NCBI RefSeq assembly: GCF_001941625.1
Contig: NZ_CP016076.1
Coordinates: 1,426,001-1,490,000, forward strand
DNA length: 64,000 nucleotides
Reading direction: 5' to 3'
DNA from: Actinoalloteichus fjordicus
Lineage (GTDB): Bacteria > Actinomycetota > Actinomycetes > Mycobacteriales > Pseudonocardiaceae
Under the pieces are notes generated by a model. That model ran no database searches. It was not told the DNA's origin and saw only the letters and a program-made list of their open reading frames with translations. A program made the translations under genes and the position numbers. Below are positions 1 to 64,000 of the stretch, one piece after another (position 1 is the stretch's first letter; the number at the start of each line of letters is the position of its first letter).

Positions 1-2
1 AC

Positions 3-386
3 CGCCCCGAGCTGACCGATGCGTCGGTGGTCGTCGCAGGCGGTCGCGGTGTCGGCAGTGCCGAGAGCTTCGCCGTCGTCGAGCAGCTCGCCGACGTCCT
101 CGGTGCCGCGGTCGGCGCCTCGCGTGCCGCCGTGGACTCCGGGTACTACCCCGGTCAGTTCCAGGTCGGCCAGACCGGCAAGTCGGTGTCCCCGCAGCTC
201 TACATCGCGCTGGGCATCTCCGGTGCCATCCAGCACCGGGCCGGGATGCAGACGTCGAAGACCATCGTGGCGGTCAACAAGGACGCCGAGGCGCCGATCT
301 TCGAGATCGCCGACTTCGGTGTGGTGGGCGACCTCTTCTCGGTCGCGCCGCAGCTGACGGAAGAGGTCACCCGGCGCAAGGCCTGA
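3..386 (+). CDS. etfA: Electron transfer flavoprotein alpha subunit, C-terminal part
   Basis: This is the 3' end of a gene that begins before the window; about 127 residues are present. The sequence matches the FAD-binding C-terminal domain of EtfA. The visible landmarks are the [12 protein letters not shown] segment, the [23 protein letters not shown] segment (residues that contact FAD in the family) and a conserved [19 protein letters not shown] stretch. EtfA pairs with EtfB and passes electrons from acyl-CoA and related dehydrogenases to the ETF:quinone oxidoreductase. The reading frame enters at base 3 with no start codon in the window. The identification is firm. etfB would be expected just upstream, but that cannot be seen here. 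Confidence 0.95.
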
Positions 387-588
387 CCAGGCCCGCAGGC
401 TGGGGATGACGCCTGGCGGAGCTGATCCACCCGCCAGGCCTGGTTCTGGGCGAGACGGTTCGGCCGAGGCGTGGCCGGGCCGTCCGCCCATGCCCGCCGC
501 CGACGAAGTGAGACGCCGTTCACAGCCGAACCACGGAGAGTCTGGCGGCGCCACGCCTTCCGACCCTCGCGGTTACGCTGGTGAGACC

Positions 589-1935
589 ATGGCTTACCTC
601 GACCACGCGGCCACCACTCCGATGCGGCGATCGGCCGTTCTCGCGATGACCGAGGCGTTGACCGTGCTGGGCAACGCGTCCTCGTTGCATGCGTCCGGAC
701 GACGTGCCAGACGGCGAGTGGAGGAGTGCCGGGAGCGGCTCGCCGCCGCCCTCGGCGCCCGCCCTTCGGAGATCATCCTCACCGCCAGCGGCACCGAGAG
801 CGACAACCTGGCCGTCAAGGGGATCTACTGGGCGCGGCGTGATCAGGATGCCCGCCGCCGCCGGGTGCTCGCCTCGCCGACCGAACATCATGCGGTGCTG
901 GACGCCGTGCAGTGGCTGGCCGATCACGAGGGCGCCGAGGTCGACTGGCTCCCCGTCGACGAGACGGGTCGCGTCGAGCCTGCCGCGCTGCGCGCCGCGA
1001 TCGGCTCGGAGCCCGAGACCGTCGCCCTCGTCACGGTGATGTGGGCGAACAACGAGGTCGGCACGATCAACCCGATCGAGCAGCTCGCCGAGATCGCGGC
1101 CGAGTACGACGTCCCGCTGCACACCGACGCCGTGCAGGCGGTCGGGATGCTGCCGGTCGACTTCGGCGCCAGCGGTGCCGGCGCGTTGACACTCACCGGG
1201 CACAAGCTCGGCGGGCCGATCGGTGTCGGAGCGCTCCTGCTGCGCCGAGACGTCTCCTGCACCCCCTTACTCCACGGCGGCGGGCAGGAACGCGACGTCC
1301 GCTCCGGAACGCTGGACGTGCCCGCCGTGATCGCGCTGAGCGCGGCGGTCGAGGAGTCGGCGGCGCAGCAGACGGAGACGGCGGCCCGGATCACCGGACT
1401 GCGGGACGAACTCGTCACCAGGGTCCTCGACGCCGTGCCCGACGCGGTGGTCAACGGGGCCGCAGGCGTGCGGACGGCCGCCGGGGCGCCGTCGGCGGCG
1501 GCGCTGCCGGGCATCGCGCACTTCACCTTCCCCGGCTGCGAGGGCGACGGCCTGCTGATGCTGCTGGACGCCAAGGGGATCGAGTGCTCGACCGGCTCGG
1601 CCTGCACCGCAGGCGTCGCGGAGGCGAGTCACGTGCTGCTCGCGATGGGTGCGGATCGTGCGGCGGCCAGGGGGTCGCTGCGCTTCTCGCTCGGGCACGC
1701 CTCCACGCTCGACGACGTCCTGGAACTCGGCGCGGTGATCGGCTCGGTGGTCGACAGGGCGAGGGGCAGCGGTGCGCTCCGGCGGCGCAGGCCCGAGGGG
1801 GGCCGCGGCGACTCGCCTGCTTCGGCGGGCGCCCCGGCAGGCAACGGGAGACCGGCGGGCAACGGCAGTGCCGTCGGCTCGACCGATTCCACAGACTCGA
1901 CTTATTCGGCACGTACCGTGTCGGCGGAGGTGTGA
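589..1935 (+). CDS. iscS: Cysteine desulfurase (IscS/NifS family)
   Basis: This is a PLP-dependent enzyme of 448 residues that removes sulfur from cysteine as an enzyme-bound persulfide. The start is the ATG of [14 protein letters not shown], the usual family N-terminus; the in-frame extension upstream has no family similarity. Visible motifs are the PLP lysine in LTGHKLGGP and the catalytic cysteine loop [10 protein letters not shown]. The last 60 or so residues form a Gly/Ser/Thr-rich tail ending in repeated STD-like units, which is not part of the normal fold. The mnmA gene starts two bases after its stop, so this enzyme probably supplies sulfur for tRNA thiolation. A TACGCT hexamer nine bases before the ATG may be its -10 box. 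Confidence 0.93.
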
Positions 1936-1936
1936 G

Positions 1937-3034
1937 GTGGCGCGGATACTCGCGGCGATGAGCGGCGGCGTCGACTCCGCCGTGGCGGCGGCCAGGGCGG
2001 TCGAGGCGGGACACGACGTCGTCGGCGTACATCTGGCGTTGTCGGCGAAGCCGGGGACGCTGCGGACCGGCTCACGCGGCTGCTGCACCATCGAGGACGC
2101 GCACGACGCGCGCCGCGCGGCCGACCTGCTGGGCATCCCGTTCTACGTCTGGGACTTCGCCGAGCGGTTCACCGAGGACGTCATCGAGGACTTCGTCGCC
2201 GAGTACGCGGCAGGTCGCACGCCGAACCCGTGCATGCGCTGCAACGAGCGCATCAAGTTCGAGGCACTGCTGGAGAAGGCGCTCGGACTCGGCTTCGACG
2301 CCGTGTGCACCGGGCACTACGCACGGCTCGCCGTCGACGACGACGGCCGGGTGGAGCTGCGGCGCGCGGTGGACGCGGACAAGGATCAGTCCTATGTGCT
2401 CGCCTCGCTCACCGGCGACCAGCTTCGGCACGCGATGTTCCCGGTCGGCGACACGCCCAAGTCGGAGATCCGCGCCGAGGCGGAGCGGCGCGGCCTGACG
2501 GTGGCCAAGAAGCCCGACAGCCATGACATCTGTTTCATCCCCGACGGCGACACGCGCCGGTTCCTCGACTCGCGGATCGGCTCGACCGACGGGGCACTGG
2601 TCGATGACGAGACGGGCGAGGTGCTCGGCACGCACGGCGGGGTGCACGGCTTCACCGTCGGTCAGCGCAAGGGCCTCGGCCTGCGCACGCCTGCGTCGGA
2701 CGGCCGCGCTCGGTACGTGCTGTCGGTCGAGCCGGTCTCGCGCACCGTGCGGGTCGGCGCCGCCGAGCGGCTGGAGGTCCGGGAGATCATCACCGACGCG
2801 CCGGTCTGGCCGGGCGGACGCCCCGAGGGCGGCCCCGCCGAGTGCGTGGTGCAGATCCGGGCCCACGGTGGCACGGCCTCGGCCGTCGTCGACCAAGAGG
2901 GCGATGCGCTGCGGCTGCGGCTGAACGAGGGTGTGCGCGGCGTGGCGCCGGGCCAGGTCGCCGTCCTGTACCGCCCGGACGCCGACTCGGGTGATCTGGT
3001 GCTCGGCGCCGCCCGGATCAGTTCCACGCGCTGA
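1937..3034 (+). CDS. mnmA: tRNA-specific 2-thiouridylase MnmA
   Basis: This protein has 365 residues, the normal length for MnmA. It makes 2-thiouridine at wobble position 34 of tRNAs for Lys, Glu and Gln. The GTG start at 1937 gives [15 protein letters not shown], which places the SGGVDS ATP-pyrophosphatase loop at residues 9-14. A longer ATG-started frame exists upstream but overlaps the desulfurase. The two catalytic cysteines are visible in NPCMRCNE and in DICFIPDGD, followed by the C-terminal [12 protein letters not shown] beta-barrel region. The gene is directly coupled to the cysteine desulfurase, a common actinobacterial arrangement, so sulfur transfer between the two products is likely. 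Confidence 0.96.
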
Positions 3035-3465
3035 ATCGAAGACGGCACAAGCGGAGTCGGAGCGGACCACCGGCGGTGGTCGCGTCCGGCTGCGCTGCCG
3101 CTCGGGTCGGGTTTCGCGGGCAGGTTCGGCCGCGCCCGATCGCCCGCCCTCGGGTTCGCGGGCCGAAGACGCCGCCGGACGGGGAACGCCGAGGTCGAGA
3201 GTGGCCCGGCGTTCCGTCGCGATCTCGCCGTCGGGTGGCGCCGCGCGGAACGGCATCCCCGACTCGTCGCCGTGTGTGCTTGTTTATCCCTCTTATCGAG
3301 TGAACGGCTGCCTGAGTGAGCGGCGCTAAGCCGTCTGTCTCTTGATGGGAAAATGCTCCATTGAATCCTCACTTAGGGTGTAATTCCCACGGCGGGGCAA
3401 TCATTTCCGACACCTTCAGGTAATACGGCCATTTGGGTGTCGAGCCCGCTGTTAGAGTCTTGTCT
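3035..3465. other. Intergenic region between mnmA and the biosynthetic cluster
   Basis: There is no convincing gene in these 431 bases. A short hairpin at 3065-3081 may end mnmA transcription. The last 100 bases are AT-richer than the surroundings and end in the promoter of the methyltransferase, with a TAGAGT hexamer at 3453-3458. Confidence 0.6.
3065..3081 (+). terminator. Candidate hairpin terminator after mnmA
   Basis: GACCACC and GGTGGTC form a perfect 7-bp stem around a three-base loop, 30 bases after the mnmA stop. There is no T-run, which is usual in high-GC actinomycetes. The support is only structural. Confidence 0.4.
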
Positions 3466-4539
3466 GTGATCGATTTCGAACACGATCGGCCGAAGACCCT
3501 GTCGGACCTGGCCGATCTGCTCACTCCTTGGGCAATTCGGGTGGCCGTCACGCTGCGGCTTCCCGAACTCGTCGACCAGGGCGTCACCACCGTGAGCGAG
3601 TTGGCGGCGCGGGTCTCTGCGGACGAGGTGGCGTTGGCCCGGCTGCTCCGTCTGCTCGTGTGCCGCGGTGTGTTCGTGGAATCGGCCGCAGGCGATCTCG
3701 CGCTCACCGAGGTCGCTCGCGAGATGATGGGCGGGGCCGCACGAAAGTGGCTCGACCTGGACGGCGCGGGTGGGCGGATGGAGACGGCCTACTCCGGTCT
3801 GCTGGAGTCGATCCGCACCGGTGAGGCCGCCTATCCGAAGACTTTCGGCTGTTCCGTGTGGCGTGACTTCGAATCGAGTCCTGCGCTGTCGGAGTCGTTC
3901 GGCTCCTATCTCGCCGAACTGGCAGGCGAGTGGGGTCAGGAGCTGGCGGAACGGCATGACTGGTCCGGCGTGTCGAAGGTCGTCGACGTCGGCGGCGGCG
4001 ACGGGACGCTGATCAGCACGTTGCTGCGGATCCATCCCACGATGCGCGGCGTGCTCGTCGATCTGCCCGCCACCGCGCTGGCCGCGCGGCAGCGACTCGC
4101 GGCGGCCGGGCTCGTCGATCGCTGCACGGTGGTCGAGGGCAGCTTCTTCGAACGGCTGCCCGACGGCGGTGACCTGTACGTCCTCGCGCAGGTCCTGCAC
4201 GACTGGCCGGACGCCGAGGCGGTCGCCATCCTGCGTCGCTGTGCCGAGGCGGCGGGCCGGGGCGGCAGGCTGCTGGTGGTCGAGCGGATCAGGTCGGACG
4301 AGTCGCCGAGCCGGGCGGCCGACGCCGCGTTCGCCGCGATGGACCTCCGTATGCTGCTGCTCTTCGGCAGTCTGGAGCGGTCTGCCGATCAGTTCGCGCG
4401 GCTCGCCGCCGAGGCAGGGCTGAGCCTGCGGTCCCGAGGGGACGTCGGAGAGCTGGGGCTGCTCGAATTCGTCGTCGATCCCGTGACCGCCGAGCGCGAC
4501 GAGGCGAGGCGACTGTCGGTGGCGGCAGGCCGGACCTGA
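3466..4539 (+). CDS. SAM-dependent O-methyltransferase
   Basis: This 357-residue protein has the layout of the Methyltransf_2 family (plant COMT and bacterial TcmN-type O-methyltransferases). A winged-helix dimerisation region comes first, then the SAM site VVDVGGGDGTLIS, and then VLHDWPDAEAVAILRR, which carries the usual catalytic H-D/W context. The start is a GTG seven bases after a TAGAGT -10-like hexamer, which suggests a leaderless message; an in-frame TTG 33 bases upstream is less likely. It opens the biosynthetic cluster, about 220 bases before the ligase gene. The likely role is methylation of a phenolic or enolic hydroxyl of the product. The substrate itself cannot be read from the sequence. 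Confidence 0.88.
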   Translation: MIDFEHDRPKTLSDLADLLTPWAIRVAVTLRLPELVDQGVTTVSELAARVSADEVALARLLRLLVCRGVFVESAAGDLALTEVAREMMGGAARKWLDLDGAGGRMETAYSGLLESIRTGEAAYPKTFGCSVWRDFESSPALSESFGSYLAELAGEWGQELAERHDWSGVSKVVDVGGGDGTLISTLLRIHPTMRGVLVDLPATALAARQRLAAAGLVDRCTVVEGSFFERLPDGGDLYVLAQVLHDWPDAEAVAILRRCAEAAGRGGRLLVVERIRSDESPSRAADAAFAAMDLRMLLLFGSLERSADQFARLAAEAGLSLRSRGDVGELGLLEFVVDPVTAERDEARRLSVAAGRT

Positions 4540-4761
4540 TCTTCCTGCTCTCGCCGCGCCGCGCCGTGGTCTGCTGACGTCCTGGTCGCCACTGGAGCTG
4601 CCGCCGTCGAACCGGCGGGACGTCACCTGGCCGTATTCGACGGCGAAATCTGCTCGATCCGAGAAATCGTGTCGGATCGGCTGCCGTGCCGATCCTGAAA
4701 TCAGCATGACGATTATTCAAGACTCGATCGACTCGGTCGGGTCACCGTGTGGCGAGATCGG

Positions 4762-6180
4762 ATGATCGTGACGATAGACGACAGACCGGCGGACTGGGAG
4801 GCCCTGTCCACCTGGATTGCCGAACTGATCGACGGCGCGGCCGACGACGTGGTGTGGATTCACGGCGATGAGAACGTGACCAGGGGCGATCTGATCGCCC
4901 GGGTCGAGGAATTCACGGATCTCTTTCAGCGGGACGGAATCGGCCCCGGCACTACGGTGGCCCTGCGCATCGGGCCCAGTTGCACGTTGTTCTACGTTCT
5001 GTTCGGGCTCTGGCGCTGCGGCGCCCAGGTCCTGTTGGTCGATTCACGCGCCAAACCCGCCGAGGTCGATCGCCTGTTCCGTCGGTACGAACCGCAGTTC
5101 GAACTGCACTCGGACACCGCAGGCGAGATTAGGGCGGTGTTCCGGGCGACCCGCGAGGTGCTGACCCGATCGACCGGCGGCGGTCGGCCTGCGCAGGGGC
5201 CGCACTGTCTGGTGCAGAGCAGTTCCGGGTCCACCGGACGACCCAAGATCATCGGCAGGACCGCGGCGTCGCTCCAGACCGAGCTGGACCGCATCGCCCT
5301 GCTGGCAGGCGCGCCCGCTGCGGGCGAACGAGTCCTGTTGCTCGGATCGATGTCGCACTCCTTCGGGCTGATCGTCGGGGTGCTGCACTCGCTGCGGGTG
5401 AACGCGACGCTCGTGCTCACCTTCAGCGTCCGACCGCGCGAGCTGCTGGATCTGGCCGCCCGGCAGGACGTCGCGATGATCCTCGGCGTCCCCACCCACT
5501 TCGAACTCCTCGCCTCGGTGTTCGACCCGCCCCCGCTGCCGAGCCTGCGGGGTGCGGTGTGCGCGGGCGACGTGCTCGATCGCGGCGTCTTCGATCTGGT
5601 CGAGCGCAGGCTCGGCATCCGGCTGGGTCAGGTCTACGGAATGACCGAGGTCGGCGTCATCGCCGCCGACCTGACCGGGCGGCTCGGCCCGCAGGCCGTC
5701 GGTGTCCCGCTGCCGGGGATCACGGTGCGCTGCTCGGGCGGCGAGTTGTTCATCGCCATCGACGAGACCCCCTATGTGCGGTCCGACGGCATCGTGCGGG
5801 TCGTCGACGGCTGGCTGCGCACCTTCGACCGCGCCGATCAGGACGCCGAGACGGGCGCGCTGCGCATCCTCGGCCGGACCGACTCGGTGATCGCCATCGG
5901 CGGACTCAAGGTCGACCTGACCGAGATCGAGGCGGTTCTGCACGAGCACGAGCAGGTCAACGAGGCCGTCGTGACCTACCACGAGGTGATCGAGGCTCAC
6001 GTCGGCGTCTCGGGCGTGTTGAGCACGGCGGACCTGTTGTCCTGGTGCCGAGAGCGCCTGAGCCACGTGAAGGTGCCCAAACGCGTGCACCTCGGTCCGG
6101 CGCTGCCGCGCACCGCCACCGGAAAGCTCATTCGTGACCGTGACCTGCTGCATGCCGCCCGCCCCAGGGTCGTTGACTGA
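4762..6180 (+). CDS. ANL-superfamily acyl/aryl-CoA or acyl-ACP ligase
   Basis: This is a 472-residue adenylate-forming enzyme. Visible core motifs are the phosphate loop SSGSTGRPK (about residues 154-162), the A5 motif YGMTEVG, an A7-like GWLRTFDRAD segment, the hinge LGRTDSVIAIGG and the C-terminal lysine motif in ATGKLIRD. It is shorter than most acyl-CoA ligases, as seen for ligases that load stand-alone carrier proteins. A GTG at 4747 in the same frame is an alternative start. An ACP gene follows after 17 bases with a good ribosome site (AGGAGAAG). My reading is that it activates a starter acid, probably aromatic given the chorismate-lyase-like neighbour, and loads it on an ACP. The substrate is inferred. 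Confidence 0.87.
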   Translation: MIVTIDDRPADWEALSTWIAELIDGAADDVVWIHGDENVTRGDLIARVEEFTDLFQRDGIGPGTTVALRIGPSCTLFYVLFGLWRCGAQVLLVDSRAKPAEVDRLFRRYEPQFELHSDTAGEIRAVFRATREVLTRSTGGGRPAQGPHCLVQSSSGSTGRPKIIGRTAASLQTELDRIALLAGAPAAGERVLLLGSMSHSFGLIVGVLHSLRVNATLVLTFSVRPRELLDLAARQDVAMILGVPTHFELLASVFDPPPLPSLRGAVCAGDVLDRGVFDLVERRLGIRLGQVYGMTEVGVIAADLTGRLGPQAVGVPLPGITVRCSGGELFIAIDETPYVRSDGIVRVVDGWLRTFDRADQDAETGALRILGRTDSVIAIGGLKVDLTEIEAVLHEHEQVNEAVVTYHEVIEAHVGVSGVLSTADLLSWCRERLSHVKVPKRVHLGPALPRTATGKLIRDRDLLHAARPRVVD

Positions 6181-6197
6181 ACCGACAGGAGAAGTGA

Positions 6198-6461
6198 GTG
6201 AAGACAGAGGTACGTGACTTCGTCGTCGAGGTGCTGCGTGACGTGCTGCACCTGGAGATCGGGCAGGACGTCACCGACGACACTCCGCTGGAACTGGAGT
6301 CCTTGTTCCTGGTCGAGCTGGTCGTGCAGGCCGAGGCGCGGTTCGGCGTCGGGCTGGACGACGAGGAGTTCTATCAGGACCCGCCCGGCACCATCGGCGC
6401 CCTCGTCCAGTTCATCGTCGACCGGCGCTCGGCGGCGCAGCCTTCCGGGGCCGTCACGTGA
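6198..6461 (+). CDS. Acyl carrier protein 1
   Basis: This is an 87-residue ACP. The phosphopantetheine serine is in the ELESLFLVELV helix-2 motif, where ELES replaces the classic DSL triad preceded by D. It starts with GTG after AGGAGAAG and ends in a GTGA overlap with the next ACP, so the two are probably co-translated. It is a likely receiver for the acid activated by the ligase upstream. Tandem small ACPs next to a ligase, a FabF-like synthase and a ketosynthase-like protein are also found in aryl-polyene pathways. Confidence 0.88.
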   Translation: MKTEVRDFVVEVLRDVLHLEIGQDVTDDTPLELESLFLVELVVQAEARFGVGLDDEEFYQDPPGTIGALVQFIVDRRSAAQPSGAVT

Positions 6462-6718
6462 TCAGCATGGAGGTCCTGCGTGCACTGCTGACGGAGGCGG
6501 GCGTGCCCGGTGCGACGGAGGACGTCGACGCGAACGCCCACGAGCTGGTGCTCGACTCGTTCTCGCTGGTCTGGTTCCTATACGTGCTGGAGGAACGGCA
6601 CGGAGTCTGGATCGATCCGCGCGATGAGGAGCTGACCGAGTTCACCTCCGTCGCGGGGCTGCACGAGTACCTCAACCGGGCCGGGCGATCAGTCTCGGAG
6701 GCACGGAGTGTCTGGTGA
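6458..6718 (+). CDS. Acyl carrier protein 2
   Basis: This is an 86-residue ACP-like protein. The candidate phosphopantetheine serine is in LVLDSFSLVWFLYVLEE. It starts at the GTG overlapping the previous stop; an ATG three codons later is possible. The helix after the serine is unusually aromatic (W, F, Y), so its partner surface may differ from that of ACP 1. Its 3' end overlaps the ketosynthase start by 11 bases. Two different ACPs may separate starter loading from extension; that division of labour is inference. Confidence 0.82.
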   Translation: MISMEVLRALLTEAGVPGATEDVDANAHELVLDSFSLVWFLYVLEERHGVWIDPRDEELTEFTSVAGLHEYLNRAGRSVSEARSVW

Positions 6719-7967
6719 GAAGGTCGTGGTGACCGGCTTAGGCGTCTTCACCGCCTTCGGGTTCGGTCTCGATGCGCTGCTGGGCGGCGTCTTCGCCGGT
6801 CGAGCCGCCTTCGGCCCCGTCCGGCGGTTCGACGTCAGTCGGTCTCGAGCGAGCCACGCCGCGATCTACCCGGCGGACGGGCCGGACTCGACGCGACTCG
6901 CGGCGTGGTCGGGCGGCTCCCCCGGACAGCGGTCCGTGGTGCTCGCCTGTGCACGGGACGCCCTGGCCGGTGCGGGTCTGCAGGGTCCGCTGGATGCCGC
7001 GTTGCTGCTCGGAACGGCAGGCGACGACGTCGCACACACCGACTTCTGGTCCGGCTTCGACAAGGCCGAGGCCCGGGCCTCGCAGGAGACCGCCACCTGC
7101 CCTTGGGACACCGACGGCGAGACGACCGACGAGGGCGGCGCCCTCGGCCTGTCCGACTGCGTGCCCGCGCATCTCGCCGAGGACGTCGCCCGCCGCCTGG
7201 GCCTGACCGGGCCGACCCGTGCCTTCGTCAACGCCTGCGTCGCGTCGACCAATGCGATCGTCCACGGCGCTGCCCTGATCCGCAGCGGTCGAGCCCACAC
7301 CGTGGTCTGCGGCGGCGCCTCCCTCGTCGGCCCGCACGCCTTCCGGAACTTCGACGCCGCCAAGGCCCTGACGAAAGCTCCTCGGATGCACCCCTTCTCC
7401 ACGGACCGCGCCGGTCTGCTGCTGGGAGACGGCGCCGCCATGCTCGTGCTGGAGTCCGAGACCAGGGCTCGACGTCGGGGCGCGGAGCCGTTGGGACGCC
7501 TGGAGGGCTGGGGGATGTCCGCCGACGCGCATCATCTGGTCCGGCCCGATCCGACCGGGGGAGGGGCGGCGGCCTCAGCGGCCTCGGCGTTGTGTCTCGC
7601 AGGCGTCGGCCCCGAACAGGTCGACTATGTCAACGCCCACGGCACCGCGACCCGGTCCAACGACGTTGCGGAGACGGCCGCCCTGCATCGAGTGCTGGGA
7701 TCACACGCCTCCTCGGTCCCGGTCAGCTCCACCAAGGGCAGCACGGGTCACCTGCTGGAGGCCACCGGAGCGGTCGAGCTGGTCATCGCGCTGCTGGCGT
7801 TGCGGGAGGGCATGGTGCCGCCGACCGTGGGCTACGGCGATCCCGATCCGGCGTGCGACCTGGACTACGTGCCGGAGGGACCCCGCCGGATCGCGCTTCG
7901 CCGGGTGCTCACGGTGAACTCGGCGGTCGGCGGGCTGAACACCGCGATCCTGGTGGGCAGGCCGTGA
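6708..7967 (+). CDS. Stand-alone beta-ketoacyl synthase (FabF/KS-alpha-like)
   Basis: This is a 419-residue condensing enzyme. The full Cys-His-His set is present: the nucleophile in VNACVAS, the first histidine in NAHGTAT and the second in KGSTGHLLEATGA. The N-terminus VVVTGLGVFTAFG is typical of FabF-like enzymes. It starts with GTG inside the end of the ACP 2 gene and overlaps the next gene by four bases (GTGA). It should extend an ACP-bound starter by decarboxylative Claisen condensation. There is no ketoreductase or dehydratase gene in the window, so it may catalyse only one or a few non-reduced extensions. Confidence 0.92.
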   Translation: MSGEKVVVTGLGVFTAFGFGLDALLGGVFAGRAAFGPVRRFDVSRSRASHAAIYPADGPDSTRLAAWSGGSPGQRSVVLACARDALAGAGLQGPLDAALLLGTAGDDVAHTDFWSGFDKAEARASQETATCPWDTDGETTDEGGALGLSDCVPAHLAEDVARRLGLTGPTRAFVNACVASTNAIVHGAALIRSGRAHTVVCGGASLVGPHAFRNFDAAKALTKAPRMHPFSTDRAGLLLGDGAAMLVLESETRARRRGAEPLGRLEGWGMSADAHHLVRPDPTGGGAAASAASALCLAGVGPEQVDYVNAHGTATRSNDVAETAALHRVLGSHASSVPVSSTKGSTGHLLEATGAVELVIALLALREGMVPPTVGYGDPDPACDLDYVPEGPRRIALRRVLTVNSAVGGLNTAILVGRP

Positions 7968-8860
7968 CCGCCGCGACGGGCTCCGGTCCCGCCAGCTCCG
8001 CACCGGTCACCGATGCGCCTGTCCCGCAGGGAGTTCTCGAGGTCGTCGAGGCCGCCTGCCTGCTGCCCTGGGGGGCGGCCGCCGCCGGTCTGCCCGGTGC
8101 GGCCGAACGGGCGCTGCCGCCGTTGCCCGGCTTCGCGATGTCCCGGTTCTCCCCGCTGGTGGCCGAGACCGCCCGGCGGCTCCTCAGGGCGGCGGCTGCT
8201 CGGGCGCCGATCGACGGCGGTGCCACCGGGATCGTGCTCGCCACCTTGTTCGGCGACTCGACCACCGTCGACCAGCACACCCGCCGCCAGCTTCGCGGCC
8301 TGCCGCATAATCCGTTGTTCTTCTACGAGTCGGTGCACAGCGCGGGCGTCGGCATGGTCGGCATCGAACACGGCATCAGCGGCCCGGTCTCCTGTCTCTC
8401 GCTGCGCCGCGATTTCACCGCGGAGGCGCTGGCGAGTGCCGATCTGCAGCTGGACGACGACGGAGTCGAACAGGTTCTGCTGATCGGCGTCGAGTTGGCG
8501 CCGACCGAGCGCACGCGCGCCGTCCACCGGCAGTGGGCGGCTGCGGACCGAGGTGAATCGCTGCCTGCGGACGATGTCGGCGTCGCGTTGCTGCTCCGTC
8601 GACCACGCGATCACGATGCCGTGGTCACCGACGGTGCCGTTCCCGACGACGAGCAGGCCACCGCTCTTCCCGGCCGTCGGCCCCGTCCGGCGGGGAACAC
8701 CACCGGCCTGCTGCCCGCACCCGGCGACTCGGAGCGCGAGCTGCTGGGACACCTCGCCGGGCTCGTCGCCGTCTGCTCGGCCCTGGACCGGGTCCGTGCC
8801 TCGGATCTCACCGGCTCGCTGCTGGTGAGATCCACGTCCGATTTCCGTCCTCACTCGTGA
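7964..8860 (+). CDS. Beta-ketoacyl synthase-like protein, nucleophile not visible
   Basis: This 298-residue protein is shorter than a normal ketosynthase. It keeps the first-half landmarks: LLP, the SRFSPLVAETARRLL helix, a TGIVLATLFGD strand, NPLFFYESVHSAGVGM and GISGP. These resemble the Ketoacyl-synt_2 group (coronafacate and aryl-polyene chain-length-factor-like proteins) and, more distantly, KS-beta subunits. At the place where a ketosynthase has TACA(T/S) there is no cysteine; the only nearby cysteine is in GPVSCLSL. No His motifs follow. It overlaps the KS gene by four bases, so a KS/CLF-like heterodimer is my inference. The family assignment is by pattern only. Confidence 0.65.
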   Translation: MTAATGSGPASSAPVTDAPVPQGVLEVVEAACLLPWGAAAAGLPGAAERALPPLPGFAMSRFSPLVAETARRLLRAAAARAPIDGGATGIVLATLFGDSTTVDQHTRRQLRGLPHNPLFFYESVHSAGVGMVGIEHGISGPVSCLSLRRDFTAEALASADLQLDDDGVEQVLLIGVELAPTERTRAVHRQWAAADRGESLPADDVGVALLLRRPRDHDAVVTDGAVPDDEQATALPGRRPRPAGNTTGLLPAPGDSERELLGHLAGLVAVCSALDRVRASDLTGSLLVRSTSDFRPHS

Positions 8861-8878
8861 CCAGCAGGGAGTGCCACC

Positions 8879-9685
8879 GTGTCCGCAGCGACGGGTAGCG
8901 ATGCGATGACCCCACAGCGGCAGGCCGCTGGGGCTCCGGAGCGGCAGGCCGCTGGGGCTCCACAGCGGCGAGCCGCTGCAACGCCGGAGCGGCGAGCCGC
9001 TGGAACGCCGGAGCGGCGAGCCGCTGGAACTCCACAGCGGCAGGCAGCAGGCGGGACGCCGATCGTCTCGGCGGACGACCTGATCGACGATCCCGTCGAC
9101 GGTGTGTCCGGGGCCTTCGGCGCCGCGATCACCAGGCGAATACTGGAGCATCGCGGTTCGACGACGGCACTTCTGACGGAGCTTTCGGGCGCGACCATCT
9201 CGCTACGGCTGCTGGAGCAGCGGATCGTCGATCGGTTGCTGGTGCCCGCCGACGTCGCCTCGGTGCTGCGTGCCACCGCCGAACGGGCCGAGGTGATCCT
9301 GCGCCGCTCCGCCCTGTTCGACGTGGGGGAGCGGTTGCTCTCGCTGAACTGCACCGTCGCGCCGGTCGGTCTGCCGGAGGACGTGGCGACGGCGCTGACC
9401 AGTGCGCAGACTCCGATCGGGATCGGGCTTGACGGTCTGGGCCTCGCCCAACGACGCGAGTTCAGGGCGCGTGGTCGCACGCGCTGGCCCGGCCGGGCCA
9501 CAGGACGCTGTGCCTTCCGTGAGTACCTGATCCTGCTGGACGACCAGCCCGTGTTGTTCGTGCACGAGGCTTTCAACCCGGCGCTGTTCCCGGTCGACGA
9601 GGTGCCGGTGGGCCCGACGCCCGCCTTTCTGCAGTCCGGGCCCGCAGGCCTGGTGCTCGGCCCGGCGGATGGTCGATCGGCATGA
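8879..9685 (+). CDS. Chorismate-lyase-like (UbiC/DUF98-type) protein with repetitive N-terminus
   Basis: This is a 268-residue protein started by GTG after an AGCAGGGA site. Residues 12-59 are six copies of an eight-residue unit (TPQRQAAG and variants). The folded part, roughly 75-255, resembles the chorismate lyase/UTRA fold: RSALFDVGERLL, an LPEDVATAL segment, the PIGIGL turn and REYLILLDDQPVLFVHEAFNP. Such enzymes release 4- or 3-hydroxybenzoate from chorismate and supply aromatic starters (XanB2 and related systems). That would suit the neighbouring ligase and ACPs. The family call rests on motif order alone and is moderate. The stop overlaps the NRPS start (ATGA). Confidence 0.55.
   Translation: MSAATGSDAMTPQRQAAGAPERQAAGAPQRRAAATPERRAAGTPERRAAGTPQRQAAGGTPIVSADDLIDDPVDGVSGAFGAAITRRILEHRGSTTALLTELSGATISLRLLEQRIVDRLLVPADVASVLRATAERAEVILRRSALFDVGERLLSLNCTVAPVGLPEDVATALTSAQTPIGIGLDGLGLAQRREFRARGRTRWPGRATGRCAFREYLILLDDQPVLFVHEAFNPALFPVDEVPVGPTPAFLQSGPAGLVLGPADGRSA
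8912..9055 (+). repeat. 24-bp coding tandem repeat, six units
   Basis: There are six head-to-tail units of exactly 24 bp inside the chorismate-lyase-like gene. Each carries the near-palindrome AGCGGCrrGCCGCT; the last copy is degraded. The same core recurs, in another reading frame, inside the next gene at 10111-10170. Confidence 0.9.
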
Positions 9686-12600
9686 CTGACGCGATCGACC
9701 CGCCCCAGTCCGTCGGTGCGACATCGCGGGCCGCACCACCCGCCGACGCGGCGCATCCTGCCTCGGCTCTCGGCTGCCTGACCAGACAGGACGGTTCGTC
9801 ACTCGATGCATCGGCGGCCGAAGCAGGAACGCCTGCCGAGCAGGCGCTTCCCCTCACCGTCGCCCAGAACGAGATCTGGCTGGCACAGCGACTGAATCCC
9901 GCCGATCCGGCCTACAACACCGGCGGATGTCTGGAGATCCCCGGTCGGCTGCGTCTCGCGGAGTTCGTGACGGCGCTGCGGACGGCGGTGCGTGAGACGG
10001 AGTGCCTGCGGGTCCGTTTCACCGAGCAGGACGGCGAGATCCGACAGATGGTCGGCGACGCGGACGAGCTCGACCGCGTCGTGCGGGAGTGGCTGGTGAT
10101 CAGGGACGTCAGCGGCGAGCCGCTACGTGGTCCCAGCGGCGAGCCGCGATACGGCTCCAGCGGCGAGCCCGATCCGGCGGCCACGGCGGTGCGGTGGATG
10201 CACGAGGACCTGGCGGTGCCGCGTGATCCGCTGCGCGACCGGCTGTTCGGGTTCGCGGTGTTCATCCTGTCCGCCGATCGGGTGCTCTGGTACCAGAACG
10301 TGCATCACCTGCTGCTCGACGGCTACAGCAGCGCCCTGCTGCTGCGGCGGGTCGCCTCGGTGTACTCGGCCTTGGTCGCGGGCACGCCGCTGCCCGCGAC
10401 GCCGTTCGGACCGCTGGCCGCCCTGCTCGCCGAGGAGACCGCCTACCGAGGCTCCGCTGCGGCGGGGCGCGATCACGAGTTCTGGACGGATCGGCTTGCC
10501 AAGGCCGCCGAGACGGGCGGCGAGGCCGTCGTCTTCGGCGCCGCGCGGCGCGGACGCGGCGCGGAGGGGGTCGCTCCCGGTGCTTCCGCGGTGGTGCCGC
10601 ATCGCGCGACGGGTCCGCGCTCGTCGGACGGGGCGACGCCGGAGCGCATCCTGCCCTCGGCGGTCGTCGTCGAAGCCGGTGCGGGGGAGGCCGCCGTCAT
10701 CCCCCTTCAGCCTGCGCCGCAGGTGCCCGGGACATCCCGGGGATCGGTCTCCCTGCCAGGGTCGACCCTGCCCGGATCGAACCCGATCACCGACTTCCCG
10801 CTGTTCGCACCCGTCGTCCCGTTCACCGTGCCTGCCGACACCGTGCCCGTCGTGCCGACCTCGACGGCGTCGGTCTCCACGGCGTCGGTCCCGGTCGACG
10901 CCGAGGAGACCGATCGGAGCGAACGGGCACCGTCCGACTCGTGCTCGTCGGCCCAGCACCGCACCTCGGTCCTTGCCGGACCTCCGCCCATCACCCCGCC
11001 CGCCCTCCCGGCGGCGTCGGCAGCCTGCTCCGCGCTGCCGGATTCCGCGTCACGGAGCCGATGGCGGCTGCGGTGGTCTCCCGAGGACACCGCCCGGTTG
11101 TCGGCGGCGGCGCGTCGATCCGGCACCGGGTGGAGCGTGTTCCTGCTCTCCGCACTCGCGGGCTTCCTGACGCCGCCGAACGGTCCGCAGGAGGTGACGC
11201 TCGGCCTGGCCGTCAAGGGCCGTACCGGCGGTCTGGCCCTGAGCGTGCCGGGCATGACGGCCGACATCCTGCCGCTGCGGATTCCGATGCCGCCGTGGCA
11301 GACCCCCGCCGAACTCATCCGCCAGGTGGCCGCCGAGGCCAGGGACGTGGTGCTGCATCAGCGGCTTCCGCAACGCGAGCTGCGGGCGATGCGTGATTCC
11401 GCCGACCATCGACCGCTCTACGGCGTGACGGTGAACATCAACCGGGTCGGCAGGCCGCTCCGTTTCGCCGGTGAAGTCGCGAGCCTGCATCAGTTCGAGT
11501 CCGGCGGGCGCCAGGCAGGCCTGAGCATCGACGTCCACGACGGCCCCGACGGCGGCATCGACATCGATCTTCTCGGCGACCCCGGCCACGGTGCCGAACC
11601 GGACCTCGCCGCGCTGGGCCGTCGGCTGGCGGACTACCTGGCCGAGTTCGTCGCTCTCGACGCCGCCCGGCCGATCGCGGCGATTCCTCGGGTCCGGGAC
11701 GATGAGCGAACGACGCTGCTGCGCTGGGGCGCGGGCAGCCCGCCTCCGCCGGAGCGAACCCTTGCCGCGCTGTTCGCCGAGCAGACCGCCGCCACGCCCG
11801 CCGCGCCCGCCGTCGTCTTCGAGAATCGGGAATGGAGCTACACCGAGCTGAGCGCGCGAGTCAACCGACTCGCCAGGCTGCTGGTGTCCCGAGGCGTCGG
11901 ACCGGAACGAGTCGTGGCTGTCGCGCTGCCTCGCACGCCCGACTCGGTGGTCGCGACGCTCGCGGTGATCGTGGCGGGCGGTGCCTTCCTGCCGATCGAC
12001 GGCGAGCTGCCCCCCGATCGAATCCGCACCATGTTGTCCGATGCGAGGCCGATGCTGCTGATCACCGATCAGGCGGGCGCCACCGCTCGGCGCGACGACG
12101 TGGACCGAAGCTGGACGCTGCTCGATCAGGACTCGGCCGAAGTGCGGTCCGAGCTTGCGGCGCTGACCGCCGAGCCGCTGGAGGACGCCGACCGCCTCGC
12201 GCCGTCGGCCCCGGCCGATGCCGCCTATCTGATCTACACCTCGGGCTCGACCGGCGTCCCCAAGGGCGTCGTCGTCGAGCATCGAGGCCTCGCCGCGCTC
12301 GCCGCCACCCGGCGCATCGGCTGGACGGTGGAGCCGGGGGATCGGGTCCTGCGGTTCGCCTCGCCGGGATTCGACGCCGCCGTCTGGGAGCTGCTCCAGG
12401 CGATCACCAACGGCGCCGCACTGGTCTGCGCGCCCGCGCACCGGCTGCGGCCGGGACCGGAACTGACCCGGCTCCTCGCCGAGCAGCGCGTCACCCACGT
12501 GGTGCTGTCGCCGTCGACGGTGGCGGCGCTGCCTCCCGACGGCCTCGCCGACGTCCGGACGCTGGTGGTCGGCGGTGAGGCGTGTCCGCCGGACCTGGTA

Positions 12601-13884
12601 CGGCAGTGGGCAGGCACTCGCGTGCTGATCAACGCCTACGGCCCGACCGAGGTCACGGTGTGCGCGACGATGAGCGATCCGCTGGCCGAGACGGACCGGC
12701 CTGCGGTGGGCCGCCCCGTGCCGGGAATGCGAGTGCTGGTCCTGGACGCCTCGCTGCGGCTGGTGCCGCCGGGAACGGTGGGCGAGGTGTATCTCGCTGG
12801 CCCCGGCGTGGCCAGGGGCTATCTGAACCAGCCCTCGTTGACGTCGCTGCGCTTCCTGCCCGATCCGTTCGGCCCGGTCGGCGCCCGGATGTACCGGACC
12901 GGTGACCTGGCCTGTTGGGATGCCGACGGCAGGCTGCACGTGACGGGGCGGACGGACTCGCAGGTCAAGATCCGGGGCGTCCGCATCGAACTCGGTGAGA
13001 TCGAGTCGGTGCTCGTCGACCATCCCGAGGTCGCCTCGGCCGCCGTCGTCGTCCGCGAGGACCATCCCGGCGATCCCCGGCTGCACGCCTACCTGCGGCC
13101 GGTGGCGGGGGCGTCGCCCACCTCGGACGCCGTGCGCGAACACTGTGCCAGGACGCTGCCCCGACATCTGGTGCCCTGGCGCTGCGAATTCCTCGTTGAC
13201 CTGCCGCGCACCACCTCGGGGAAGGTCGATCGACGTGCACTGGCCGCCAGGAGCCTGCCCGCCGAGCCGGTCTCGACGCGATTCGTCCCGCCACGCGGCG
13301 GGCTGGAGAAGCGGGTCGCCTCGGTGTGGCGGGAGGTGCTCGGCCGCTCGATGATCGGCTCGCAGGACAACTTCTTCGACCTCGGCGGGCACTCGCTGTC
13401 GATGACCCGACTGCACACGGCCCTCGTCGACCTCGTAGGCCGTGACATCCCGCTCGCCGATCTGTACGCGCATCCGACGGTGGCCGAGCAGGCCCGACTC
13501 CTTGCCGACGGGGCGGAGTCCGCCCCGGGGCACTCGACCCCGAGGCAAGCGGCGCCGTGGGACGGGCGAGGGCGGCCCACGAGCCCGGCAGGCCCGGCGG
13601 CCCGGGCAGGCGCGGAGTCGGCGCCCGGTCCGGAGCCGGGGCCGGGGGCGGGTTTCGCGGGCTTCATGGCGGTCTGCCCGGAGTCGGAGCCGGTTGCAGA
13701 CGGCGCGGAGCCTGCTGCGGCCGCGGAGTGCGAGGTGGCGGCTGGCCAGGAGTCTGATGTGGCGGCCCGCCCGGAATCCGATGTGGCGGCCCGCCCGGAA
13801 TCCGATGTGGCGGCCCGCCGCCGTCACACCATCGCCGCGAGGAACTCGGTCAGGACACGAAGAGGAGCACCGCACGATGGCTGA
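9682..13884 (+). CDS. Nonribosomal peptide synthetase, C-A-PCP
   Basis: This is a 1400-residue single module. The condensation domain starts near residue 55 (LTVAQNEIWLAQR) and has an intact HHLLLDG at 208-214. A Pro/Ser/Thr-rich insert of about 175 residues (285-460) separates the two lobes of the C domain. The adenylation domain spans about 697-1190, with IYTSGSTG at 851-858, YGPTE, and the lysine motif TTSGKVDRRAL (Lys1181). Aligning by hand to GrsA gives the pocket code D-A-W-V-V-G-A-V-C-K, which suggests a bulky hydrophobic or aromatic amino acid; treat this as a guess. The carrier serine is Ser1238 in LGGHSL. A low-complexity tail with DVAARPES repeats follows. There is no thioesterase domain. 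It overlaps its neighbours on both sides. Confidence 0.95.
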   Translation: MTDAIDPPQSVGATSRAAPPADAAHPASALGCLTRQDGSSLDASAAEAGTPAEQALPLTVAQNEIWLAQRLNPADPAYNTGGCLEIPGRLRLAEFVTALRTAVRETECLRVRFTEQDGEIRQMVGDADELDRVVREWLVIRDVSGEPLRGPSGEPRYGSSGEPDPAATAVRWMHEDLAVPRDPLRDRLFGFAVFILSADRVLWYQNVHHLLLDGYSSALLLRRVASVYSALVAGTPLPATPFGPLAALLAEETAYRGSAAAGRDHEFWTDRLAKAAETGGEAVVFGAARRGRGAEGVAPGASAVVPHRATGPRSSDGATPERILPSAVVVEAGAGEAAVIPLQPAPQVPGTSRGSVSLPGSTLPGSNPITDFPLFAPVVPFTVPADTVPVVPTSTASVSTASVPVDAEETDRSERAPSDSCSSAQHRTSVLAGPPPITPPALPAASAACSALPDSASRSRWRLRWSPEDTARLSAAARRSGTGWSVFLLSALAGFLTPPNGPQEVTLGLAVKGRTGGLALSVPGMTADILPLRIPMPPWQTPAELIRQVAAEARDVVLHQRLPQRELRAMRDSADHRPLYGVTVNINRVGRPLRFAGEVASLHQFESGGRQAGLSIDVHDGPDGGIDIDLLGDPGHGAEPDLAALGRRLADYLAEFVALDAARPIAAIPRVRDDERTTLLRWGAGSPPPPERTLAALFAEQTAATPAAPAVVFENREWSYTELSARVNRLARLLVSRGVGPERVVAVALPRTPDSVVATLAVIVAGGAFLPIDGELPPDRIRTMLSDARPMLLITDQAGATARRDDVDRSWTLLDQDSAEVRSELAALTAEPLEDADRLAPSAPADAAYLIYTSGSTGVPKGVVVEHRGLAALAATRRIGWTVEPGDRVLRFASPGFDAAVWELLQAITNGAALVCAPAHRLRPGPELTRLLAEQRVTHVVLSPSTVAALPPDGLADVRTLVVGGEACPPDLVRQWAGTRVLINAYGPTEVTVCATMSDPLAETDRPAVGRPVPGMRVLVLDASLRLVPPGTVGEVYLAGPGVARGYLNQPSLTSLRFLPDPFGPVGARMYRTGDLACWDADGRLHVTGRTDSQVKIRGVRIELGEIESVLVDHPEVASAAVVVREDHPGDPRLHAYLRPVAGASPTSDAVREHCARTLPRHLVPWRCEFLVDLPRTTSGKVDRRALAARSLPAEPVSTRFVPPRGGLEKRVASVWREVLGRSMIGSQDNFFDLGGHSLSMTRLHTALVDLVGRDIPLADLYAHPTVAEQARLLADGAESAPGHSTPRQAAPWDGRGRPTSPAGPAARAGAESAPGPEPGPGAGFAGFMAVCPESEPVADGAEPAAAAECEVAAGQESDVAARPESDVAARPESDVAARRRHTIAARNSVRTRRGAPHDG
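10111..10170 (+). repeat. 24-bp repeat in the NRPS condensation domain
   Basis: About two and a half units with a 24-bp period are read as SGEP-containing repeats. The core AGCGGCGAGCC is the one seen at 8912-9055, but it is translated in a different frame. Confidence 0.8.
13732..13820 (+). repeat. 24-bp repeat in the NRPS C-terminal tail
   Basis: About 3.7 units with a 24-bp period encode repeats of DVAARPES. The first unit is diverged and the next two are identical. Confidence 0.85.
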
Positions 13885-16800
13885 TGGTTTCGCAGGCGCT
13901 CGCGAATGGGACGTCGCGATCATCGGGATGGCGGGCCGGTTCCCCGGCGCGCAGGACCTGGACGAGTTCTGGGCGAATCTCGTCGCGGGCCGCGAGGCCG
14001 TGCGCCCGATCAGCGACGAGGAGTTCCTCGCCGCCGGGGGCGATCCGGCGCTGCTGACCGACGACACCCATGTCCGGGTCGCGCTGTCCATGCCGGACGC
14101 CGATCGCTTCGACGCCGAGTTCTTCGGCTTCCTGCCCACCGACGCGGCGATGCTCGATCCGCAGCAGCGCGTCTTCCTGGAGACCTGCCAGCACGCCTTG
14201 GAGGACGCAGGCCACGACCCGGACCGCCCGGCAGGCCCGATCGGCGTCTACGCCGGCTCCAGCCAGAACGAGTACTACCTGTCGCATGTCTACCCGCGTT
14301 ACGGCGGCGAGTTCTCGATGACCAGCATGGTGGCCAAGGTCGCCAACCTGCCCGACACGCTGGCGAACCGCGTCTCCTACGCGCTGAACCTGACCGGGCC
14401 CGCCTTCGCCGTGCAGACGGCGTGCTCCACCTCGCTCGTCGCCGTCCACCTCGCCTGCCAGGACCTGCTGAACCTTCAGTGCGACACGGCGCTGGCGGGC
14501 GGCGTCACCGTGATCCCCGACAAGCTGGGCTATCGGTACGTCGAGCAGGGCGCCTACTCGCCGGACGGCCGATGCAGACCGTTCGACCGGGATGCCGCGG
14601 GCTTCATCGGCGGCGACGGCGTCGGCGTCGTGGTGCTGCGGCGCCTGACCGACGCGCTCGCCGACGGCGACCACATCCGCGCCGTGATCAAGGGCACCGC
14701 GATCAACAACGATGGTTCCGGCAAGGCGAGCTTCACCGCGCCGAGTCGGGCGGGCCAGACCGCCGCGATCCTGGCCGCGCAGGCGAACGCCGAGATCGAC
14801 GCCGCCGACATCGGCTATGTGGAGGCGCACGGCACCGGCACGTTCGTCGGCGACCCCATCGAGGTCGCCGCGCTGAGCGAGGCCTTCCGACGGGGCACCG
14901 ATCGCCGAGGCTTCTGTGCGCTGGGCTCGGTGAAGGCCAACGTCGGTCACCTGGACGCCGCCGCCGGAGTCACCGGGCTGATCAAGACGGTGCTCACGCT
15001 GGAGCACGGCCTGATCCCGCCGCATCCGAACTTCACCCAGCCCAACCCGACGATCGACTTCGAGAGCAGTCCCTTCCACGTCAACACCGAGCCGATCGAC
15101 TGGCCGGGCACCGGGCCGCGCCGGGCGGCCGTCAGCTCCTTCGGCGTCGGCGGCACGAACGCGCATGTCATCCTGGAACAAGCCCCGCCGAGCAGCACGG
15201 GCGAGGCGGCTCCGGAATGGACGGTGCTACCCCTGTCGGCCCGGACCCGAGGCGATCTGGAGCGGATGAGCGCCGACCTCGCGGACCATCTGGCCGCCCG
15301 GCCCGGACTCGACGTCCACGACGTCGGGCACACCCTGCGCGTCGGCAGGCGTGCCCTGCCCTACCGGCGGACGGTGGTGTGTCACGACCGGGACAGCGCG
15401 GTCCATCGCCTCCGACTGCCCCTCGCACCGCAGCTCGCCCCGGCAGGCGCCCGCCCCGTCGTCCTGCTCTTCGGCGGCGGCGGCGCCCAGTACGACGGGA
15501 TGGGACGAGAGCTCTACGAGACGCAGCCGGTCTTCCGCGCCGAGTTGGACCGCTGTGCGGAGATCCTGCGGCCGGTGCTCGACCGGGATCTCCGCGCCGT
15601 ACTCCACCGAGGCGAGCGGGGCCTCGTGCCCGGCGTGCTGGCCGGGCTGCTGAGCACCCAGTACGCGGTCGCGCGGCTGCTCATGGCCGCCGGCATCACC
15701 CCGACCGCCCTGCTCGGACACTCGCTCGGCGAGTACACCGCCGCGTGCCTGAGCGGGGTGATCTCGCTGGAGGACGTCCTGCCGCTGATGGTGGAGCGCG
15801 AACGACTGATCAGGCGGGCGGGCGGCGCCACCCTCAGCGTGTTCCTCGGCGAGGCGGAGCTGACGCCGTATCTCACCGAGCGACTGTCGTTGGCGGCGAT
15901 CAACGCGCCACAGGTCTGCTCGGTGTCCGGTCCCGCCGAGGACGTCGCCGATCTGCGCGCCAGGCTCGACCTGGCGGGCGTCGGGAATCGGCGGCTCGAC
16001 GTGGCGGGCGCCGCGCACTCCTGGCTGCTCGACGCGATCCTGCCCGACTACGAGGCGGCATTGGGCCGGGTGACGCTGGGCGCCCCGACCGTGCCGTACG
16101 TCTCCAACGTGACGGGCGAGTGGATCACCGAGGAGCAGGCGACCGACGTGGGCTACTGGCTCGGCCACCTGCGCGGCACGGTGCGCTTCGCCGACGGTCT
16201 GGCCACGTTGGCCGGGCAGGACGACCCGATCCTGATCGAGGTCGGCCCCGGCCGAGGGCTGGGCAGGCTGGCCACGGAGTGCCTCGGATCGGAGACGGTC
16301 GTCGTCCAGGCCGCGAAGAGCCGCGAGGAGGAGCGCCCGGACTCGGCCGTGCTGCTGGGCGCACTCGGACGACTGTGGACCGAGGGAGTGGCGGTCGACT
16401 GGGCGGGCGTGCTGCCGCCTGGCAGGCGAGTCCCCCTCACCCGCTACCCGTTCGCACGGCGACGACACTGGCTGGACCGGGTCGTCCGTCACGCGACGGG
16501 CGAGGCCCTGACCGGCGATTCGGTGGATGCGCCCCTCGCGGCACCGGATCGCCGGGACGGGTCGAACGGCACCGGCGCCTCCGCCGCCGTGGATCGAGCG
16601 GAGCGCCGGACGACGGTGAACGGCTCGGCGAAGGACGGGAACGGCCGGGACCTCGGCGATCTACGGCCGACCTCCGATCCTCGGGACGGCGGAGTGGCTG
16701 GGAACGACTCGGGAATGCCGTGCGCGCTCGGCCGCAGCAGTCTCCAGCCGCGTCCGATGCTGACCACGCCGTTCCGCGAGCCCGCCACCGAGCTGGAACG

Positions 16801-17029
16801 AGCGGTGGCCGAATGCTGGCGAACGGTGCTCGGCATCGACCAGATCGGCGTCGACGACGGCTTCTTCGAGCTCGGCGGCGACTCGCTGCTGGTGCTGCGG
16901 ATGGCGTCTTCGGTCCGCGACCGGCTCGGGGTGCGGTTGGTGGTGCGCATGGTGTTCGACCTGCCGACGGTCGCCGGGGTGATCGCGGCCATCGCGGCGG
17001 CCGAGCAGCCGTTGCCGAGCCGAGACTGA
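13877..17029 (+). CDS. Modular type I polyketide synthase, KS-AT-ACP
   Basis: This is a 1050-residue module. The start is the ATG at 13877, after a GAGGAG site and eight bases inside the NRPS end. The ketosynthase has its nucleophile Cys183 in TACSTS, then EAHGTGT and NVGHLDAAAG. The acyltransferase has Ser616 in GHSLGE. The specificity loop reads GAAHS where malonyl enzymes have HAFHS and methylmalonyl enzymes YASHS, so extender choice is uncertain (malonyl favoured). There are no reductive domains between AT and ACP, only a low-complexity linker. The ACP serine is Ser1003 in LGGDSL. There is no thioesterase or reductase at the end. It should add one unreduced ketide to the NRPS-bound intermediate; how the product leaves is not encoded here. 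Confidence 0.95.
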   Translation: MADGFAGAREWDVAIIGMAGRFPGAQDLDEFWANLVAGREAVRPISDEEFLAAGGDPALLTDDTHVRVALSMPDADRFDAEFFGFLPTDAAMLDPQQRVFLETCQHALEDAGHDPDRPAGPIGVYAGSSQNEYYLSHVYPRYGGEFSMTSMVAKVANLPDTLANRVSYALNLTGPAFAVQTACSTSLVAVHLACQDLLNLQCDTALAGGVTVIPDKLGYRYVEQGAYSPDGRCRPFDRDAAGFIGGDGVGVVVLRRLTDALADGDHIRAVIKGTAINNDGSGKASFTAPSRAGQTAAILAAQANAEIDAADIGYVEAHGTGTFVGDPIEVAALSEAFRRGTDRRGFCALGSVKANVGHLDAAAGVTGLIKTVLTLEHGLIPPHPNFTQPNPTIDFESSPFHVNTEPIDWPGTGPRRAAVSSFGVGGTNAHVILEQAPPSSTGEAAPEWTVLPLSARTRGDLERMSADLADHLAARPGLDVHDVGHTLRVGRRALPYRRTVVCHDRDSAVHRLRLPLAPQLAPAGARPVVLLFGGGGAQYDGMGRELYETQPVFRAELDRCAEILRPVLDRDLRAVLHRGERGLVPGVLAGLLSTQYAVARLLMAAGITPTALLGHSLGEYTAACLSGVISLEDVLPLMVERERLIRRAGGATLSVFLGEAELTPYLTERLSLAAINAPQVCSVSGPAEDVADLRARLDLAGVGNRRLDVAGAAHSWLLDAILPDYEAALGRVTLGAPTVPYVSNVTGEWITEEQATDVGYWLGHLRGTVRFADGLATLAGQDDPILIEVGPGRGLGRLATECLGSETVVVQAAKSREEERPDSAVLLGALGRLWTEGVAVDWAGVLPPGRRVPLTRYPFARRRHWLDRVVRHATGEALTGDSVDAPLAAPDRRDGSNGTGASAAVDRAERRTTVNGSAKDGNGRDLGDLRPTSDPRDGGVAGNDSGMPCALGRSSLQPRPMLTTPFREPATELERAVAECWRTVLGIDQIGVDDGFFELGGDSLLVLRMASSVRDRLGVRLVVRMVFDLPTVAGVIAAIAAAEQPLPSRD

Positions 17030-17124
17030 GTGAGCCGATGTGTGCGCGGGCCGAGTACGGGCGGATCGAGTACGGAGCAGCTGCGTGCGAGGGCCGGGCC
17101 GAGAACGAATGAGGTGTTCAGACG

Positions 17125-17343
17125 ATGACCGACTTCTTCGCCGATCCGGCGTCGCGGGTCCGGGTGCTGGTGGACGACGAGGGCAGGCATGCGCTCTGGC
17201 CGGTCCGCGCGCCGACGCCGCCGGGCTGGCTGGTCAGCATGGCGGAGGGTACCCCGGCCGAGTGCCGCGATCATGTGATCGCGCACTGGCCGGGACCGGT
17301 GTTCGGCGTCGACGACCCGGCCGACACGGCCGGGCCGGTCTAG
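17125..17343 (+). CDS. MbtH-like protein
   Basis: This is a 72-residue protein of the MbtH family, small partners that bind and activate NRPS adenylation domains. The conserved tryptophans and their context are visible: HALWPV, PPGWLVSM, and AECRDHVIAHW. The N-terminus is slightly diverged from the usual NPF start (MTDFFADPASRVRV). It lies 95 bases after the PKS and is preceded by GAGGTG. Its presence in the cluster supports the view that the C-A-PCP protein needs a partner for amino acid activation. Confidence 0.9.
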   Translation: MTDFFADPASRVRVLVDDEGRHALWPVRAPTPPGWLVSMAEGTPAECRDHVIAHWPGPVFGVDDPADTAGPV

Positions 17344-17414
17344 GCCTTCCTGGACGAAGGCGCCCGTCCACCCCGCTGGAGAGGACGGGGCGGATCGGTG
17401 ACGCCTGCGCCCCG

Positions 17415-18185
17415 CTAGCGTCGGGCCGACCGGCCCGTCGAGGCGAGATGTCGGGTGAGGTCGCTCGTCAGCTCCGACTCCTGATCGACCAGGTAGAAGT
17501 GTCCGCCGACGAACGTGCGGTGCGCGAACATCGCGGTGGTGACCTCCGCCCAGTCCACGACCCTGTCGATCGGCGCCAGCGCGTCGTCCGATGCGGCGTA
17601 GGCCACGACCGGGGTGGACAGCGGTCGGCCCCGCGTGGGGCGATAGGTGGTCAACACGTTCCAGTCGGCGCGCAGCGCGGGCAGCATCAACTCCAACAGG
17701 GTCGGATCGAGGTCGGCCAGCTGCGGCCCCCCGATGGCCCGGATCTCGGCGAGCATCGTCCGGTCGTCCTGCGGCGCGAAGGGCCGGGCGTCGTGATGCA
17801 GCGGTGCGGGGTATCCGGACACGAACAACACGAGGGCGGGCGTGCCGAGCTGTTCCAGCCGCACGGCGACCTCGTAGGCCACGGCGGCGCCCATGCTGTG
17901 ACCGAACAGGGCGATCGGCTCCGTCCGGAACGGCGCCATCGCGGCGACGATCGGCTCGACGAGATCGTCCATCCGCTCGGCGCCGGGCTCACCGAGCCGG
18001 TCCTGTCTGCCGGGATAGCGGACGGCGAGCATCTCGACGTCTCGGGAAAGGCCCTGCGGCCAGCCTCGGAAAGCACTGGCGGCGCCGCCCGCATGCGCGA
18101 AACAGAAAAGCCGGACGCGGGGCGCGGTGATCGGCAGGAAACGGCGGAACCACAATACCTCCGCCGGTACAACGGGAATGGTCAC
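17415..18185 (-). CDS. Type II thioesterase
   Basis: This is a 256-residue alpha/beta-hydrolase of the TEII group found with NRPS and PKS clusters. The landmarks are LFCFAHAGGAASAFRGW near the N-terminus, the serine elbow GHSMG, an aspartate in the YAASDDALAPIDRV region and the histidine in GGHFYLV. It normally clears stalled or mis-primed carrier domains. Because neither the NRPS nor the PKS has a thioesterase domain, it could also release the product; that is inference. It faces the cluster from the other strand. Its start is GTG, with a TATAGT -10 box about 37 bases upstream. Confidence 0.93.
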   Translation of the reverse strand: MTIPVVPAEVLWFRRFLPITAPRVRLFCFAHAGGAASAFRGWPQGLSRDVEMLAVRYPGRQDRLGEPGAERMDDLVEPIVAAMAPFRTEPIALFGHSMGAAVAYEVAVRLEQLGTPALVLFVSGYPAPLHHDARPFAPQDDRTMLAEIRAIGGPQLADLDPTLLELMLPALRADWNVLTTYRPTRGRPLSTPVVAYAASDDALAPIDRVVDWAEVTTAMFAHRTFVGGHFYLVDQESELTSDLTRHLASTGRSARR

Positions 18186-18971
18186 GAAGAAACCTCATGG
18201 TCTCGGCTGATTGACGGCCGGACTATAGCGACCATTCGGCGCTAGTTCGGGTGGACGGCAATTTTCTACTCGAAAGTGCGATCAATGCCGGGATCGATGC
18301 CTGCGAGCCGGACTGCTTAGCGCCGGTCGCTGATCGGCGCTGGAGTCGTGAGCGGGGCCAACGTGGAGGAACCGCCCGGCGGCAGGAGGCAGCCACGGTG
18401 GGGGCATGGCGACCGACGACGCCGCGGATCGCCGTGCGGGCCCGCGCAGCAGGAACGCAGGGATCAGCGACGCGCAGCGCTGCGGCGTCGAATGAGCGGT
18501 CTCGCCTGCCGCGCGACGAGTCGCCGCCGACTCGTGCCGCGCCGCAGGCGGTCTCCCGCCTCGGCTGTGGAGACGGTCCGTCGCAGCACCGGACTGTTCG
18601 GCTGCCCGCAGGTCGTCGCGGGGCTGTCGCGGGCGGAGGCTCCGGGCCTGCCGAGCTGGTGGAACCGGGCAGGCGAGGACGAGGGGCGATGCTCTCCTCG
18701 CGCGACGTCGAGTACTCGGCGAGTCTCGGGCCTCTCGAACCAGACCTGCGCAGTGGAGGCCGAACACGTCGCCGGGTCGGTGCGCGCAGGCCGGAGCACA
18801 GCGGGGCAGCGCGCCTCGGAGCCCTGCTGACGGGCCGGGCGTCCGGCCCGCCCGGTTCCGTTGCCTTCCCTCGGCGCACCCGTCTCGCCGATCGCGCCGA
18901 GGCGTCGACTCCGCGCAGTCGTGATCAACGGTCCTCGGCCTGCCCGCCGCAGGCTCCGCGCTGCCCCCCGC
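18186..18971. other. Intergenic region with thioesterase promoter and a decayed mobile element
   Basis: I see no credible gene in these 786 bases. The thioesterase -10 box (TATAGT on the minus strand) is at 18222-18227. A decayed copy of the small inverted-repeat element seen at 28244 and 60022 lies at about 18305-18478. Nothing is recognisable in the rest. Confidence 0.6.
18305..18478 (+). mobile_element. Decayed copy of the GAGCCTGTCTT small element
   Basis: CTGGAGTCGTGAGCGGGG and a later block, GACGACGCCGCGGATCGCCG followed by CCCGCGCA and GGGATCA, occur in the same order as in the long form at 60022-60182 (reverse orientation). The terminal inverted repeats are not intact. It is listed as a relic; the exact ends are estimates. 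Confidence 0.6.
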
Positions 18972-20624
18972 TCAGCCCGGTTCACATCCCGGCGGCTGAC
19001 AGAGCTGGCTGCCCAGGGCGCCGAGGAAGATCTCGCCCATGTCGGCCGGGTCGTCGGCGGTGAAGACCCGGCCGCCCGTGACGTCGGCGATCTGTTGCAG
19101 CGCATCGACGTCGATGTCCGGCCCGATGCCGATCAGCACGATCGGCAGCGGCGCGGTCGGGTCTTGCAGATCGCGCAGCGAGGAGAGCAGCCGGGGAAGT
19201 CCGATGCTCTCGGAGTCCTCGTCGCGGCCGTCGGTGAGGACGACGACGGTGTTGGTCCGCCCGGGCTCCCAACCCTGTCTGGCCGCCTCGTAGGCGGCCA
19301 GTGTCGTGTCGTAGAGCCCGGTGCCGCCGCCGGGCTGCGCGGTGATCGACCGCAGGTCGTCCAGCCCACTGCCCTCGGTGTGCTCCCGAACCGGCAGCAC
19401 GGGCAGGACCTCGCGGTAGTCCAGGTCGCCGTCGAGCCGGGTCGAGAAGGTCCACAGGCCGAGTCGGGTCGTGGGCAGCAGCATCCCGATGCCCTGCTCC
19501 GTTGCGCCGATCGCCAGTTCCATCCTGGTCCGACCGGTGCCGGGGACGTCGTCGTTCATCGAGCCGGACACGTCCAGTGCGGCCAGGAGCCGACCGCTGC
19601 GGGAGGCACCCGCCCACATGCCGAGCGTCTCGTTGACGTCCGATGTGTCCGGCTGTGAGACGGGCGGGATCGACTCCGGCGCGTCCTGCTCGCCGATGGC
19701 CTCGCCGCCCGGCGTGCGCAGTCGGTGGTCGCCCAGCAGCCGCACGGTCTCGGCGGACCGCAGCACCGAGCCCAGCGCGCCCGCCGCCGTCCATTCGCGC
19801 TGGGTGGCGTCGAGCAGCGGGACGAACGGGAAGTCCAGGGAGGGCGCGTCCCGCTCGGGGTAGGCGGCCCGCAGCTCGACCTCGGGTGCGTCGGCCCGGT
19901 ACTGGAGGAGCCGCTGCTCGCTCGTCGTGAGTGCGGCGGGCAGCTCGTCGGTGTCGGCGAGCCGCTGGTACAGCTCGTCCTCGTCGGCGGCCAGCTCTTC
20001 GGCGAGCAGCCGGAAGCGGCCGGTCGCCGCCGCCACCGGGTCCTCGGCGTCCCTCGCCAGTCTGCGCACGCTCCACAACATCGAGGTCGCGGTGGCACTG
20101 CGCGAGGGATCGGCCGTCCAGACGCTCGGCTCGCCCGCCTCCGGACCCAGCAGCGCCGACCACGAGGGGTCGTCGCCATGCTCGGCCGCCGCGTCGGGCG
20201 GCAGCGCGAGAACCACCGGCGAGGACGCGATCGAGCCGCCGGAGTCGGGCACCTCGGTGGCACCGTTCGCCCGTGCCCGCCGCAACCACATGCTGGACTC
20301 CGGGAGCCAGGCCGCGTACTCGGCCGCCTCCCGAGGATCGGCGAGCACCTCCACGGCCTCGGCGGAGTCGACGGAGCGCACGTCGACGTGATAGCAGTCG
20401 TCGTTCTCGTCCGTCCTCGGCTCGGTCGTCACCTCGTCGAGCAGCGGCGCCACGGACGGCGCGGCCATCACGGTCAGCGTCACCGAGTCCGAGCAGTCCG
20501 GTCCGCCGAGCAGACTCGGGAAGCGGTCGACGGCCGCCCACGCGAGCAGCGCGGTGACGAGGACGGTGGCGAGCAGCAGCCAGGGCAGGCGGCCACGGCC
20601 ACGGTGCCTGATCGGCTCCGACAT
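18972..20624 (-). CDS. Membrane-anchored substrate-binding/VWA domain protein
   Basis: This is a 550-residue protein. A basic N-terminus and one membrane helix (about residues 14-32, LPWLLLATVLVTALLAWAAV) anchor it with the bulk outside the cell. Residues of about 45-300 resemble an extracellular solute-binding fold. From about 345 there is a von Willebrand A domain with the metal site DVSGSM, the threonine in GGGTGLYDT and the VVLTDGRDED strand. Members of this combined family are common and poorly characterised in actinomycetes. It starts with ATG after a strong GAGGAGG site. It is separated from its neighbours by more than 400 bases on the upstream side, so it is probably expressed alone. 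Confidence 0.88.
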   Translation of the reverse strand: MSEPIRHRGRGRLPWLLLATVLVTALLAWAAVDRFPSLLGGPDCSDSVTLTVMAAPSVAPLLDEVTTEPRTDENDDCYHVDVRSVDSAEAVEVLADPREAAEYAAWLPESSMWLRRARANGATEVPDSGGSIASSPVVLALPPDAAAEHGDDPSWSALLGPEAGEPSVWTADPSRSATATSMLWSVRRLARDAEDPVAAATGRFRLLAEELAADEDELYQRLADTDELPAALTTSEQRLLQYRADAPEVELRAAYPERDAPSLDFPFVPLLDATQREWTAAGALGSVLRSAETVRLLGDHRLRTPGGEAIGEQDAPESIPPVSQPDTSDVNETLGMWAGASRSGRLLAALDVSGSMNDDVPGTGRTRMELAIGATEQGIGMLLPTTRLGLWTFSTRLDGDLDYREVLPVLPVREHTEGSGLDDLRSITAQPGGGTGLYDTTLAAYEAARQGWEPGRTNTVVVLTDGRDEDSESIGLPRLLSSLRDLQDPTAPLPIVLIGIGPDIDVDALQQIADVTGGRVFTADDPADMGEIFLGALGSQLCQPPGCEPG

Positions 20625-21051
20625 CGTGCCTCCTCATGCCTGCCGAACCGGGTCGATCGCGTGCGGGCATCGTGTCTGTCGCGGCCCCGGCGCCGCCGAT
20701 CCTGTCAAACTCGGTGCATTCTCGACAGGCCCGATATGGCAGGCCCGCGGATCGGCCGACGATAACGCCGACGGGCGGAATAGGAAACACTGATCACGAC
20801 GCCAAGAACGGCGGCGCGATCCGCAATTTCGATGATTCGTGATCTGCCGGACGGCTTTGTTCCCCCGTTCAGCGGCAGTGGATCAGCCGAACAGCGGGCT
20901 CGTCAGGCGCGTTCTGCCCATCCGAGCATTGCCACGCCGGGCCGCCGTCGTCGCCGACACGCCGGCCGATGTCAGCCGACCCCGACGTCGTTCGACGGCC
21001 CGACCTGCTCCGCCGATCCGAGCTCCGATGCCGGGCCTCGGCTGCGGCGCC
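20625..21051. other. Intergenic region
   Basis: I see no gene, RNA or clear repeat in these 427 bases. The part next to 20625 should hold the promoter of the VWA-protein gene; the part next to 21051 is the 3' side of the monooxygenase gene. Confidence 0.5.
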
Positions 21052-22155
21052 TCAGCGCACCGCCGAGCTGCCCAGCGGGGCCCGGCCCAGCAGCCGGTTG
21101 ACGTCGCGGACGGCGAACCGACCGGCGCGCGTCGCCCCGACGGTGGAGGCGGAGGGGCCGTATCCCACCAGTTGGACGCGCGGCTCGGCGGGGACGCGGG
21201 TGTTCTCCACGACGATGCCGCCGCCGGGCTCCCGTAGTCGCAAAGGACGCAGGTGGTCCAGCGCGGCCCGGAATCCGGTGGCATACAGGATCACGTCGGC
21301 GGACACCGCCCGCCCGTCGTCCCACACCGGGCCGTCCTGCGACAGACTGTCGAACATCGGCAGCCGATTCAACAGGCCTGCCTCCTGCATCTGCCGCACC
21401 TCCGGGGTCAGCAGCAGACCGGTCACACCCACCACGCTCTCCGGCGGACGGCCCGCCCGCACGGCCTCGTCGACCAGCGCGACCGCCGCCCGGCCGTGCT
21501 CGTGGGTGAAGGGGCCCTCGTGGAAGACCGGCGGTCGACGCGTCACCCAGGTCGTCTCGGCGACGCCTGCGATCTCGGCCAGCAGCTGGATCGCGGAGGA
21601 GCCGCCGCCGACGACGACCACCCGCGCTCCGGCGAACTCGGCGGGGCCCTGGTAGTCCACGGTGTGCAGCTGTCGACCACGGAAGTCGGCCTGACCGGGC
21701 ACGCTCGGCCAGAACGGGCGGGTCCAGGTGCCCGTCGCGTTGATCACCGCCCGTGCCGAGTACTCGCCCCGGTCGGTCTCCACCCGCAGCCTGCCCTGCG
21801 GATCGTCGTCTTCTGGACGCACCGAGCGGACCTGCACCGGGCGATGCACGGGCAGCGCGAAGTGCTTCTCGTAGTCCGCGAAGTAGGCAGGCACCACCGT
21901 CGCGGCGCGCGCGGTCTCGTCCACCGGCCCCATGGGCAGGCCGGGCAGGTCGTGGACGCCATGCACGGTGGCCATCCGCAGCGTCGGCCACCGGAACTGC
22001 CAGGCGCCGCCAGGACCGGGCGGCGCGTCCAGCAGCACGTAACCGGTTTCGGGCCGATGGCCGGTCCGGCGCAGGTGGAAGCCGGTGGACAGCCCGGCCT
22101 GACCCGCGCCGATCACCACCACGTCGACGTCGGCAGCCGCTTCCTCGGTCCTCAC
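21052..22155 (-). CDS. Flavin-containing monooxygenase-like / NAD(P)-binding oxidoreductase
   Basis: This is a 367-residue protein with an FAD Rossmann motif at the N-terminus (VVVIGAGQAGLSTGFHLRRTG) and a second dinucleotide motif in the middle (VVVVGGGSSAIQLLAEIAG). The ATG/GATGF-type signature near the C-terminus reads ILYATGFRAALDHL. This is the CzcO/TrkA-like group of FMO relatives. The substrate cannot be told. It starts with GTG. It is divergent from the kinase gene that begins at 22339, with 183 bases between them. Confidence 0.82.
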   Translation of the reverse strand: MRTEEAAADVDVVVIGAGQAGLSTGFHLRRTGHRPETGYVLLDAPPGPGGAWQFRWPTLRMATVHGVHDLPGLPMGPVDETARAATVVPAYFADYEKHFALPVHRPVQVRSVRPEDDDPQGRLRVETDRGEYSARAVINATGTWTRPFWPSVPGQADFRGRQLHTVDYQGPAEFAGARVVVVGGGSSAIQLLAEIAGVAETTWVTRRPPVFHEGPFTHEHGRAAVALVDEAVRAGRPPESVVGVTGLLLTPEVRQMQEAGLLNRLPMFDSLSQDGPVWDDGRAVSADVILYATGFRAALDHLRPLRLREPGGGIVVENTRVPAEPRVQLVGYGPSASTVGATRAGRFAVRDVNRLLGRAPLGSSAVR

Positions 22156-22338
22156 CCCTGCTTCAACCCGCAGTGTCCGTCCGCTCTTCCCCGCCGGGCG
22201 GCGGGCCTGGTCACGGCCGCTACCGGCTCGGGAAGACCGTTTTGGGGCGTCGAGCCCACTCCGCTGCGGGCCCGTCGTCCGATGGCGAGTTCAAGAATTC
22301 ATCCGGGAATGTGGGGCGGATGGCTTACGGTCTGCGAC

Positions 22339-23295
22339 ATGCCCCCGGGAACGCTCCTGCCCGTCGCCGAGACCGAAGATCAGTACGACGCGATCGCGGA
22401 CGACGACGACCTCATTCGCCCAGGTGTCGACGCCCTGTGCGCCGAACTCGGACTGGACGGGGAGGAGGTCGACCGCTTCGACGACGGCTCGCTGCCCGTC
22501 TATGCGATCGGGGCGAACCGAGTCCTCAAGCTCTACCCCGGCGTCTACGCCGAGGAGGCGGGCATCGAGAGTTCGGTGCTCGACGCGATCGACGGCAGAC
22601 TGTCGATCCCCACGCCCGTCCCGGAATGGGTGGGCGAGTTCGAGGGCTGGACGTACCTCCTGATGAGCAGGCTGCGCGGCACCAGCCTGGCGCGAGTGTG
22701 GCGACGGCTGCCGCCGGACAACCGGGCGTCGGTGGCCGAGAATCTGGGCACCGCCCTCGCCGAGCTGCACGCCGTCAACACCCCGGCCGTCGACGAACTC
22801 GGCCCGGCCGACTGGGCGGAGTTCATCGAGGATCAGCGCGCGAACTGCCTGGAGCGGCAGCTCGAATCCGGGCTCGCACCCGCGTGGGCCGAGCAGATCC
22901 CGGAGTTCCTGGACTCGGTCGACCTGCACACCGAGGCGACGTCGGCTCTGCTGCACTGCGAGGTGATGGGCGAGCACCTGCTGGTGACGCCGGGGGACGA
23001 GGGCTGGGAGCTGTCGGGACTGTTCGACTTCGAGCCCGCGATGCGCGGCGCGTCGGAGTACGACTTCGCCTCGGTGGGCCTGTTCGTCACCGCGGGCGAC
23101 TCCACCGCGTTACGCACCCTGCTCACGGCCTACGGCTATGGCGCGGACCGGCTGACGCCGGAGACCTCGCGGCGACTGCTCGCCTATGCGCTGCTGCACT
23201 GCTCCGGAACGCTGCCCTGGTATCTACGGCGCCTGCCCGCCCCGGCCGAGCCGACCCTGGAGGCGGCGGCGCAGGCGTGGTGGGGATTGGGGTGA
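22339..23295 (+). CDS. APH-family phosphotransferase with altered catalytic loop
   Basis: This is a 318-residue protein of the aminoglycoside phosphotransferase/choline kinase fold. It has an N-lobe (VYAIGANRVLKLYPG carries the ATP lysine) and a C-lobe with LHAVNTP. The catalytic loop is LLHCEVMGEHLLV (His206 onward) where the family usually has HxDxxxxN; aspartate is replaced by glutamate and asparagine by histidine. The metal motif is FDFEPA instead of IDFGD. It may be active on an unknown small molecule or have lost activity. The start is ATG, seven bases after TACGGT, so the message is probably leaderless. A strong hairpin follows the stop. Confidence 0.8.
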   Translation: MPPGTLLPVAETEDQYDAIADDDDLIRPGVDALCAELGLDGEEVDRFDDGSLPVYAIGANRVLKLYPGVYAEEAGIESSVLDAIDGRLSIPTPVPEWVGEFEGWTYLLMSRLRGTSLARVWRRLPPDNRASVAENLGTALAELHAVNTPAVDELGPADWAEFIEDQRANCLERQLESGLAPAWAEQIPEFLDSVDLHTEATSALLHCEVMGEHLLVTPGDEGWELSGLFDFEPAMRGASEYDFASVGLFVTAGDSTALRTLLTAYGYGADRLTPETSRRLLAYALLHCSGTLPWYLRRLPAPAEPTLEAAAQAWWGLG

Positions 23296-23304
23296 GGTGA
23301 GGGG

Positions 23305-23330
23305 CGAGGCCGGGCTCGGGCCCGGCCTCG
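23305..23330 (+). terminator. Hairpin terminator after the APH-like gene
   Basis: An 11-bp stem (CGAGGCCGGGC with GCCCGGCCTCG) around a TCGG tetraloop lies ten bases after the stop codon. The structure is compact and very stable. Confidence 0.75.
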
Positions 23331-23443
23331 GCTCGGTTGACGGGCTTGAGACGCCGCGGTGGGTGGTCTCGGACGTGCCCCTTCTGGTGTCGAAGCTGAT
23401 GGCTGAGGCTGATCGGCTTTCCTTGACGCGGTCCATACGTTGT

Positions 23444-23767
23444 TCAGATCATGCATTCGCCGTTCTTGATCGATCCGTTGGCTTGGTAGTCCACACTGGT
23501 GACGAGCGGGGATTCCTGTTTGATTCGGACTGCGAGTTGCCTGCCCTTCTCGATCCAGGCGGCTTTGGTCGCCGGGGTGGGGAATCTCGAATCCGGCGGG
23601 TAGTTGTCGTCGTAGATTGCTTGGTATTCATCGTCCCAGGTAGTGATGTCGGAAATGAGTTCTGCGCTGAGGCGCAGGTCCTTCCCGGCTTGTTTCGGTG
23701 AATGGTTCATCCAATCGCCGTCGCCGTCGAGGTAGAACAGCGGTCCTTCGAAGAAGCCTGCTAGCAT
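23444..23767 (-). CDS. Small acidic protein, candidate immunity protein (paralogue of the next gene)
   Basis: I chose the ATG at 23767, giving 107 residues (MLAGFFEGPLFYLDGDGDW). The open frame continues upstream but without similarity to its paralogue. The protein shares DEYQ, YPPDS+FPTP, LAVRIKQESP and SVDYQANG with the product of 23946-24296, so the two are a tandem duplication. Base composition is clearly AT-richer than the surrounding genes. It lies downstream of a toxin-like gene on the same strand. Immunity function is inferred from this position and size; I do not recognise the family. Confidence 0.6.
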   Translation of the reverse strand: MLAGFFEGPLFYLDGDGDWMNHSPKQAGKDLRLSAELISDITTWDDEYQAIYDDNYPPDSRFPTPATKAAWIEKGRQLAVRIKQESPLVTSVDYQANGSIKNGECMI

Positions 23768-23945
23768 GGAGATGCTTCCGGCAGCTAGTAAGCTGCTTTC
23801 TTGTAGCTTGCACTCTTGTTTGGCGGCTTGGTTCTCACGATGTTCATTAGTCAGGTGTCTTGCCCTTCTCTTCTGTGTCAGCACGGCTTACGCTGGGAGA
23901 ATCCCGGATTGACGATGCTGGCAGGGGTTCGGTCGCGGGTCTTGT

Positions 23946-24296
23946 CTAGAACACGCACGTACCGTCTTTGTAGAATCCATTCGCCTGGTAGTCCACGCTG
24001 GCGACGACTGGGGACTCTTGCTTGATGCGGACCGCTAGTTCCTTTCCTTTTTCTCGCCAGGCTTGCTCGGCCTCGGGGGTGGGGAATTTGGAGTCGGGCG
24101 GGTAATCTTGATCAAGAGTGTCCTGATATTCGTCGTTCCAGGCGGTGAGGTCGGCAACTATGTCGATGCCGAGTGACAGCTCAGCGGCGGCCTCTTCAAT
24201 GGAATGGTTAGATCGCCTACCTTTTCCGGAGAAATAATAGAACGGGCCTTCGTCGTATCCTGCGAGTAGTGCAACGTCGACAGTCATGAAATTCAT
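23946..24296 (-). CDS. Small acidic protein, candidate immunity protein
   Basis: This 116-residue protein starts in an ATGA overlap with the stop of the toxin-like gene, so the two are probably translated together. The sequence is acidic and aromatic (EGPFYYFSGKG, NDEYQDTLDQDYPPDSKFPTP, VDYQANGFYKDGTCVF) with no signal peptide or membrane helix. A second copy follows at 23444-23767. Direct coupling of a small acidic protein to a protein with a nuclease-like C-terminus is typical of polymorphic toxin/immunity pairs. The function is inferred. Confidence 0.65.
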   Translation of the reverse strand: MNFMTVDVALLAGYDEGPFYYFSGKGRRSNHSIEEAAAELSLGIDIVADLTAWNDEYQDTLDQDYPPDSKFPTPEAEQAWREKGKELAVRIKQESPVVASVDYQANGFYKDGTCVF

Positions 24297-25081
24297 GCCC
24301 TTCGTTTATTCGGTCGAACCCTGTCTTCTAGGTTCATTGGATAGGAGGTGACGATATATCCATTCTTGGATATGACAATCGCAACCCGTCGTTTTTTGCC
24401 GCCGAAGTCTACGTCGTAGACTTCGGCGTCTTTTCCGCAGTACCCCGCCAGTGATCCCCGTTCTATTGCAGATATTATCAGGTCAGCCACTTGTTTCGCC
24501 GGTGTCCCCGTTTCTTCGAAATCGTTCTGACGTTTCGGCCGAAGTATGTGTGCTAAGCCAGACGAACCCTCGGTCCCCTCCTCTAGCCATACCAGGTGCC
24601 CGTCTCTATGGCGCGCCATCCGGATGATGCGTTCTGGGCTGATTTTTGTTCCGGTACGGCGGAGTTCGGCGATCCAGCCGGCGTAGCTGGTCTCTGGGTC
24701 CTCGGTCGCTGTGTTGAGCGATGGAGTCGCCTGCGCTTCGACGTGTGCACTGGGTCCGTTGCGGGGTGAGGTGGAGGATGTGTTGCCGTGATCGCCGATG
24801 CCGTGGCCGGCGATGTCGTGGCAGTAGGCGTCGATGAGGTCTTGGGCTTGTGCGAAGAGGGCGTTGGCGGCTCGGACTTCGGTGCTGGAGGCGGTGGCGA
24901 GGTGGTTGATGTGTCCGACTTCGGGCTGGGTGGAGCCGGCCGTGGCGTTGGCGAAGAGGGTGGCGCCGTCGGTGATGGCTGCGTCGGCTTGGGTGGTGGC
25001 GTGGCGGGCTTCGGTGAGCAGCGCGTGTGCCTGGCGAAGCCGGGCGACGACGTCGGTGACCGACAATGCTCGACTCCTCAC
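24293..25081 (-). CDS. Polymorphic toxin-like protein with putative RNase C-terminus
   Basis: This is a 262-residue protein. Residues 1-90 form an alpha-helical, Ala-rich domain (DVVARLRQAHALLTEA, ANALFAQAQDLIDAY) of a kind seen in actinobacterial secreted or WXG-like proteins. A Ser/Thr/Pro linker follows. The C-terminal 110 residues read like a small toxin nuclease: GLAHILRPKRQNDF, KQVADLIISAIERG, and a final RRVAIVISKNGYIVTSYPMN strand pair resembling BECR-fold RNases. The start is GTG; a TTG six codons in is possible. Two related small genes follow on the same strand, the first overlapping. The toxin role is inferred from architecture and context. Confidence 0.6.
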   Translation of the reverse strand: MRSRALSVTDVVARLRQAHALLTEARHATTQADAAITDGATLFANATAGSTQPEVGHINHLATASSTEVRAANALFAQAQDLIDAYCHDIAGHGIGDHGNTSSTSPRNGPSAHVEAQATPSLNTATEDPETSYAGWIAELRRTGTKISPERIIRMARHRDGHLVWLEEGTEGSSGLAHILRPKRQNDFEETGTPAKQVADLIISAIERGSLAGYCGKDAEVYDVDFGGKKRRVAIVISKNGYIVTSYPMNLEDRVRPNKRRA

Positions 25082-25265
25082 TGTGTGTGTCCGGCCATGG
25101 TGCCGCAGGAGGGGGTCGGGTCGTCAAGCGGGTTTGGGGCCGGCGGGATGCCGATTCAGTCCACTGTGGACTTGGACTCGACTGGTGACGGGACCGCGAG
25201 ACTCGGCACGGTGAGGCGCAGGAACCCCGGTCGCTGTGTGCGGCCGGGGTCCTGGAGGCAGGTGA

Positions 25266-25499
25266 TCAGCGCAGTCGGCCGTCTTTGATCGCGGTCACTA
25301 GCGAGCCGAAGGCTGCCGGCGCGACGGCGAGTGTTCCGCCCTCGCGGTTCTTGGTGTCACGGATGCCGACCAGGCTTAATGCATGAGCGACCTCGACGCA
25401 GCCGCCTCCGCCGTTGTTGCTGCGGCTGCTCTTGCGCCACCTTGCGTGTGACAGGTCCGAGGTAGCGGTCATCATCGGTCCCCTTGTCTGATGGTTCAT
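25266..25499 (-). CDS. DUF397 domain protein
   Basis: This protein has up to 77 residues, with the family core WRKSSRSNNGGGGCVEVA, IRDTKNREGGTLAV and AFGSLVTAIKDG. It overlaps the stop of the XRE regulator by four bases (ATGA). A more likely start is the ATG at 25475, which has an AAGGGG ribosome site. DUF397 proteins nearly always sit directly downstream of an XRE/DUF5753 regulator in actinomycetes (the Scr1/Scr2 type pairs), as here, and some are proposed to act as antitoxin-like partners. Confidence 0.9.
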   Translation of the reverse strand: MNHQTRGPMMTATSDLSHARWRKSSRSNNGGGGCVEVAHALSLVGIRDTKNREGGTLAVAPAAFGSLVTAIKDGRLR

Positions 25500-26350
25500 G
25501 CGCGGGCCGCATCGGCGATCAGCCGCCGGCTCCGCTCAGGGTCAAGTGCTGTCGCCTTCAACCCCTCGAAGTTCAGGCTATACGCACTTACCTCTTCGGG
25601 TTCTTCCAGGTAGATGCCGTGTGTGAGGTGTTCTTCATAGACCACGTCATCGAGATGCGGCTCGGTGAACGACAGGAGTTCGAAGCCACTACCCATCGCT
25701 GGAAACGCACCCGTTCCAAGTGGTAGAACCTGGATGGAGACGTTCGGCAGTTGCGACAGCTTGCCGAGATGGGTGAGCTGCTCGCGCATCACGTCCGGTC
25801 CGCCGACGCCTTGACGCAGCGCGGGTTCCCAGATGACGGCCTCCACGGACAGACTGCGATCTCCGGTCAGCCGTGACTGTCGTGTTCGTCGCACTTCAGT
25901 GCGGTTGGCGACCGTCGTTGCAGATGGTTGGGGTACCCATGCGCGGCCGAGCGCGGCAACGTAGCTCTCGGTCTGGAACAAGCCGGGGACGAGCTGCGCG
26001 GTAAAGGTGCGCTCTGCTGCTGCGTCGGCTTCGAGTTCTACGAAGTCTTGGGTTGCCTCGTACAGGACGTCGTCACCGTATTGCTGCCACCACCCAGGCT
26101 CTTGGGCTGTCAGCACTGCGTTGCTGAGGCGGTCGCGCTCGGCCTCGGGCACCGAGTACACGAGCGCCAACGCGAGCACGTCGATGACAGTGATCGTCTG
26201 CGCAGCGTTTTCGATCTTGCTCAGTTTCGACGTTGACCAGCGGAGTCGCTTGGTCACGTCGGCAAGCTTGAGGTCGCCTTCGTTCCGCCACTTCCGCAGC
26301 TCACGGCCGATCCGGCGCATGCGGACCCCTGCGCGGAAGTCCTCTGCCAT
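25496..26350 (-). CDS. XRE-family regulator with DUF5753 domain
   Basis: This is a 284-residue protein. An N-terminal helix-turn-helix (about 14-70, with LKLADVTKRLRWSTSKLSKIENA) is followed by the DUF5753 ligand-like domain, recognised by ERTFTAQLVPGLFQTESYVAAL, the RLTGDRSLSVEAVIWEPALRQ segment, QLPNVSIQVLPLGTGAFPAMGSGFELLSF and the C-terminal Y-x-L-x-F stretch. The start is ATG with GAGGACAG ahead. It is coupled to the DUF397 gene. The divergent chain of small ORFs from 26571 begins across a shared promoter region and may be its target. Confidence 0.92.
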   Translation of the reverse strand: MAEDFRAGVRMRRIGRELRKWRNEGDLKLADVTKRLRWSTSKLSKIENAAQTITVIDVLALALVYSVPEAERDRLSNAVLTAQEPGWWQQYGDDVLYEATQDFVELEADAAAERTFTAQLVPGLFQTESYVAALGRAWVPQPSATTVANRTEVRRTRQSRLTGDRSLSVEAVIWEPALRQGVGGPDVMREQLTHLGKLSQLPNVSIQVLPLGTGAFPAMGSGFELLSFTEPHLDDVVYEEHLTHGIYLEEPEEVSAYSLNFEGLKATALDPERSRRLIADAARA

Positions 26351-26517
26351 CTGTCCTCCTGTTCTCGACGTCGCTCGGCCCTTGGCCGCCTGACTCTACG
26401 GGGTAGGCGTGACTCGACCAGGTTAGTCCGTCTGGGCTAAATCGAAAATTTTCCCTTCGGCTACCTTGATCCTCGGATATGGGTCGTCCATGCTGGCGGA
26501 ACTCCAGGAACAGCGAA

Positions 26518-26547
26518 GGGGCCGGACACCTCCAAGCCTCCGGCCCC
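26518..26547 (+). promoter_or_regulatory. Leader hairpin ahead of the small-ORF chain
   Basis: GGGGCCGGA and TCCGGCCCC form a perfect 9-bp stem with a 12-base loop, just upstream of a strong GAGAGGAG ribosome site and the GTG at 26571. It could attenuate transcription or protect the 5' end. No regulator is known. Confidence 0.5.
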
Positions 26548-26570
26548 TCCACAACGAGAGGAGCTACGAC

Positions 26571-26672
26571 GTGGCAACCGTCGTGACTCATCCCGCCGAG
26601 AGCCTAACGGCGGATCGTCCAACACAAGATCTATCTGCTGGCCCGGTGGGTGCGTTGGGATCGGCGCGGTGA
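26571..26672 (+). CDS. Very small ORF 1 of an overlapping chain (33 aa)
   Basis: A GTG start follows GAGAGGAG at ideal distance and encodes VATVVTHPAESLTADRP and 16 further residues. The stop overlaps the next start (GTGA). The peptide is hydrophilic with no known domain. It is retained because of the strong ribosome site and the coupling to the next ORF; longer starts upstream (ATG 26490) are less well supported. Confidence 0.45.
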   Translation: MATVVTHPAESLTADRPTQDLSAGPVGALGSAR

Positions 26673-27073
26673 GGTTCATCGATGATCATCTGTTCGCCAC
26701 GTTGACCGCCGTCGGTGCGTCCCTGCTCGTCTTCGGCGTCTTCGACCTCGCCTGGCGGCGGTGGCGGGAGTCGCATCCGCGTCGACGTCCACCGTCGCGA
26801 AAGGACTGGCGGCGGATTCGCGCCGTCGAGGAGCGGCTGCGCGCTGCTCACGTGATCGCCAGGGTCCGGGCGGAGGCGGCGTCTGCTGAAGTCGAGGCCG
26901 AGGCCCCCGCCCGGCGCGAGTCGCCGTCCCGGCGCCGAGCCGCGCAGTACTCGGCGCCGCCGATCCCGTCGAGCCGGACCGTGGCCGTCGACTCGACGCA
27001 GATCCGGCTCTCCACTCCGGTCCCCGCCGTGCCTGCGGGTTGGGTGCACGCCTTCTCGGGGAGCCTCACGTGA
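26669..27073 (+). CDS. Small membrane protein, chain ORF 2 (134 aa)
   Basis: This starts with a GTG overlapping the previous stop. One N-terminal membrane helix (about residues 8-28, LFATLTAVGASLLVFGVFDLAW) is followed by a very basic region (RRWRESHPRRRPPSRKDWRRIR) and a Pro/Ser-rich end. This suggests a single-pass protein with a cytoplasmic basic tail. I do not recognise the family. The stop overlaps the next ORF by four bases. Confidence 0.55.
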   Translation: MRFIDDHLFATLTAVGASLLVFGVFDLAWRRWRESHPRRRPPSRKDWRRIRAVEERLRAAHVIARVRAEAASAEVEAEAPARRESPSRRRAAQYSAPPIPSSRTVAVDSTQIRLSTPVPAVPAGWVHAFSGSLT

Positions 27074-27261
27074 GGCGCGCGGTGGGTCAGTGGCTGCACG
27101 GGCTGCTTCGCCGTCCTCGGCCGGTGCCGTGCTGTGCCTTGATCTCGGTGGTGCTCGGCGGTGTCGAGCTGCGGGCGCCGCAGCCTGCGGTGTACTCCCG
27201 TGCCTCGCGGGTCCGCTACTTCATCCACGATCGCCGCCGCCTTCAGCTGGTGCACCGATGA
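27070..27261 (+). CDS. Small basic protein, chain ORF 3 (63 aa)
   Basis: A GTG start in GTGA overlap with the previous stop encodes a 63-residue, Arg-rich protein with a CC pair and the end segment RVRYFIHDRRRLQLVHR. There is no known domain. It is supported by its exact place in the chain of overlapping ORFs, and it ends in an ATGA overlap with the next. Confidence 0.45.
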   Translation: MRRAVGQWLHGLLRRPRPVPCCALISVVLGGVELRAPQPAVYSRASRVRYFIHDRRRLQLVHR

Positions 27262-27614
27262 CGGGCGGCGCAGGTGCCTCCGCCACCGTCCAGGCCTGCC
27301 GGCCGCCTCGCACCGAGGGGTGCAGGCCCGACCTCGGCTCCCCGACGGCACCGATTCGGAGCGGGGAACCCGCCGAACGGGGCGGCTCCTCTTCTTCCGA
27401 TTCTCCCGCCGCCGACCCGGCCGCGCCTCGGCCGAAGGAACCCTCGGCGGACCATCCGCCGAGGTGGGGCGGGCGGTTCCGCCGCCTGGAGCATCGGCGG
27501 GACGAGGACTACAGCTCACTCGACGTCGCGGTCTGCGGGGCGGCGATCGTGTCGGTGGCCGAGTGGCTTCGCTTGTTGCGTTGCGCCGTCTGCTTTCCGG
27601 CGGTTCCGTCGTGA
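27258..27614 (+). CDS. Small protein, chain ORF 4 (118 aa)
   Basis: The ATG overlaps the previous stop. The first 75 residues are low-complexity (Pro, Ser, Ala, Gly). The end, EDYSSLDVAVCGAAIVSVAEWLRLLRCAVCFPAV, is hydrophobic, amphipathic and has three cysteines. No family is recognised. It ends in a GTGA overlap with the next ORF. Confidence 0.5.
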   Translation: MTGGAGASATVQACRPPRTEGCRPDLGSPTAPIRSGEPAERGGSSSSDSPAADPAAPRPKEPSADHPPRWGGRFRRLEHRRDEDYSSLDVAVCGAAIVSVAEWLRLLRCAVCFPAVPS

Positions 27615-27853
27615 CGGCGACGGCCTGGTTCGTGCGGAGCGTGCGCACCGGGGACACCCATCTGGCCCCGGCCGACTGGAACGGCTCCGATCTGATCCGG
27701 CCGGTGTGCGCGCCGGCGGTCGAGTTTCGCGCGATGAACCGGCGGCCCTTGCGCGTCTGTTACTACGACGAGCAACGCTGCCCGCTCTGCCTCGGACTCA
27801 CCACCACCCCCGCCGCACCGATCCCGCACCTGGCATCGGCGGCCCCGCGATGA
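27611..27853 (+). CDS. Small Cys-containing protein, chain ORF 5 (80 aa)
   Basis: A GTG start overlaps the previous stop. The sequence has a compact N-terminal part (TATAWFVRSVRTGDTHLAPADWNG) and four cysteines, including a CPLC pair after RVCYYDEQR. A small metal site is possible but unproven. It ends in an ATGA overlap with a further 25-codon frame. Confidence 0.5.
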   Translation: MTATAWFVRSVRTGDTHLAPADWNGSDLIRPVCAPAVEFRAMNRRPLRVCYYDEQRCPLCLGLTTTPAAPIPHLASAAPR

Positions 27854-27927
27854 GCGACCGGACGGCGTGGCCACGGCCGAGTCTCGCACGGTGGCAGCGC
27901 TTCAGATGCGACGCAGGGATCACCTAG
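27850..27927 (+). CDS. Possible last peptide of the chain, ORF 6 (25 aa)
   Basis: The ATG at 27850 overlaps the previous stop in the ATGA manner used throughout this chain and opens a 25-codon frame starting MSDRTAWPRPSLARWQRF. The only evidence for it being a gene is this position, so confidence is low. Confidence 0.3.
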   Translation: MSDRTAWPRPSLARWQRFRCDAGIT

Positions 27928-28243
27928 AAGCAGCAGAGCCGTGAACTCCCCGATCCGGGCGTCGCCCGCCCGGCCGGGGCGGTCCGAACCTCCCCCGACG
28001 CGGACCCCGCGCGGTTCGGACCACCGGCGGCGCGGGCGGCCATCCCGCCTGGCGCCCGCGCCGCTGCCGAGGCTGTCGGCTGTGTATCCGTCCGCAGTCG
28101 ACAGGCGGCCCGGGCATCCCCGGACACCGGCGCCCACCCGGTGGCTCGGGCCGCAGCCCGAACCTCTCGGGTGCTCTGCCGTGGCCCGACTCCGGCAGAG
28201 CACCCGAGATCCACGAACCACCGCCGCCGACCCCGCACCCTGA
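27928..28243. other. Intergenic region
   Basis: These 316 bases have no supported gene. The region lies between the small-ORF chain and the inverted-repeat element that adjoins the ABC-F gene end. Confidence 0.5.
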
Positions 28244-28355
28244 GAGCCTGTCTTTGATCCTCCTGGAGTCGTGAGCGGGGATCAGCTGACGACAACGCCG
28301 CAGATCGCCGCGTTGGCCCCGCGCAACTCCGAAAGTGGGGATCAAAGGCAGGCTC
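28244..28355 (-). mobile_element. Small inverted-repeat (MITE-like) element, short form
   Basis: The ends GAGCCTGTCTTTGATCC and GGATCAAAGGCAGGCTC are inverted repeats with one mismatch. The flanks are TGA and TTA, which fits a three-base TNA target. The 112-bp interior is the reverse complement of the element at 60022-60182 minus about 48 bases. It codes for nothing. It ends five bases before the ABC-F stop codon, so its hairpin could also serve as a transcript end. Confidence 0.85.
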
Positions 28356-28360
28356 TTAGC

Positions 28361-30094
28361 TCAGTCGACCAGCCTGCCCGCCCGCATCGTGACGACGCGA
28401 CCGGTGAAGCGGGAGCGCAGCATCCGGTCGTGCGAGACGATCACCACGGCACCCGCGTACTGGGCCAGCGCCTCCTCCAGCTGCTCGACCAGCGCGGGGG
28501 AGAGGTGGTTGGTCGGCTCGTCCAGCAACAGCAGGTCCACCTCGCGGCGGAACAGCCTCGCCAGTGACAGCCGCCTGCGCTGCCCGATGGAGAGCCCGCT
28601 CAGCGGTGTGTCGAGTTCGCCGGAACGGAACAGACCGGAGGCCGTCAGCCCGCCCCGATGCTCCGTCGACGGGCCCGGCAGCCCGGCCGCGAAGGCCTCC
28701 GCCAGCGTGCGATCGGGGTCGCCGATCGGGTCGTCCTGCGGAAGCCAGCCCAGCCGCTTCGGCCTGCGCACCCGTCCCCGATCCGGTTCGAGGTCACCGG
28801 CGAGCACCCGGAGCAGCGTGCTCTTGCCCGCGCCGTTCGGGCCGGTGATGAGTACCCGATCTCCGCCGCGCACGTCGAAGGACGCCACGTCGAGTCGGTC
28901 CCCGACCAGGACCTGATCGGCCGTGACCAGCGGAGATCGCGAGCCGTCCTCGCCGCCGCCGCGCAGTGTGGCGCGGAAGCGCAGCGGCGCGGGCGGACGC
29001 GGGACCGGTGACTCCTTGAGTCGTCGCACCCGCTCCTTCGCCTGCCGCACCCGCGCGGAGATCTGCTTCTCCACCGAGCGCTGATGCCGCTGCGACGACT
29101 TCTCCGTGTCGCGCCGAGGTCCCGCCGCCAGGACGTTCGCCGCCGACGACGCCAACGCCGTCTGTCGTTCGATCTCCGCCAGCCAGTCGCGATGGGCCTG
29201 CTCCCACCGATCGCGTTCGGCCTGCTTGTCCCGCAGGTAGCCCGCATAGCCGCCGCCGTGTCGCTCGACGACGTGCCGTTCGGCGTCCACGGCAAGCAGT
29301 GTCGTGACCACCCGATCGAGGAAGACCCGGTCGTGGGAGACCACGACGACGGTTCCCCGATGCCCGCGCAGCCGGTCTTCCAACCAGGTGAGCGCGCCCG
29401 CGTCGAGATGGTTGGTCGGCTCGTCGAGCAGCAGCAGCTCCGGCGATGCCGCCAGCAGACAGGCCAGGCCCAGCCGGGACTGCTCGCCGCCGGAGAGCGA
29501 GCCGAGCAGCCTGTGCCTGCCGATTCCTGCGAGCCCGAGCCCGTCCATCGCGGCGTCGACGCGGGCGTCGGCGGCGTAGCCGTCCCGCAGCTCGAAGGCC
29601 TCGACGAGATCGCCGTAGCGGACGAGTCGGTCGGGCAGTTCCTCCGCCGGGGCGTCGGAGAGGGCCCGTTCGGCATCCCGCATCCGGCGTTCCAGGTCGC
29701 GGATGTCGGCCAGGGCATGGTCGATCGCGTTCTGCACGGTGTCGGACGGCGGCAGGTCCGGGACCTGACCGAGGTAGCCGAGGCCGCCGGGCGCGGTGAC
29801 GGTCACCTCCCCACCATCCGGCCGGTCCAGCCCCGCGATCAGGCGCAGCAGCGTGGACTTCCCGGAGCCGTTCTCGCCGATCACGCCCGCTCGCTCGCCT
29901 GCGGCGACGGACACGGTGACGCCGTCGAGCAGCGTTCGCCCGCCCGGCGCCCGCACGGCGTCGCGCAGCGCGAGTTGGAAGACCCGCCCGTTGGCGGCGG
30001 TGGGGGTCGCTGGGATCTCCCCGGCTGCCGCCTCGGCGGCTTCTCCGGGATCGGTGCTGGTCAGCACAGTGGTTCTCTGGCGGTTGGTGCGCAT
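28361..30094 (-). CDS. ABC-F ribosome-protection type ATPase
   Basis: This is a 577-residue protein with two ABC ATPase domains and no membrane segments, the ABC-F layout. Domain 1 has Walker A GENGSGKST, signature LSGGEQSRL and Walker B LLLLDEPTNHLD; domain 2 has GPNGAGKST, LSIGQRRRL and LLLLDEPTNHL. The linker contains the long charged helices of the antibiotic-resistance type (KQISARVRQAKERVRRLKESP). Such proteins dislodge ribosome-targeting antibiotics. I chose the ATG at 30094 because AAGGTGG precedes it; a longer frame starts at 30154. A 350-base leader with a short ORF suggests drug-induced attenuation. Confidence 0.92.
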   Translation of the reverse strand: MRTNRQRTTVLTSTDPGEAAEAAAGEIPATPTAANGRVFQLALRDAVRAPGGRTLLDGVTVSVAAGERAGVIGENGSGKSTLLRLIAGLDRPDGGEVTVTAPGGLGYLGQVPDLPPSDTVQNAIDHALADIRDLERRMRDAERALSDAPAEELPDRLVRYGDLVEAFELRDGYAADARVDAAMDGLGLAGIGRHRLLGSLSGGEQSRLGLACLLAASPELLLLDEPTNHLDAGALTWLEDRLRGHRGTVVVVSHDRVFLDRVVTTLLAVDAERHVVERHGGGYAGYLRDKQAERDRWEQAHRDWLAEIERQTALASSAANVLAAGPRRDTEKSSQRHQRSVEKQISARVRQAKERVRRLKESPVPRPPAPLRFRATLRGGGEDGSRSPLVTADQVLVGDRLDVASFDVRGGDRVLITGPNGAGKSTLLRVLAGDLEPDRGRVRRPKRLGWLPQDDPIGDPDRTLAEAFAAGLPGPSTEHRGGLTASGLFRSGELDTPLSGLSIGQRRRLSLARLFRREVDLLLLDEPTNHLSPALVEQLEEALAQYAGAVVIVSHDRMLRSRFTGRVVTMRAGRLVD

Positions 30095-30445
30095 GGTGAA
30101 TCCACCTTCGGTGCGAGAAGAGACGAGATCACCGAGGGGAGCTGCGGGCGGCACGACGAATCCGGCCGCGTGGCACCGTGACCGGCGCGGGACGCGGCGC
30201 GGACGGCTTGCTCAGCACGGGACGACCCGCCGTACGCAGCGCAAACGGCTGCGGATCAGCGGAGAACGGTCCGGCGAGAGAGCAGCCGGGCGGGCAACAG
30301 CTCAGCGGGGAGCGGCCTGCGGGGTGTGCTTGTCGTGCCGACTCGGGTCGGCTGCACCGAGGACGTCGCCCGGCACGGCGCCGGGACCGTCAAGGCCCGG
30401 GACGCGGCGGCTGATCAGGCGACGTCACAGCTCCGACGAGGAGCT

Positions 30446-30490
30446 TCAGTGGAAGTACAAGCGCAACGTGCGAGCGCCGGAGCATGTCAT
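30446..30490 (-). CDS. Candidate leader peptide of the ABC-F gene (14 aa)
   Basis: The minus-strand ATG at 30490 opens the 14-codon frame MTCSGARTLRLYFH. It lies seven bases after a TATGGT hexamer, so it would be the first codon of a leaderless message. Downstream, before the ABC-F start at 30094, several hairpins can form (for example AGCTCC/GGAGCT directly at the stop, and CCGGG-rich stems). Short leader peptides that sense stalled ribosomes are known to control ABC-F and rRNA methyltransferase genes in actinomycetes. The assignment is by position and structure only. Confidence 0.5.
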   Translation of the reverse strand: MTCSGARTLRLYFH

Positions 30491-30498
30491 GTGGTCCA

Positions 30499-30504
30499 CC
30501 ATAC
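30499..30504 (-). promoter_or_regulatory. Candidate -10 box of the ABC-F transcript
   Basis: TATGGT on the minus strand, seven bases before the leader-peptide ATG. An A-rich patch (GAGAAAACC) lies upstream near the -35 position, a feature of WhiB7-type promoters; that link is speculative. Confidence 0.45.
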
Positions 30505-30649
30505 CGACGGCGTCCAGTGGTTTTCTCCCGCGCGGAGTCTGATCGCTCGCCCGCGTGGGGCATGCAGGGGCGGCCGGTCAGCAGGCGTCTGTCCTGCCGG
30601 GAACGGGGCGCGGTCCCGGAGGCAGTCTGCAGAATGGGACGCCCGACTG

Positions 30650-30683
30650 TTTCGCGACAGGTATTCTCCTGGTCGTCGCGAAA
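30650..30683. repeat. Inverted repeat TTTCGCGAC / GTCGCGAAA
   Basis: There are nine perfect bases in each arm with a 16-base spacer, extended by ACTG/CCAGT on the outside. It lies in a gene-free, somewhat AT-richer stretch. It could be an operator or a hairpin; no neighbouring gene start makes the choice obvious. Confidence 0.6.
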
Positions 30684-31039
30684 CCAGTCGACGGCTATCC
30701 GGCCGAACGGCTCATTGCATTCATTGGCACGTTTCTGATCCCGAACGGCCGAAGCAGAATCGGCGATCTTCGATTCGAGAGCTGCCTGCCGCTCACCCGT
30801 CCGACCGGATGCCGAACCATCCGTGGCGGCTTCTTCATGCCGTCGTGATCGGCCCCGTTCCGGCGACGGTGTTCCGAATAGTGATGAGCCCTACTGGTAA
30901 TGTCCGGGCGGGAATAGGCGCGGCCGGAAGCAGCGGACCGCGCCCGCCGCCGGTCCACGTCGTTGACGACGTCTCCGGCGCTGCGGTGGTGATCGCCGGT
31001 CAGGGCCGGACAGCGCAGTCCTGACGGGCGATTCCGGGA

Positions 31040-31801
31040 TCAGCGAGTGGTGAAGCCGCCGTCGACGGCAAGCGCCGCGCCCGTGACGAAGCTCGCCTCA
31101 TCGCTCAGCAGGAAGGCGGCGAAGGCGGCGATCTCCTCGGGCTGGGCGACGCGACCGACCGGGTGCAGACCGGCGATCATCTCCCGACCCTGCTGCGTCG
31201 CACCAGTGCTACTGCGGTAGGCCGGGGTGTCCACACCGCCGGTGAGCAGCGCGTTCACCCGGAGACCGTGTGCGGCGTTCTCCAATGCGGCGGCCCTGGT
31301 CAGACCGACGATCCCGTGCTTGGCCGCGACATAGGGCGCGAGGGCGGCCATCCCGACCACCCCGAGGTTGGAGGCGTTGTTCAGGATGGCCCCACCACCC
31401 GAGGCGAGGATGGCAGGCACCTCATGCTTGATTCCGTAGAACACGCTCGTCAGATTGAGGTCGAGTTCGGCTCGCCAGGCGGCCTCGTCGAGGTCCTGCA
31501 CCGGTGCCATCACGGTGATTCCGCCCGCATTGTTGAACGCGCCGTCCACTCGACCGAATCGCTCGACCGTCGTCCTGACCAGAGCGGCGACCGAATCCTC
31601 CACCGTCACATCGGTCGGCACGAACAGGGCCTTCCCGCCCCGGGATCGGATCTCGGCGGCGAAATGTTCGCCTACGTCCGCACCGCGAGCGGCGAGTACG
31701 ACGGTGGCGCCCTCGGTCGCGACGCGTTCCGCCACCGCCTTCCCCATCCCCGACGTGGCACCGGTGATGATGATGACCTTGGAGTCTAACCGAGACGACA
31801 T
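31040..31801 (-). CDS. Short-chain dehydrogenase/reductase
   Basis: This is a 253-residue classical SDR. The NAD(P) motif is TGATSGMG at the N-terminus, followed by FNNAG, the serine in NNASNLG, and YVAAK with the catalytic Tyr and Lys; the end reads VTGAALAVDGGF as usual. The arginines after the second strand (AARG) hint at NADP, but this is weak. I chose the ATG at 31801 because GAGGATGA precedes it; two other in-frame ATGs lie upstream. It sits beside the betaine-type oxygenase region but is separated from the reductase gene by about 230 bases. The substrate is unknown. Confidence 0.9.
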   Translation of the reverse strand: MSSRLDSKVIIITGATSGMGKAVAERVATEGATVVLAARGADVGEHFAAEIRSRGGKALFVPTDVTVEDSVAALVRTTVERFGRVDGAFNNAGGITVMAPVQDLDEAAWRAELDLNLTSVFYGIKHEVPAILASGGGAILNNASNLGVVGMAALAPYVAAKHGIVGLTRAAALENAAHGLRVNALLTGGVDTPAYRSSTGATQQGREMIAGLHPVGRVAQPEEIAAFAAFLLSDEASFVTGAALAVDGGFTTR

Positions 31802-32035
31802 TCTCATCCTCAGATCGAACGAACACAGGTGACAGCTCGGCACCTATAGTCGCCCGCCCAGGGCGCGCAGGCTCGCGATATTCGGACGGCACATTCTGGT
31901 CTTCGACGTAATCCGGGCATGGAGAATCCAACATCTGCCGTGAGTGCGGGCGCTGCCGAGTGCGGTCCGGCCGGGGCGGCGGCCGTCGATCCCGATCGCG
32001 CCCGGCACACCCGACGCGCGATCAGGAGCGGGCCG

Positions 32036-33301
32036 TCACGTCGAGGCCGCAGGCGACGACTCGACGGCCCGCTCGACCTCGGCCCGCAACTCGCGCCGCA
32101 GCCGAGTAAAGCATCGGCCCCGGTTCATCGCGACGACGCCGGTGAGCCTGCCCTGCCTGCGATAGACGGAGACGAAGTCCCGGTCGGCGAACGAGCCCTC
32201 GACCACCGCCAGATCGTCGTCGGCGTCGGGGTGCCCGGCGAGCTGGATGCGGGTCGAGTACTGGTCGGACCAGAAGTACGGCACCCGGTTGGGCACCGGA
32301 TCGGTGCCGCTCTCGCCGCGCGACCGACCGGTCAGCAGCGTCCGCACCGCGACGGGCGCCTGTTCCACGGCCGCCGTCCAGTGCTCGTGCCGCCGCGAGC
32401 CGCCCGCCGGATCGGCGTAGCGCGCGACGTCGCCGAGCGCGACCACGCCGGGCAGCGCGGTGGCGCCTCCGGCATCGCAGCCGACCCCGTCGGCGATGTC
32501 CACCCCGGAGCCCGCCAGCCAGTCGACCGCAGGCCGGGAACCGATCCCGATCACGACCACGTCGGCGGCCAGCTCCCGGCCGTCGCGGCCCAGGACGGCC
32601 GTGACCCGCGTCGAGCCCGTTCGGTCCGTGTCTCCGCCGGCGCCGTCGCCCCGGTTCGGCTCGGTCCGCAGCCCGGCGACGCCGAAGCCGCAGTGCATCG
32701 TCACCCCGTGATCCCGATGCAGCTCACCGCAGATCGCGCCCACCGTCGGACCGAGCACCCGCGCCAGCGGCACGTCCAGCGCCTCCACCACCGTGACCGG
32801 CAGGCCGAGCGCGTGGCAGGTGGCCGCCACCTCGGCGCCGACGAAGCCCGCGCCGATCACCACCGTCCTCGGCGTGCCCTCGGTCAACGCCGTACGCAGC
32901 GCCCGCGCATCGGCCAGCGTGCGCAGGGTGTGCACCCCGGCGACGTCGGTCAGTCCTGGCAGCGTCCTGGCCAGCGCACCGGTCGCGATCACCACGCCGT
33001 CGGAGGCGATCAGCGTGCCGTCGTCCAACTCGACCGTCCTGGTGTGTCGGTCGAGTCGCACGGCCCGGCGACCGGTGCGCCAGTGCGCGTCGACCTCGGC
33101 CAGCTCCGCCTCGTCGGCCAGCGCCAGTTCCGCCTCGTCGATCTCGCCGCGCAGGAACCGCTTGGACAGCGGCGGCCGGTCGTAGGGCCGCTGCGGCTCC
33201 GCGCCGATCACGGTGATCGTCCCGTCGAAGCCCTGGTCGCGCAGCTCCCGGACGGCGTGCCAGCCTGCCAGCCCCGCGCCGACGACCGTCACGGCTCTCA
33301 T
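32036..33301 (-). CDS. Ferredoxin--NAD(P)+ reductase (Rieske-oxygenase reductase type)
   Basis: This is a 421-residue FAD protein of the BphA4/ferredoxin reductase family. It has an FAD motif at the N-terminus (VVGAGLAGWHAVRELR), PYDRPPLSK, the NAD motif VVIGAGFVGAEVAA, and GIGSRPAVDWL followed by the VVALGDVARYAD FAD site. The C-terminal PYFWSDQYSTRIQLAG is characteristic. The ATG overlaps the stop of the small Rieske ferredoxin (ATGA). Together they should pass electrons from NAD(P)H to a Rieske oxygenase; the only candidate in this window is encoded at 37901-39052. Confidence 0.92.
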   Translation of the reverse strand: MRAVTVVGAGLAGWHAVRELRDQGFDGTITVIGAEPQRPYDRPPLSKRFLRGEIDEAELALADEAELAEVDAHWRTGRRAVRLDRHTRTVELDDGTLIASDGVVIATGALARTLPGLTDVAGVHTLRTLADARALRTALTEGTPRTVVIGAGFVGAEVAATCHALGLPVTVVEALDVPLARVLGPTVGAICGELHRDHGVTMHCGFGVAGLRTEPNRGDGAGGDTDRTGSTRVTAVLGRDGRELAADVVVIGIGSRPAVDWLAGSGVDIADGVGCDAGGATALPGVVALGDVARYADPAGGSRRHEHWTAAVEQAPVAVRTLLTGRSRGESGTDPVPNRVPYFWSDQYSTRIQLAGHPDADDDLAVVEGSFADRDFVSVYRRQGRLTGVVAMNRGRCFTRLRRELRAEVERAVESSPAAST

Positions 33302-33615
33302 GCGACCGGCTCCCGCACCGAGGTGTCGACGTGGATCATGTCGCCGACGAGGACCACCGGGTAGGTTCGCACCGGCCGCCGGGCGGGCGGACCCGTCGGC
33401 ATTCCGGTGCGCAGGTCGAACATCGCGGCATGGAGCGGACACTCGATGAGGCAGCCCTCCAACCAGCCGTCGGACAGGGCGGCGTCCTGATGGGAGCAGG
33501 TGTCGTCGATCGCGTACAACTCGCCGTCGGCGTTGAAGACCGCGACGGGTCGGGGCGCGAGGACGCGGACGGATTCGCCGGGCGGGAGTTCGGCCAGAGT
33601 GCAGACGGGGATCAC
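33298..33615 (-). CDS. Small Rieske-type [2Fe-2S] ferredoxin
   Basis: This is a 105-residue protein that binds a Rieske cluster through Cys40-x-His42 (DTCSHQDAAL) and Cys59-x-x-His62 (ECPLHAAMF). It starts with GTG after GGAGGCC; the open frame continues far upstream but without similarity. It is co-translated with the ferredoxin reductase. The promoter lies in the short gap shared with the IclR gene, which contains the inverted repeat described at 33626-33663. Confidence 0.93.
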   Translation of the reverse strand: MIPVCTLAELPPGESVRVLAPRPVAVFNADGELYAIDDTCSHQDAALSDGWLEGCLIECPLHAAMFDLRTGMPTGPPARRPVRTYPVVLVGDMIHVDTSVREPVA

Positions 33616-33625
33616 GGCGGCCTCC

Positions 33626-33663
33626 AGTTGCGCAGAGCGGAACATGGTGTGGAGTACGCAACA
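33626..33663. promoter_or_regulatory. Candidate IclR operator at the ferredoxin/iclR divergent promoter
   Basis: The half-sites AGTTGCGCA (33626-33634) and TACGCAACA (33655-33663) form an inverted repeat with a 20-base spacer. The same half-sites and spacing occur at 34764-34801 upstream of the dimethylglycine-oxidase-like gene. Confidence 0.65.
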
Positions 33664-33745
33664 CTGTGCGGCGCGTGTTCCGGCGTCGTCAATACGCCGC
33701 TCGGGTTGTCCGAGGGGGCTGTTCCCGGCGGCTACGGTTGGCGCC

Positions 33746-34555
33746 ATGGGCGATGACACGGCGGTGAACGGACGGGACAGGGCATCGGCCAAGACCGGCG
33801 GAAACCTGGTGCAGTCGGTGGATCGGGCGATCAGCGTGCTGGAACTGCTCGCGAAGAACGGCGAGTCCGGCATCACCGAGATCGCCGCCGAACTCGGTGT
33901 CCACAAGTCGACGGCCTCCCGACTGCTCACCGTCCTGGAGCAGCGCGGCCTCGTCGAGCAGCTCGGGCAGCGCGGCAAGTACGTGATCGGCTTCGGCATC
34001 GTCCGACTGGCGGGCGCCGCCACCGGCCGGATGGACCTCGCCCAGCTCGGCCAGACGGTGTGCCAGTCGCTGGCCGAACAGCTCGGCGAGACGGTGAACG
34101 TCGCCGTGCCCGACAGCGGAGTGGCCATCAACATCAGCCAGGTGCGCGGCGCCGCGTCGGTCACCACGCACAACTGGGTCGGCCAGCGCACCCCGCTGCA
34201 CGCCACCTCCAGCGGGAAGGTGCTCCTCGCGCACCTGCCCGACCGGCAGCGCGAGGCACTGCTGGGGGAGGAGCTGGAGAGCTACACGCCCAGGACCGTC
34301 ACCGACGTCGCCGATCTCCGGGCCGAGCTGGACCAGGTGCTTCGCGACGGCTACACCGCCTGTTTCGAGGAACTGGAACTGGGCCTCAACGCGCTGGCCG
34401 CACCGGTTCGAGGACCCGACGGCGCGGTGCTCGCCGCGATCAGCGCCTCCGGGCCCTCCTACCGGCTGTCGCGCAGGCGTATCCGGCAGGTCGCGCCGCA
34501 GCTCATCGCCGCCGCCGGGGAGCTGTCCCACCGGCTCGGCTACCTCGGCGACTAG
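33746..34555 (+). CDS. IclR-family transcriptional regulator
   Basis: This is a 269-residue protein. It has an N-terminal winged helix (SVDRAISVLELLAKNGESGITEIAAELGVHKSTASRLL) and a C-terminal effector domain with RTPLHATSSGKVLLAHLP and GYTACFEELELGLNALAAPV. The ATG is seven bases after TACGGT, so a leaderless message is likely; an in-frame extension upstream crosses the ferredoxin promoter and is rejected. It stands between the two arms of the catabolic region and is the best candidate to bind the two repeated operator sites. Confidence 0.93.
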   Translation: MGDDTAVNGRDRASAKTGGNLVQSVDRAISVLELLAKNGESGITEIAAELGVHKSTASRLLTVLEQRGLVEQLGQRGKYVIGFGIVRLAGAATGRMDLAQLGQTVCQSLAEQLGETVNVAVPDSGVAINISQVRGAASVTTHNWVGQRTPLHATSSGKVLLAHLPDRQREALLGEELESYTPRTVTDVADLRAELDQVLRDGYTACFEELELGLNALAAPVRGPDGAVLAAISASGPSYRLSRRRIRQVAPQLIAAAGELSHRLGYLGD

Positions 34556-35043
34556 AACCAGCGCGCCGCCGATCGAGCGGCCGAGGCTTCCCGCGAGCGG
34601 CGAGGCCGTTTCCGCCGCAGGCGACTTCGGGCGAGAACCGCGCATACCCACCGGAGTCTCGACGCCCTCCTCACCCGCTCGACACGCGGACCTGGCCTGT
34701 TCGGCATGCACCCTCGGCGACGCCGAAACGGCCTATTGACACTGCCCGACGGGGCGAGGATTTTGTTGCGTATTGAGCGACACACTTCGTGCTGTGCAAC
34801 AGATGGGGCGGTTGCGGTGTGGAAGGACGGGGTCGGATGAACGATGGCTCGCTCGGTCCGGACACGCCCGCCAGCCGCCCGGCCCACCGCGGAGCAGCGG
34901 TGATTCGGCCCGTCCGGCCAGTGTGGACTCTCCTGCCGCGCTGATCCCCCGTCTCGGCGACCCCGGTCGGGGTCTCGTCCCTCTCGCCTCGCTCCGCTGG
35001 AGACCGTAGGCGTCTCGTTGTCGAATCCGTAGGAGGTTCCGAG
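34556..35043. other. Intergenic region with operator for the oxidase gene
   Basis: These 488 bases have no supported gene. They contain TTGACA at 34736-34741, a possible -35 box, and the inverted repeat at 34764-34801. Confidence 0.55.
34764..34801. promoter_or_regulatory. Candidate IclR operator upstream of the oxidase gene
   Basis: TGTTGCGTA (34764-34772) and TGTGCAACA (34793-34801) form an inverted repeat with a 20-base spacer, matching the site at 33626-33663 in both half-site and spacing. It lies about 30 bases downstream of a TTGACA, where a bound repressor would block transcription. Confidence 0.65.
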
Positions 35044-37608
35044 GTGGCCGCATCCCCGAGGGTGGTCGTCATCGGCGCGGGAATCGTCGGCTGCGCGCTC
35101 GCCGACGAGCTCACCGAACGTGGCTGGACCGATGTCACCGTGCTCGAGCAGGGCCCGCTGTTCGAGACCGGCGGGTCGTCGTCCCACGCTCCCGGCCTGG
35201 TGTTCCAGACCACCGGGAACCAGACGATGACCCGGTTCGCGCGGTACACCGTCGAGAAGTACCGCGCACTGACCGATCCGACGGCGAGGTCGGCGGGGGA
35301 TGCGCCCTGTTTCCGATCGGTGGGCGGCCTGGAGGTGGCCCGCACCCCACAGCGCTGGGCCGACCTGCACCGTCGACACGGGTGGGCGACCTCCTGGGGA
35401 GTTCCCTCGATGCTGGTCGACCCCGAGGAGGCCGCCCGACTGCACCCGCTGCTCGACGCGCAACGGCTCCTCGGCGGACTGCACATCCCCTCCGACGGAC
35501 TCGCCGTCCCGGTCGCAGCGGCCCGCGCGCAGGCCGACCGAGCCGCGGAGCGAGGGGCCCGCTTCCTGGCAGGCAGGCGCGTGATCGGGATCGACCGCGT
35601 AGGCGGTCGGGTCAGCGCGGTGCGCACCGAGGACGAGCGATTCCGCGCCGACGTCGTGGTGTGCTGCGCGGGAATGTGGGGCCCGAGGATCGGCGCGTTG
35701 GTCGACCTGTCGATCCCGCTCACGCCGATGGCCCACCAGTACGCCAAGACCACGACGCTGCCCGCGCTCCGGCGAACCGCCGGTCGGCAGATCGACAGTG
35801 CGGAGCTGCCGATGCTGCGACATCAGGGGGCCGGGCTCTACTTCCGTACGCACGGCGACCGGCTCGGCATCGGGGCCTACGGCCATCGACCCATGCCGAT
35901 CTCGGCGTGGGACATCGGCGGTGCTACCGCGAGTGGCGACGGCGGCTCTGCCGCGAATGGCCACGGCGGCTCTGCCCCGCCTGGCCACGGCGATGCCGCC
36001 GCGATCCTGCACGTCGGCGAGGCCGTCACGCGGATGCCCTCGGTGCTGGAGTTCACCTCCGAGGACTTCGAACCCTCGTGGTCGGCCGCGCAGGAACTGC
36101 TTCCCGTCCTGGGCGATGCCAAGGTGGACGAGGGCATCAACGGGCTGTTCTCCTTCACCGCCGACGGGATGCCGCTGCTCGGCGAGCATCCCTCGCTGGA
36201 AGGCTGCTGGTTCGCCGAGGCGGTGTGGATCACGCATTCGGCGGGCGTCGCGCGGGCCATGGCGGAATGGCTGGTGGACGGACAACCCGCCCTGGACCTG
36301 CACGGCTGCGATCTCAACCGCTTCGAGCGGGTGCAGACCACGCCCGAGTACGTCCGGGTGCGCAGCGCGCAGAGCTTCGGCGAGGTCTACGACATCGTTC
36401 ATCCGCACCGGCCGATCGAGGTGCCGCGCACCCTGCGCGCCAGCCCGTTCTACGAACGACAGGAACGACTCGGCGCCCGATTCACCGAGGTCAGAGGCTG
36501 GGAACGGCCGCAGTGGTACGCCGAGAACGAGAATCTTCCCGAACTCGCCGAGGTCGCCGCGCCGGGAGAGTGGGCGGCGCGGCACTGGTCGCCGATCGTC
36601 GGCGCCGAGGCCCGGCACGCCCGACGTCGGGCGGCGCTGTTCGACATGACGCCGCTGACTCGTCTCGAGGTGACCGGCCCTGGTGCTGCCGACTTCCTCC
36701 AGACCATGACCAGCAACGACGTCATCCGGCGGATCGGCTCGATCACCTACACGCTGCTGCTCGGCGACGACGGCGGCATTCGCAGCGACCTCACGGTGGC
36801 CCGGCTGGGCGAAGAACGTTTCCAACTCGGCGCCAACGGCCCGCTGGACCTCGACTGGCTACGACGTCACCTGCCCGGCGACGGTTCGGTGCAGGTCCGC
36901 GACATCACCCCCGGTACCTGCTGTCTCGGCCTGTGGGGCCCGAGCGCGCGAGAGGTGTTGAGCGGGCTCACCGACGACGACGTCTCGCACCGGGGTCTGC
37001 GCTACTACCGGGCACGGGAGATCCACGTCGGCGGAGTGCCCGTCACGGCGATGCGACTGTCCTATGTGGGCGAACTCGGTTGGGAGCTGTACACCACGGC
37101 CGATCTGGGCAGGCTGCTCTGGGACACGCTGTGGGAGGCGGGCCGTCCGCACGGACTGATCGCTGCGGGCCGAGGCGCCTTCGACAGCATGCGACTGGAG
37201 AAGGGCTACCGGTCCTGGGGGCTGGACATGACAGGCGAGCACGACCCGTATGAGGCAGGCGTCGACTTCGCGGTACGCCTGGACAAGGGCTACTTCGTCG
37301 GTCGCGACGTCATCGAGGCTCGGCGGGATTCGCCGCCTGTCCGTCGACTCTGCGCGCTGGTCACCCCGGACCCGGCGGCCACCGTCCTGGGTGCCGAACC
37401 GGTGTTCGTCGACGGCAGGCCGGTCGGCCACGTCACCAGCGCAGGCTACGGCCACACGCTGGGGCTGGGCATCGCCTACGCCTGGCTGCCCGCCGAGCAC
37501 GCGAAGCCCGGACTGCCGGTCGACGTCGAGTACTTCGGCGAGCGACTCCCCTACGAGGTCGCCGCCGAACCCCTCTTCGACCCGGAGGGCACCCGGATGC
37601 GCCGATGA
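35044..37608 (+). CDS. Dimethylglycine/sarcosine oxidase-like FAD-GcvT fusion
   Basis: This is an 854-residue protein with two halves. Residues 1-430 are a DAO-type FAD oxidoreductase (VVVIGAGIVGCALADELTERGW, GGSSSHAPGLVFQTTGN). Residues of about 470-850 are an aminomethyltransferase-like folate domain (FDMTPLTRLEVTGPGAADFLQTMTSND, GYRSWGLDMTGEHDPYEAGVDFAVRLDKG). This is the layout of dimethylglycine oxidase and sarcosine dehydrogenase, which demethylate N-methylglycines and hand the one-carbon unit to tetrahydrofolate. A Gly/Ala-rich insert built of 24-bp repeats sits at about residues 290-320. It starts with GTG after AGGAGGT. With the Rieske oxygenase downstream it suggests betaine breakdown. 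Confidence 0.9.
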   Translation: MAASPRVVVIGAGIVGCALADELTERGWTDVTVLEQGPLFETGGSSSHAPGLVFQTTGNQTMTRFARYTVEKYRALTDPTARSAGDAPCFRSVGGLEVARTPQRWADLHRRHGWATSWGVPSMLVDPEEAARLHPLLDAQRLLGGLHIPSDGLAVPVAAARAQADRAAERGARFLAGRRVIGIDRVGGRVSAVRTEDERFRADVVVCCAGMWGPRIGALVDLSIPLTPMAHQYAKTTTLPALRRTAGRQIDSAELPMLRHQGAGLYFRTHGDRLGIGAYGHRPMPISAWDIGGATASGDGGSAANGHGGSAPPGHGDAAAILHVGEAVTRMPSVLEFTSEDFEPSWSAAQELLPVLGDAKVDEGINGLFSFTADGMPLLGEHPSLEGCWFAEAVWITHSAGVARAMAEWLVDGQPALDLHGCDLNRFERVQTTPEYVRVRSAQSFGEVYDIVHPHRPIEVPRTLRASPFYERQERLGARFTEVRGWERPQWYAENENLPELAEVAAPGEWAARHWSPIVGAEARHARRRAALFDMTPLTRLEVTGPGAADFLQTMTSNDVIRRIGSITYTLLLGDDGGIRSDLTVARLGEERFQLGANGPLDLDWLRRHLPGDGSVQVRDITPGTCCLGLWGPSAREVLSGLTDDDVSHRGLRYYRAREIHVGGVPVTAMRLSYVGELGWELYTTADLGRLLWDTLWEAGRPHGLIAAGRGAFDSMRLEKGYRSWGLDMTGEHDPYEAGVDFAVRLDKGYFVGRDVIEARRDSPPVRRLCALVTPDPAATVLGAEPVFVDGRPVGHVTSAGYGHTLGLGIAYAWLPAEHAKPGLPVDVEYFGERLPYEVAAEPLFDPEGTRMRR
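35911..36000 (+). repeat. 24-bp coding repeat in the oxidase gene
   Basis: About 3.7 units with a 24-bp period encode repeats rich in Gly, Ser and Ala (GDGGSAAN, GHGGSAPP). The two middle units are the most alike. Confidence 0.8.
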
Positions 37609-37900
37609 CCGCCAGGGGGTGAGCAGTCCGCCGCCTGCGGCGCGCGTCAGCAGCGGGTTCGTGATCCGAGCCTGCGGTGCGACGTCGAGCCTCGGTTCCT
37701 CGGTGTGACCGACCGCGCGCCCATACCGAGAACCGGCCGATCTCGCCCACGCGCCCGTCGCGATGCGGGCCCCGGCCCCGCAGGCACCGAGGCCTGCCCT
37801 GCGATCGCACTCCGCAGCCAGACATCGACCTCCCCGCCGCAGGCCCGGCCTGCGCCGCCCAGGCATCCGGCTCGACTCGGCATCCGAGAGGTGAACGATC

Positions 37901-39052
37901 ATGACGACCACCGACGGCCCCACCGGACTCGTCGCCACCCTGCCCGGCCGCTACTACACCGATCCCGCCGTCTTCGAACGAGAACAGCAGCGCATCTTCG
38001 AGGCCGGGTGGATCTGCGCCGCCCGCGCGGCCGACCTGCGTGCTCCCGGCGACTTCCGCACCGTGCAGGTCGGCAGGGAGAGCGTGCTCCTCGTGCTGGG
38101 ACGCGACGGTGTGCAGCGCGCCTTCCTCAACATCTGTCGGCACCGGGGCGCCCGGTTGTGCGTCGAGGAGTCGGGAACGGTCCGGCGCAGCCTCCAGTGT
38201 CCCTATCACGCCTGGACCTACGGGCTGGACGGACGACTGACGGCCGCGCCCAACCTGAGTTCGCTCGGCGCGGTGGATCGCACGGAGTACGGCCTGATCT
38301 CGGTCGCCCTGCGGCACTGGCTCGGCTACCTGTGGGTGTGCCTGGGCTCGGCGCCGCCGTCCTTCGAGGACACGGTGATCGACGCCGTGACCGAGCGACT
38401 CGGCGACCCGGCAGCGGTGGAGCGGTACCAGGTGGAGAGCCTGTCGCTGGGCAGGCGGATCTCCTACGACGTGCGGGCGAACTGGAAGCTGATCGTCGAG
38501 AACTTCATGGAGTGCTATCACTGCGCCACGATTCACCCCGAGCTGACCGACGTCCTCCCGGAGTTCGCGGAGGGCTACGCCGCGCAGTACTACGTGGGAC
38601 ACGGCGCCGCGTTCGCCGAGGAGGCCGAGGGCTTCACCATCGACGGCAGGCCGGGCTTCGCGCGGCTGCCGGGGATCGCGGCGGACCAGGACCGCCGCTA
38701 CTACGCCGCGACGGTGCGGCCGCAGGTGTTCCTGAATCTGGTGCCGGATCACGTGATCCTGCATCGGATGTATCCGCTGGCCGTGGATCGCACCCTGGTG
38801 GAGTGCGACTGGCTCTACGCCCCCGACGTGGTGGCCGCCGGCGCGGACACCTCGGCGTCGGTGGAGCTGTTCGACCGGGTCAACCGGCAGGACTTCGAGG
38901 CCTGCGAACGCTGTCAGCCCGCGATGGCCTCCAGGGCCTATGCCCGAGGCGGGGTGCTCGTCCCGGTCGAACACCACATCGGGGGCTTCCATGACTGGCT
39001 TCTCGACCGGTTAGGCGAGAGGAGCGAACAGGACGGCGTGCCCGATCGATGA
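37901..39052 (+). CDS. Rieske oxygenase alpha subunit, glycine-betaine/quaternary-amine demethylase type
   Basis: This is a 383-residue ring-hydroxylase-type protein. The Rieske cluster ligands are Cys79/His81 (ICRHRGARLC) and Cys100/His103 (CPYHAWTYG). The mononuclear iron ligands are His207 and His212 in VENFMECYHCATIHPEL, a motif shared with GbcA, stachydrine and carnitine oxygenases. It starts with ATG after GAGAGG. Neighbouring ferredoxin, reductase and dimethylglycine-oxidase-like genes suggest that it removes a methyl group from glycine betaine as formaldehyde. Proline betaine or another N-methyl substrate is possible. Confidence 0.9.
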   Translation: MTTTDGPTGLVATLPGRYYTDPAVFEREQQRIFEAGWICAARAADLRAPGDFRTVQVGRESVLLVLGRDGVQRAFLNICRHRGARLCVEESGTVRRSLQCPYHAWTYGLDGRLTAAPNLSSLGAVDRTEYGLISVALRHWLGYLWVCLGSAPPSFEDTVIDAVTERLGDPAAVERYQVESLSLGRRISYDVRANWKLIVENFMECYHCATIHPELTDVLPEFAEGYAAQYYVGHGAAFAEEAEGFTIDGRPGFARLPGIAADQDRRYYAATVRPQVFLNLVPDHVILHRMYPLAVDRTLVECDWLYAPDVVAAGADTSASVELFDRVNRQDFEACERCQPAMASRAYARGGVLVPVEHHIGGFHDWLLDRLGERSEQDGVPDR

Positions 39053-39391
39053 CCTCCAGCGGACGGACGGCTGCGGCGGCTGCCGTCGGCGACGACGTGG
39101 CGCGGGGGCCGCATCGTCTCGTCGGGCTGACGGACGCGGCCTCGATGGAGCGCGACCGGTGTCGGTGTCCTGCCTGGTCAGGGCGGCTGTGCTGCCCTAG
39201 GCGAGGCCCCGCGCTCGGACCGAGCCTCGGCTGATCTCGACGGCATTCGCGGTGTCGACTGCTGCTAGCCTCCCGCCAGGCGGCGCGTCCTCGCGTCACC
39301 CCGGCCGGGGCCGACCGGCCAGCGGTTGCCGGGCGCACTTCTCGGCGAACGGCGGCGGAATCCCGGCTGATCGAGATCGGAGCGGCAGGCG
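39053..39391. other. Intergenic region
   Basis: I see nothing recognisable in these 339 bases between the Rieske oxygenase and the flavoprotein gene. Confidence 0.5.
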
Positions 39392-39985
39392 ATGACGACA
39401 GGCGTGACGACCTCGCCCGGCGCAGCCCGACCGCCGATGATCGGCATCGTGGCCTCGGCGGCGGGCGGCCTGGAGCGACTGCGCGCCGGACTCGTCGAGC
39501 CCGCGCTGGCCAGCGGCTGGCGGGTCGGCGTCACGCTCACCCCCACCGCAGCCCGCTGGCTGAATGCCGTCGGCGAGGTCGAGGCCATGGCCGCCGTGAC
39601 CGGACTCCCGGTGCGATCGGAGTCCCGGCTGCCCGGCACGGCCAGACCGCATCCGCCGGTCGACTGCTACGTGCTGGCGCCCGCCTCCGCCAACACGGTC
39701 GCCAAACTCGCGCTGGGCATCGGCGACAACCAGGCGCTCACGCAGGTCGGCGAGGCCGTGGGTGATCCTCGGGTGCCGGTGGTGGTCTTCCCACGCGTCA
39801 ACGCCGCGCACGCCAGACACCCGGCCTGGCCTGGGCATCTGGCCGCACTGCGCAACGCGGGCGTCGGTTTGGTCGAGGGCCCGAAGGTGTTCCCCCTGGC
39901 CGAGCCCGCCGAGGAGCCGGAGCGGGATCTGCCGTGGGCGCACATCCTCGACGCGGTCGCCGCCGCGCTGGCCTCGCGGACCTGA
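39392..39985 (+). CDS. Flavoprotein (PPC decarboxylase/HFCD-like)
   Basis: This is a 197-residue protein of the flavoprotein superfamily that includes phosphopantothenoylcysteine decarboxylase and lantibiotic decarboxylases. The visible pieces are MIGIVASAAGGLERLR, the strand GWRVGVTLTPTAARWL, and YVLAPASANTVAKLALGIGDN, which carries the FMN-contacting PASANT motif. The catalytic histidine region is not obvious. Similar stand-alone copies are common in actinomycetes and mostly uncharacterised. It appears to be transcribed alone. Confidence 0.8.
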   Translation: MTTGVTTSPGAARPPMIGIVASAAGGLERLRAGLVEPALASGWRVGVTLTPTAARWLNAVGEVEAMAAVTGLPVRSESRLPGTARPHPPVDCYVLAPASANTVAKLALGIGDNQALTQVGEAVGDPRVPVVVFPRVNAAHARHPAWPGHLAALRNAGVGLVEGPKVFPLAEPAEEPERDLPWAHILDAVAAALASRT

Positions 39986-40038
39986 TCGAAGCGGGGCGAG
40001 CCGATCCGGCCCCGGCATCCGCAGCTCGCCGAATTACA

Positions 40039-40052
40039 TGGGAGCGTTCCCA
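40039..40052. promoter_or_regulatory. CebR-type operator, distal copy
   Basis: TGGGAGCGTTCCCA differs by one base from the palindrome TGGGAGCGCTCCCA known for the LacI-family cellobiose repressor CebR in streptomycetes. It lies 567 bases before the perfect copy, so DNA looping is conceivable. Confidence 0.7.
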
Positions 40053-40570
40053 TGTTCAGGCGGTGCGAGGACGCGATGATCGTGGCCCGTCGGGGGTGCG
40101 CACCGAGGTCCTCGCCGCCCGCCGCGTGGGGTGAATCGCTTCGAATCGACGATTCGACAACCCCGCTGCCTGGGCGTTCCTCGTCGGGGGAATGCGGGAC
40201 GTCGATATCGGATCGAAGACCGCTCGCGCGAAAAGGGGCCTCGGTCGACGGGGTTCGACGGCCCCGAATGGTGATCATGCACAGCGGGGCCTGATTCTCG
40301 ACATCCGACGCTCTCAATGCAGGTCAGCGCACGTATCGACGGGGAAGCTCCGGCGGTCGGAGCGTGATCGAGAGTGTTCCCGCCCGTCCTGGACAAGGGC
40401 GCCGCCGATGCCCCGTGTCGCCGTCCGGTGATCTGCGTGATCCTTGAACGAATTTCTCGGCCGACCTCTCGGCGAGTTCCCGGCGTCCCTACCTGGTGTT
40501 TCCTTCGTCGAAGCGAACGTGGTCGGAGTCGCATCGGTGATCCAGAACACAGTTTTCGCGTTACGCCCTC

Positions 40571-40599
40571 TTTTCAGCCTGTTACCGCATTGGTACAGT
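40571..40599 (+). promoter_or_regulatory. Candidate promoter of the cellulase gene
   Basis: TTTTCA (-35) and TACAGT (-10) are separated by 17 bases. The predicted start falls at about 40606, inside the perfect CebR-type operator. Confidence 0.6.
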
Positions 40600-40605
40600 C
40601 CGTTC

Positions 40606-40619
40606 TGGGAGCGCTCCCA
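40606..40619. promoter_or_regulatory. CebR-type operator, perfect palindrome
   Basis: TGGGAGCGCTCCCA is identical to the consensus of the cellobiose-responsive repressor CebR. It overlaps the predicted transcription start of the GH6 cellulase gene, about 70 bases before its ATG, so repression relieved by cellobiose is expected. Confidence 0.9.
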
Positions 40620-40686
40620 ATGGTCCGTCGCGAAGCGCTTACCGCCTCGGACAAGGGTGTCGTGAGGTAACAAGCAAGGAGCCGAA

Positions 40687-42468
40687 ATGAGATATGACTC
40701 CCCAAGCAAGGCGAGGGAATCACGTCGCCGTCGCGGCACCGCCGCAGCGTCGGCGATGGTTCTCGCCTCTGGACTCTTACTCGCCGTCGGTCAGACGGCC
40801 ATCGGTGCGGAGAACGATCCGGCACCTGCGCAGCAGCGGGTCGACAATCCGTACGACGGCGCTCAGGTCTATGTGAACCCGATCTGGGCGGCCAACGCCG
40901 CCGCCGAGCCCGGCGGCTCGGCCGTCGCTGACCAGCCCACCGCCGTGTGGATGGACCGGATCAGCGCCATCGAGGGCAACGGCAGCCCGACGACGGGTGA
41001 CTACGGGCTGCGCGACCACCTGGACGAGGCCGTCTCCCAGGGCGCGGACCTGTTCCAGGTCATCATCTACAACCTGCCGGGGCGAGACTGCGCCGCGCTC
41101 GCCTCCAACGGCGAGCTGGGCCCCGACGAGCTGCCCCGATACGAGTCGGAGTACATCGACCCGATCGCGGAGATCCTGGCCGACCCGGCCTACTCGAGCC
41201 TGCGCATCGCGACGATCATCGAGATCGACTCGCTGCCGAACCTGGTCACCAACGTCGGCGGACGTGAGACCGCGACGCCCGAGTGCGACGAGATGCTCGC
41301 CAACGGCAATTATGTCAACGGCGTCGGCTACGCCCTGGCCCAGCTCGGCGCGATCCCGAACGTCTACAACTACGTCGACGCGGGCCACCACGGCTGGATC
41401 GGCTGGGAGGACAACTTCGGGGCTTCCGCCGACCTGTTCTTCGAGGCGGCGAACGCCAATGGCGCCACCCCCGACGACGTGCACGGCTTCATCGCCAACA
41501 CCGCCAACTTCTCGGCACTGGAGGAGGAGAACTTCTCCATCGGCGACACCATCAACGGTCAGCCGATCCGGGGTGAGTCCAGCTGGATCGACTGGAACAA
41601 CTACGTCGATGAGCTGAGCTTCGCTCAGGCATTCCGGCAGGAGGCGATCTCGGCGGGCTTCAACTCCGACATCGGCATGCTGATCGACACCTCCCGCAAC
41701 GGCTGGGGCGGCAGCGAGCGACCGACCGGACCTGGCCCCGAGACCAGCGCCGACGCCTACGTCGACGGCGGACGCTACGACCGCCGGATCAACCCCGGGA
41801 ACTGGTGCAACCAGGCCGGTGCGGGCCTCGGCGAGCGGCCCACCGCCTCGCCCGCCGCAGGCATCGACGCCTACGTCTGGGCCAAGCCACCGGGAGAGTC
41901 CGACGGCTCCAGCGAGGAGATCCCGAACGACGAGGGCAAGGGCTTCGACCGGATGTGCGACCCCACTTACGAGGGGAACCCGCGTAACCAGAACAACCCC
42001 TCGGGTGCACTGCCCGACGCGCCGATCTCCGGACACTGGTTCTCCGCTCAGTTCCAGGAGCTGCTGGCCAATGCCCACCCGCCGCTCGGCTCCGGCCCCG
42101 GCGACCCGGGCGACCCCGGCGACCCCGGTGACCCCGGTGACCCCGGCCCGGTCACCGGCTGCAGCGTGAGCTACAGCGTCCAGTCGCAGTGGAACGCGGG
42201 CTACGTCGCCCAGGTGACCGTGACCAACACCAGCAGCACCGCGCTGCCGAGCTGGTCGCTGGTCTGGACGAACCCGAGCGGTCAGCAGGTGACCAGCGCC
42301 TGGAACGCCTCGGTCACCCAGCAGGGCAGTCAGGTCACCGCCAGCGGAAGCGGGTGGAACGGGAGCATCCCGGCAGGCGGCTCGGTGAGCTTCGGCTTCC
42401 AGGGCACGCTGAGCGGGGCGCACGTCGCACCGGCCGCGTTCTCGTTGAACAACTCCGCGTGTAGCTGA
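40687..42468 (+). CDS. Secreted GH6 cellobiohydrolase with CBM2
   Basis: This is a 593-residue secreted cellulase. The signal peptide has an Arg-rich start (SRRRRGTAAASA, Tat-like) and probably ends near AIGA-EN at about residue 40. The GH6 catalytic domain covers about 48-465, with YNLPGRDCAALASNGEL, NYVDAGHHGWIGW and DTSRNGWGGSERP. A linker of repeated GDP triplets follows. The last 100 residues are a family 2 cellulose-binding module bounded by two cysteines (GCSVSYSVQSQWNAGY to LNNSACS). Enzymes of this type act processively from the non-reducing end of cellulose. A CebR operator controls it, and a terminator follows. Confidence 0.96.
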   Translation: MRYDSPSKARESRRRRGTAAASAMVLASGLLLAVGQTAIGAENDPAPAQQRVDNPYDGAQVYVNPIWAANAAAEPGGSAVADQPTAVWMDRISAIEGNGSPTTGDYGLRDHLDEAVSQGADLFQVIIYNLPGRDCAALASNGELGPDELPRYESEYIDPIAEILADPAYSSLRIATIIEIDSLPNLVTNVGGRETATPECDEMLANGNYVNGVGYALAQLGAIPNVYNYVDAGHHGWIGWEDNFGASADLFFEAANANGATPDDVHGFIANTANFSALEEENFSIGDTINGQPIRGESSWIDWNNYVDELSFAQAFRQEAISAGFNSDIGMLIDTSRNGWGGSERPTGPGPETSADAYVDGGRYDRRINPGNWCNQAGAGLGERPTASPAAGIDAYVWAKPPGESDGSSEEIPNDEGKGFDRMCDPTYEGNPRNQNNPSGALPDAPISGHWFSAQFQELLANAHPPLGSGPGDPGDPGDPGDPGDPGPVTGCSVSYSVQSQWNAGYVAQVTVTNTSSTALPSWSLVWTNPSGQQVTSAWNASVTQQGSQVTASGSGWNGSIPAGGSVSFGFQGTLSGAHVAPAAFSLNNSACS

Positions 42469-42495
42469 CGCTTCGGCGTCCGATCGCACCACCAC

Positions 42496-42529
42496 GGGTG
42501 GGGAGAGCCTGACCGGGCTCTCCCCACCC
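42496..42529 (+). terminator. Strong hairpin terminator after the cellulase gene
   Basis: GGGTGGGGAGAGCC pairs perfectly with GGCTCTCCCCACCC (14 bp) around a six-base loop, 27 bases after the stop. Confidence 0.88.
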
Positions 42530-42901
42530 GGTCGTGTCAGGCCGGTCGGATCGCCGTCCTGCCGGGTGACGGCCTCGTGTCGACGGGCCGACCTGCGCAG
42601 CACGCCTGCGACCTCGCGATGATCGCCGCGCACCGCATCGCCGCCCTCGGCATCCTCACTCGACCGGATGTCGCTGGATGAGGTGGTCGAACTGGATCAT
42701 GACCGGCGGCGGTCTTACCGTCGCACTGTCCAGAACCCCTGCCGCCCGACGGACCTGATCTCGGCTGTGCGCCACGGGGAGATCGTGATCGCTCGCGATC
42801 GAGTCCGGGCCGGCTTCGGTGACCAGCGGCTCGCGCCCGGCCCGTATGTCGCCTTCGCCCGTGCGGCAGCGGAACTCACGCCCCCACGGAAGAGGCGACC
42901 G

Positions 42902-43717
42902 ATGACTGTCTCCGCTCTCGATCACCGCGTGACCGGCTACCAGCTCGACCACGCCTACTGGCTGGGCAAGGCCGCGAAGCTCGCCTATTCGGGGGAGGAG
43001 GAGATCCGGGCGGAGACGGCGCGCTGGGGCTTCGACCGGTTCCGCTTCCTGCACGTCGTGCGGGATCTGCCGGTGCCGCTCGACGACACACAGGCGTACC
43101 TGGCCGCCAGCGATCACATGATCATCCTCGCCTTTCGGGGCACCGAGATCACGCAGATCAAGGACTGGCTCACCGACGCGACCACTCCCGTCGCTCCTGG
43201 GCCTGCCGACCGGGGCCTGGTGCACCTGGGCTTCGACCAGGCCTTGGCGACGGTTCTTCCCCTGGTGTGCCAAGGCATCAAGGAACTCCGCACCAACGAC
43301 CAGAGCATCTGGCTGACCGGCCACAGCCTCGGCGGTGCGCTGGCGATGCTGGCGGCGGCGACCCTGTACTTCGAGGACCCCAACCTGACCCCCGACGGCG
43401 TCTATACCTTCGGCCAGCCCCGCACCTGTGATCCGCGGCTCGCGCATGCCTACGACGAGGCGCTGGAGGGACGAACCTTCCGCTTCGTCAACAACAACGA
43501 CATCGTCCCCCAGCTGCCGCCCGAGCCGGTGTTCCGGCACGTCAAGGCCGCCCGATACTTCGATCGAACCGGGGCGCTGCACGAGCAGCTGTCGTTGTGG
43601 GGCGGCATCGCGGACAAGGTGGGGGGTCACACCGACGAGCTGCTGCTGCCGGGCAGCGACGCGCTCAAAGATCACCCGATGGACCGGTACCTGGAGAACA
43701 TCGAGAAGAACCTGTAG
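42902..43717 (+). CDS. Class 3 lipase family protein
   Basis: This is a 271-residue alpha/beta-hydrolase of the Lipase_3 group. The strand MIILAFRGTE, the nucleophile elbow WLTGHSLGGALAML and the VYTFGQPRTCDPRLAHAY segment are clear, and FRFVNNNDIVPQLPP carries the catalytic aspartate as in fungal lipases. There is no signal peptide at this start (ATG at 42902 after AGAGG), so it may act inside the cell. An in-frame start at 42668 would add about 78 residues without recognisable features. Confidence 0.9.
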   Translation: MTVSALDHRVTGYQLDHAYWLGKAAKLAYSGEEEIRAETARWGFDRFRFLHVVRDLPVPLDDTQAYLAASDHMIILAFRGTEITQIKDWLTDATTPVAPGPADRGLVHLGFDQALATVLPLVCQGIKELRTNDQSIWLTGHSLGGALAMLAAATLYFEDPNLTPDGVYTFGQPRTCDPRLAHAYDEALEGRTFRFVNNNDIVPQLPPEPVFRHVKAARYFDRTGALHEQLSLWGGIADKVGGHTDELLLPGSDALKDHPMDRYLENIEKNL

Positions 43718-43787
43718 CCACGGGCTCGCGGCGGCGGGGTCGGCGGGTTGCCTGCTTCGCCGTTCACGGGCGACGATCAGCGCCTGG

Positions 43788-44132
43788 TCACAACGAGACC
43801 ATCAGGGCCACCAGGAAGACCGCCGCGTAGAACAGCCAGGGCCACCCGACCCAGCCTACGACGGGCCTGCCCGCGCGGATCGCGCGTTCCCCGCCGATCC
43901 CACCGGTGATGAGGCCTGCCAGCAGCGTCGCAGTCGGCCCGTAGAGCAGGAAGACGTTCCGCGGCACCGAGCAGTTCGCAGGCTCGGCACAGGACATTGC
44001 GGCGGCCACCACGAACAGCAGGTTCACGTACAGCAGCAGGATTCCGGTCGCCAACAGGCCGCCCAGACCGAGCCACAGGAACAGGCGTGGGCGCCGCACC
44101 GACAGTGGTGGCCTGATCTCCGACTGTGACAT
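43788..44132 (-). CDS. Small membrane protein (114 aa)
   Basis: There are three predicted membrane helices: LFLWLGLGGLLATGILLLYV, VFLLYGPTATLLAGLITGGI and WVGWPWLFYAAVFLVALMVS. Two cysteines lie in the first outer loop (SCAEPANCSV). The start is the ATG at 44132, seven bases after TACAGT, which suggests a leaderless message. I do not recognise a named family. It is divergent from the VOC-like gene, with 83 bases between them. Confidence 0.72.
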   Translation of the reverse strand: MSQSEIRPPLSVRRPRLFLWLGLGGLLATGILLLYVNLLFVVAAAMSCAEPANCSVPRNVFLLYGPTATLLAGLITGGIGGERAIRAGRPVVGWVGWPWLFYAAVFLVALMVSL

Positions 44133-44215
44133 GCGTCGGACTGTAGGGGACCGGGCGGCAGGGGACCGGCGAAATGCAGTGGGCGGCGTCGATTCCATGT
44201 AGCAGAATCGCCGAC

Positions 44216-44632
44216 GTGATCCGACTGCATGACATCGTCGTCGACTGCGCTCGTCCGGCCGCGCTGGCCCGATTCTGGGCCGCCGCTCTGGACGACTACG
44301 AGGTCGCCCCCTACGACGAGGAGGAACTCGCGCGCCTGCGCGCCGAGGGCATCGACGACCCGGAGGACGATCCGCTGGTCCTCGTCGAGCCGAGGGCCGA
44401 CGGGGGACCGAGGCTGTTTTTTCAACTCGTTCCCGAGCCCAAGATCGCGAAGAATCGACTGCACCTGGACCTGCGGTGTGACGACCTGAGTGCCGGGGCC
44501 GATCGACTGATCAAACTCGGGGCGCGTGTGCTGAGCAGGACGGACGACTGGATCGTCCTCGGTGATCCCGAGGACAACGAGTTCTGTCTCGGCGCGGAGA
44601 CGGATGCCGAGGCGGTCTCGTCACCGAGCTGA
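44216..44632 (+). CDS. VOC (glyoxalase-like) superfamily protein
   Basis: This is a 138-residue protein of the glyoxalase/bleomycin-resistance fold (Glyoxalase_6-like). It has the opening VIRLHDIVVDCARPAALARFWAAAL, the middle NRLHLDLRCDDLSAGADRLIKLGARVL, and the closing LGDPEDNEFCLG with the usual glutamate region. It starts with GTG, seven bases after CAGAAT. Such proteins are common and rarely characterised. The 3' end overlaps the end of the convergent DJ-1-like gene by 12 bases. Confidence 0.85.
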   Translation: MIRLHDIVVDCARPAALARFWAAALDDYEVAPYDEEELARLRAEGIDDPEDDPLVLVEPRADGGPRLFFQLVPEPKIAKNRLHLDLRCDDLSAGADRLIKLGARVLSRTDDWIVLGDPEDNEFCLGAETDAEAVSSPS

Positions 44633-45316
44633 CTCGCCGAGTCGGGCCGCCGCCCGGCGGACTGCCTGCAGCCGTGCCTCGTCCACCCTGCCGATGGTCG
44701 CCGCCACCAACTCCGGGTCCGCCGTCGCGGGCGAACCCGCGTCGAACGGCGGCGCCGGGTCGTACTCCAACCGCAGTTGGACCCGCTTCGCCACGTCGTC
44801 CCCGAAGATCCTCGCCGCCAGCACGAGCGCGAAGTCGATCCCGGAGGTGACGCCTGCACCGGTGATCCGATTCCCGTCGATCACCACCCGCTCGCTGGTC
44901 GGGATCGCCCCGAGTTCGGCGAGCATCGGCAGCGCCGACCAGTGGCTGGTCGCGCGGCGACCCGTGAGCAGCCCCGCCGCCGCCAAGGTGAAAGAGCCGG
45001 TGCACACCGAGGTGACCCAGGACGCGCCCGCAGCCTGCCTGCGCAGGAAGTCCAGCGCGACCTTGTCGTCGAAGAGGTCGAAGGCGCCCTTGCCGCCGGG
45101 CACGAAGAGGACGTCGGCCTGCGGGCAGTCCGCCAAGGTTGTCGTCGGCACGATCGACCAGCCGCAGTCGGTGACCACCGGCCGGGTGTCATGCCAGGCG
45201 AGATGCACCTCGGTGTCCGGCAGTCGGGAGAAGACCTGCGCGGGTCCAGTGAGGTCGAGCTGGGTGACGTCCGGGAACAACAGGGCGACGATCCGAAGCG
45301 GCGAAGGGCTCACCAC
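44621..45316 (-). CDS. DJ-1/PfpI family protein (isonitrile-hydratase-like)
   Basis: This is a 231-residue protein with the class I glutamine amidotransferase-like fold. VALLFPDVTQLDLTGP at the N-terminus and the cysteine elbow SVCTGSFTLAAAGLL (Cys105) match the isonitrile hydratase/ThiJ group; there is no AraC DNA-binding domain at the end. The last 35 residues are a charged helix. A TAAAAT box lies just before the GTG starts, so the second GTG (45313) could be the true start of a leaderless message. The substrate is unknown. Confidence 0.87.
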   Translation of the reverse strand: MVSPSPLRIVALLFPDVTQLDLTGPAQVFSRLPDTEVHLAWHDTRPVVTDCGWSIVPTTTLADCPQADVLFVPGGKGAFDLFDDKVALDFLRRQAAGASWVTSVCTGSFTLAAAGLLTGRRATSHWSALPMLAELGAIPTSERVVIDGNRITGAGVTSGIDFALVLAARIFGDDVAKRVQLRLEYDPAPPFDAGSPATADPELVAATIGRVDEARLQAVRRAAARLGESAR

Positions 45317-45442
45317 TGGATTTTAGGCGGTGGGCGGGGCCGAGCGGGTCGGTGTGCCGGTACCGGCAGGCGGTGGTGCGAGCGGGTGAGTAGGGCCGTC
45401 GAAGATCGATCTCATCGATCGTCCTCTGCTAGCTTTGTCGAC

Positions 45443-45763
45443 ATGTCGGCTTCGGCGGGTCCCGAATCCGCAAGCACCGTGGGCCCGTGGCTGGCCGTGG
45501 TGGGCGCACTCTCCGCCCTCTTCGCCGTGATTCTGCTGGTGGTCGCGTTTCCGCTGTCGCCGATTCCTGGTCTGGCCGCTGTGCTGATCGGCTTCCTGGG
45601 CATTCGCAACGGCGCGAGGCGGCATCGTCCGCTGTATCAGACGGTCGCGGCGGTCGGCGTCTTCTGCGTGATACTCGGCGGCGTGGCCATCTTCACGCTT
45701 CTCGCGGTAGGCGAGGGTTCAGGCGGGGTGACGACAACGTCGGTCGTGACCAGGCTCGGCTGA
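45443..45763 (+). CDS. Small membrane protein (106 aa)
   Basis: There are two or three hydrophobic helices (WLAVVGALSALFAVILLVVAF, LAAVLIGFLGI, VAAVGVFCVILGGVAIFTLLAV) with a basic loop (RNGARRHRP). The ATG is seven bases after TAGCTT, again leaderless in style. It has no relatives that I can name. Its stop lies next to the junction of the integrase remnant. Confidence 0.72.
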   Translation: MSASAGPESASTVGPWLAVVGALSALFAVILLVVAFPLSPIPGLAAVLIGFLGIRNGARRHRPLYQTVAAVGVFCVILGGVAIFTLLAVGEGSGGVTTTSVVTRLG

Positions 45764-45789
45764 CGAGTGTTCTTTTCGGATCCTGGACA

Positions 45790-46201
45790 TCCCCCTTGGT
45801 CTTGTTGCATCGGTGGCGGCAGCGCTTCAACTCCGCCGAGAGGTCCTCGAACACCTTAGGGCCGAGCTGCATCATTCGCGGGAGCGTCGTCCGGCCCAAC
45901 GTGGGGCGGGTCGCCAGCAGCGTGTAGGCGCTCGCGGTGGTCTTCTCCACCTCGTGACTGCGCAGCCACTCGTCTAAGAACTGATCGAACGTTGCCCCGG
46001 GGTTGGATCTCTTGTGGTCCCGCGCCTCGCGCCCAGGAAGCGGTCCCGGATCTTGATCGCCTCGTCTTCGGTCTTGGCGGACCGGGTGACCATGATCGCC
46101 TTGCCGATGTTCGGGTCGTAGCCGGTGAACACTCGCACCTGGTACCGCGAGCCTCGCGCCCGGATGCCGGTCAGGTCCTTGACGCGCTTCGTTCTGGCCA
46201 T
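45790..46201 (-). pseudogene. Tyrosine integrase remnant, frameshifted and truncated
   Basis: The minus strand begins with MARTKRVKDLTGIRARGSRY and a typical arm-binding region (IGKAIMVTRSAKTEDEAIKIRDR). A frameshift near 46015 is then needed to continue into ATFDQFLDEWLRSHEVEKTTASAY, the SAM-like core-binding domain, up to LKRCRHRCNKTKGD. The catalytic domain with its Arg-His-Arg-Tyr residues is absent. It starts 117 bases from the 3' end of tRNA-Lys, the normal place for an integrase of a tRNA-targeted element. It is the scar of a lost integrative element. Confidence 0.85.
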
Positions 46202-46317
46202 AGACGCACGTTAGCGCCGACCTATTGGACACCCTATTGGACAGGTGCCCGGCAGACCGGCGCTAAGGTGATCTAGATTTACGACATACGCACTGGTCAA
46301 CGGGATCTTGACCTTAG

Positions 46318-46390
<73 letters not shown>

Positions 46391-46764
46391 GTATTCATCT
46401 CTCTTCGCCCCGCAGGATGCTCTCCGTGCGGCGCGGCAGAACAGTAACACAGGCCCCGTCGGACCCTGAAATCCGACCCCCGGCCCGACGGCTCGACACA
46501 GGTGGCGACACGAGGAGGCCGGTCGGACGACCGGGTGCCGTGCGGGGTGGCCGCCGGCTCGGACGAGCGAAGTCGATCGAGGTTGACGGGCTCCCCCATT
46601 AGGCTGACAGGAGAGCCTTGGCATCGATTGGCTTGGGGATGCAACCAGGCGTGGTGTTGCGGCGTCTATCTGGGCAAAGAGGTTTCGGGGGGCACCGGTC
46701 CGACTGGGGGCGGTTGTGACTCATACCCCCGTTCAGGCTAGGGATCGAGCCGCCCGATGGCGGC
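46391..46764. other. Intergenic region upstream of the L,D-transpeptidase gene
   Basis: These 374 bases have no gene. A G-rich stretch at 46680-46720 could fold but matches no riboswitch I can name. The ribosome site GGGGGAA precedes the GTG at 46777. Confidence 0.5.
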
Positions 46765-48006
46765 ATGGGGGAAACAGTGAGTAGAACGCTTCGTTCCGGC
46801 GACCAGGGCGGGCTGCGTGCGGTGCGGAGGCCTGCGTTAGCCGTCGCCGCCGGACTCGTCGCGCTGTTGGTCACGGCATGCACCTCGGAGGCCGGTGGGA
46901 GTGCCGGTGGCGCGGGGAGCCCGGAGTCGTCCAGTGCGCCGCCTGCTCCGCCGGTGACGCTCTCCCTGCCCGCTGATGCGGGCACCGACGTCGCGCCGGG
47001 GGATCCGATCGAGGTGACCGCCGAGGACGGGGTCCTCACCGAGGTCGTCATGACCAATCCGGACGGCGATGCCGTCGCGGGGGAACTCGCCGAGGACGGG
47101 CTGAGCTGGTCCCTGGCCGAGCCGCTCGGGTACGGCCGGGCCTACACGCTCACCGCCACGGGGGAGAACGCCGACGGCGAGACCGTCACCGAGACCTCGG
47201 AGTTCACCACCGCCACGCCGAGCGCCGAGGCCTACGTCGGCTTCTCGCCGCTGCCGGGGGCGACCATCGGGGTTGGACATCCGCTGGCCTTCTACTTCGA
47301 CGGGACGCCGATCCAGGACAAGGCCGCGGTGGAGGCGGCGATCTCCATCACCACGGAACCCGAGGTCGAGGGCGCCTTCTACTGGTTCGAGGACACGCGG
47401 GTGCACTGGCGTCCCCAGGAGTACTGGGAGCCCGGCACGGTCATCACCATCGACGCCGACGTCTACGGCAAGCACTTCGGCAACGGCGTCTACGGCAAGG
47501 AGAGCCGCCAGTCGACGCTGACCGTCGGCGACTCCTTCATCGCCCGCGCCGACGGCGCCACCCATCAGCTCACCGTCGAGATCAACGGCGAGGTCGTCCG
47601 GACGATGCCCACCTCGCTGGGCAAGGCGCCGTTCCAGTCCTGGGACGGCGTGCACGTCGCCACCTCGAAGCACGCGCAGTACACGATGGACTCCTCGACC
47701 TACGGCCTCGACGTCGCCTCGGGCGGCTACGTCACCGACGTCCAGTGGGCCACCCGGATCGCCAACAACGGCGAGTTCGTGCACGCGGCGCCGTGGAACG
47801 GCCTGTTGGGTCAGGCCAACGACAGCCACGGCTGCATCAACCTCTCCACCGAGGACGCCAAGTGGTTCTACGACAACGTCAAGAGCGGTGACGTGGTGAT
47901 CATCGAGAACTCCGGCGGGCAGGAGCTGCCCGGCGACGGGGGACGTGGCGGTTACAACGACTGGCAGATCTCCTGGGACGAGTGGAGCGCGGGCGGCCGC
48001 CGCTGA
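46765..48006 (+). CDS. L,D-transpeptidase lipoprotein (YkuD)
   Basis: This is a 413-residue protein. A lipoprotein signal (ALAVAAGLVALLVTAC) anchors it outside the membrane. Two Ig-like domains (about 60-250) precede the YkuD catalytic domain, where the active cysteine lies in SHGCINLS (Cys357, His355). This is the layout of mycobacterial LdtMt2, which makes 3-3 cross-links in peptidoglycan and resists penicillins but not carbapenems. ATG 46765 is listed; GTG 46777 fits the GGGGGAA ribosome site better and may be the real start. A hairpin follows the stop. Confidence 0.94.
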   Translation: MGETVSRTLRSGDQGGLRAVRRPALAVAAGLVALLVTACTSEAGGSAGGAGSPESSSAPPAPPVTLSLPADAGTDVAPGDPIEVTAEDGVLTEVVMTNPDGDAVAGELAEDGLSWSLAEPLGYGRAYTLTATGENADGETVTETSEFTTATPSAEAYVGFSPLPGATIGVGHPLAFYFDGTPIQDKAAVEAAISITTEPEVEGAFYWFEDTRVHWRPQEYWEPGTVITIDADVYGKHFGNGVYGKESRQSTLTVGDSFIARADGATHQLTVEINGEVVRTMPTSLGKAPFQSWDGVHVATSKHAQYTMDSSTYGLDVASGGYVTDVQWATRIANNGEFVHAAPWNGLLGQANDSHGCINLSTEDAKWFYDNVKSGDVVIIENSGGQELPGDGGRGGYNDWQISWDEWSAGGRR

Positions 48007-48471
48007 CCCGATCGTCTCGACCCTTCCCGGACGGCGGGTCCGACGTCTCTGCTGAGGCGCTTCGGGCCCGCCGTCGGCGTCTGCCTGCCCACCCGGCGCC
48101 GACCCTGCCCGATTGCCCGAGGCGCGGGCGCGAACCCAGCGTCCCGAGTCGGAGTGCAGCGCCGACGTCGTAGATCAGCCGGGCGGGCTCGCCGTCGGTG
48201 CGGTGATGCCGACGGAGGCGGGCCTGCCTGCCGGGGGCAGCCGAGGCGCAGCGCCTCCTCGTGGGCCGCGTCGCGGTACCCGACGCTGGACGCCTCAGGA
48301 CACCTGGACGAGGCCCGCTTCGACGACGAGTTGTTCGCCCGCGCCGTGGGTGCCATCCCTCGGCGGGCTCGGCGGCGGACGGGCCGACCGATCCGGACCG
48401 GACGACCCGACCTGAGAATCAGGCCGTCCGTCGCCAGGGGCACCGGCCGCGTCGGCGGGGCACGAGCCTCC
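48007..48471. other. Intergenic region between the transpeptidase and P450 genes
   Basis: These 465 bases contain a terminator hairpin at 48030-48075. A stretch around 48280-48370 can be read as LDASGHLDEARFDDELFARAVGAI on the plus strand; it looks protein-like but has no family or start, so it is not called as a gene. Confidence 0.5.
48030..48075 (+). terminator. Hairpin terminator after the transpeptidase gene
   Basis: GACGGCGGGTCCGA pairs with TCGGGCCCGCCGTC (14 bp, one G-U) around an 18-base loop, 24 bases after the stop. Confidence 0.7.
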
Positions 48472-49641
48472 TCACCAGATGACGTGGACGGCCGTCGGGC
48501 CTGCATCGGCATGACTGCGTGACCAGCTGACATCGTCGATGCTGCCCCGGAGCGCGAGCGTGGGGAGGCGCTGCGCGAGCGCGTGGAGCGCGGCGCCGAT
48601 CTCAAGCCGGGCGAGGGCTGCGCCGAGGCAGTGATGCGGTCCACGGCCGAAGGCGAGGTGACCTGCGCTCCGGCCGGGGCGGAAGCTGTCGGGCTGGTCG
48701 AACCTGGCGGGGTCGCGGTTGGCCGCCCCCAACCGGACGAGGACTCGGTCACCCGCTCGGATCGTCACGCCGCCCAACTCGACGGCCTCGTGCGCCCAGC
48801 GCGGAAAGACCTCGCCGATCAGGGCGATCTGAAGCCGCACGACCTCCTCGACCACCGCGTCGATCGCCGCAGGCTCGATGGGGAACGCCGCGAGCCGTCC
48901 TTCGTCGATCAACACGAGCGCACCGACCGAGACGGAGTTCGTCGCGGTCAGATACCCGGAGGCCAGAATCGTGAGGGCCAGCGTGGTCAGCTCGCCATCG
49001 GTGAGCTGGTCGTCGTCGCGTTCGTGCGCGGTGATCAGAGCGCTCAGCAGATCGTCCGCCTGCTCCTCGCGTTTCGCGGCGACGAGGCCCCCGACGTACT
49101 CGCCGAACTCGCGCCAGGCCTGCTGTGCGGCCTCCCGGTCGCCTTCGGCGGAGAGGAAGTCTGCGGCGCCTGCCGCATCGGCGAGCCTGCGGAAGCGGTC
49201 CCGCTCGGCGATGTCGACGCCGAGGAGTTCGCTGATGACGGTGATCGACAGCGGCGCGGCGAAGTCGGCGACGAGGTCGGCAGGCTGGTCGCCGTGGGCG
49301 AGTCGGTCGGCCAGTGCGGCGGCGTGCGCCTCGACGCGCGGGCGGAGGGCGGCGATCCGACGTCGGGTGAAGGTCTTTCCGACGAGGCGACGGAGTCGGG
49401 CGTGCGGTTCTCCGTCGGTCAGCAGGGTGGCGTCCTCCGACCGGGGATCGCCGGGTCGGGAGACGCCGAATCGGGGATCCCCGAGGACCGTGGACGCCGC
49501 GTCGTATGACGTGACGAGCCAGGCAGGCTGCCCGTCTTCTGCGGTGACGGCGGCGATCGGTGCCCGGTCACGGAGGTCGGCGTAGGCGGGCGGGGGAGCC
49601 AGCGGGTGGAGGCGGTCGAAGGGCAGGGTCGGCAGCGGCAT
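48472..49641 (-). CDS. Cytochrome P450
   Basis: This is a 389-residue soluble bacterial P450. The heme-binding loop FGRGPHHCLG has Cys338. The ExxR pair is in EEVVRLQ, and the I-helix reads LASGYLTATNS, slightly unlike the classic AGxDT. I chose the ATG at 49641 (MPLPTLPFDRLHPLAPPP) with GTGAGG ahead; the longer frame is not supported. It is divergent from a TetR gene, and an inverted repeat in the gap could bind that regulator. No ferredoxin gene is adjacent. The substrate cannot be told. Confidence 0.93.
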   Translation of the reverse strand: MPLPTLPFDRLHPLAPPPAYADLRDRAPIAAVTAEDGQPAWLVTSYDAASTVLGDPRFGVSRPGDPRSEDATLLTDGEPHARLRRLVGKTFTRRRIAALRPRVEAHAAALADRLAHGDQPADLVADFAAPLSITVISELLGVDIAERDRFRRLADAAGAADFLSAEGDREAAQQAWREFGEYVGGLVAAKREEQADDLLSALITAHERDDDQLTDGELTTLALTILASGYLTATNSVSVGALVLIDEGRLAAFPIEPAAIDAVVEEVVRLQIALIGEVFPRWAHEAVELGGVTIRAGDRVLVRLGAANRDPARFDQPDSFRPGRSAGHLAFGRGPHHCLGAALARLEIGAALHALAQRLPTLALRGSIDDVSWSRSHADAGPTAVHVIW

Positions 49642-49663
49642 GGTGGTCGCCTCACTGTGATTT

Positions 49664-49680
49664 TTGCATTTCGACTGCAA
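49664..49680. promoter_or_regulatory. Candidate TetR operator between the P450 and TetR genes
   Basis: TTGCA and TGCAA form an inverted repeat with seven bases between the arms, in an AT-rich pocket (TTTTTGCATTTCG). It lies 23 bases upstream of the P450 start. Confidence 0.5.
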
Positions 49681-49724
49681 TGTAAAAGCGGCGACGACCG
49701 TTGTCAATGTGGCACCATGTGCCC

Positions 49725-50324
49725 GTGCCCAAGCAGGTCGACCATCACCAGCGGCGCACGCTGATCGCCGACGCGCTGATGCGCGTCGCGGCCGAACGGG
49801 GGGTCGAGGCGGTGAGCCTTCGGCACGTGGCGGCGGAGGCGGGCGTGACCTCCGGCATGGTTCAGCACTACTTCCGGAGCAAGGACGAGATGATGACCTT
49901 CGCCATGGAGGTGATCCGGGAGAAGGTCGCCGTTCGTCTCACCGCTGACGCCCCCGGCGGCGACGCGCCGGTCACCGAGTTGGTCAGACGACTCCTGGTG
50001 CAGCTGCTGCCGCTCGACGAAGCACGGCGGACCGAGGGGCGGGTGGCGTTGGCGTTCTTGGCGTATGCCGCAGGCCGCCCGGAGATCGGGGCCGCCGTGC
50101 GGACGGACAACGCCCGCCTTCAGCTGCTGGTTGCCGATCATCTCCGTGCCGCGCAGGCGGCAGGGCAGGTGCGGGCGGACCTCGAGCCAGCCCACGCGGC
50201 CAGGGCATTGACGGCGTTGGTCGAAGGGCTCGGGATGCAGGCGCTCAGCGGCGACTGTTCGCCGGAGACGGCGCTGGCCGTGTTCGATGCGCAGTTGGAC
50301 CTGCTGTTCGGGCGGAGTGCCTGA
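49725..50324 (+). CDS. TetR-family transcriptional regulator
   Basis: This is a 199-residue protein from the GTG at 49725 (VPKQVDHHQRRTLIADALMRVAAERG). The helix-turn-helix is clear (VSLRHVAAEAGVTSGMVQHYFRSKDEMM), and the C-terminal part resembles the TetR_C_6 (BetI-like) ligand domain. Alternative starts are ATG 49707 and GTG 49719. It is divergent from the P450 gene and probably controls that gene and its own. Confidence 0.92.
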   Translation: MPKQVDHHQRRTLIADALMRVAAERGVEAVSLRHVAAEAGVTSGMVQHYFRSKDEMMTFAMEVIREKVAVRLTADAPGGDAPVTELVRRLLVQLLPLDEARRTEGRVALAFLAYAAGRPEIGAAVRTDNARLQLLVADHLRAAQAAGQVRADLEPAHAARALTALVEGLGMQALSGDCSPETALAVFDAQLDLLFGRSA

Positions 50325-50697
50325 GCTCGAGACGTCACGATCGTCGGTCCGGCCGGTGGACCTCCGCAGGCTCGGTGAGCCGCCCTTGCTGGCGCCGATG
50401 CCGCTGATCGCGTGGGCCGGGAGCCGACCGCAGGCACCACGCATCGCGGCGGGGATCGGGCCCGACTGGTCGAACCGGACCAGGAGAACATCGTTGAAAC
50501 GGCTGCCTGCCCGCCTGCGCCGCGCGGGATGCGGGGAGTGTGCCCGCCCGTGCCGGACAGCGTGCCGTCCAGCGGAGAACGGCACCCTGTCGCCAGGACG
50601 ACGACGCGGACGGCCCGGCCGGTCGACACCCGATGCGGTGCCGGGATCCAAAGCCGACACGCACGCGCGCCGGAACGGAGAACGCCCCGAAACGAGA
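50325..50697. other. Intergenic region
   Basis: I see no gene or clear signal in these 373 bases between the TetR gene and the tRNA-His transcription end. Confidence 0.5.
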
Positions 50698-50753
50698 ACG
50701 AGGCCCGAGCCTCGATCAAGGAGAATCCCTCAATCGACAGGCTCGGACCTCGT
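50698..50753 (-). terminator. Hairpin terminator after tRNA-His
   Basis: On the minus strand ACGAGGTCCGAGCCT pairs with AGGCTCGGGCCTCGT (15 bp, one G-U), starting about five bases after the encoded CCA; a T-containing stretch follows. Confidence 0.75.
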
Positions 50754-50761
50754 CCGGCTGG

Positions 50762-50835
50762 GGTGAGTGACGGGACTTGAACCCGCGGCCCCCGGGACCA
50801 CAACCCGGTGCTCTACCAGCTGAGCTACACCCACC
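50762..50835 (-). tRNA. tRNA-His (GUG)
   Basis: A cloverleaf with acceptor arms GTGGGTG and CACTCAC (one G-U), anticodon loop TTGTGGT giving GUG, and T-loop TTCAAGT. The discriminator is C and a G precedes position 1, both typical of tRNA-His. CCA is encoded at 50759-50761. It lies next to orn, a common actinobacterial arrangement. Confidence 0.97.
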
Positions 50836-50944
50836 ACGATCCGACGGTCGCAGCCGCCGTGACGTGGCACAGCTTAGCGTGTCCGTACTCGGCATCGGAA
50901 ACGGGTTCCCCTTTAGCGGCTCGACCCGTCGTTCGCGCCGGTGA

Positions 50945-51598
50945 TCAGGCGTCTCCGCTCGCCTTCTCCTGCGCGAGCGCCGTGCCGCCGACCTCGGCGG
51001 TCTCGCCGAGCAGCCGGGTGGCGACGGCCTGCACCTGCTCGGTCGTCGGCCCCGGCTGGGCGACGAACGCCGTCTGCCGGTAGTACCGCAGCTCGCGGAT
51101 CGACTCTCTGATGTCGGCCAGCGCCCGGTGCGCCAGGCCCTTCTCCGGCTGCGCGAAGTAGATGCGCGGGTACCAGCGTCTGCACAGCTCCTTGACCGAG
51201 GAGACGTCCACCATCCGGTAGTGCAGGTGGGCGTCCAGCTCGGGCATGTCGCGGGCGATGAAGCCTCGGTCGGTGCCGATCGAGTTGCCCGCGAGCGGCG
51301 CGGTGCGGGCATCCGGGACGTACTCGCGGACGAACTCCAGCACCCGGCGTTCCGCCTCGGCCATCGTCACGGTGGAGCGTCGGACCTCCTCGGTGAGACC
51401 GGAGCGGGAGTGCATCTGCCGGACCACCTCCGGCATCCCGTCCAGTGCGGACTCCTCGGTCCTGATCACGATGTCCACGCCCTCGCCGAGCACGTTCAGA
51501 TCGGCGTCCGTGACGAGCGCGGCGATCTCTATCAGTGCGTCGGACTTCAGGTCGAGGCCGGTCATCTCGCAGTCGATCCATACCAACCGGTCATTCAC
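50945..51598 (-). CDS. orn: Oligoribonuclease
   Basis: This is a 217-residue DEDDh exonuclease that degrades two- to five-base RNA fragments, including pGpG from c-di-GMP turnover. Motifs are [10 protein letters not shown] near the N-terminus, the aspartate in [16 protein letters not shown], and [10 protein letters not shown] with the catalytic histidine and last aspartate. It starts with GTG at 51598; the long frame upstream is the shadow of the neighbouring gene. It overlaps the upstream membrane-protein gene by four bases (GTGA). The extra C-terminal 25 residues are Ala/Glu-rich. Confidence 0.96.
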
Positions 51599-53571
51599 GA
51601 CGACGAGTTTAGGTGCTCGACCTGCGCCGTCCCGACGGGCTGCTGGTGTGTCGCGGCGCCGCCGCCCGGCGACTTCGCGCCGATCAGGAACGGCTGCAGC
51701 AGATCGGGGACCGCCTCGTCGGCGACGCCGAGCGCCACGGGTTCGCCGACGTCGATCACCGAGTAGGCGTTGCCGCCCGCCGCCGTGGTCGCGGTGAGGG
51801 TGACCAGGCCTGCGGAGCGTTGGAACACCGACCGGCTGATGTTCCAGCCGATGATGCCGTCGCGTTCCAGCGCCACGGTGTTGCGGCTCAGCGAGCCGTG
51901 GCGCGTGACGAGGTAACGCGAGTCCAGCGAGTGCCCCAGGCTTCGGTAGCGATCCACGCCGAGGAACACCGCCACCGGCACCAGCGCCGTGGCGACCCAG
52001 GCGGGCCAGGACGGCCAGGAGCCGAGCAGCGTCAGCGCCCACAGGCCGCAGGCCAGCAGCAGCGCGGGGACCACGGCGCGGACCAGGCGGCGGGAGAGTG
52101 CGGCGGCGGGGTGCCTGCTCAGCGCGGTCTGCGTGGGGGAACGGTCCTGACGAGACACCCCGGCCGCGACTCGGTGGGCCTCGCTCACCGGCGCGGGCGG
52201 GAGCAGCTGGCTGCTGTCCGGGGAGACCGCGCTGATGCCGACGGCGACTGCGTTGACCTGCCCGGCGTGCGCGCCTCGAAGCAGCAGCGGCTCCTGTAGC
52301 TCCACGCCGCGCAGCCGCTTCTCCTCCAGGGAGACCGCGCGCGTGGTCAACAGCCCGCGTCGCACGCGGATGGTGCCGTCCGTCTCGCGGGTGAGGACGT
52401 AGTTCCAATAACGGATGGCGTAGACGACCAGCGAGAGGATCGTGCTGATCAACAGCAGCGCGAGGATGATCCCGCCGACGAGCAGCCCGACGGGCAGGTC
52501 GTCCAGCCAGGTCAACCCGTCGCGGATCAGCCCGACCTCGTCGAGGGACAGCTCCTGGATCCACTGCATGCTCAGGCCTGCCAGCACGCCGACGGCGGTG
52601 AGACCCGCGAGGGTGAGCGGGGCGAAGCGCAGCCAGCGCGGGTCGAGGCGGGACAGCACGGTGCCGGGCTGCTCGGCCTGGACCCGGCCTGCGAGGCCTG
52701 CCCCGGTGTCGCCGGGCTCCGCGCCTGCGTCCGCATCGGCGGTGACGGGTGCGGGCGCACGGTGCAGCAGCACCTGACGCAGCCGCTCCGCCTCGGCCCG
52801 CGACACCGAGTCCAACGTCATCTCGTCGCTCAGCCCCGCACCCTTACGGCCGCCGGTGCCGATCTTCACCGTGGTGAGGCCGAAGATGCGGTGCATCAGC
52901 TTCGCGGTGAGGTCGACGGTGCGGATGCGGTCGCGGGGAACTGCGCGACGTGTGCGGAAGAGCCAGCCGGTGCGCAGCAGCACCTGGTCCTCACTGATCC
53001 GGTACCGCGTGGTGAGCCAGCGGATCAGACCGTTGACCAGCAGCAGACCCGCGATCACCGCGGCGACCCGGAACTGCCAGCGATCGGCGCCCTGGACCAC
53101 CAGGGCCAGCAGCAGCACGGGAAGCAGACCCAACGCCTCGTTGAGGGGCTTGACCGCGATCACGCGCGCGTCGAGCCGCTGATCCGACTGCTCCGCCGCG
53201 ATCAGCTCCGCCTCGGGCGGGGGCGGCGCAGCGGAGCCGGGGTGGCCCGCGAACTCGCCTGCCGGGTACGGGTACGGCGCGAAGGAGAACGCTCCGCCTG
53301 CGGGGGCGAGCGGAGGTTCGGCCGCGGGCACCAACTGGTCCCTCGGCGTCTCGGCTGCCTGCGGGCCCGCCGAGCGGCTGCCGGCTGCGGGGGTCGCCGA
53401 TTCGGGGTCCGGATCGCCGCTGTCCTGTCCCGCCCCGACGCGCGGTTCGACCTGGCTGCCGTTCTGCGGGGTCGGTGTCGGTGTCGGCGGACTCGGAACG
53501 CCGCCGTTCGTCGGGGACTCGGGTTCACGGCCTGCGCGGACGACAGGGCCTTCGGTGTCACCGCTGGTCAC
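51595..53571 (-). CDS. Bacterial PH (bPH2) domain membrane protein, YdbT-like
   Basis: This is a 658-residue protein. The first 130 residues are Pro/Gly/Ala-rich and disordered. From about 140 there are alternating membrane helix pairs and bPH2 domains: [36 protein letters not shown], then [34 protein letters not shown], then [25 protein letters not shown]. This is the YdbT family, which works with a smaller YdbS partner encoded directly upstream (four-base overlap). The role is not well established; the Bacillus pair has been linked to antimicrobial tolerance. It is coupled to orn downstream. Confidence 0.9.
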
Positions 53572-54131
53572 GTCGCGTCACCCGGATTCGCCTCGGTGGT
53601 GGCGGTCAGCTCTTCGACGATGCGGATGCCCTGGTCCCGGTCCAGCCCGGTGATCTGGAGCGGTCCGGCCGCCGAGGCGGTGGTCACGGTGACGGTCGAG
53701 AGGCCGAGGAGCTGTTGGAGCGGCCCGCGTTCGGTGTCGACGGTCTGGATCCGTGAGGCGGGGGCGACCCGCCACTCCTGGTTCAGCCAGCCGCTCTGCG
53801 TGTAGACGGCGTGCTCGCTGAGCTCCCAGCGGTGCACCCGATACCGCCACGTCGGCATGACGGCGACGTGCAGCACGGCGACCGCACCCGCGACAGCCGA
53901 GGTCAGGTCCAGCGGGATCGGCGGGTCCGTCCACAGGAAGTGGCCGACGAGCAGCGGCGCGATCACGACGATCCAACCGAAGACGCAACGCAGCGTCCAC
54001 CAGATGATCGCCTTGCTGCTGACGCGGTGCTCGGGTGGGCGCAGCCGCACCTCACGCAGCGGTGTCGCGTTCCCGGCGCCCGTCTCTGTCGAAGTCACGG
54101 CCTCACCCTGCCTTATCGCCGCGCGGCTCAC
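53568..54131 (-). CDS. Bacterial PH domain membrane protein, YdbS-like
   Basis: This is a protein of up to 187 residues. Two membrane helices (IIWWTLRCVFGWIVVIAPLLVG and SAVAGAVAVLHVAVM) precede one bPH2 domain (WRYRVHRWELSEHAVYTQSGWLNQEWRVAPASRIQTVDTERGPLQQLLGLSTVTVTTAS). The start is a GTG overlapping the stop of the ANL-like gene; a GTG at 54098 with AGGGTGAGG ahead is an alternative. It ends in an ATGA overlap with the YdbT-like partner, so the two are probably made in fixed ratio. Confidence 0.9.
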   Translation of the reverse strand: MSRAAIRQGEAVTSTETGAGNATPLREVRLRPPEHRVSSKAIIWWTLRCVFGWIVVIAPLLVGHFLWTDPPIPLDLTSAVAGAVAVLHVAVMPTWRYRVHRWELSEHAVYTQSGWLNQEWRVAPASRIQTVDTERGPLQQLLGLSTVTVTTASAAGPLQITGLDRDQGIRIVEELTATTEANPGDAT

Positions 54132-55471
54132 TCATGATCCGTCGAATGAGTGTCGGAGGCGCTGCCGTCGACGAACAGCAGTCCCGTCGCGTCAAGATGC
54201 CCGAGGTCGCCGGTGAACGCCCGGCCCGCCGGGCCGAACGACTGGGCGATGGTGTCCTGCTCGCGCTGCAATTCCCATCCCGCGCCCTCGACGAAGATTC
54301 GTCCGGACTCGCCCGGCGGCAGCAGCGTCCCCTGTTCGTCGCGGATCGTCACCCGGATGTCGCGCGGCGGCCGTCCGACGGTGCCGGGGGCGCGGCGCAG
54401 GTCGGCGGGGGTGGCGATGCTGACCCAGGACAGCTCGGTCGTGCCGTAGAGGTTGTGCAGCACCGGGCCGAACTCGTCCCGGAACCGGGCCGCGAGCTCG
54501 CCGGGCAGCTGCGCCCCGGTGGAGACGACCGCGCGCAGGGCGGGCAGGCCCTCCGGCGGCGGACCGGCCTCGACCAGCCCGTGCAGCATCGAGGGCCGGG
54601 TGAACATCGAGGTGCAGCGATAGCGGCGCAGCGTGGACAGCATCGAGGCGGCGTCGGGCTCGCGCAGCAGGATCAGCGTCGCGCCGAGGACCACGGTCAA
54701 GTGCAGCGCCGACATGCCCCAGGTATGGGAGAGCGGCGCCGCCATGAGGGTCCGCTCGCCCGCCTCCAGCGGGATGCGGCCGAACACCGTCGCGGCGGGC
54801 GTGATGCGTGAGGGTGTTCGGCTCGGGACGGCGGTGGCCAGTCCGTGGCTGGTGGAGGTGAGGACGACGACGTCCTCCGGGTCCTGTCGCCGCGCTCGCG
54901 GTGTCGACGTCGAGTCGATGATCAGCTGCTCGATGGTGATCGCCGAGACCGGTGTCTCCGACCACGCGATGATCGTCGTCAGCGCACGGTCGACGGCCCG
55001 TAGCCTCGGGCGGAACTCATGATCGATGACGACGGTGTCGACCTGCTGGTCATCGAGGAACCGCGCGACCTGGGCCGGGGACAGGGCATCGGTGAGCAGG
55101 AGGATCTTCGCCCCGAGCTTGCTGCCCGCCACCAGTGTCTCGACCAGTGCGCGGTGATTGCCGCACAGCACGCCCAGCCAGGAGCCCTCCCGCACTCCCT
55201 GGCCCGCCAGCCCGTTGGCCAGCCGGGTGGTGCGCTCGCTCAGCTCCGCATAGCTGACGGCGCCGTGCTCGTCGATCACCGCAGGCCGGTCCGGGTGCCG
55301 AACGGCGCCCGTCGCATAGCCGAGCGGCAGACTGGTGTTCCACCGCCACATGGCGGCGAGCATCCGGATCAGTCGATCGGGGCGCATCGGGCGGAGCACT
55401 CCGTTGTCGATCAGAGTGCGGATGCCGCGCAGGCCGGTCCAGACGCTGTTCGGGGTGTCCGACCGGCTCAT
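54128..55471 (-). CDS. Degenerate ANL-superfamily (acyl-CoA ligase-like) protein
   Basis: This is a 447-residue relative of acyl-CoA synthetases. The A5 motif LYGTTELSW and A7-like TGDLGHLDATG are intact, and MAAPLSHTWGM is typical. The phosphate-binding loop reads LTSTSHGLATAVPSR instead of TSGTTGxPK, losing the glycines and lysine. The protein stops right after A7, so the C-terminal lid with the catalytic lysine is absent. It therefore cannot be a normal ligase. It may be a regulatory or binding protein, or be decaying. It is translationally coupled to the YdbS-like gene (GTGA). Confidence 0.82.
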   Translation of the reverse strand: MSRSDTPNSVWTGLRGIRTLIDNGVLRPMRPDRLIRMLAAMWRWNTSLPLGYATGAVRHPDRPAVIDEHGAVSYAELSERTTRLANGLAGQGVREGSWLGVLCGNHRALVETLVAGSKLGAKILLLTDALSPAQVARFLDDQQVDTVVIDHEFRPRLRAVDRALTTIIAWSETPVSAITIEQLIIDSTSTPRARRQDPEDVVVLTSTSHGLATAVPSRTPSRITPAATVFGRIPLEAGERTLMAAPLSHTWGMSALHLTVVLGATLILLREPDAASMLSTLRRYRCTSMFTRPSMLHGLVEAGPPPEGLPALRAVVSTGAQLPGELAARFRDEFGPVLHNLYGTTELSWVSIATPADLRRAPGTVGRPPRDIRVTIRDEQGTLLPPGESGRIFVEGAGWELQREQDTIAQSFGPAGRAFTGDLGHLDATGLLFVDGSASDTHSTDHE

Positions 55472-55502
55472 CGCGGCCGCCCGCCGCCCGCCGGAGCGCT
55501 CG

Positions 55503-56042
55503 TCATCGACTGACCAGACGCTGTTCGAGGATCTGGCCGGGCCAGCCGTGGTGGTCGAAGGTCTCCACCGGCTCGAATCCGCGATCCTGGTAGTACTTGA
55601 TCAGGCGTCCCTCGCCGCCCGCCCAGCAGTCCAGGCGTACGCGGTCGACACCCTGCTCGACGGCGAACTCCCGCGCCAGTTCCAGCAGTCGGCCGCCGAT
55701 GCCTCTGGCGGCCGGGTCACGTCCGGACACGAGAGCGACCACGTAGACCTCGGGCACCGTCGTCGGCGGAACGTAGTCGGGAGCCGGGCCGAGCGCGATG
55801 GCGCCGAGCAGAGTCCCGTCCTGCTCGGCGAGGTGTACTCGGCCGCTGCGTACCCACGTCGTGACGCGGTCTACCGCGCTCTCCCGTGCGGAGAACGGCG
55901 TCGAGCCCCACTGCCCCTCGGAACCGTGTTCGCACAGCCACTTGACGGCGTCGTCCAACAGCGCCAAGAAGCCCGCGATGTCCGCGGTGTCGGCGATCCT
56001 GATAGACCGGACGGGCCGGTCGTCGGTGTCGGTTCCGCTCAT
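55503..56042 (-). CDS. GNAT-family N-acetyltransferase
   Basis: This is a 179-residue protein with the GNAT acetyl-CoA core: VYVVALVSGRDPAARGIGGRLLELAREFAVEQGVDRVRLDCW, containing the R/G-x-x-G-x-G/A loop as RGIGGRL, and KYYQDRGFEPVETF at the end. The substrate is unknown. It starts in an overlap with the stop of the 74-residue gene upstream, and the ANL-like gene follows after 31 bases. Confidence 0.9.
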   Translation of the reverse strand: MSGTDTDDRPVRSIRIADTADIAGFLALLDDAVKWLCEHGSEGQWGSTPFSARESAVDRVTTWVRSGRVHLAEQDGTLLGAIALGPAPDYVPPTTVPEVYVVALVSGRDPAARGIGGRLLELAREFAVEQGVDRVRLDCWAGGEGRLIKYYQDRGFEPVETFDHHGWPGQILEQRLVSR

Positions 56043-56263
56043 TCCCTAGAGGCTACGGACGCGGTGACCACCGCGTCACGCAACGCGGCTCTGAGCCTGC
56101 CGACCTCTAACGGCGCCAGAACCGCCGTCTCGCCGGGGGGCGCCACGATGACGATCTGGCCGTCATTGACGAAAACGGTCAGATCCCGCTTTCTGCCCGC
56201 CACATCTCGGCAGTTCACCGACCATTGGTTGCGGACCACCACGACCCCACATTCCGCCGTCAC
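56039..56263 (-). CDS. Small conserved-looking protein (74 aa)
   Basis: A GTG start encodes 74 residues with a compact alternating pattern (GVVVVRNQWSVNCRDVAG, LTVFVNDGQIVIVAPPGETAVL) and a C-terminal helix (EVGRLRAALRDAVVTAS). It looks like a small beta domain. It overlaps the GNAT gene by four bases, which supports it being real. I do not recognise a family. Confidence 0.65.
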   Translation of the reverse strand: MTAECGVVVVRNQWSVNCRDVAGRKRDLTVFVNDGQIVIVAPPGETAVLAPLEVGRLRAALRDAVVTASVASRE

Positions 56264-56889
56264 CGGCTATGTCTTCGCTGTTGTGCCTTCGCAGGCTCTC
56301 CCGAGGGAGACTCCACGAGCCCGATCCTGTGACGACAGTTGCTCGGGGCGCTGTCGACCTTCTCATTGAGTCGACGCACCGAACAGCGATGCCAGGCGTC
56401 GGTTGTGACGTATGACTCACTCGTTTTCGCGTATTCGTCGCCTGACGGCGGCCCGAATGTTTGCTCTGTGTGAGTTTTTCCGCCACGGAAGTGGCAAGGC
56501 TCGTCGACTGATGATCTCTGGGCGGCTGGCTCGACCTTCGGGGTCGCGGGAGCGGCGGCGCACCGGACCGACCGGAGTCGGGCCGCCCATGCCCTCTCCC
56601 GCCTGCACCGGACGACCTGCCTGCGCAGGCGGACGAGGTCGCGGGACGTCGTCACAGGCGTGTCGTCTTCCGTCGTCGACCGCCTGCGCCCTGCACGGAG
56701 GTCACCGGGTGGGGTCGGTGGCGATCGTCGATCCGGTCGGGCCTCGGGACGCCCCGATCGGATCAAGCGAAATCACCCGAGCGGGGGACGGTAGCGAGGC
56801 CGTCCCTCGGGGTGATCCGCCATTTCCGCCGCGTGACCGCCGACGTCGCGCTCCCTGCCCCCGGCGCGGGTAGGGCTACCGTCTCGCCC
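56264..56889. other. Intergenic region
   Basis: These 626 bases show no supported gene. The last 15 bases hold a TACCGT hexamer (56877-56882), the probable -10 box of the transporter gene. Confidence 0.5.
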
Positions 56890-57807
56890 GTGGGCGAGCT
56901 GACGAACGGAACACCGACGGCGGGGGCATCGGGCGGTTCGGGATCTCCGGCGGGCGGCAGGCCCGCCGCCCTGCTGCTGGTGATGACCGGTGGCTTCTCC
57001 GTCCAGTTCGGCGCGGCGGTGGCCGTCTCGCTGTTCGTCCTTCTCGGCCCGGTGGGCACGGTGGCGCTCCGACTGACGCTGGCCGCCCTGGTCCTGTTGG
57101 CGATCACCCGACCGAGACTTCGGGGTCGCACCCGAGGTGACCTGATCTCGGTCGTCGGACTGGGCCTCGCCCTCGCCACGATGAACATCGGCATCTACGA
57201 GGCCATGGCGCGGATGCCGCTCGGCCCGGCCGTCACGCTGGAGTTCCTCGGCCCGCTCGGTCTCGCGGTCGTGCTCTCGCGGCGTCTCCGCGACGTGGCC
57301 TGGGTGCTGCTGGCGGGTGCGGGCGTCATCCTGCTGAGCAGCGGCGGCTTCGACCGACTCGATCCGGTCGGCGTCCTCTTCTCGCTCGGGGCAGGCGCGG
57401 GCTGGGCGTGCTACATCCTGCTGAGCGCGCAGGCGGGCCGACGATTCCCCGGTGTGCAGGGGTTGGCACTGGCCATGTGCGTCGCCGCGGTGATCGCACT
57501 GCCGCTGGGCATCGCCTCGGCGGGGACGGCGCTGTTCGTCCCGTCGACCTTGGCCGTCGCACTCGCCGTCGCGCTGCTGTCCTCCGTGCTGCCGTACTCG
57601 GTGGAGATGCACGCGCTGCGCCGAATCCCGGCGCGCGTCTTCGGCGTCTTGATGAGCCTCGGGCCCGCGATGGCGGCGCTGGCCGGCTTCCTCGTGCTGG
57701 GCCAGCGGCTCTCGATCCTGGAAGTGGTGGCCATCGGCCTGGTCATCGTGGCCAGCGGCGGCGCGACGTTCTTCTCCCGACCGCAGGCCGAGCCCTCGCC
57801 CACCTGA
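56890..57807 (+). CDS. EamA/RhtA-family transporter
   Basis: This is a 305-residue membrane protein with ten predicted helices in two EamA repeats, similar to RhtA threonine/homoserine exporters (for example TMNIGIYEAMARMPLGPAVTLEFLGPLGLAV and the C-terminal counterpart with VEMHALRRIPARVFGVLMSLGPAMAAL). The GTG at 56890 lies seven bases after TACCGT; a longer in-frame start at 56812 is not favoured. It is followed after 183 bases by malQ, with no clear link. Confidence 0.88.
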   Translation: MGELTNGTPTAGASGGSGSPAGGRPAALLLVMTGGFSVQFGAAVAVSLFVLLGPVGTVALRLTLAALVLLAITRPRLRGRTRGDLISVVGLGLALATMNIGIYEAMARMPLGPAVTLEFLGPLGLAVVLSRRLRDVAWVLLAGAGVILLSSGGFDRLDPVGVLFSLGAGAGWACYILLSAQAGRRFPGVQGLALAMCVAAVIALPLGIASAGTALFVPSTLAVALAVALLSSVLPYSVEMHALRRIPARVFGVLMSLGPAMAALAGFLVLGQRLSILEVVAIGLVIVASGGATFFSRPQAEPSPT

Positions 57808-57990
57808 GCCGCAGCGGTGCCGGGCCCCTCCGCGGGAACATCCTCGCATGGAGTGGTTCCACACCGATGAGCTTGTGGGCTCCGGACCTGGTGGGCGACG
57901 ATCAAGAAGACGGCCCGGCGATCGTGCGGGCAGGCGGGACGACTCGCCCGTGTCGGGTCGAGCGGCGGAAGCGGAATCGGTGGTGCACGG

Positions 57991-60021
57991 GTGAACGAGG
58001 AACTGGCCGCCTTGGCCGAGGAACACGGCGTCGCCACCTGGTACGAGGACTGGCGGCACCAGCGCATCGACGTCCCCACCGAGGTGGTCGTCGCGGTGCT
58101 CGGCAGGCTCGGGGTGGATGCGAGCACCCCGGTCGCGGTGCGTGCCGCACTCGCGGCGGCGGCCGAGCGGCGCTCCCGGATGCCCGCCACCATCGTGCTG
58201 CGACAGGGCGAGTCGGCTGGACTCACCGGCCCCGCCGTGATCGAGCTCGAGGACGGCGGGGCCAGGGCGGTCGTCGATCGACTGCCCACGGACCTGCCGA
58301 TCGGCTGGCACCGGCTGCGCACCGGGGACGAACTCACCACGCTGGTCGTCGCGCCCCGCTCGGTTCCGCAGGTGCCGCGCGCGTGGGGCTGGATGGTCCA
58401 GCTCTACGCCCTGCACTCCGCCGAGTCCTGGGGCATCGGCGACTACGGCGACCTGCGGGAGCTGTTGGGCCGGTCCGCGACCGAGCTGGGCGCCGACGTG
58501 GTGCTGCTCAACCCGCTGCACGCCCCCGCGCTGACCACGCCCGTCCAGGCCTCGCCCTATTCGCCGTCGAGCAGGCGCTTCGCCAACCCGCTCTACCTGC
58601 GGATCGCCGAACTGCCCGAGTACCAGGCTGCCGGGCAGGGGCTACGCGAGGTGATCGACGCACTCGCGATCCCGGCGGGCGGCGAGCGCATCGACTACGA
58701 CGCAGTCTGGCAGGCCAAACAGGCCGCCTTGGAGCTGCTGTGGCCATCGGCCGCGCCGCTCGACCTCACCGAGCAGCCCGCGCTCCGGGACTTCGCCACC
58801 TTCGCGGCACTGGCGGAACGACACGGCGCCGACTGGCGCGACTGGCCCGCCGACCTACGCGATCCTCGCTCGCCCGCCGTCGACGACGCACGGCGTGCAC
58901 TGGCCGACCGAGTGGGCTTTCACGCCTGGTTGCAGCGTTGCTGCGTCGATCAGCTCGACGCGGCCCATCGGGCGGGCCGGGACGCGGGGATGCGGGTGGG
59001 CGTGATCGCCGACCTCGCCGTCGGCGTCACGCCGGACGGGGCGGATTCCTGGGCGCTCCAAGACGTGCTCGCCACCGAGGTCTCGGTCGGCGCTCCGCCG
59101 GACGACTTCAATCAACAGGGACAGCGGTGGGGACTGCCGCCGTGGCGTCCGGACCGGCTGGCGGAACAGGGCTACGCCCCCTACCGCGACATGCTGCGCG
59201 CCGTGCTGAGTCGGGCCGACGGCATCCGCATCGATCACGTCCTCGGGCTCTGGCGACTGTGGTGGGTCCCGCCGGGCGAGACCGCTGATCGGGGGACCTA
59301 CGTCCGCTACGACGCCGACGCGATGCTGGGCATCCTCGCCCTGGAGGCCACCCGCGCGGGTGCGGTGGTGATCGGCGAGGACCTCGGCACCGTCCCCGAC
59401 GGCGTCACCGAGGCCCTGCACGAGCGCGAGATCCTGTCCTCCTCGGTGCTGTGGTTCCAACGAGCGGATGAGGACGATCCCGACCTGCCGACCGGAACGC
59501 TGCTCCCGGTGAACCGTTGGGGCGAGTTCGCCGCTGCCAGCGTCTCCACCCACGATCTCCCGACGGCGGCGGGCTTCCTGCGGGGGGAGCACGTGCGGGT
59601 GCGGGCCGAACTCGGGGTCCTCACCTCCGATGTCGAGACCGAGCGCGTCCGGGCTGCCGCCGAACGGGCCGAGTTCGTGGCCTATCTGACCGACGAGGGC
59701 GTGCTGCCCGCGCGTGGCTCGGTCTCGACCGGGGCGGGCCTCGGTTCGGCCGGAGCGCCCGGCGAGGGCCTGCGCGACGATGAGCGGAGCGAGGCGGAGA
59801 TCATCCTGGCGATGCATGCCCTGCTCGCCAGGACACCGGCCAGGCTGCTGCTCGCCGCGCCGTATGACCTGATCGGCGAGCCGAGGCAGCCGAACCTGCC
59901 GGGCACGGTCGACGAGTACCCGAACTGGCGCCTGCCGCTGCCGGTGACGATCGAGGAACTGCTGGCCGATCCCAGGGTCCGCGCCGCCGCCACGCTCCTG
60001 CGTCGCGACCGGCCGGGCTGA
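57991..60021 (+). CDS. malQ: 4-alpha-glucanotransferase (amylomaltase)
   Basis: This is a 676-residue GH77 enzyme that transfers glucan chains between maltooligosaccharides and releases glucose. It has the actinobacterial N-terminal extension (about 1-130), then [31 protein letters not shown], the nucleophile region [15 protein letters not shown], the acid/base region [10 protein letters not shown], and [11 protein letters not shown]. The C-terminal part [14 protein letters not shown] is also typical. The TGA stop is at the same time the left target duplication of the inverted-repeat element at 60022. Confidence 0.95.
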
Positions 60022-60182
60022 GAGCCTGTCTTCAATCCCCACTTTCGGAGTTGCGCGGGGCCGGCGCGGCGATCTGCGGCGTTGTCGTCAGTCGACACTC
60101 CGTTATGTCTCTTTCCTCCGCCTGGCAGCTCAGCCACGCTGATCCCCGCTCACGACTCCAGGGGGATCAAAGACAGGCTCTG
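60022..60182 (+). mobile_element. Small inverted-repeat (MITE-like) element, long form
   Basis: The ends are GAGCCTGTCTTCAATCCCC and GGGGGATCAAAGACAGGCTC, near-perfect inverted repeats. A TGA direct repeat flanks the 161-bp unit (60019-60021 and 60183-60185), the left copy being the malQ stop codon. The body is the reverse complement of the element at 28244-28355 plus an extra block of about 48 bases. There is no coding capacity, so it must be moved by an enzyme encoded elsewhere (IS5-type transposases use TNA targets). Confidence 0.92.
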
Positions 60183-60242
60183 AGAACGGGCGTTCGCCCG
60201 CGCGACGAGGCTGGCTCCCGATGTCCCGATCGGGCGCTTCTG

Positions 60243-60440
60243 GCGGGGTGCTGCCTGCGGTCGCCAGTCCGGGTCGACGGCGCGGTGCGCTCGCTCACCG
60301 ATCCGCCCAAGCTGGAGAAGCAGGAGAAGCGCGACATCGAGGTCGTGATCGACCGGCTCGCCGTGACGGCCTCGGCGAAGCAGCGGCTGATGGACTCGGT
60401 CGAGACGGCACTGCGGCCGGCCGGGGCACCGGCCCGTGTC
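60243..60440 (+). pseudogene. UvrA gene fragment
   Basis: In one frame the plus strand reads [20 protein letters not shown], then [11 protein letters not shown] and [11 protein letters not shown], which matches the internal UvrA segment with PPKLDKQ-KH-IEVVVDR and RL-SVETAL. No ATPase motif, zinc finger or start is present, so it is a remnant of a UvrA or UvrA-like drug-resistance gene. It begins about 60 bases after the inverted-repeat element, so the insertion or an associated deletion may have removed the rest. Confidence 0.8.
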
Positions 60441-60508
60441 GGCAAAGACACAGGTGACAGCGGCTTTCTCGGTGGTATTCCCGCCGTCGGGAAAGCAGGC
60501 TGGGTGCC

Positions 60509-61645
60509 ATGCCGATGCGTGACCGGGGACTGGCCTTGATCGTGGCCCTGCTGTGGGGGCTCAACTTCCTCGCCATCCGCTACGGCCTTGATCACTTCCC
60601 GCCGCTGTTCTTCGGCGGGCTGCGCTTCGCGGTGCTGGCGGTGCCGACGATGCTGTTCGTCCGTAGGCCGGGGGTTCGCTGGTACTGGCTGGTCGGGTAC
60701 GGGCTCGGCTTCGGCACCGTGCAGTTCGCCTTCCTGTTCATCGGCATGGACGTCGGGATGCCGACGGGGCTGGCGTCCCTGGTGCTTCAGGCGTCGGCCC
60801 CGTTCACCGTCCTGCTCGGCGGCCTGCTGTTGCGGGAGCGGATCACCGCTCGCCAGGTCGGCGGCATCCTGCTCGCCGTCGCCGGGATGGCGGTGATCGG
60901 CTGGCAGCGGGCGCAGTTCGCCGCCCTGCTGCCCGTGCTGCTGACCCTCTGCGGTGCACTGGGCTGGGCGTTCGGCAATCTGTGCAGCAGGCAGGCCCGC
61001 CCGGAGAGCCCGCTGCGGCTGACCCTCTGGATGTCGGTGGTGCCGCCGATTCCGATGTTCACGCTGTCGCTGCTGTTCGAGGGCCCGACCGCGGGCTGGG
61101 ACGCCCTGCGCACCGTCGGCGAGCCCGGCGGGCTGCTCGCGCTGGCGGGCCTGGCCTACGTCGTGGGACTGGCGACGGTGGTGGGCACCGGGATCTGGAC
61201 GACCCTGATGAGCAGACATCCCGCCGGGGTGGTCGCGCCCTTCTCGCTGCTGGTGCCGGTGGTGGGGATCGCCACGGCCTGGCTGGTCCTGCGGGAGGTC
61301 CCCACGACGGTGGAGCTGATCGCCGGAGTGGTCGTGGTGGTCGGCGTGCTGCTCGGCATACCGCCCGCGCCTCGGGCCGCCGGGGGAGCGGGGACGGGTG
61401 CGACGGCAGCGGAGGGAGTCGGCGCGGGAGCGGCCGCCGGGCGGGAGGCTCGCCCGGTCGCCGCGACGTCGACGCCGGAAGAGGTCCTCGCGCCGACGCC
61501 TGCCCCTGCCGTTGGTGCCCCCGCCGTTGGTGCCCCGGCCGCTGGTGCCCCGGCCGCGCAGGCCGTGTCGGTGGTGGAGCCGTCCGAGCCCGCCGCCTCG
61601 GCGGAGCTGCCGAGTCCGCCCGCCTCGTCTGCCGCGTCGAGCTGA
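60509..61645 (+). CDS. EamA-family transporter with Ala/Pro-rich tail
   Basis: This is a 378-residue protein. The first 290 residues carry ten helices and the EamA N-terminus [32 protein letters not shown]; this subgroup includes YedA and O-acetylserine/cysteine exporter-like proteins. The last 85 residues are a soluble Ala/Pro/Val tail with a 15-bp repeat (VGAPA units around 61510-61560), which is not part of the transporter fold. The start ATG is at 60509; an ATG two codons later is possible. Confidence 0.88.
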
Positions 61646-61669
61646 GCGGGGTTCTGCGGCGCCGTCGCG

Positions 61670-62170
61670 TCAGCGCAGGTCGTGAACCATGACCACCCTC
61701 GGGGCCACCGTGATCCCCGCTTCGATCTCCAGCTGCCGTTGGGCGGCGAGTTCGGGGCCGTGGTCGCGCTCGGCGAGCACGCGGAAGCCGCGATGCGCGT
61801 ACCAGGGCGCGTTGAACGCCAGGTCGGCGAAGGTGGTGAGGCTGACCCGGTCGAAGCCGCGCCGTCGAGCCCGGTCGACCGTGGCCCGGAGCAGCGAGCC
61901 GCCGATCCCGCGTCGGCCGTAGGCGGGATGCACGGCCAGCTCCGCGAGATGCCAGTCGCCGTCGAGCACGGTCGTTGCGGCGAAGCCGACCGGCCCGGCC
62001 GACGGCAGGTCGGCCACCAGGACGTCGTCGGCCTCGGCGATGGTCGCCGCCGGATCGTCCTCGGGCAGGACGATGCCGTGTTCGGCGAACAGCCGGCCCG
62101 CCGCCGTGCTGACCGCGACCAGCATGGGCACGTCGCTCGCCAGCATCGGTCGCACGATCTCGTCGCTCAC
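61670..62170 (-). CDS. GNAT-family N-acetyltransferase
   Basis: This is a 166-residue protein from the GTG at 62170 (VSDEIVRPMLASDVP). The acetyl-CoA motif is LAELAVHPAYGRRGIGGSLLRATVDRARRRGFDRVSLTTF, followed by APWYAHRGFRVL. The open frame upstream of this start has no similarity. It is convergent with the transporter gene, with only 24 bases between the stops. The substrate is unknown. Confidence 0.9.
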   Translation of the reverse strand: MSDEIVRPMLASDVPMLVAVSTAAGRLFAEHGIVLPEDDPAATIAEADDVLVADLPSAGPVGFAATTVLDGDWHLAELAVHPAYGRRGIGGSLLRATVDRARRRGFDRVSLTTFADLAFNAPWYAHRGFRVLAERDHGPELAAQRQLEIEAGITVAPRVVMVHDLR

Positions 62171-62483
62171 TGCGCGGCTCCGTCCGGTGTGGTTCCGACG
62201 GATGCGATGCCGTGCCGGGTGCCGCCCCGACATCGTCGTGGCCGAGGGGAGACGGGAGTGCGGTCCGGGCAGGCGGCCCGTTGCGGGCTGAGGATCACGC
62301 GGTGAGTGTGGGAGCACCGCCGTGCGACGGCAACCGCTTTTTTCATCGAGACGAGAACGCCTCGTGTCCTGCGGCGCTGTCACGTGATCATGGTGACGTG
62401 GTAATAACGGGGTGTGACCATCGGTGAGGCCCCGCCCCTGGGTATGAGGGGTCATCGCATTCTGGACCGGACTGGGGCTGCGG
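62171..62483. other. Intergenic region between divergent genes
   Basis: These 313 bases hold the promoters of the GNAT and TPR genes. There is an AT-richer patch at 62330-62410; no clear boxes can be chosen. Confidence 0.45.
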
Positions 62484-63782
62484 GTGGCGGGATCGATGTC
62501 TGACGTGGACGCGGACGCGACCGTTCGCCGTGCCGCCGTTCTCAGCGAGGCGGGCAGACACACGGCCGCGATTCGACTACTGCGGCCGGTGGTCGCGGCC
62601 GCTCCCAACCACGCGTCGGCCCTGTGTCAACTCTCGGCGGCCTGCCTGCATTCGGGGAATGCCGATGAGGCCGAGCAGTTCGCGCGGCGTGCCTCGGTGG
62701 TCGACCCGACCCACCACTGGCCGCATCTGCTGGGCTCCCTCGCGCTCTGCGATCTCGGCAGGCACGCGGAGGCCGCCGAGGCCGCCCGCAAGGCCGTCCG
62801 GCGCGAGCCCTCGCAGTGGCGGTGTCACGTGGCGTTGGCCGAGGCGCTGATCTGGGGCGGGGATCGGGGCCTGTACGAGCAGGCGGCGACCTCGGCCGCG
62901 CGGGCGGTGGATCTCGCCCCGGAAGAGCCCAGGACGCACGAGGTGCTCGGCGACGCCCTGCTGCGAGGCGGCGACCGGCCCGGTGCCGCCGCGGCCTATC
63001 GGCGCGCCCTCGGCTTTCCGCTCGATCCCGATCAGCAGGCCGACATCGAGGCGAACCTCCGGATCGCCGAGGAGCGTCGCGGGCCTGCGGGACGCGGCGG
63101 CGGTCCGCGCCGGGGCGCGAAACCGGTGGGCAGGCGGCCCGCTCGGGACGACGCTGCGACGAGCACCGCCGCCGAGCCGCCCGCCGATGCGGCCGACGGC
63201 GGCACCGGCTGGCGGCGTGTGCTCTCGACCCTGCGCGGCGACCGTCGCGATCAGGACCGGCAGGCGGCGGACGGACCGTCGAGCGGCGGGACGGCCGCCG
63301 GTCCTCGGGATGGGGCGACCCGTGGCGAGGCAGGCCGAACCGCGCCGGGCCGGACAGGACCCGCCGCGTCCCCCTCGTCGACTCGACCGGCACGACCGAC
63401 TCGGACGGCGGGCGTGCCGACCCTGCTGCGGCGGGTCTGGCTGGTCCAAGGGCTCGGCACGCTGGCGCTGATGATCCAGTCCAGCCCGGATTCGAGCCGG
63501 TTCGACGGGGTGCTCGGACTCCTGCTCGCGGGGGCGATCGTCGTCGTGGCCTGGCCGATCGTGCTGGACGGACGCGCGGCGGCGTCCTCGTCGCGGGTCA
63601 TGGTGCGGGACGCGCGCGTCCTGCTCGTCGGGACGCCGTTGGCGGCGGGCCTGCTGCTGCTCCTCTGGTGGGCGGTGTCGGTGTTGATCAGTCCTGGCAC
63701 GCTGTCGCCGCTGAGCCTGGCGATGGGGTGCACCGCCCTGGGCGCGATCCTCAGCCTGCTCACCGGGATTCGGCGGCGCTGA
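62484..63782 (+). CDS. TPR-repeat membrane protein
   Basis: This is a 432-residue protein. Residues of about 10-200 are tetratricopeptide repeats (AAVLSEAGRHTAAIRLLRPVVAAAPNHASALCQLSAACL and three more). A Gly/Arg/Pro-rich linker (200-310) follows. Four membrane helices end the protein (LVQGLGTLALMIQ, VLGLLLAGAIVVVAWPIVL, VLLVGTPLAAGLLLLLWWAVSVLI, LAMGCTALGAILSLLTG). TPR proteins usually hold other proteins; its partner is unknown. GTG 62484 is listed, with an ATG four codons later as alternative. No further gene starts before the window end. Confidence 0.82.
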   Translation: MAGSMSDVDADATVRRAAVLSEAGRHTAAIRLLRPVVAAAPNHASALCQLSAACLHSGNADEAEQFARRASVVDPTHHWPHLLGSLALCDLGRHAEAAEAARKAVRREPSQWRCHVALAEALIWGGDRGLYEQAATSAARAVDLAPEEPRTHEVLGDALLRGGDRPGAAAAYRRALGFPLDPDQQADIEANLRIAEERRGPAGRGGGPRRGAKPVGRRPARDDAATSTAAEPPADAADGGTGWRRVLSTLRGDRRDQDRQAADGPSSGGTAAGPRDGATRGEAGRTAPGRTGPAASPSSTRPARPTRTAGVPTLLRRVWLVQGLGTLALMIQSSPDSSRFDGVLGLLLAGAIVVVAWPIVLDGRAAASSSRVMVRDARVLLVGTPLAAGLLLLLWWAVSVLISPGTLSPLSLAMGCTALGAILSLLTGIRRR

Positions 63783-64000
63783 TCGGGGGTGGTCCGACGC
63801 GGCGGGTCCTGGCGGCTGCGGCGAGTGCCGACGACGATGCCGATCGGTACTGGCTAGCCTGCTGCCTGCGCGTCGAACGCCGACGTCGACCGCCGCGCAC
63901 ACTCGGTGGTCCGACGCAGGGACGGCCCGGCGCCTCGGCCGGGGATCACGCCGCCCTGACCTGCGATCACGTTCGCCCGCGTCGACGCAGGAACGCTGCC

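What the first reader, a model, noticed from the sequence alone, without database searches (positions are those of the whole stretch)
4762..9685. Aryl-polyene-like initiation set fused to an NRPS-PKS line
A ligase, two different ACPs, a FabF-like synthase, a Ketoacyl-synt_2-like protein and a chorismate-lyase-like protein form one run of overlapping or closely spaced genes. This combination is known from aryl polyene and xanthomonadin pathways. Here the ketoreductases and dehydratases are missing, and the run continues without a break into a C-A-PCP NRPS and a KS-AT-ACP PKS. The inferred logic is chorismate to hydroxybenzoate, loading on an ACP, one or few condensations, then transfer to an amino acid and one more ketide. 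I know of no described pathway with exactly this gene order.
Basis: partly seen in the sequence, partly recalled or inferred. Interest (0 to 1): 0.85.

Follow-up and report, generated by a model that had tools for sequence, protein, structure and literature searches.

The report
Aryl starter cassette feeding NRPS-PKS
A marine actinomycete carries an uncharacterised natural-product gene cluster in which a known kit for extending an aromatic acid, here apparently supplied by a chorismate lyase, runs straight into a one-amino-acid, one-ketide assembly line, so its product can be predicted and tested.

Summary
4747-9685 holds an AMP ligase, two ACPs, a ketosynthase (KS), a half-size chain-length factor (CLF) and a chorismate-lyase-like protein, overlapping or closely spaced, running into a C-A-PCP NRPS and a KS-AT-ACP PKS.

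The interpretation needs correcting. The first five genes match, in order, A1-A5 of the characterised ava (avenalumic acid) and cma (p-coumaric acid) clusters, and the KS falls in a 100/100 clade with KSs of such loci. The cassette is ava/cma/manumycin-type; aryl polyene systems share the half-CLF and paired ACPs. Its usual 3-amino-4-hydroxybenzoate (AHBA) genes are missing (PF01959 not found in 3 of 3 Actinoalloteichus genomes). A divergent Rv2949c-like chorismate lyase sits in the run, predicting a 4-hydroxybenzoate starter. Missing ketoreductase and dehydratase genes do not prove a beta-keto product: cma borrows fatty-acid enzymes.

Likely product: a 4-hydroxycinnamoyl (or 4-hydroxybenzoylacetyl) amide of one amino acid, extended by one C2 unit, possibly closed to a pyrrolinone. 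No product was seen in the paper listings searched. In two surveys of 296 class genomes only this genome had both markers. New variant of a known kind.

The parts
3433..4539 (+). O-methyltransferase (PF00891 + dimerisation), probably first gene of the cluster
   Evidence: Pfam 140.3 bits; best PDB hit 3i53, E 2e-71; same place in both sister genomes
4747..6180 (+). AMP-dependent acyl-ACP ligase (A1-like); alternative ATG at 4762
   Evidence: PF00501 116.7 bits; 44-49% identical to 12 ligases of AHBA-type cassettes
6198..6461 (+). ACP1, A2-like by position, predicted malonyl carrier
   Evidence: PP-binding 28.0 bits; Ser kept in the alignment
6458..6718 (+). ACP2, A3-like by position, predicted aryl-starter carrier
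   Evidence: PP-binding E 0.013, below cut-off; DSF Ser kept, Trp39 matches CmaA3 Trp38, Tyr42 replaces His41
6708..7967 (+). Ketosynthase, A4-like, Cys-His-His triad present
   Evidence: PF00109/PF02801; C177 and H348 invariant, H311 nearly so in alignment A3; tree
7964..8860 (+). Half-size chain-length factor, A5-like, Arg149 in the column of the active Cys
   Evidence: PF13723 22.0 bits, under cut-off; Foldseek CLF hits incl. ApeC 6qsp_B; weak profile alignment to the KS
8879..9685 (+). Rv2949c-like chorismate lyase, predicted 4-hydroxybenzoate former; conserved part from about 9068
   Evidence: PF01947 14.1 bits itself, two relatives over cut-off; 2nwi E 4e-8 with a six-row profile; contexts of relatives
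9682..13884 (+). NRPS C-A-PCP; HHLLLDG and LGGHS motifs intact
   Evidence: Pfam; alignment of three species
13877..17029 (+). Type I PKS KS-AT-ACP, no reductive domains, no TE
   Evidence: Pfam; alignment of three species
17125..17343 (+). MbtH-like protein; no counterpart seen beside the A. hymeniacidonis-sized genome's cluster
   Evidence: PF03621 50.1 bits
17415..18185 (-). Discrete thioesterase (GHSMG)
   Evidence: PF00975 150.4 bits; conserved in both sister genomes

Best explanation
This is a hybrid biosynthetic cluster whose front end is an ava/cma-type type II PKS cassette re-tooled for 4-hydroxybenzoate. Proposed steps. (1) The Rv2949c-like lyase cleaves chorismate to 4-hydroxybenzoate (inferred). 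(2) The A1-like ligase loads it on ACP2 (inferred from AvaA1/CmaA1, where loading on A3 was shown by others). (3) The KS with its half-CLF condenses it with malonyl-ACP1, most likely once (inferred; the number is not determined). (4) Host fatty-acid-synthase KR and DH turn the beta-keto product into 4-coumaroyl-ACP, or the unreduced 4-hydroxybenzoylacetyl chain goes on (open, about 60:40). (5) The NRPS condensation domain N-acylates one hydrophobic or aromatic amino acid (inferred). (6) The KS-AT-ACP module adds one C2 unit, probably malonate (inferred). (7) Release by the discrete TE or by attack of the amide nitrogen, giving a tetramate/pyrrolinone; the O-methyltransferase caps the phenol or the enol (speculative, below 0.4). 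Shown here: gene content, order, conservation, intact catalytic motifs, family kinship. Not shown: any enzyme activity or product.
For: Five-gene order identical to A1-A5 of ava and cma (against the table in PMC10777205). KS in a 23-row clade (100/100) with KSs of AHBA-type and related loci, apart from FabF-like rows. Of 21 loci compared (chosen by KS similarity), 21 have the half-CLF and 13 the GriI/GriH-like pair (L020 and L109 appear to be the same genome; L019 is a short contig piece; L113-L115, whose KS had no cassette neighbours, were left out). The pair tested in L104 is DeoC aldolase + DHQS II, and L104 has the 3-aminoavenalumate diazotase over its cut-off, 998.5 vs 975 bits. PF01959 (DHQS II): 0 of 3 Actinoalloteichus genomes; of the ten genomes searched, present in the 5 whose loci carry the pair and absent from G130 and G078, which have other suppliers. 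The lyase profile hit 5 of 19 genomes; at the cassette only in the 3 Actinoalloteichus. Lyase family; relatives lie beside FAD hydroxylase and UbiA genes or DAHP synthase genes. Overlapping or closely spaced genes from 4747 to 17029. C domain HHxxxDG, PCP, KS, AT and ACP motifs intact in three species.
Against: The lyase protein itself scores below the PF01947 cut-off (14.1 vs 22 bits), its A. hoggarensis-sized ortholog gives no Pfam hit and the A. hymeniacidonis-sized one 15.4 bits, a profile of the three finds no lyase structure, and its single-sequence fold was worthless (pLDDT 34); so its activity is inferred from more distant kin and context, and 4- and 3-hydroxybenzoate are not told apart. 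Many lyase relatives have other neighbours than those I cite. The cassette lacks A6, A7, B and any KR. The half-CLF model is mediocre (pLDDT 64.7, TM about 0.4) and the KS-CLF profile match is weak (51.9% probability). The amino acid and AT unit are not settled. That the ACP hands over to the NRPS rests on gene order alone.
Confidence: 0.7

Rival explanations
1. The cassette is an aryl polyene / xanthomonadin-type set captured by an NRPS-PKS cluster: two ACPs, KS plus half-CLF, 4-hydroxybenzoyl start, iterated to a polyene.
For: ApeC is also about half the size of its KS and aryl polyene clusters also have two ACPs (PMC8358021 passages); Foldseek hits ApeC 6qsp_B at rank 4; aryl polyenes are 4-hydroxybenzoyl compounds.
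Against: Order matches ava/cma, and identity to AHBA-type loci is 44-49% for the ligase (12 rows) and 52-56% for the KS (6 rows); KS clade 100/100 with such loci; no KR, DH or second stand-alone KS among the proteins of the run.
Confidence: 0.07
2. The starter is not 4-hydroxybenzoate: the lyase-like protein makes 3-hydroxybenzoate or has lost activity, and the ligase takes another aryl acid from the cell.
For: Sub-threshold family score and no structure hit from the three close orthologs; the ligase and ACP2 differ from AHBA systems, which shows a change of starter but not to what.
Against: Columns invariant in the seven-row family alignment are kept, among them R79, G118, R130, G136, W140, E167; several family contexts point to 4-hydroxybenzoate use.
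Confidence: 0.15
3. Cassette and NRPS-PKS sit side by side but make two separate products, or the cluster is silent and partly decayed.
For: No proven hand-over; the cma cassette makes a free acid; the A. hymeniacidonis-sized genome lacks the MbtH gene here.
Against: 4 and 8 base overlaps join lyase, NRPS and PKS; same order kept in three species at about 56-90% protein identity with no stop in the NRPS or PKS.
Confidence: 0.1

Closest known systems
cma cluster (p-coumaric acid, Kutzneria albida) and ava cluster (avenalumic acid, Streptomyces sp. RI-77), PMC10777205
   Same: Ligase, extender ACP, starter ACP, KS, CLF in the same order; related KS lineage; no DH in the cma cluster; cma does one condensation
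   Different: No AHBA synthases (H, I), no diazotase (A6), no A7, B, D, E, no KR (A8) or CmaG; a chorismate-lyase-like gene instead; runs into NRPS and PKS rather than releasing a free acid
Manumycin-type clusters (lower chain primed with 3,4-AHBA; PMC8000086 passages read)
   Same: Related ligase, ACPs, KS and half-CLF (L018, L022, L101, which I take for manumycin-type)
   Different: These loci carry the AHBA gene pair and a 408-residue protein that in L101 is a 5-aminolevulinate synthase, plus further ligases; none of these are in the window cluster
Aryl polyene (Ape) clusters, PMC8358021 passages read
   Same: Two ACPs, KS with half-size CLF, 4-hydroxybenzoyl starter
   Different: Ape clusters have KR, DH and a second KS; no NRPS-PKS continuation is described in the passages read
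Xiamenmycin lyase XimC (PMC4053376 passages read)
   Same: A small UbiC-unlike chorismate lyase in an actinomycete, shown to make 4-hydroxybenzoate, in a cluster with a UbiA-type gene as in several relatives here
Althiomycin and chalkophomycin methoxypyrrolinone ends (PMC3445576, PMC11085572 passages read)
   Same: Amino-acid module, then one PKS extension and a stand-alone O-methyltransferase; the chalkophomycin PKS also lacks a TE
   Different: Other starters; our O-methyltransferase is closest by sequence to 3i53 (recalled as the aromatic-acid methyltransferase NcsB1), so it may act on the phenol

Membership tests
ava/cma-type type II PKS cassette | Ligase-ACP-ACP-KS-CLF in order A1-A5 | tested here: met
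   against the table
ava/cma-type type II PKS cassette | KS groups with A4-type KSs | tested here: met
   100/100 clade of 23 of 38 rows including L021 (Kutzneria buriramensis) and L104; AvaA4/CmaA4 themselves not in the tree
ava/cma-type type II PKS cassette | Starter ACP carries the Trp/His ligase-contact pair of CmaA3 | tested here: inconclusive
   Trp39 kept, His replaced by Tyr42
ava/cma clusters as a whole | 3,4-AHBA synthases H and I | tested here: not met
   No PF01959 match in the whole genome or the two sister genomes
ava/cma clusters as a whole | Diazotase A6 and denitrifying A7 | tested here: not met
   No such gene among the cluster's proteins as scanned; whole genome not searched for them
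Aryl polyene cluster | KS with half-size CLF and two ACPs | tested here: met
Aryl polyene cluster | Own KR, DH pair and second KS | tested here: not met
   No such gene among the window proteins scanned between 3433 and 18185
Rv2949c-like chorismate lyase (PF01947) | Profile score over the curated cut-off | tested here: not met
   14.1 vs 22 bits; relatives L133 23.7 and L135 23.1 pass
Rv2949c-like chorismate lyase (PF01947) | Homology over the fold | tested here: met
   Six-row profile A7 to 2nwi, E 4.2e-8, positions 26-174 of 189; not reached with the three close orthologs alone. That 2nwi is a lyase-family structure is recalled; the entry is named 'hypothetical protein'
Rv2949c-like chorismate lyase (PF01947) | Makes 4-hydroxybenzoate from chorismate | not testable with these tools
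   Needs an enzyme assay
Methoxypyrrolinone-forming NRPS-PKS end | Amino-acid module followed by one unreduced PKS extension and an O-methyltransferase | tested here: met
   as gene content only
Methoxypyrrolinone-forming NRPS-PKS end | Ring closure on the amide nitrogen | not testable with these tools
   Needs product analysis

The most novel reading that the evidence does not exclude
The ligase-ACP-ACP-KS-half-CLF cassette is a portable aromatic-acid extension unit in actinomycetes whose starter is changed by swapping the neighbouring supply gene: AHBA synthases, a fused aminodeoxychorismate synthase (L103), an HPPD-like dioxygenase (L112; gene clusters shared with L116, L117) or a chorismate lyase (here). 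In Actinoalloteichus it has been spliced in front of a minimal NRPS-PKS to give a type II PKS to NRPS to type I PKS relay that makes an N-(4-hydroxycinnamoyl) or N-(4-hydroxybenzoylacetyl) pyrrolinone or tetramate.
Probability: 0.3. Interest if true: 0.72.

Novelty: new variant of a known kind. Interest (0 to 1): 0.56.

Why it matters
The five-gene cassette has biochemically studied homologues, so starter, loading and chain length can be tested at once with known assays. If the reading holds, nature's own exchange of the starter supply gene, with matching changes in the ligase and starter ACP, shows how such systems accept new aromatic acids, and how a discrete type II PKS can be coupled to an NRPS. 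It also puts a concrete product prediction on a cluster that, as far as I saw, has appeared only as a line in antiSMASH tables.

Tried and rejected
Aryl polyene / xanthomonadin membership: rejected on order, identity and the KS tree; Rhodanobacter rows that I first took for possible xanthomonadin KSs lie in a different context (L025), so no aryl polyene KS is in the tree. Beta-keto-only logic from missing KR/DH: not accepted as proof after reading how cma works. A short-chain dehydrogenase at 31040-31843, 13 kb downstream, could be a KR, but I saw no counterpart in the flanks of the two sister genomes; not counted. Cispentacin-type hits for ACP1 (NF058660, 30.1 vs cut-off 80) and KS (NF058662, 202.9 vs 325): below cut-off, dropped. 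Identity of the published cluster: order of NRPS loci along the chromosome makes ours the second, hence probably entry 4 (Nrps-t1pks, 'PK-NRP hybrid, glycosylated', also in A. hymeniacidonis and A. hoggarensis, not in A. spitiensis or A. cyanogriseus) of the table in PMC5676828, and perhaps entry 4 of the A. hymeniacidonis table, which names no other bacterium for it (PMC5168871 passages). I found no glycosyltransferase among the window proteins I scanned (selected ORFs, not all). XimC kinship could not be tested for want of its sequence; the Streptomyces survey (30 of 343 genomes hit, 33 matches; 27 of these matches looked at as loci and 3) showed 7 of the 27 loci with both PobA-like and UbiA-like neighbours, others with ligase, DAHP synthase, sugar or unrelated neighbours, two (L184, L199) where my script matched no lyase gene, and no clear xim cluster. 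Amino-acid code read by eye from motif positions that I recalled (D-A-W-V-V-G-A-V-C-K): not decisive between Phe- and Leu-like. AT motif GAAHS: not assigned. Structure model of the lyase: useless. Three-row lyase profile against PDB: no lyase hit. Profile match of half-CLF to KS and its PDB sequence hits are weak; kept only with the fold search.

Full report
Where it is. The window's genome is one contig of 7,120,854 bases, the exact size given for Actinoalloteichus fjordicus DSM 46855 (PMC5676828, passages). The two other genomes of the genus held here, 6,606,717 and 6,306,207 bases, match the sizes stated there for A. hoggarensis (6607 kbp) and A. hymeniacidonis (6306 kbp). These names are therefore inferred from size.

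The observation. The six genes exist as described, with the corrections given in the observation check. They belong to a run from 3433 to 17343 plus a minus-strand thioesterase at 17415-18185. The set and order recur in the two sister genomes (lyase found in 3 of 3 genus genomes), except that no MbtH gene was seen in the A. hymeniacidonis-sized one. The tRNA-modification gene mnmA and a cysteine desulfurase lie upstream in all three. Downstream genes (an ArsO-like flavoprotein, an ABC protein and others) are partly shared, so I place the border at the thioesterase.

What the cassette is. A family-wide search with the KS found matches in 25 of 150 genomes at E 1e-60. Around the stronger ones the same neighbours recur: ligase, two ACPs, KS and a short KS-like protein; three weaker ones that I fetched (L113-L115) had no such neighbours and were left out of the comparison. 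In 13 of the 21 loci compared (window and sister genomes included; L020 and L109 appear to be one genome) proteins of two further clusters lie close by. In L104 these are an aldolase and a 3-dehydroquinate synthase II, the marks of 3-amino-4-hydroxybenzoate synthesis. L104 also has the 3-aminoavenalumate diazotase over its cut-off. This led to PMC10777205 (full text parts 1-3 of 4 read): in the ava and cma clusters the genes A1 (ligase), A2 (malonyl ACP), A3 (starter ACP), A4 (KS), A5 (CLF) stand in that order, A1 loads the aryl acid on A3 in vitro, and cma performs one condensation and makes p-coumaric acid. The window has the same five in the same order. A maximum-likelihood tree of 38 KSs that I chose (18 of them from the 80 loci) puts the window KS in a clade of 23 (100/100) that holds all the cassette KSs included, apart from FabF-like KSs; inside it the three Actinoalloteichus KSs form their own branch (100/99). 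L167, a different arrangement that I had added, falls outside, on a long branch whose place the tool calls unsure.

The half-CLF. 7964-8860 has the N-terminal half of a KS only; PF13723 matches at 22.0 bits under its cut-off of 25. A model made with five relatives has mean pLDDT 64.7. Its best PDB hits are the ishigamide CLF and, at rank 4, ApeC, with FabF-type KSs scoring nearly as well; [quoted passage not shown] The column of the catalytic Cys holds Arg149 (the alignment is weak).

The starter. The lyase-like protein scores only 14.1 bits with PF01947. A profile of the three Actinoalloteichus orthologs finds more distant relatives (10 of 200 order genomes at E 0.01, own genome counted; the best three others at 1e-21, 1e-17 and 3e-12). 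A seven-row profile hits 13 of 296 class genomes at 1e-6 (own counted) and 30 of 343 Streptomyces at 1e-5. Two relatives pass the PF01947 cut-off. The seven-row profile, one row of which (L136) is itself a PF01947 member, hits PDB 2nwi at 8e-12; without that row 4e-8; with the three close orthologs alone there is no such hit. Relatives sit beside PobA-like hydroxylase and UbiA-type genes (L134, L161, L174, L176, L177, L179-L182), beside a FAD hydroxylase alone (L133, L135, L163 and others), or beside DAHP synthase genes (L175, L187, L197; L166 about 5 kb off); the first and last are contexts expected of 4-hydroxybenzoate makers. Pfam was run on L133, L134, L166, L175, L187 and L197 neighbours; the rest rest on BLAST similarity, and 'PobA-like' is my name. 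Many other relatives have different neighbours. XimC, a small UbiC-unlike actinomycete lyase, was shown by others to make 4-hydroxybenzoate (PMC4053376 passages); whether it belongs here I could not test. Conversely PF01959 was not found in the three Actinoalloteichus genomes and, among the ten searched, was found in the five whose loci carry the aldolase/DHQS pair; G130 and G078 lack it too.

Signs of adaptation. Ligase residue 273 is Ala in the three Actinoalloteichus proteins and Gly in 12 of 12 AHBA-type ligases; of four ligases from loci with other suppliers three have Ala and one Gly. It is one of 19 such columns, and that it lines the pocket is recalled knowledge. In ACP2 the Trp of the CmaA3 ligase contact is kept and the His is Tyr in the window and A. 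hoggarensis-sized rows, against His in 4 of 4 others shown.

How common the combination is. In two surveys of 296 class genomes, drawn by the tool in the same way (I could not see the whole lists), the lyase profile hit 13 and the half-CLF profile 10; only the window's genome is in both hit lists. Among 19 genomes chosen by me, 16 of them outside the genus, the lyase profile hit 5: the three Actinoalloteichus at the cassette, and two others (G109, and weakly G022) elsewhere in the genome. One genome (G389, L167) has a lyase relative about 5 kb from a KS, a KS-like protein, a ligase and ACPs, without a half-CLF profile hit's list.

The NRPS-PKS. C, A, PCP, then KS, AT, ACP, no reductive domains, no built-in TE; motifs intact in three species. 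The A-domain pocket read from recalled motif positions is hydrophobic or aromatic. One amino acid plus one malonate plus a stand-alone O-methyltransferase is the gene content proposed for methoxypyrrolinone ends in althiomycin and chalkophomycin (PMC3445576, PMC11085572 passages); in chalkophomycin the PKS likewise lacks a TE. The O-methyltransferase here is closest to 3i53, which I recall as an aromatic-acid methyltransferase, so methylation of the phenol is at least as likely.

Against my reading. No activity or product is shown; the lyase is sub-threshold for its own family; the number of condensations and the reduction state are open; hand-over to the NRPS rests on gene overlap and conservation.

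Literature. In the listings I saw no paper describing a product or function for this cluster. The listings were capped (one search showed 25 of 79 papers, 12 of 69, 12 of 13, 5 of 6), and the library holds open-licence papers only. The original ava paper and the asukamycin papers were not read.

Noticed in passing
L103 13877-16021 (G130): A cassette of the same kind stands beside a fused aminodeoxychorismate synthase (TIGR00553 362 bits, over its cut-off of 328) instead of AHBA synthases: a probable 4-aminobenzoate-primed variant.
   Followed up: partly
L112 5066-6999, also L116, L117, L170: A further cassette type with an HPPD-like dioxygenase (TIGR01263, 314 bits, tested in L112), an ectoine-hydroxylase-like oxygenase and, in L112, a diverged diazotase relative (474 bits, cut-off 975); starter unknown.
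   Followed up: partly
L175 1390-2883, also L173 and L178: The lyase domain is carried on a protein of about 490 residues whose C-terminal part matches class II DAHP synthase, with a class I DAHP synthase gene directly upstream (families tested in L175).
   Followed up: partly
L167 (G389) 852-13021: A lyase relative, a FAD hydroxylase, ACP-like proteins, KS, KS-like protein and ligase within 13 kb, beside a sugar-nucleotide gene: a different-looking aryl pathway (read by eye, no family search).
   Followed up: no
window 10505-11050: The NRPS condensation domain holds about 170 residues of low-complexity insert in this species and the A. hoggarensis-sized genome, largely missing in the A. hymeniacidonis-sized one.
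   Followed up: no
window 17125-17343: The MbtH gene is kept in the A. hoggarensis-sized genome but no counterpart was seen beside the cluster in the A. hymeniacidonis-sized one.
   Followed up: partly
window 3433-18185: The published table calls the probable matching cluster 'glycosylated', but I saw no glycosyltransferase among the window proteins scanned.
   Followed up: partly
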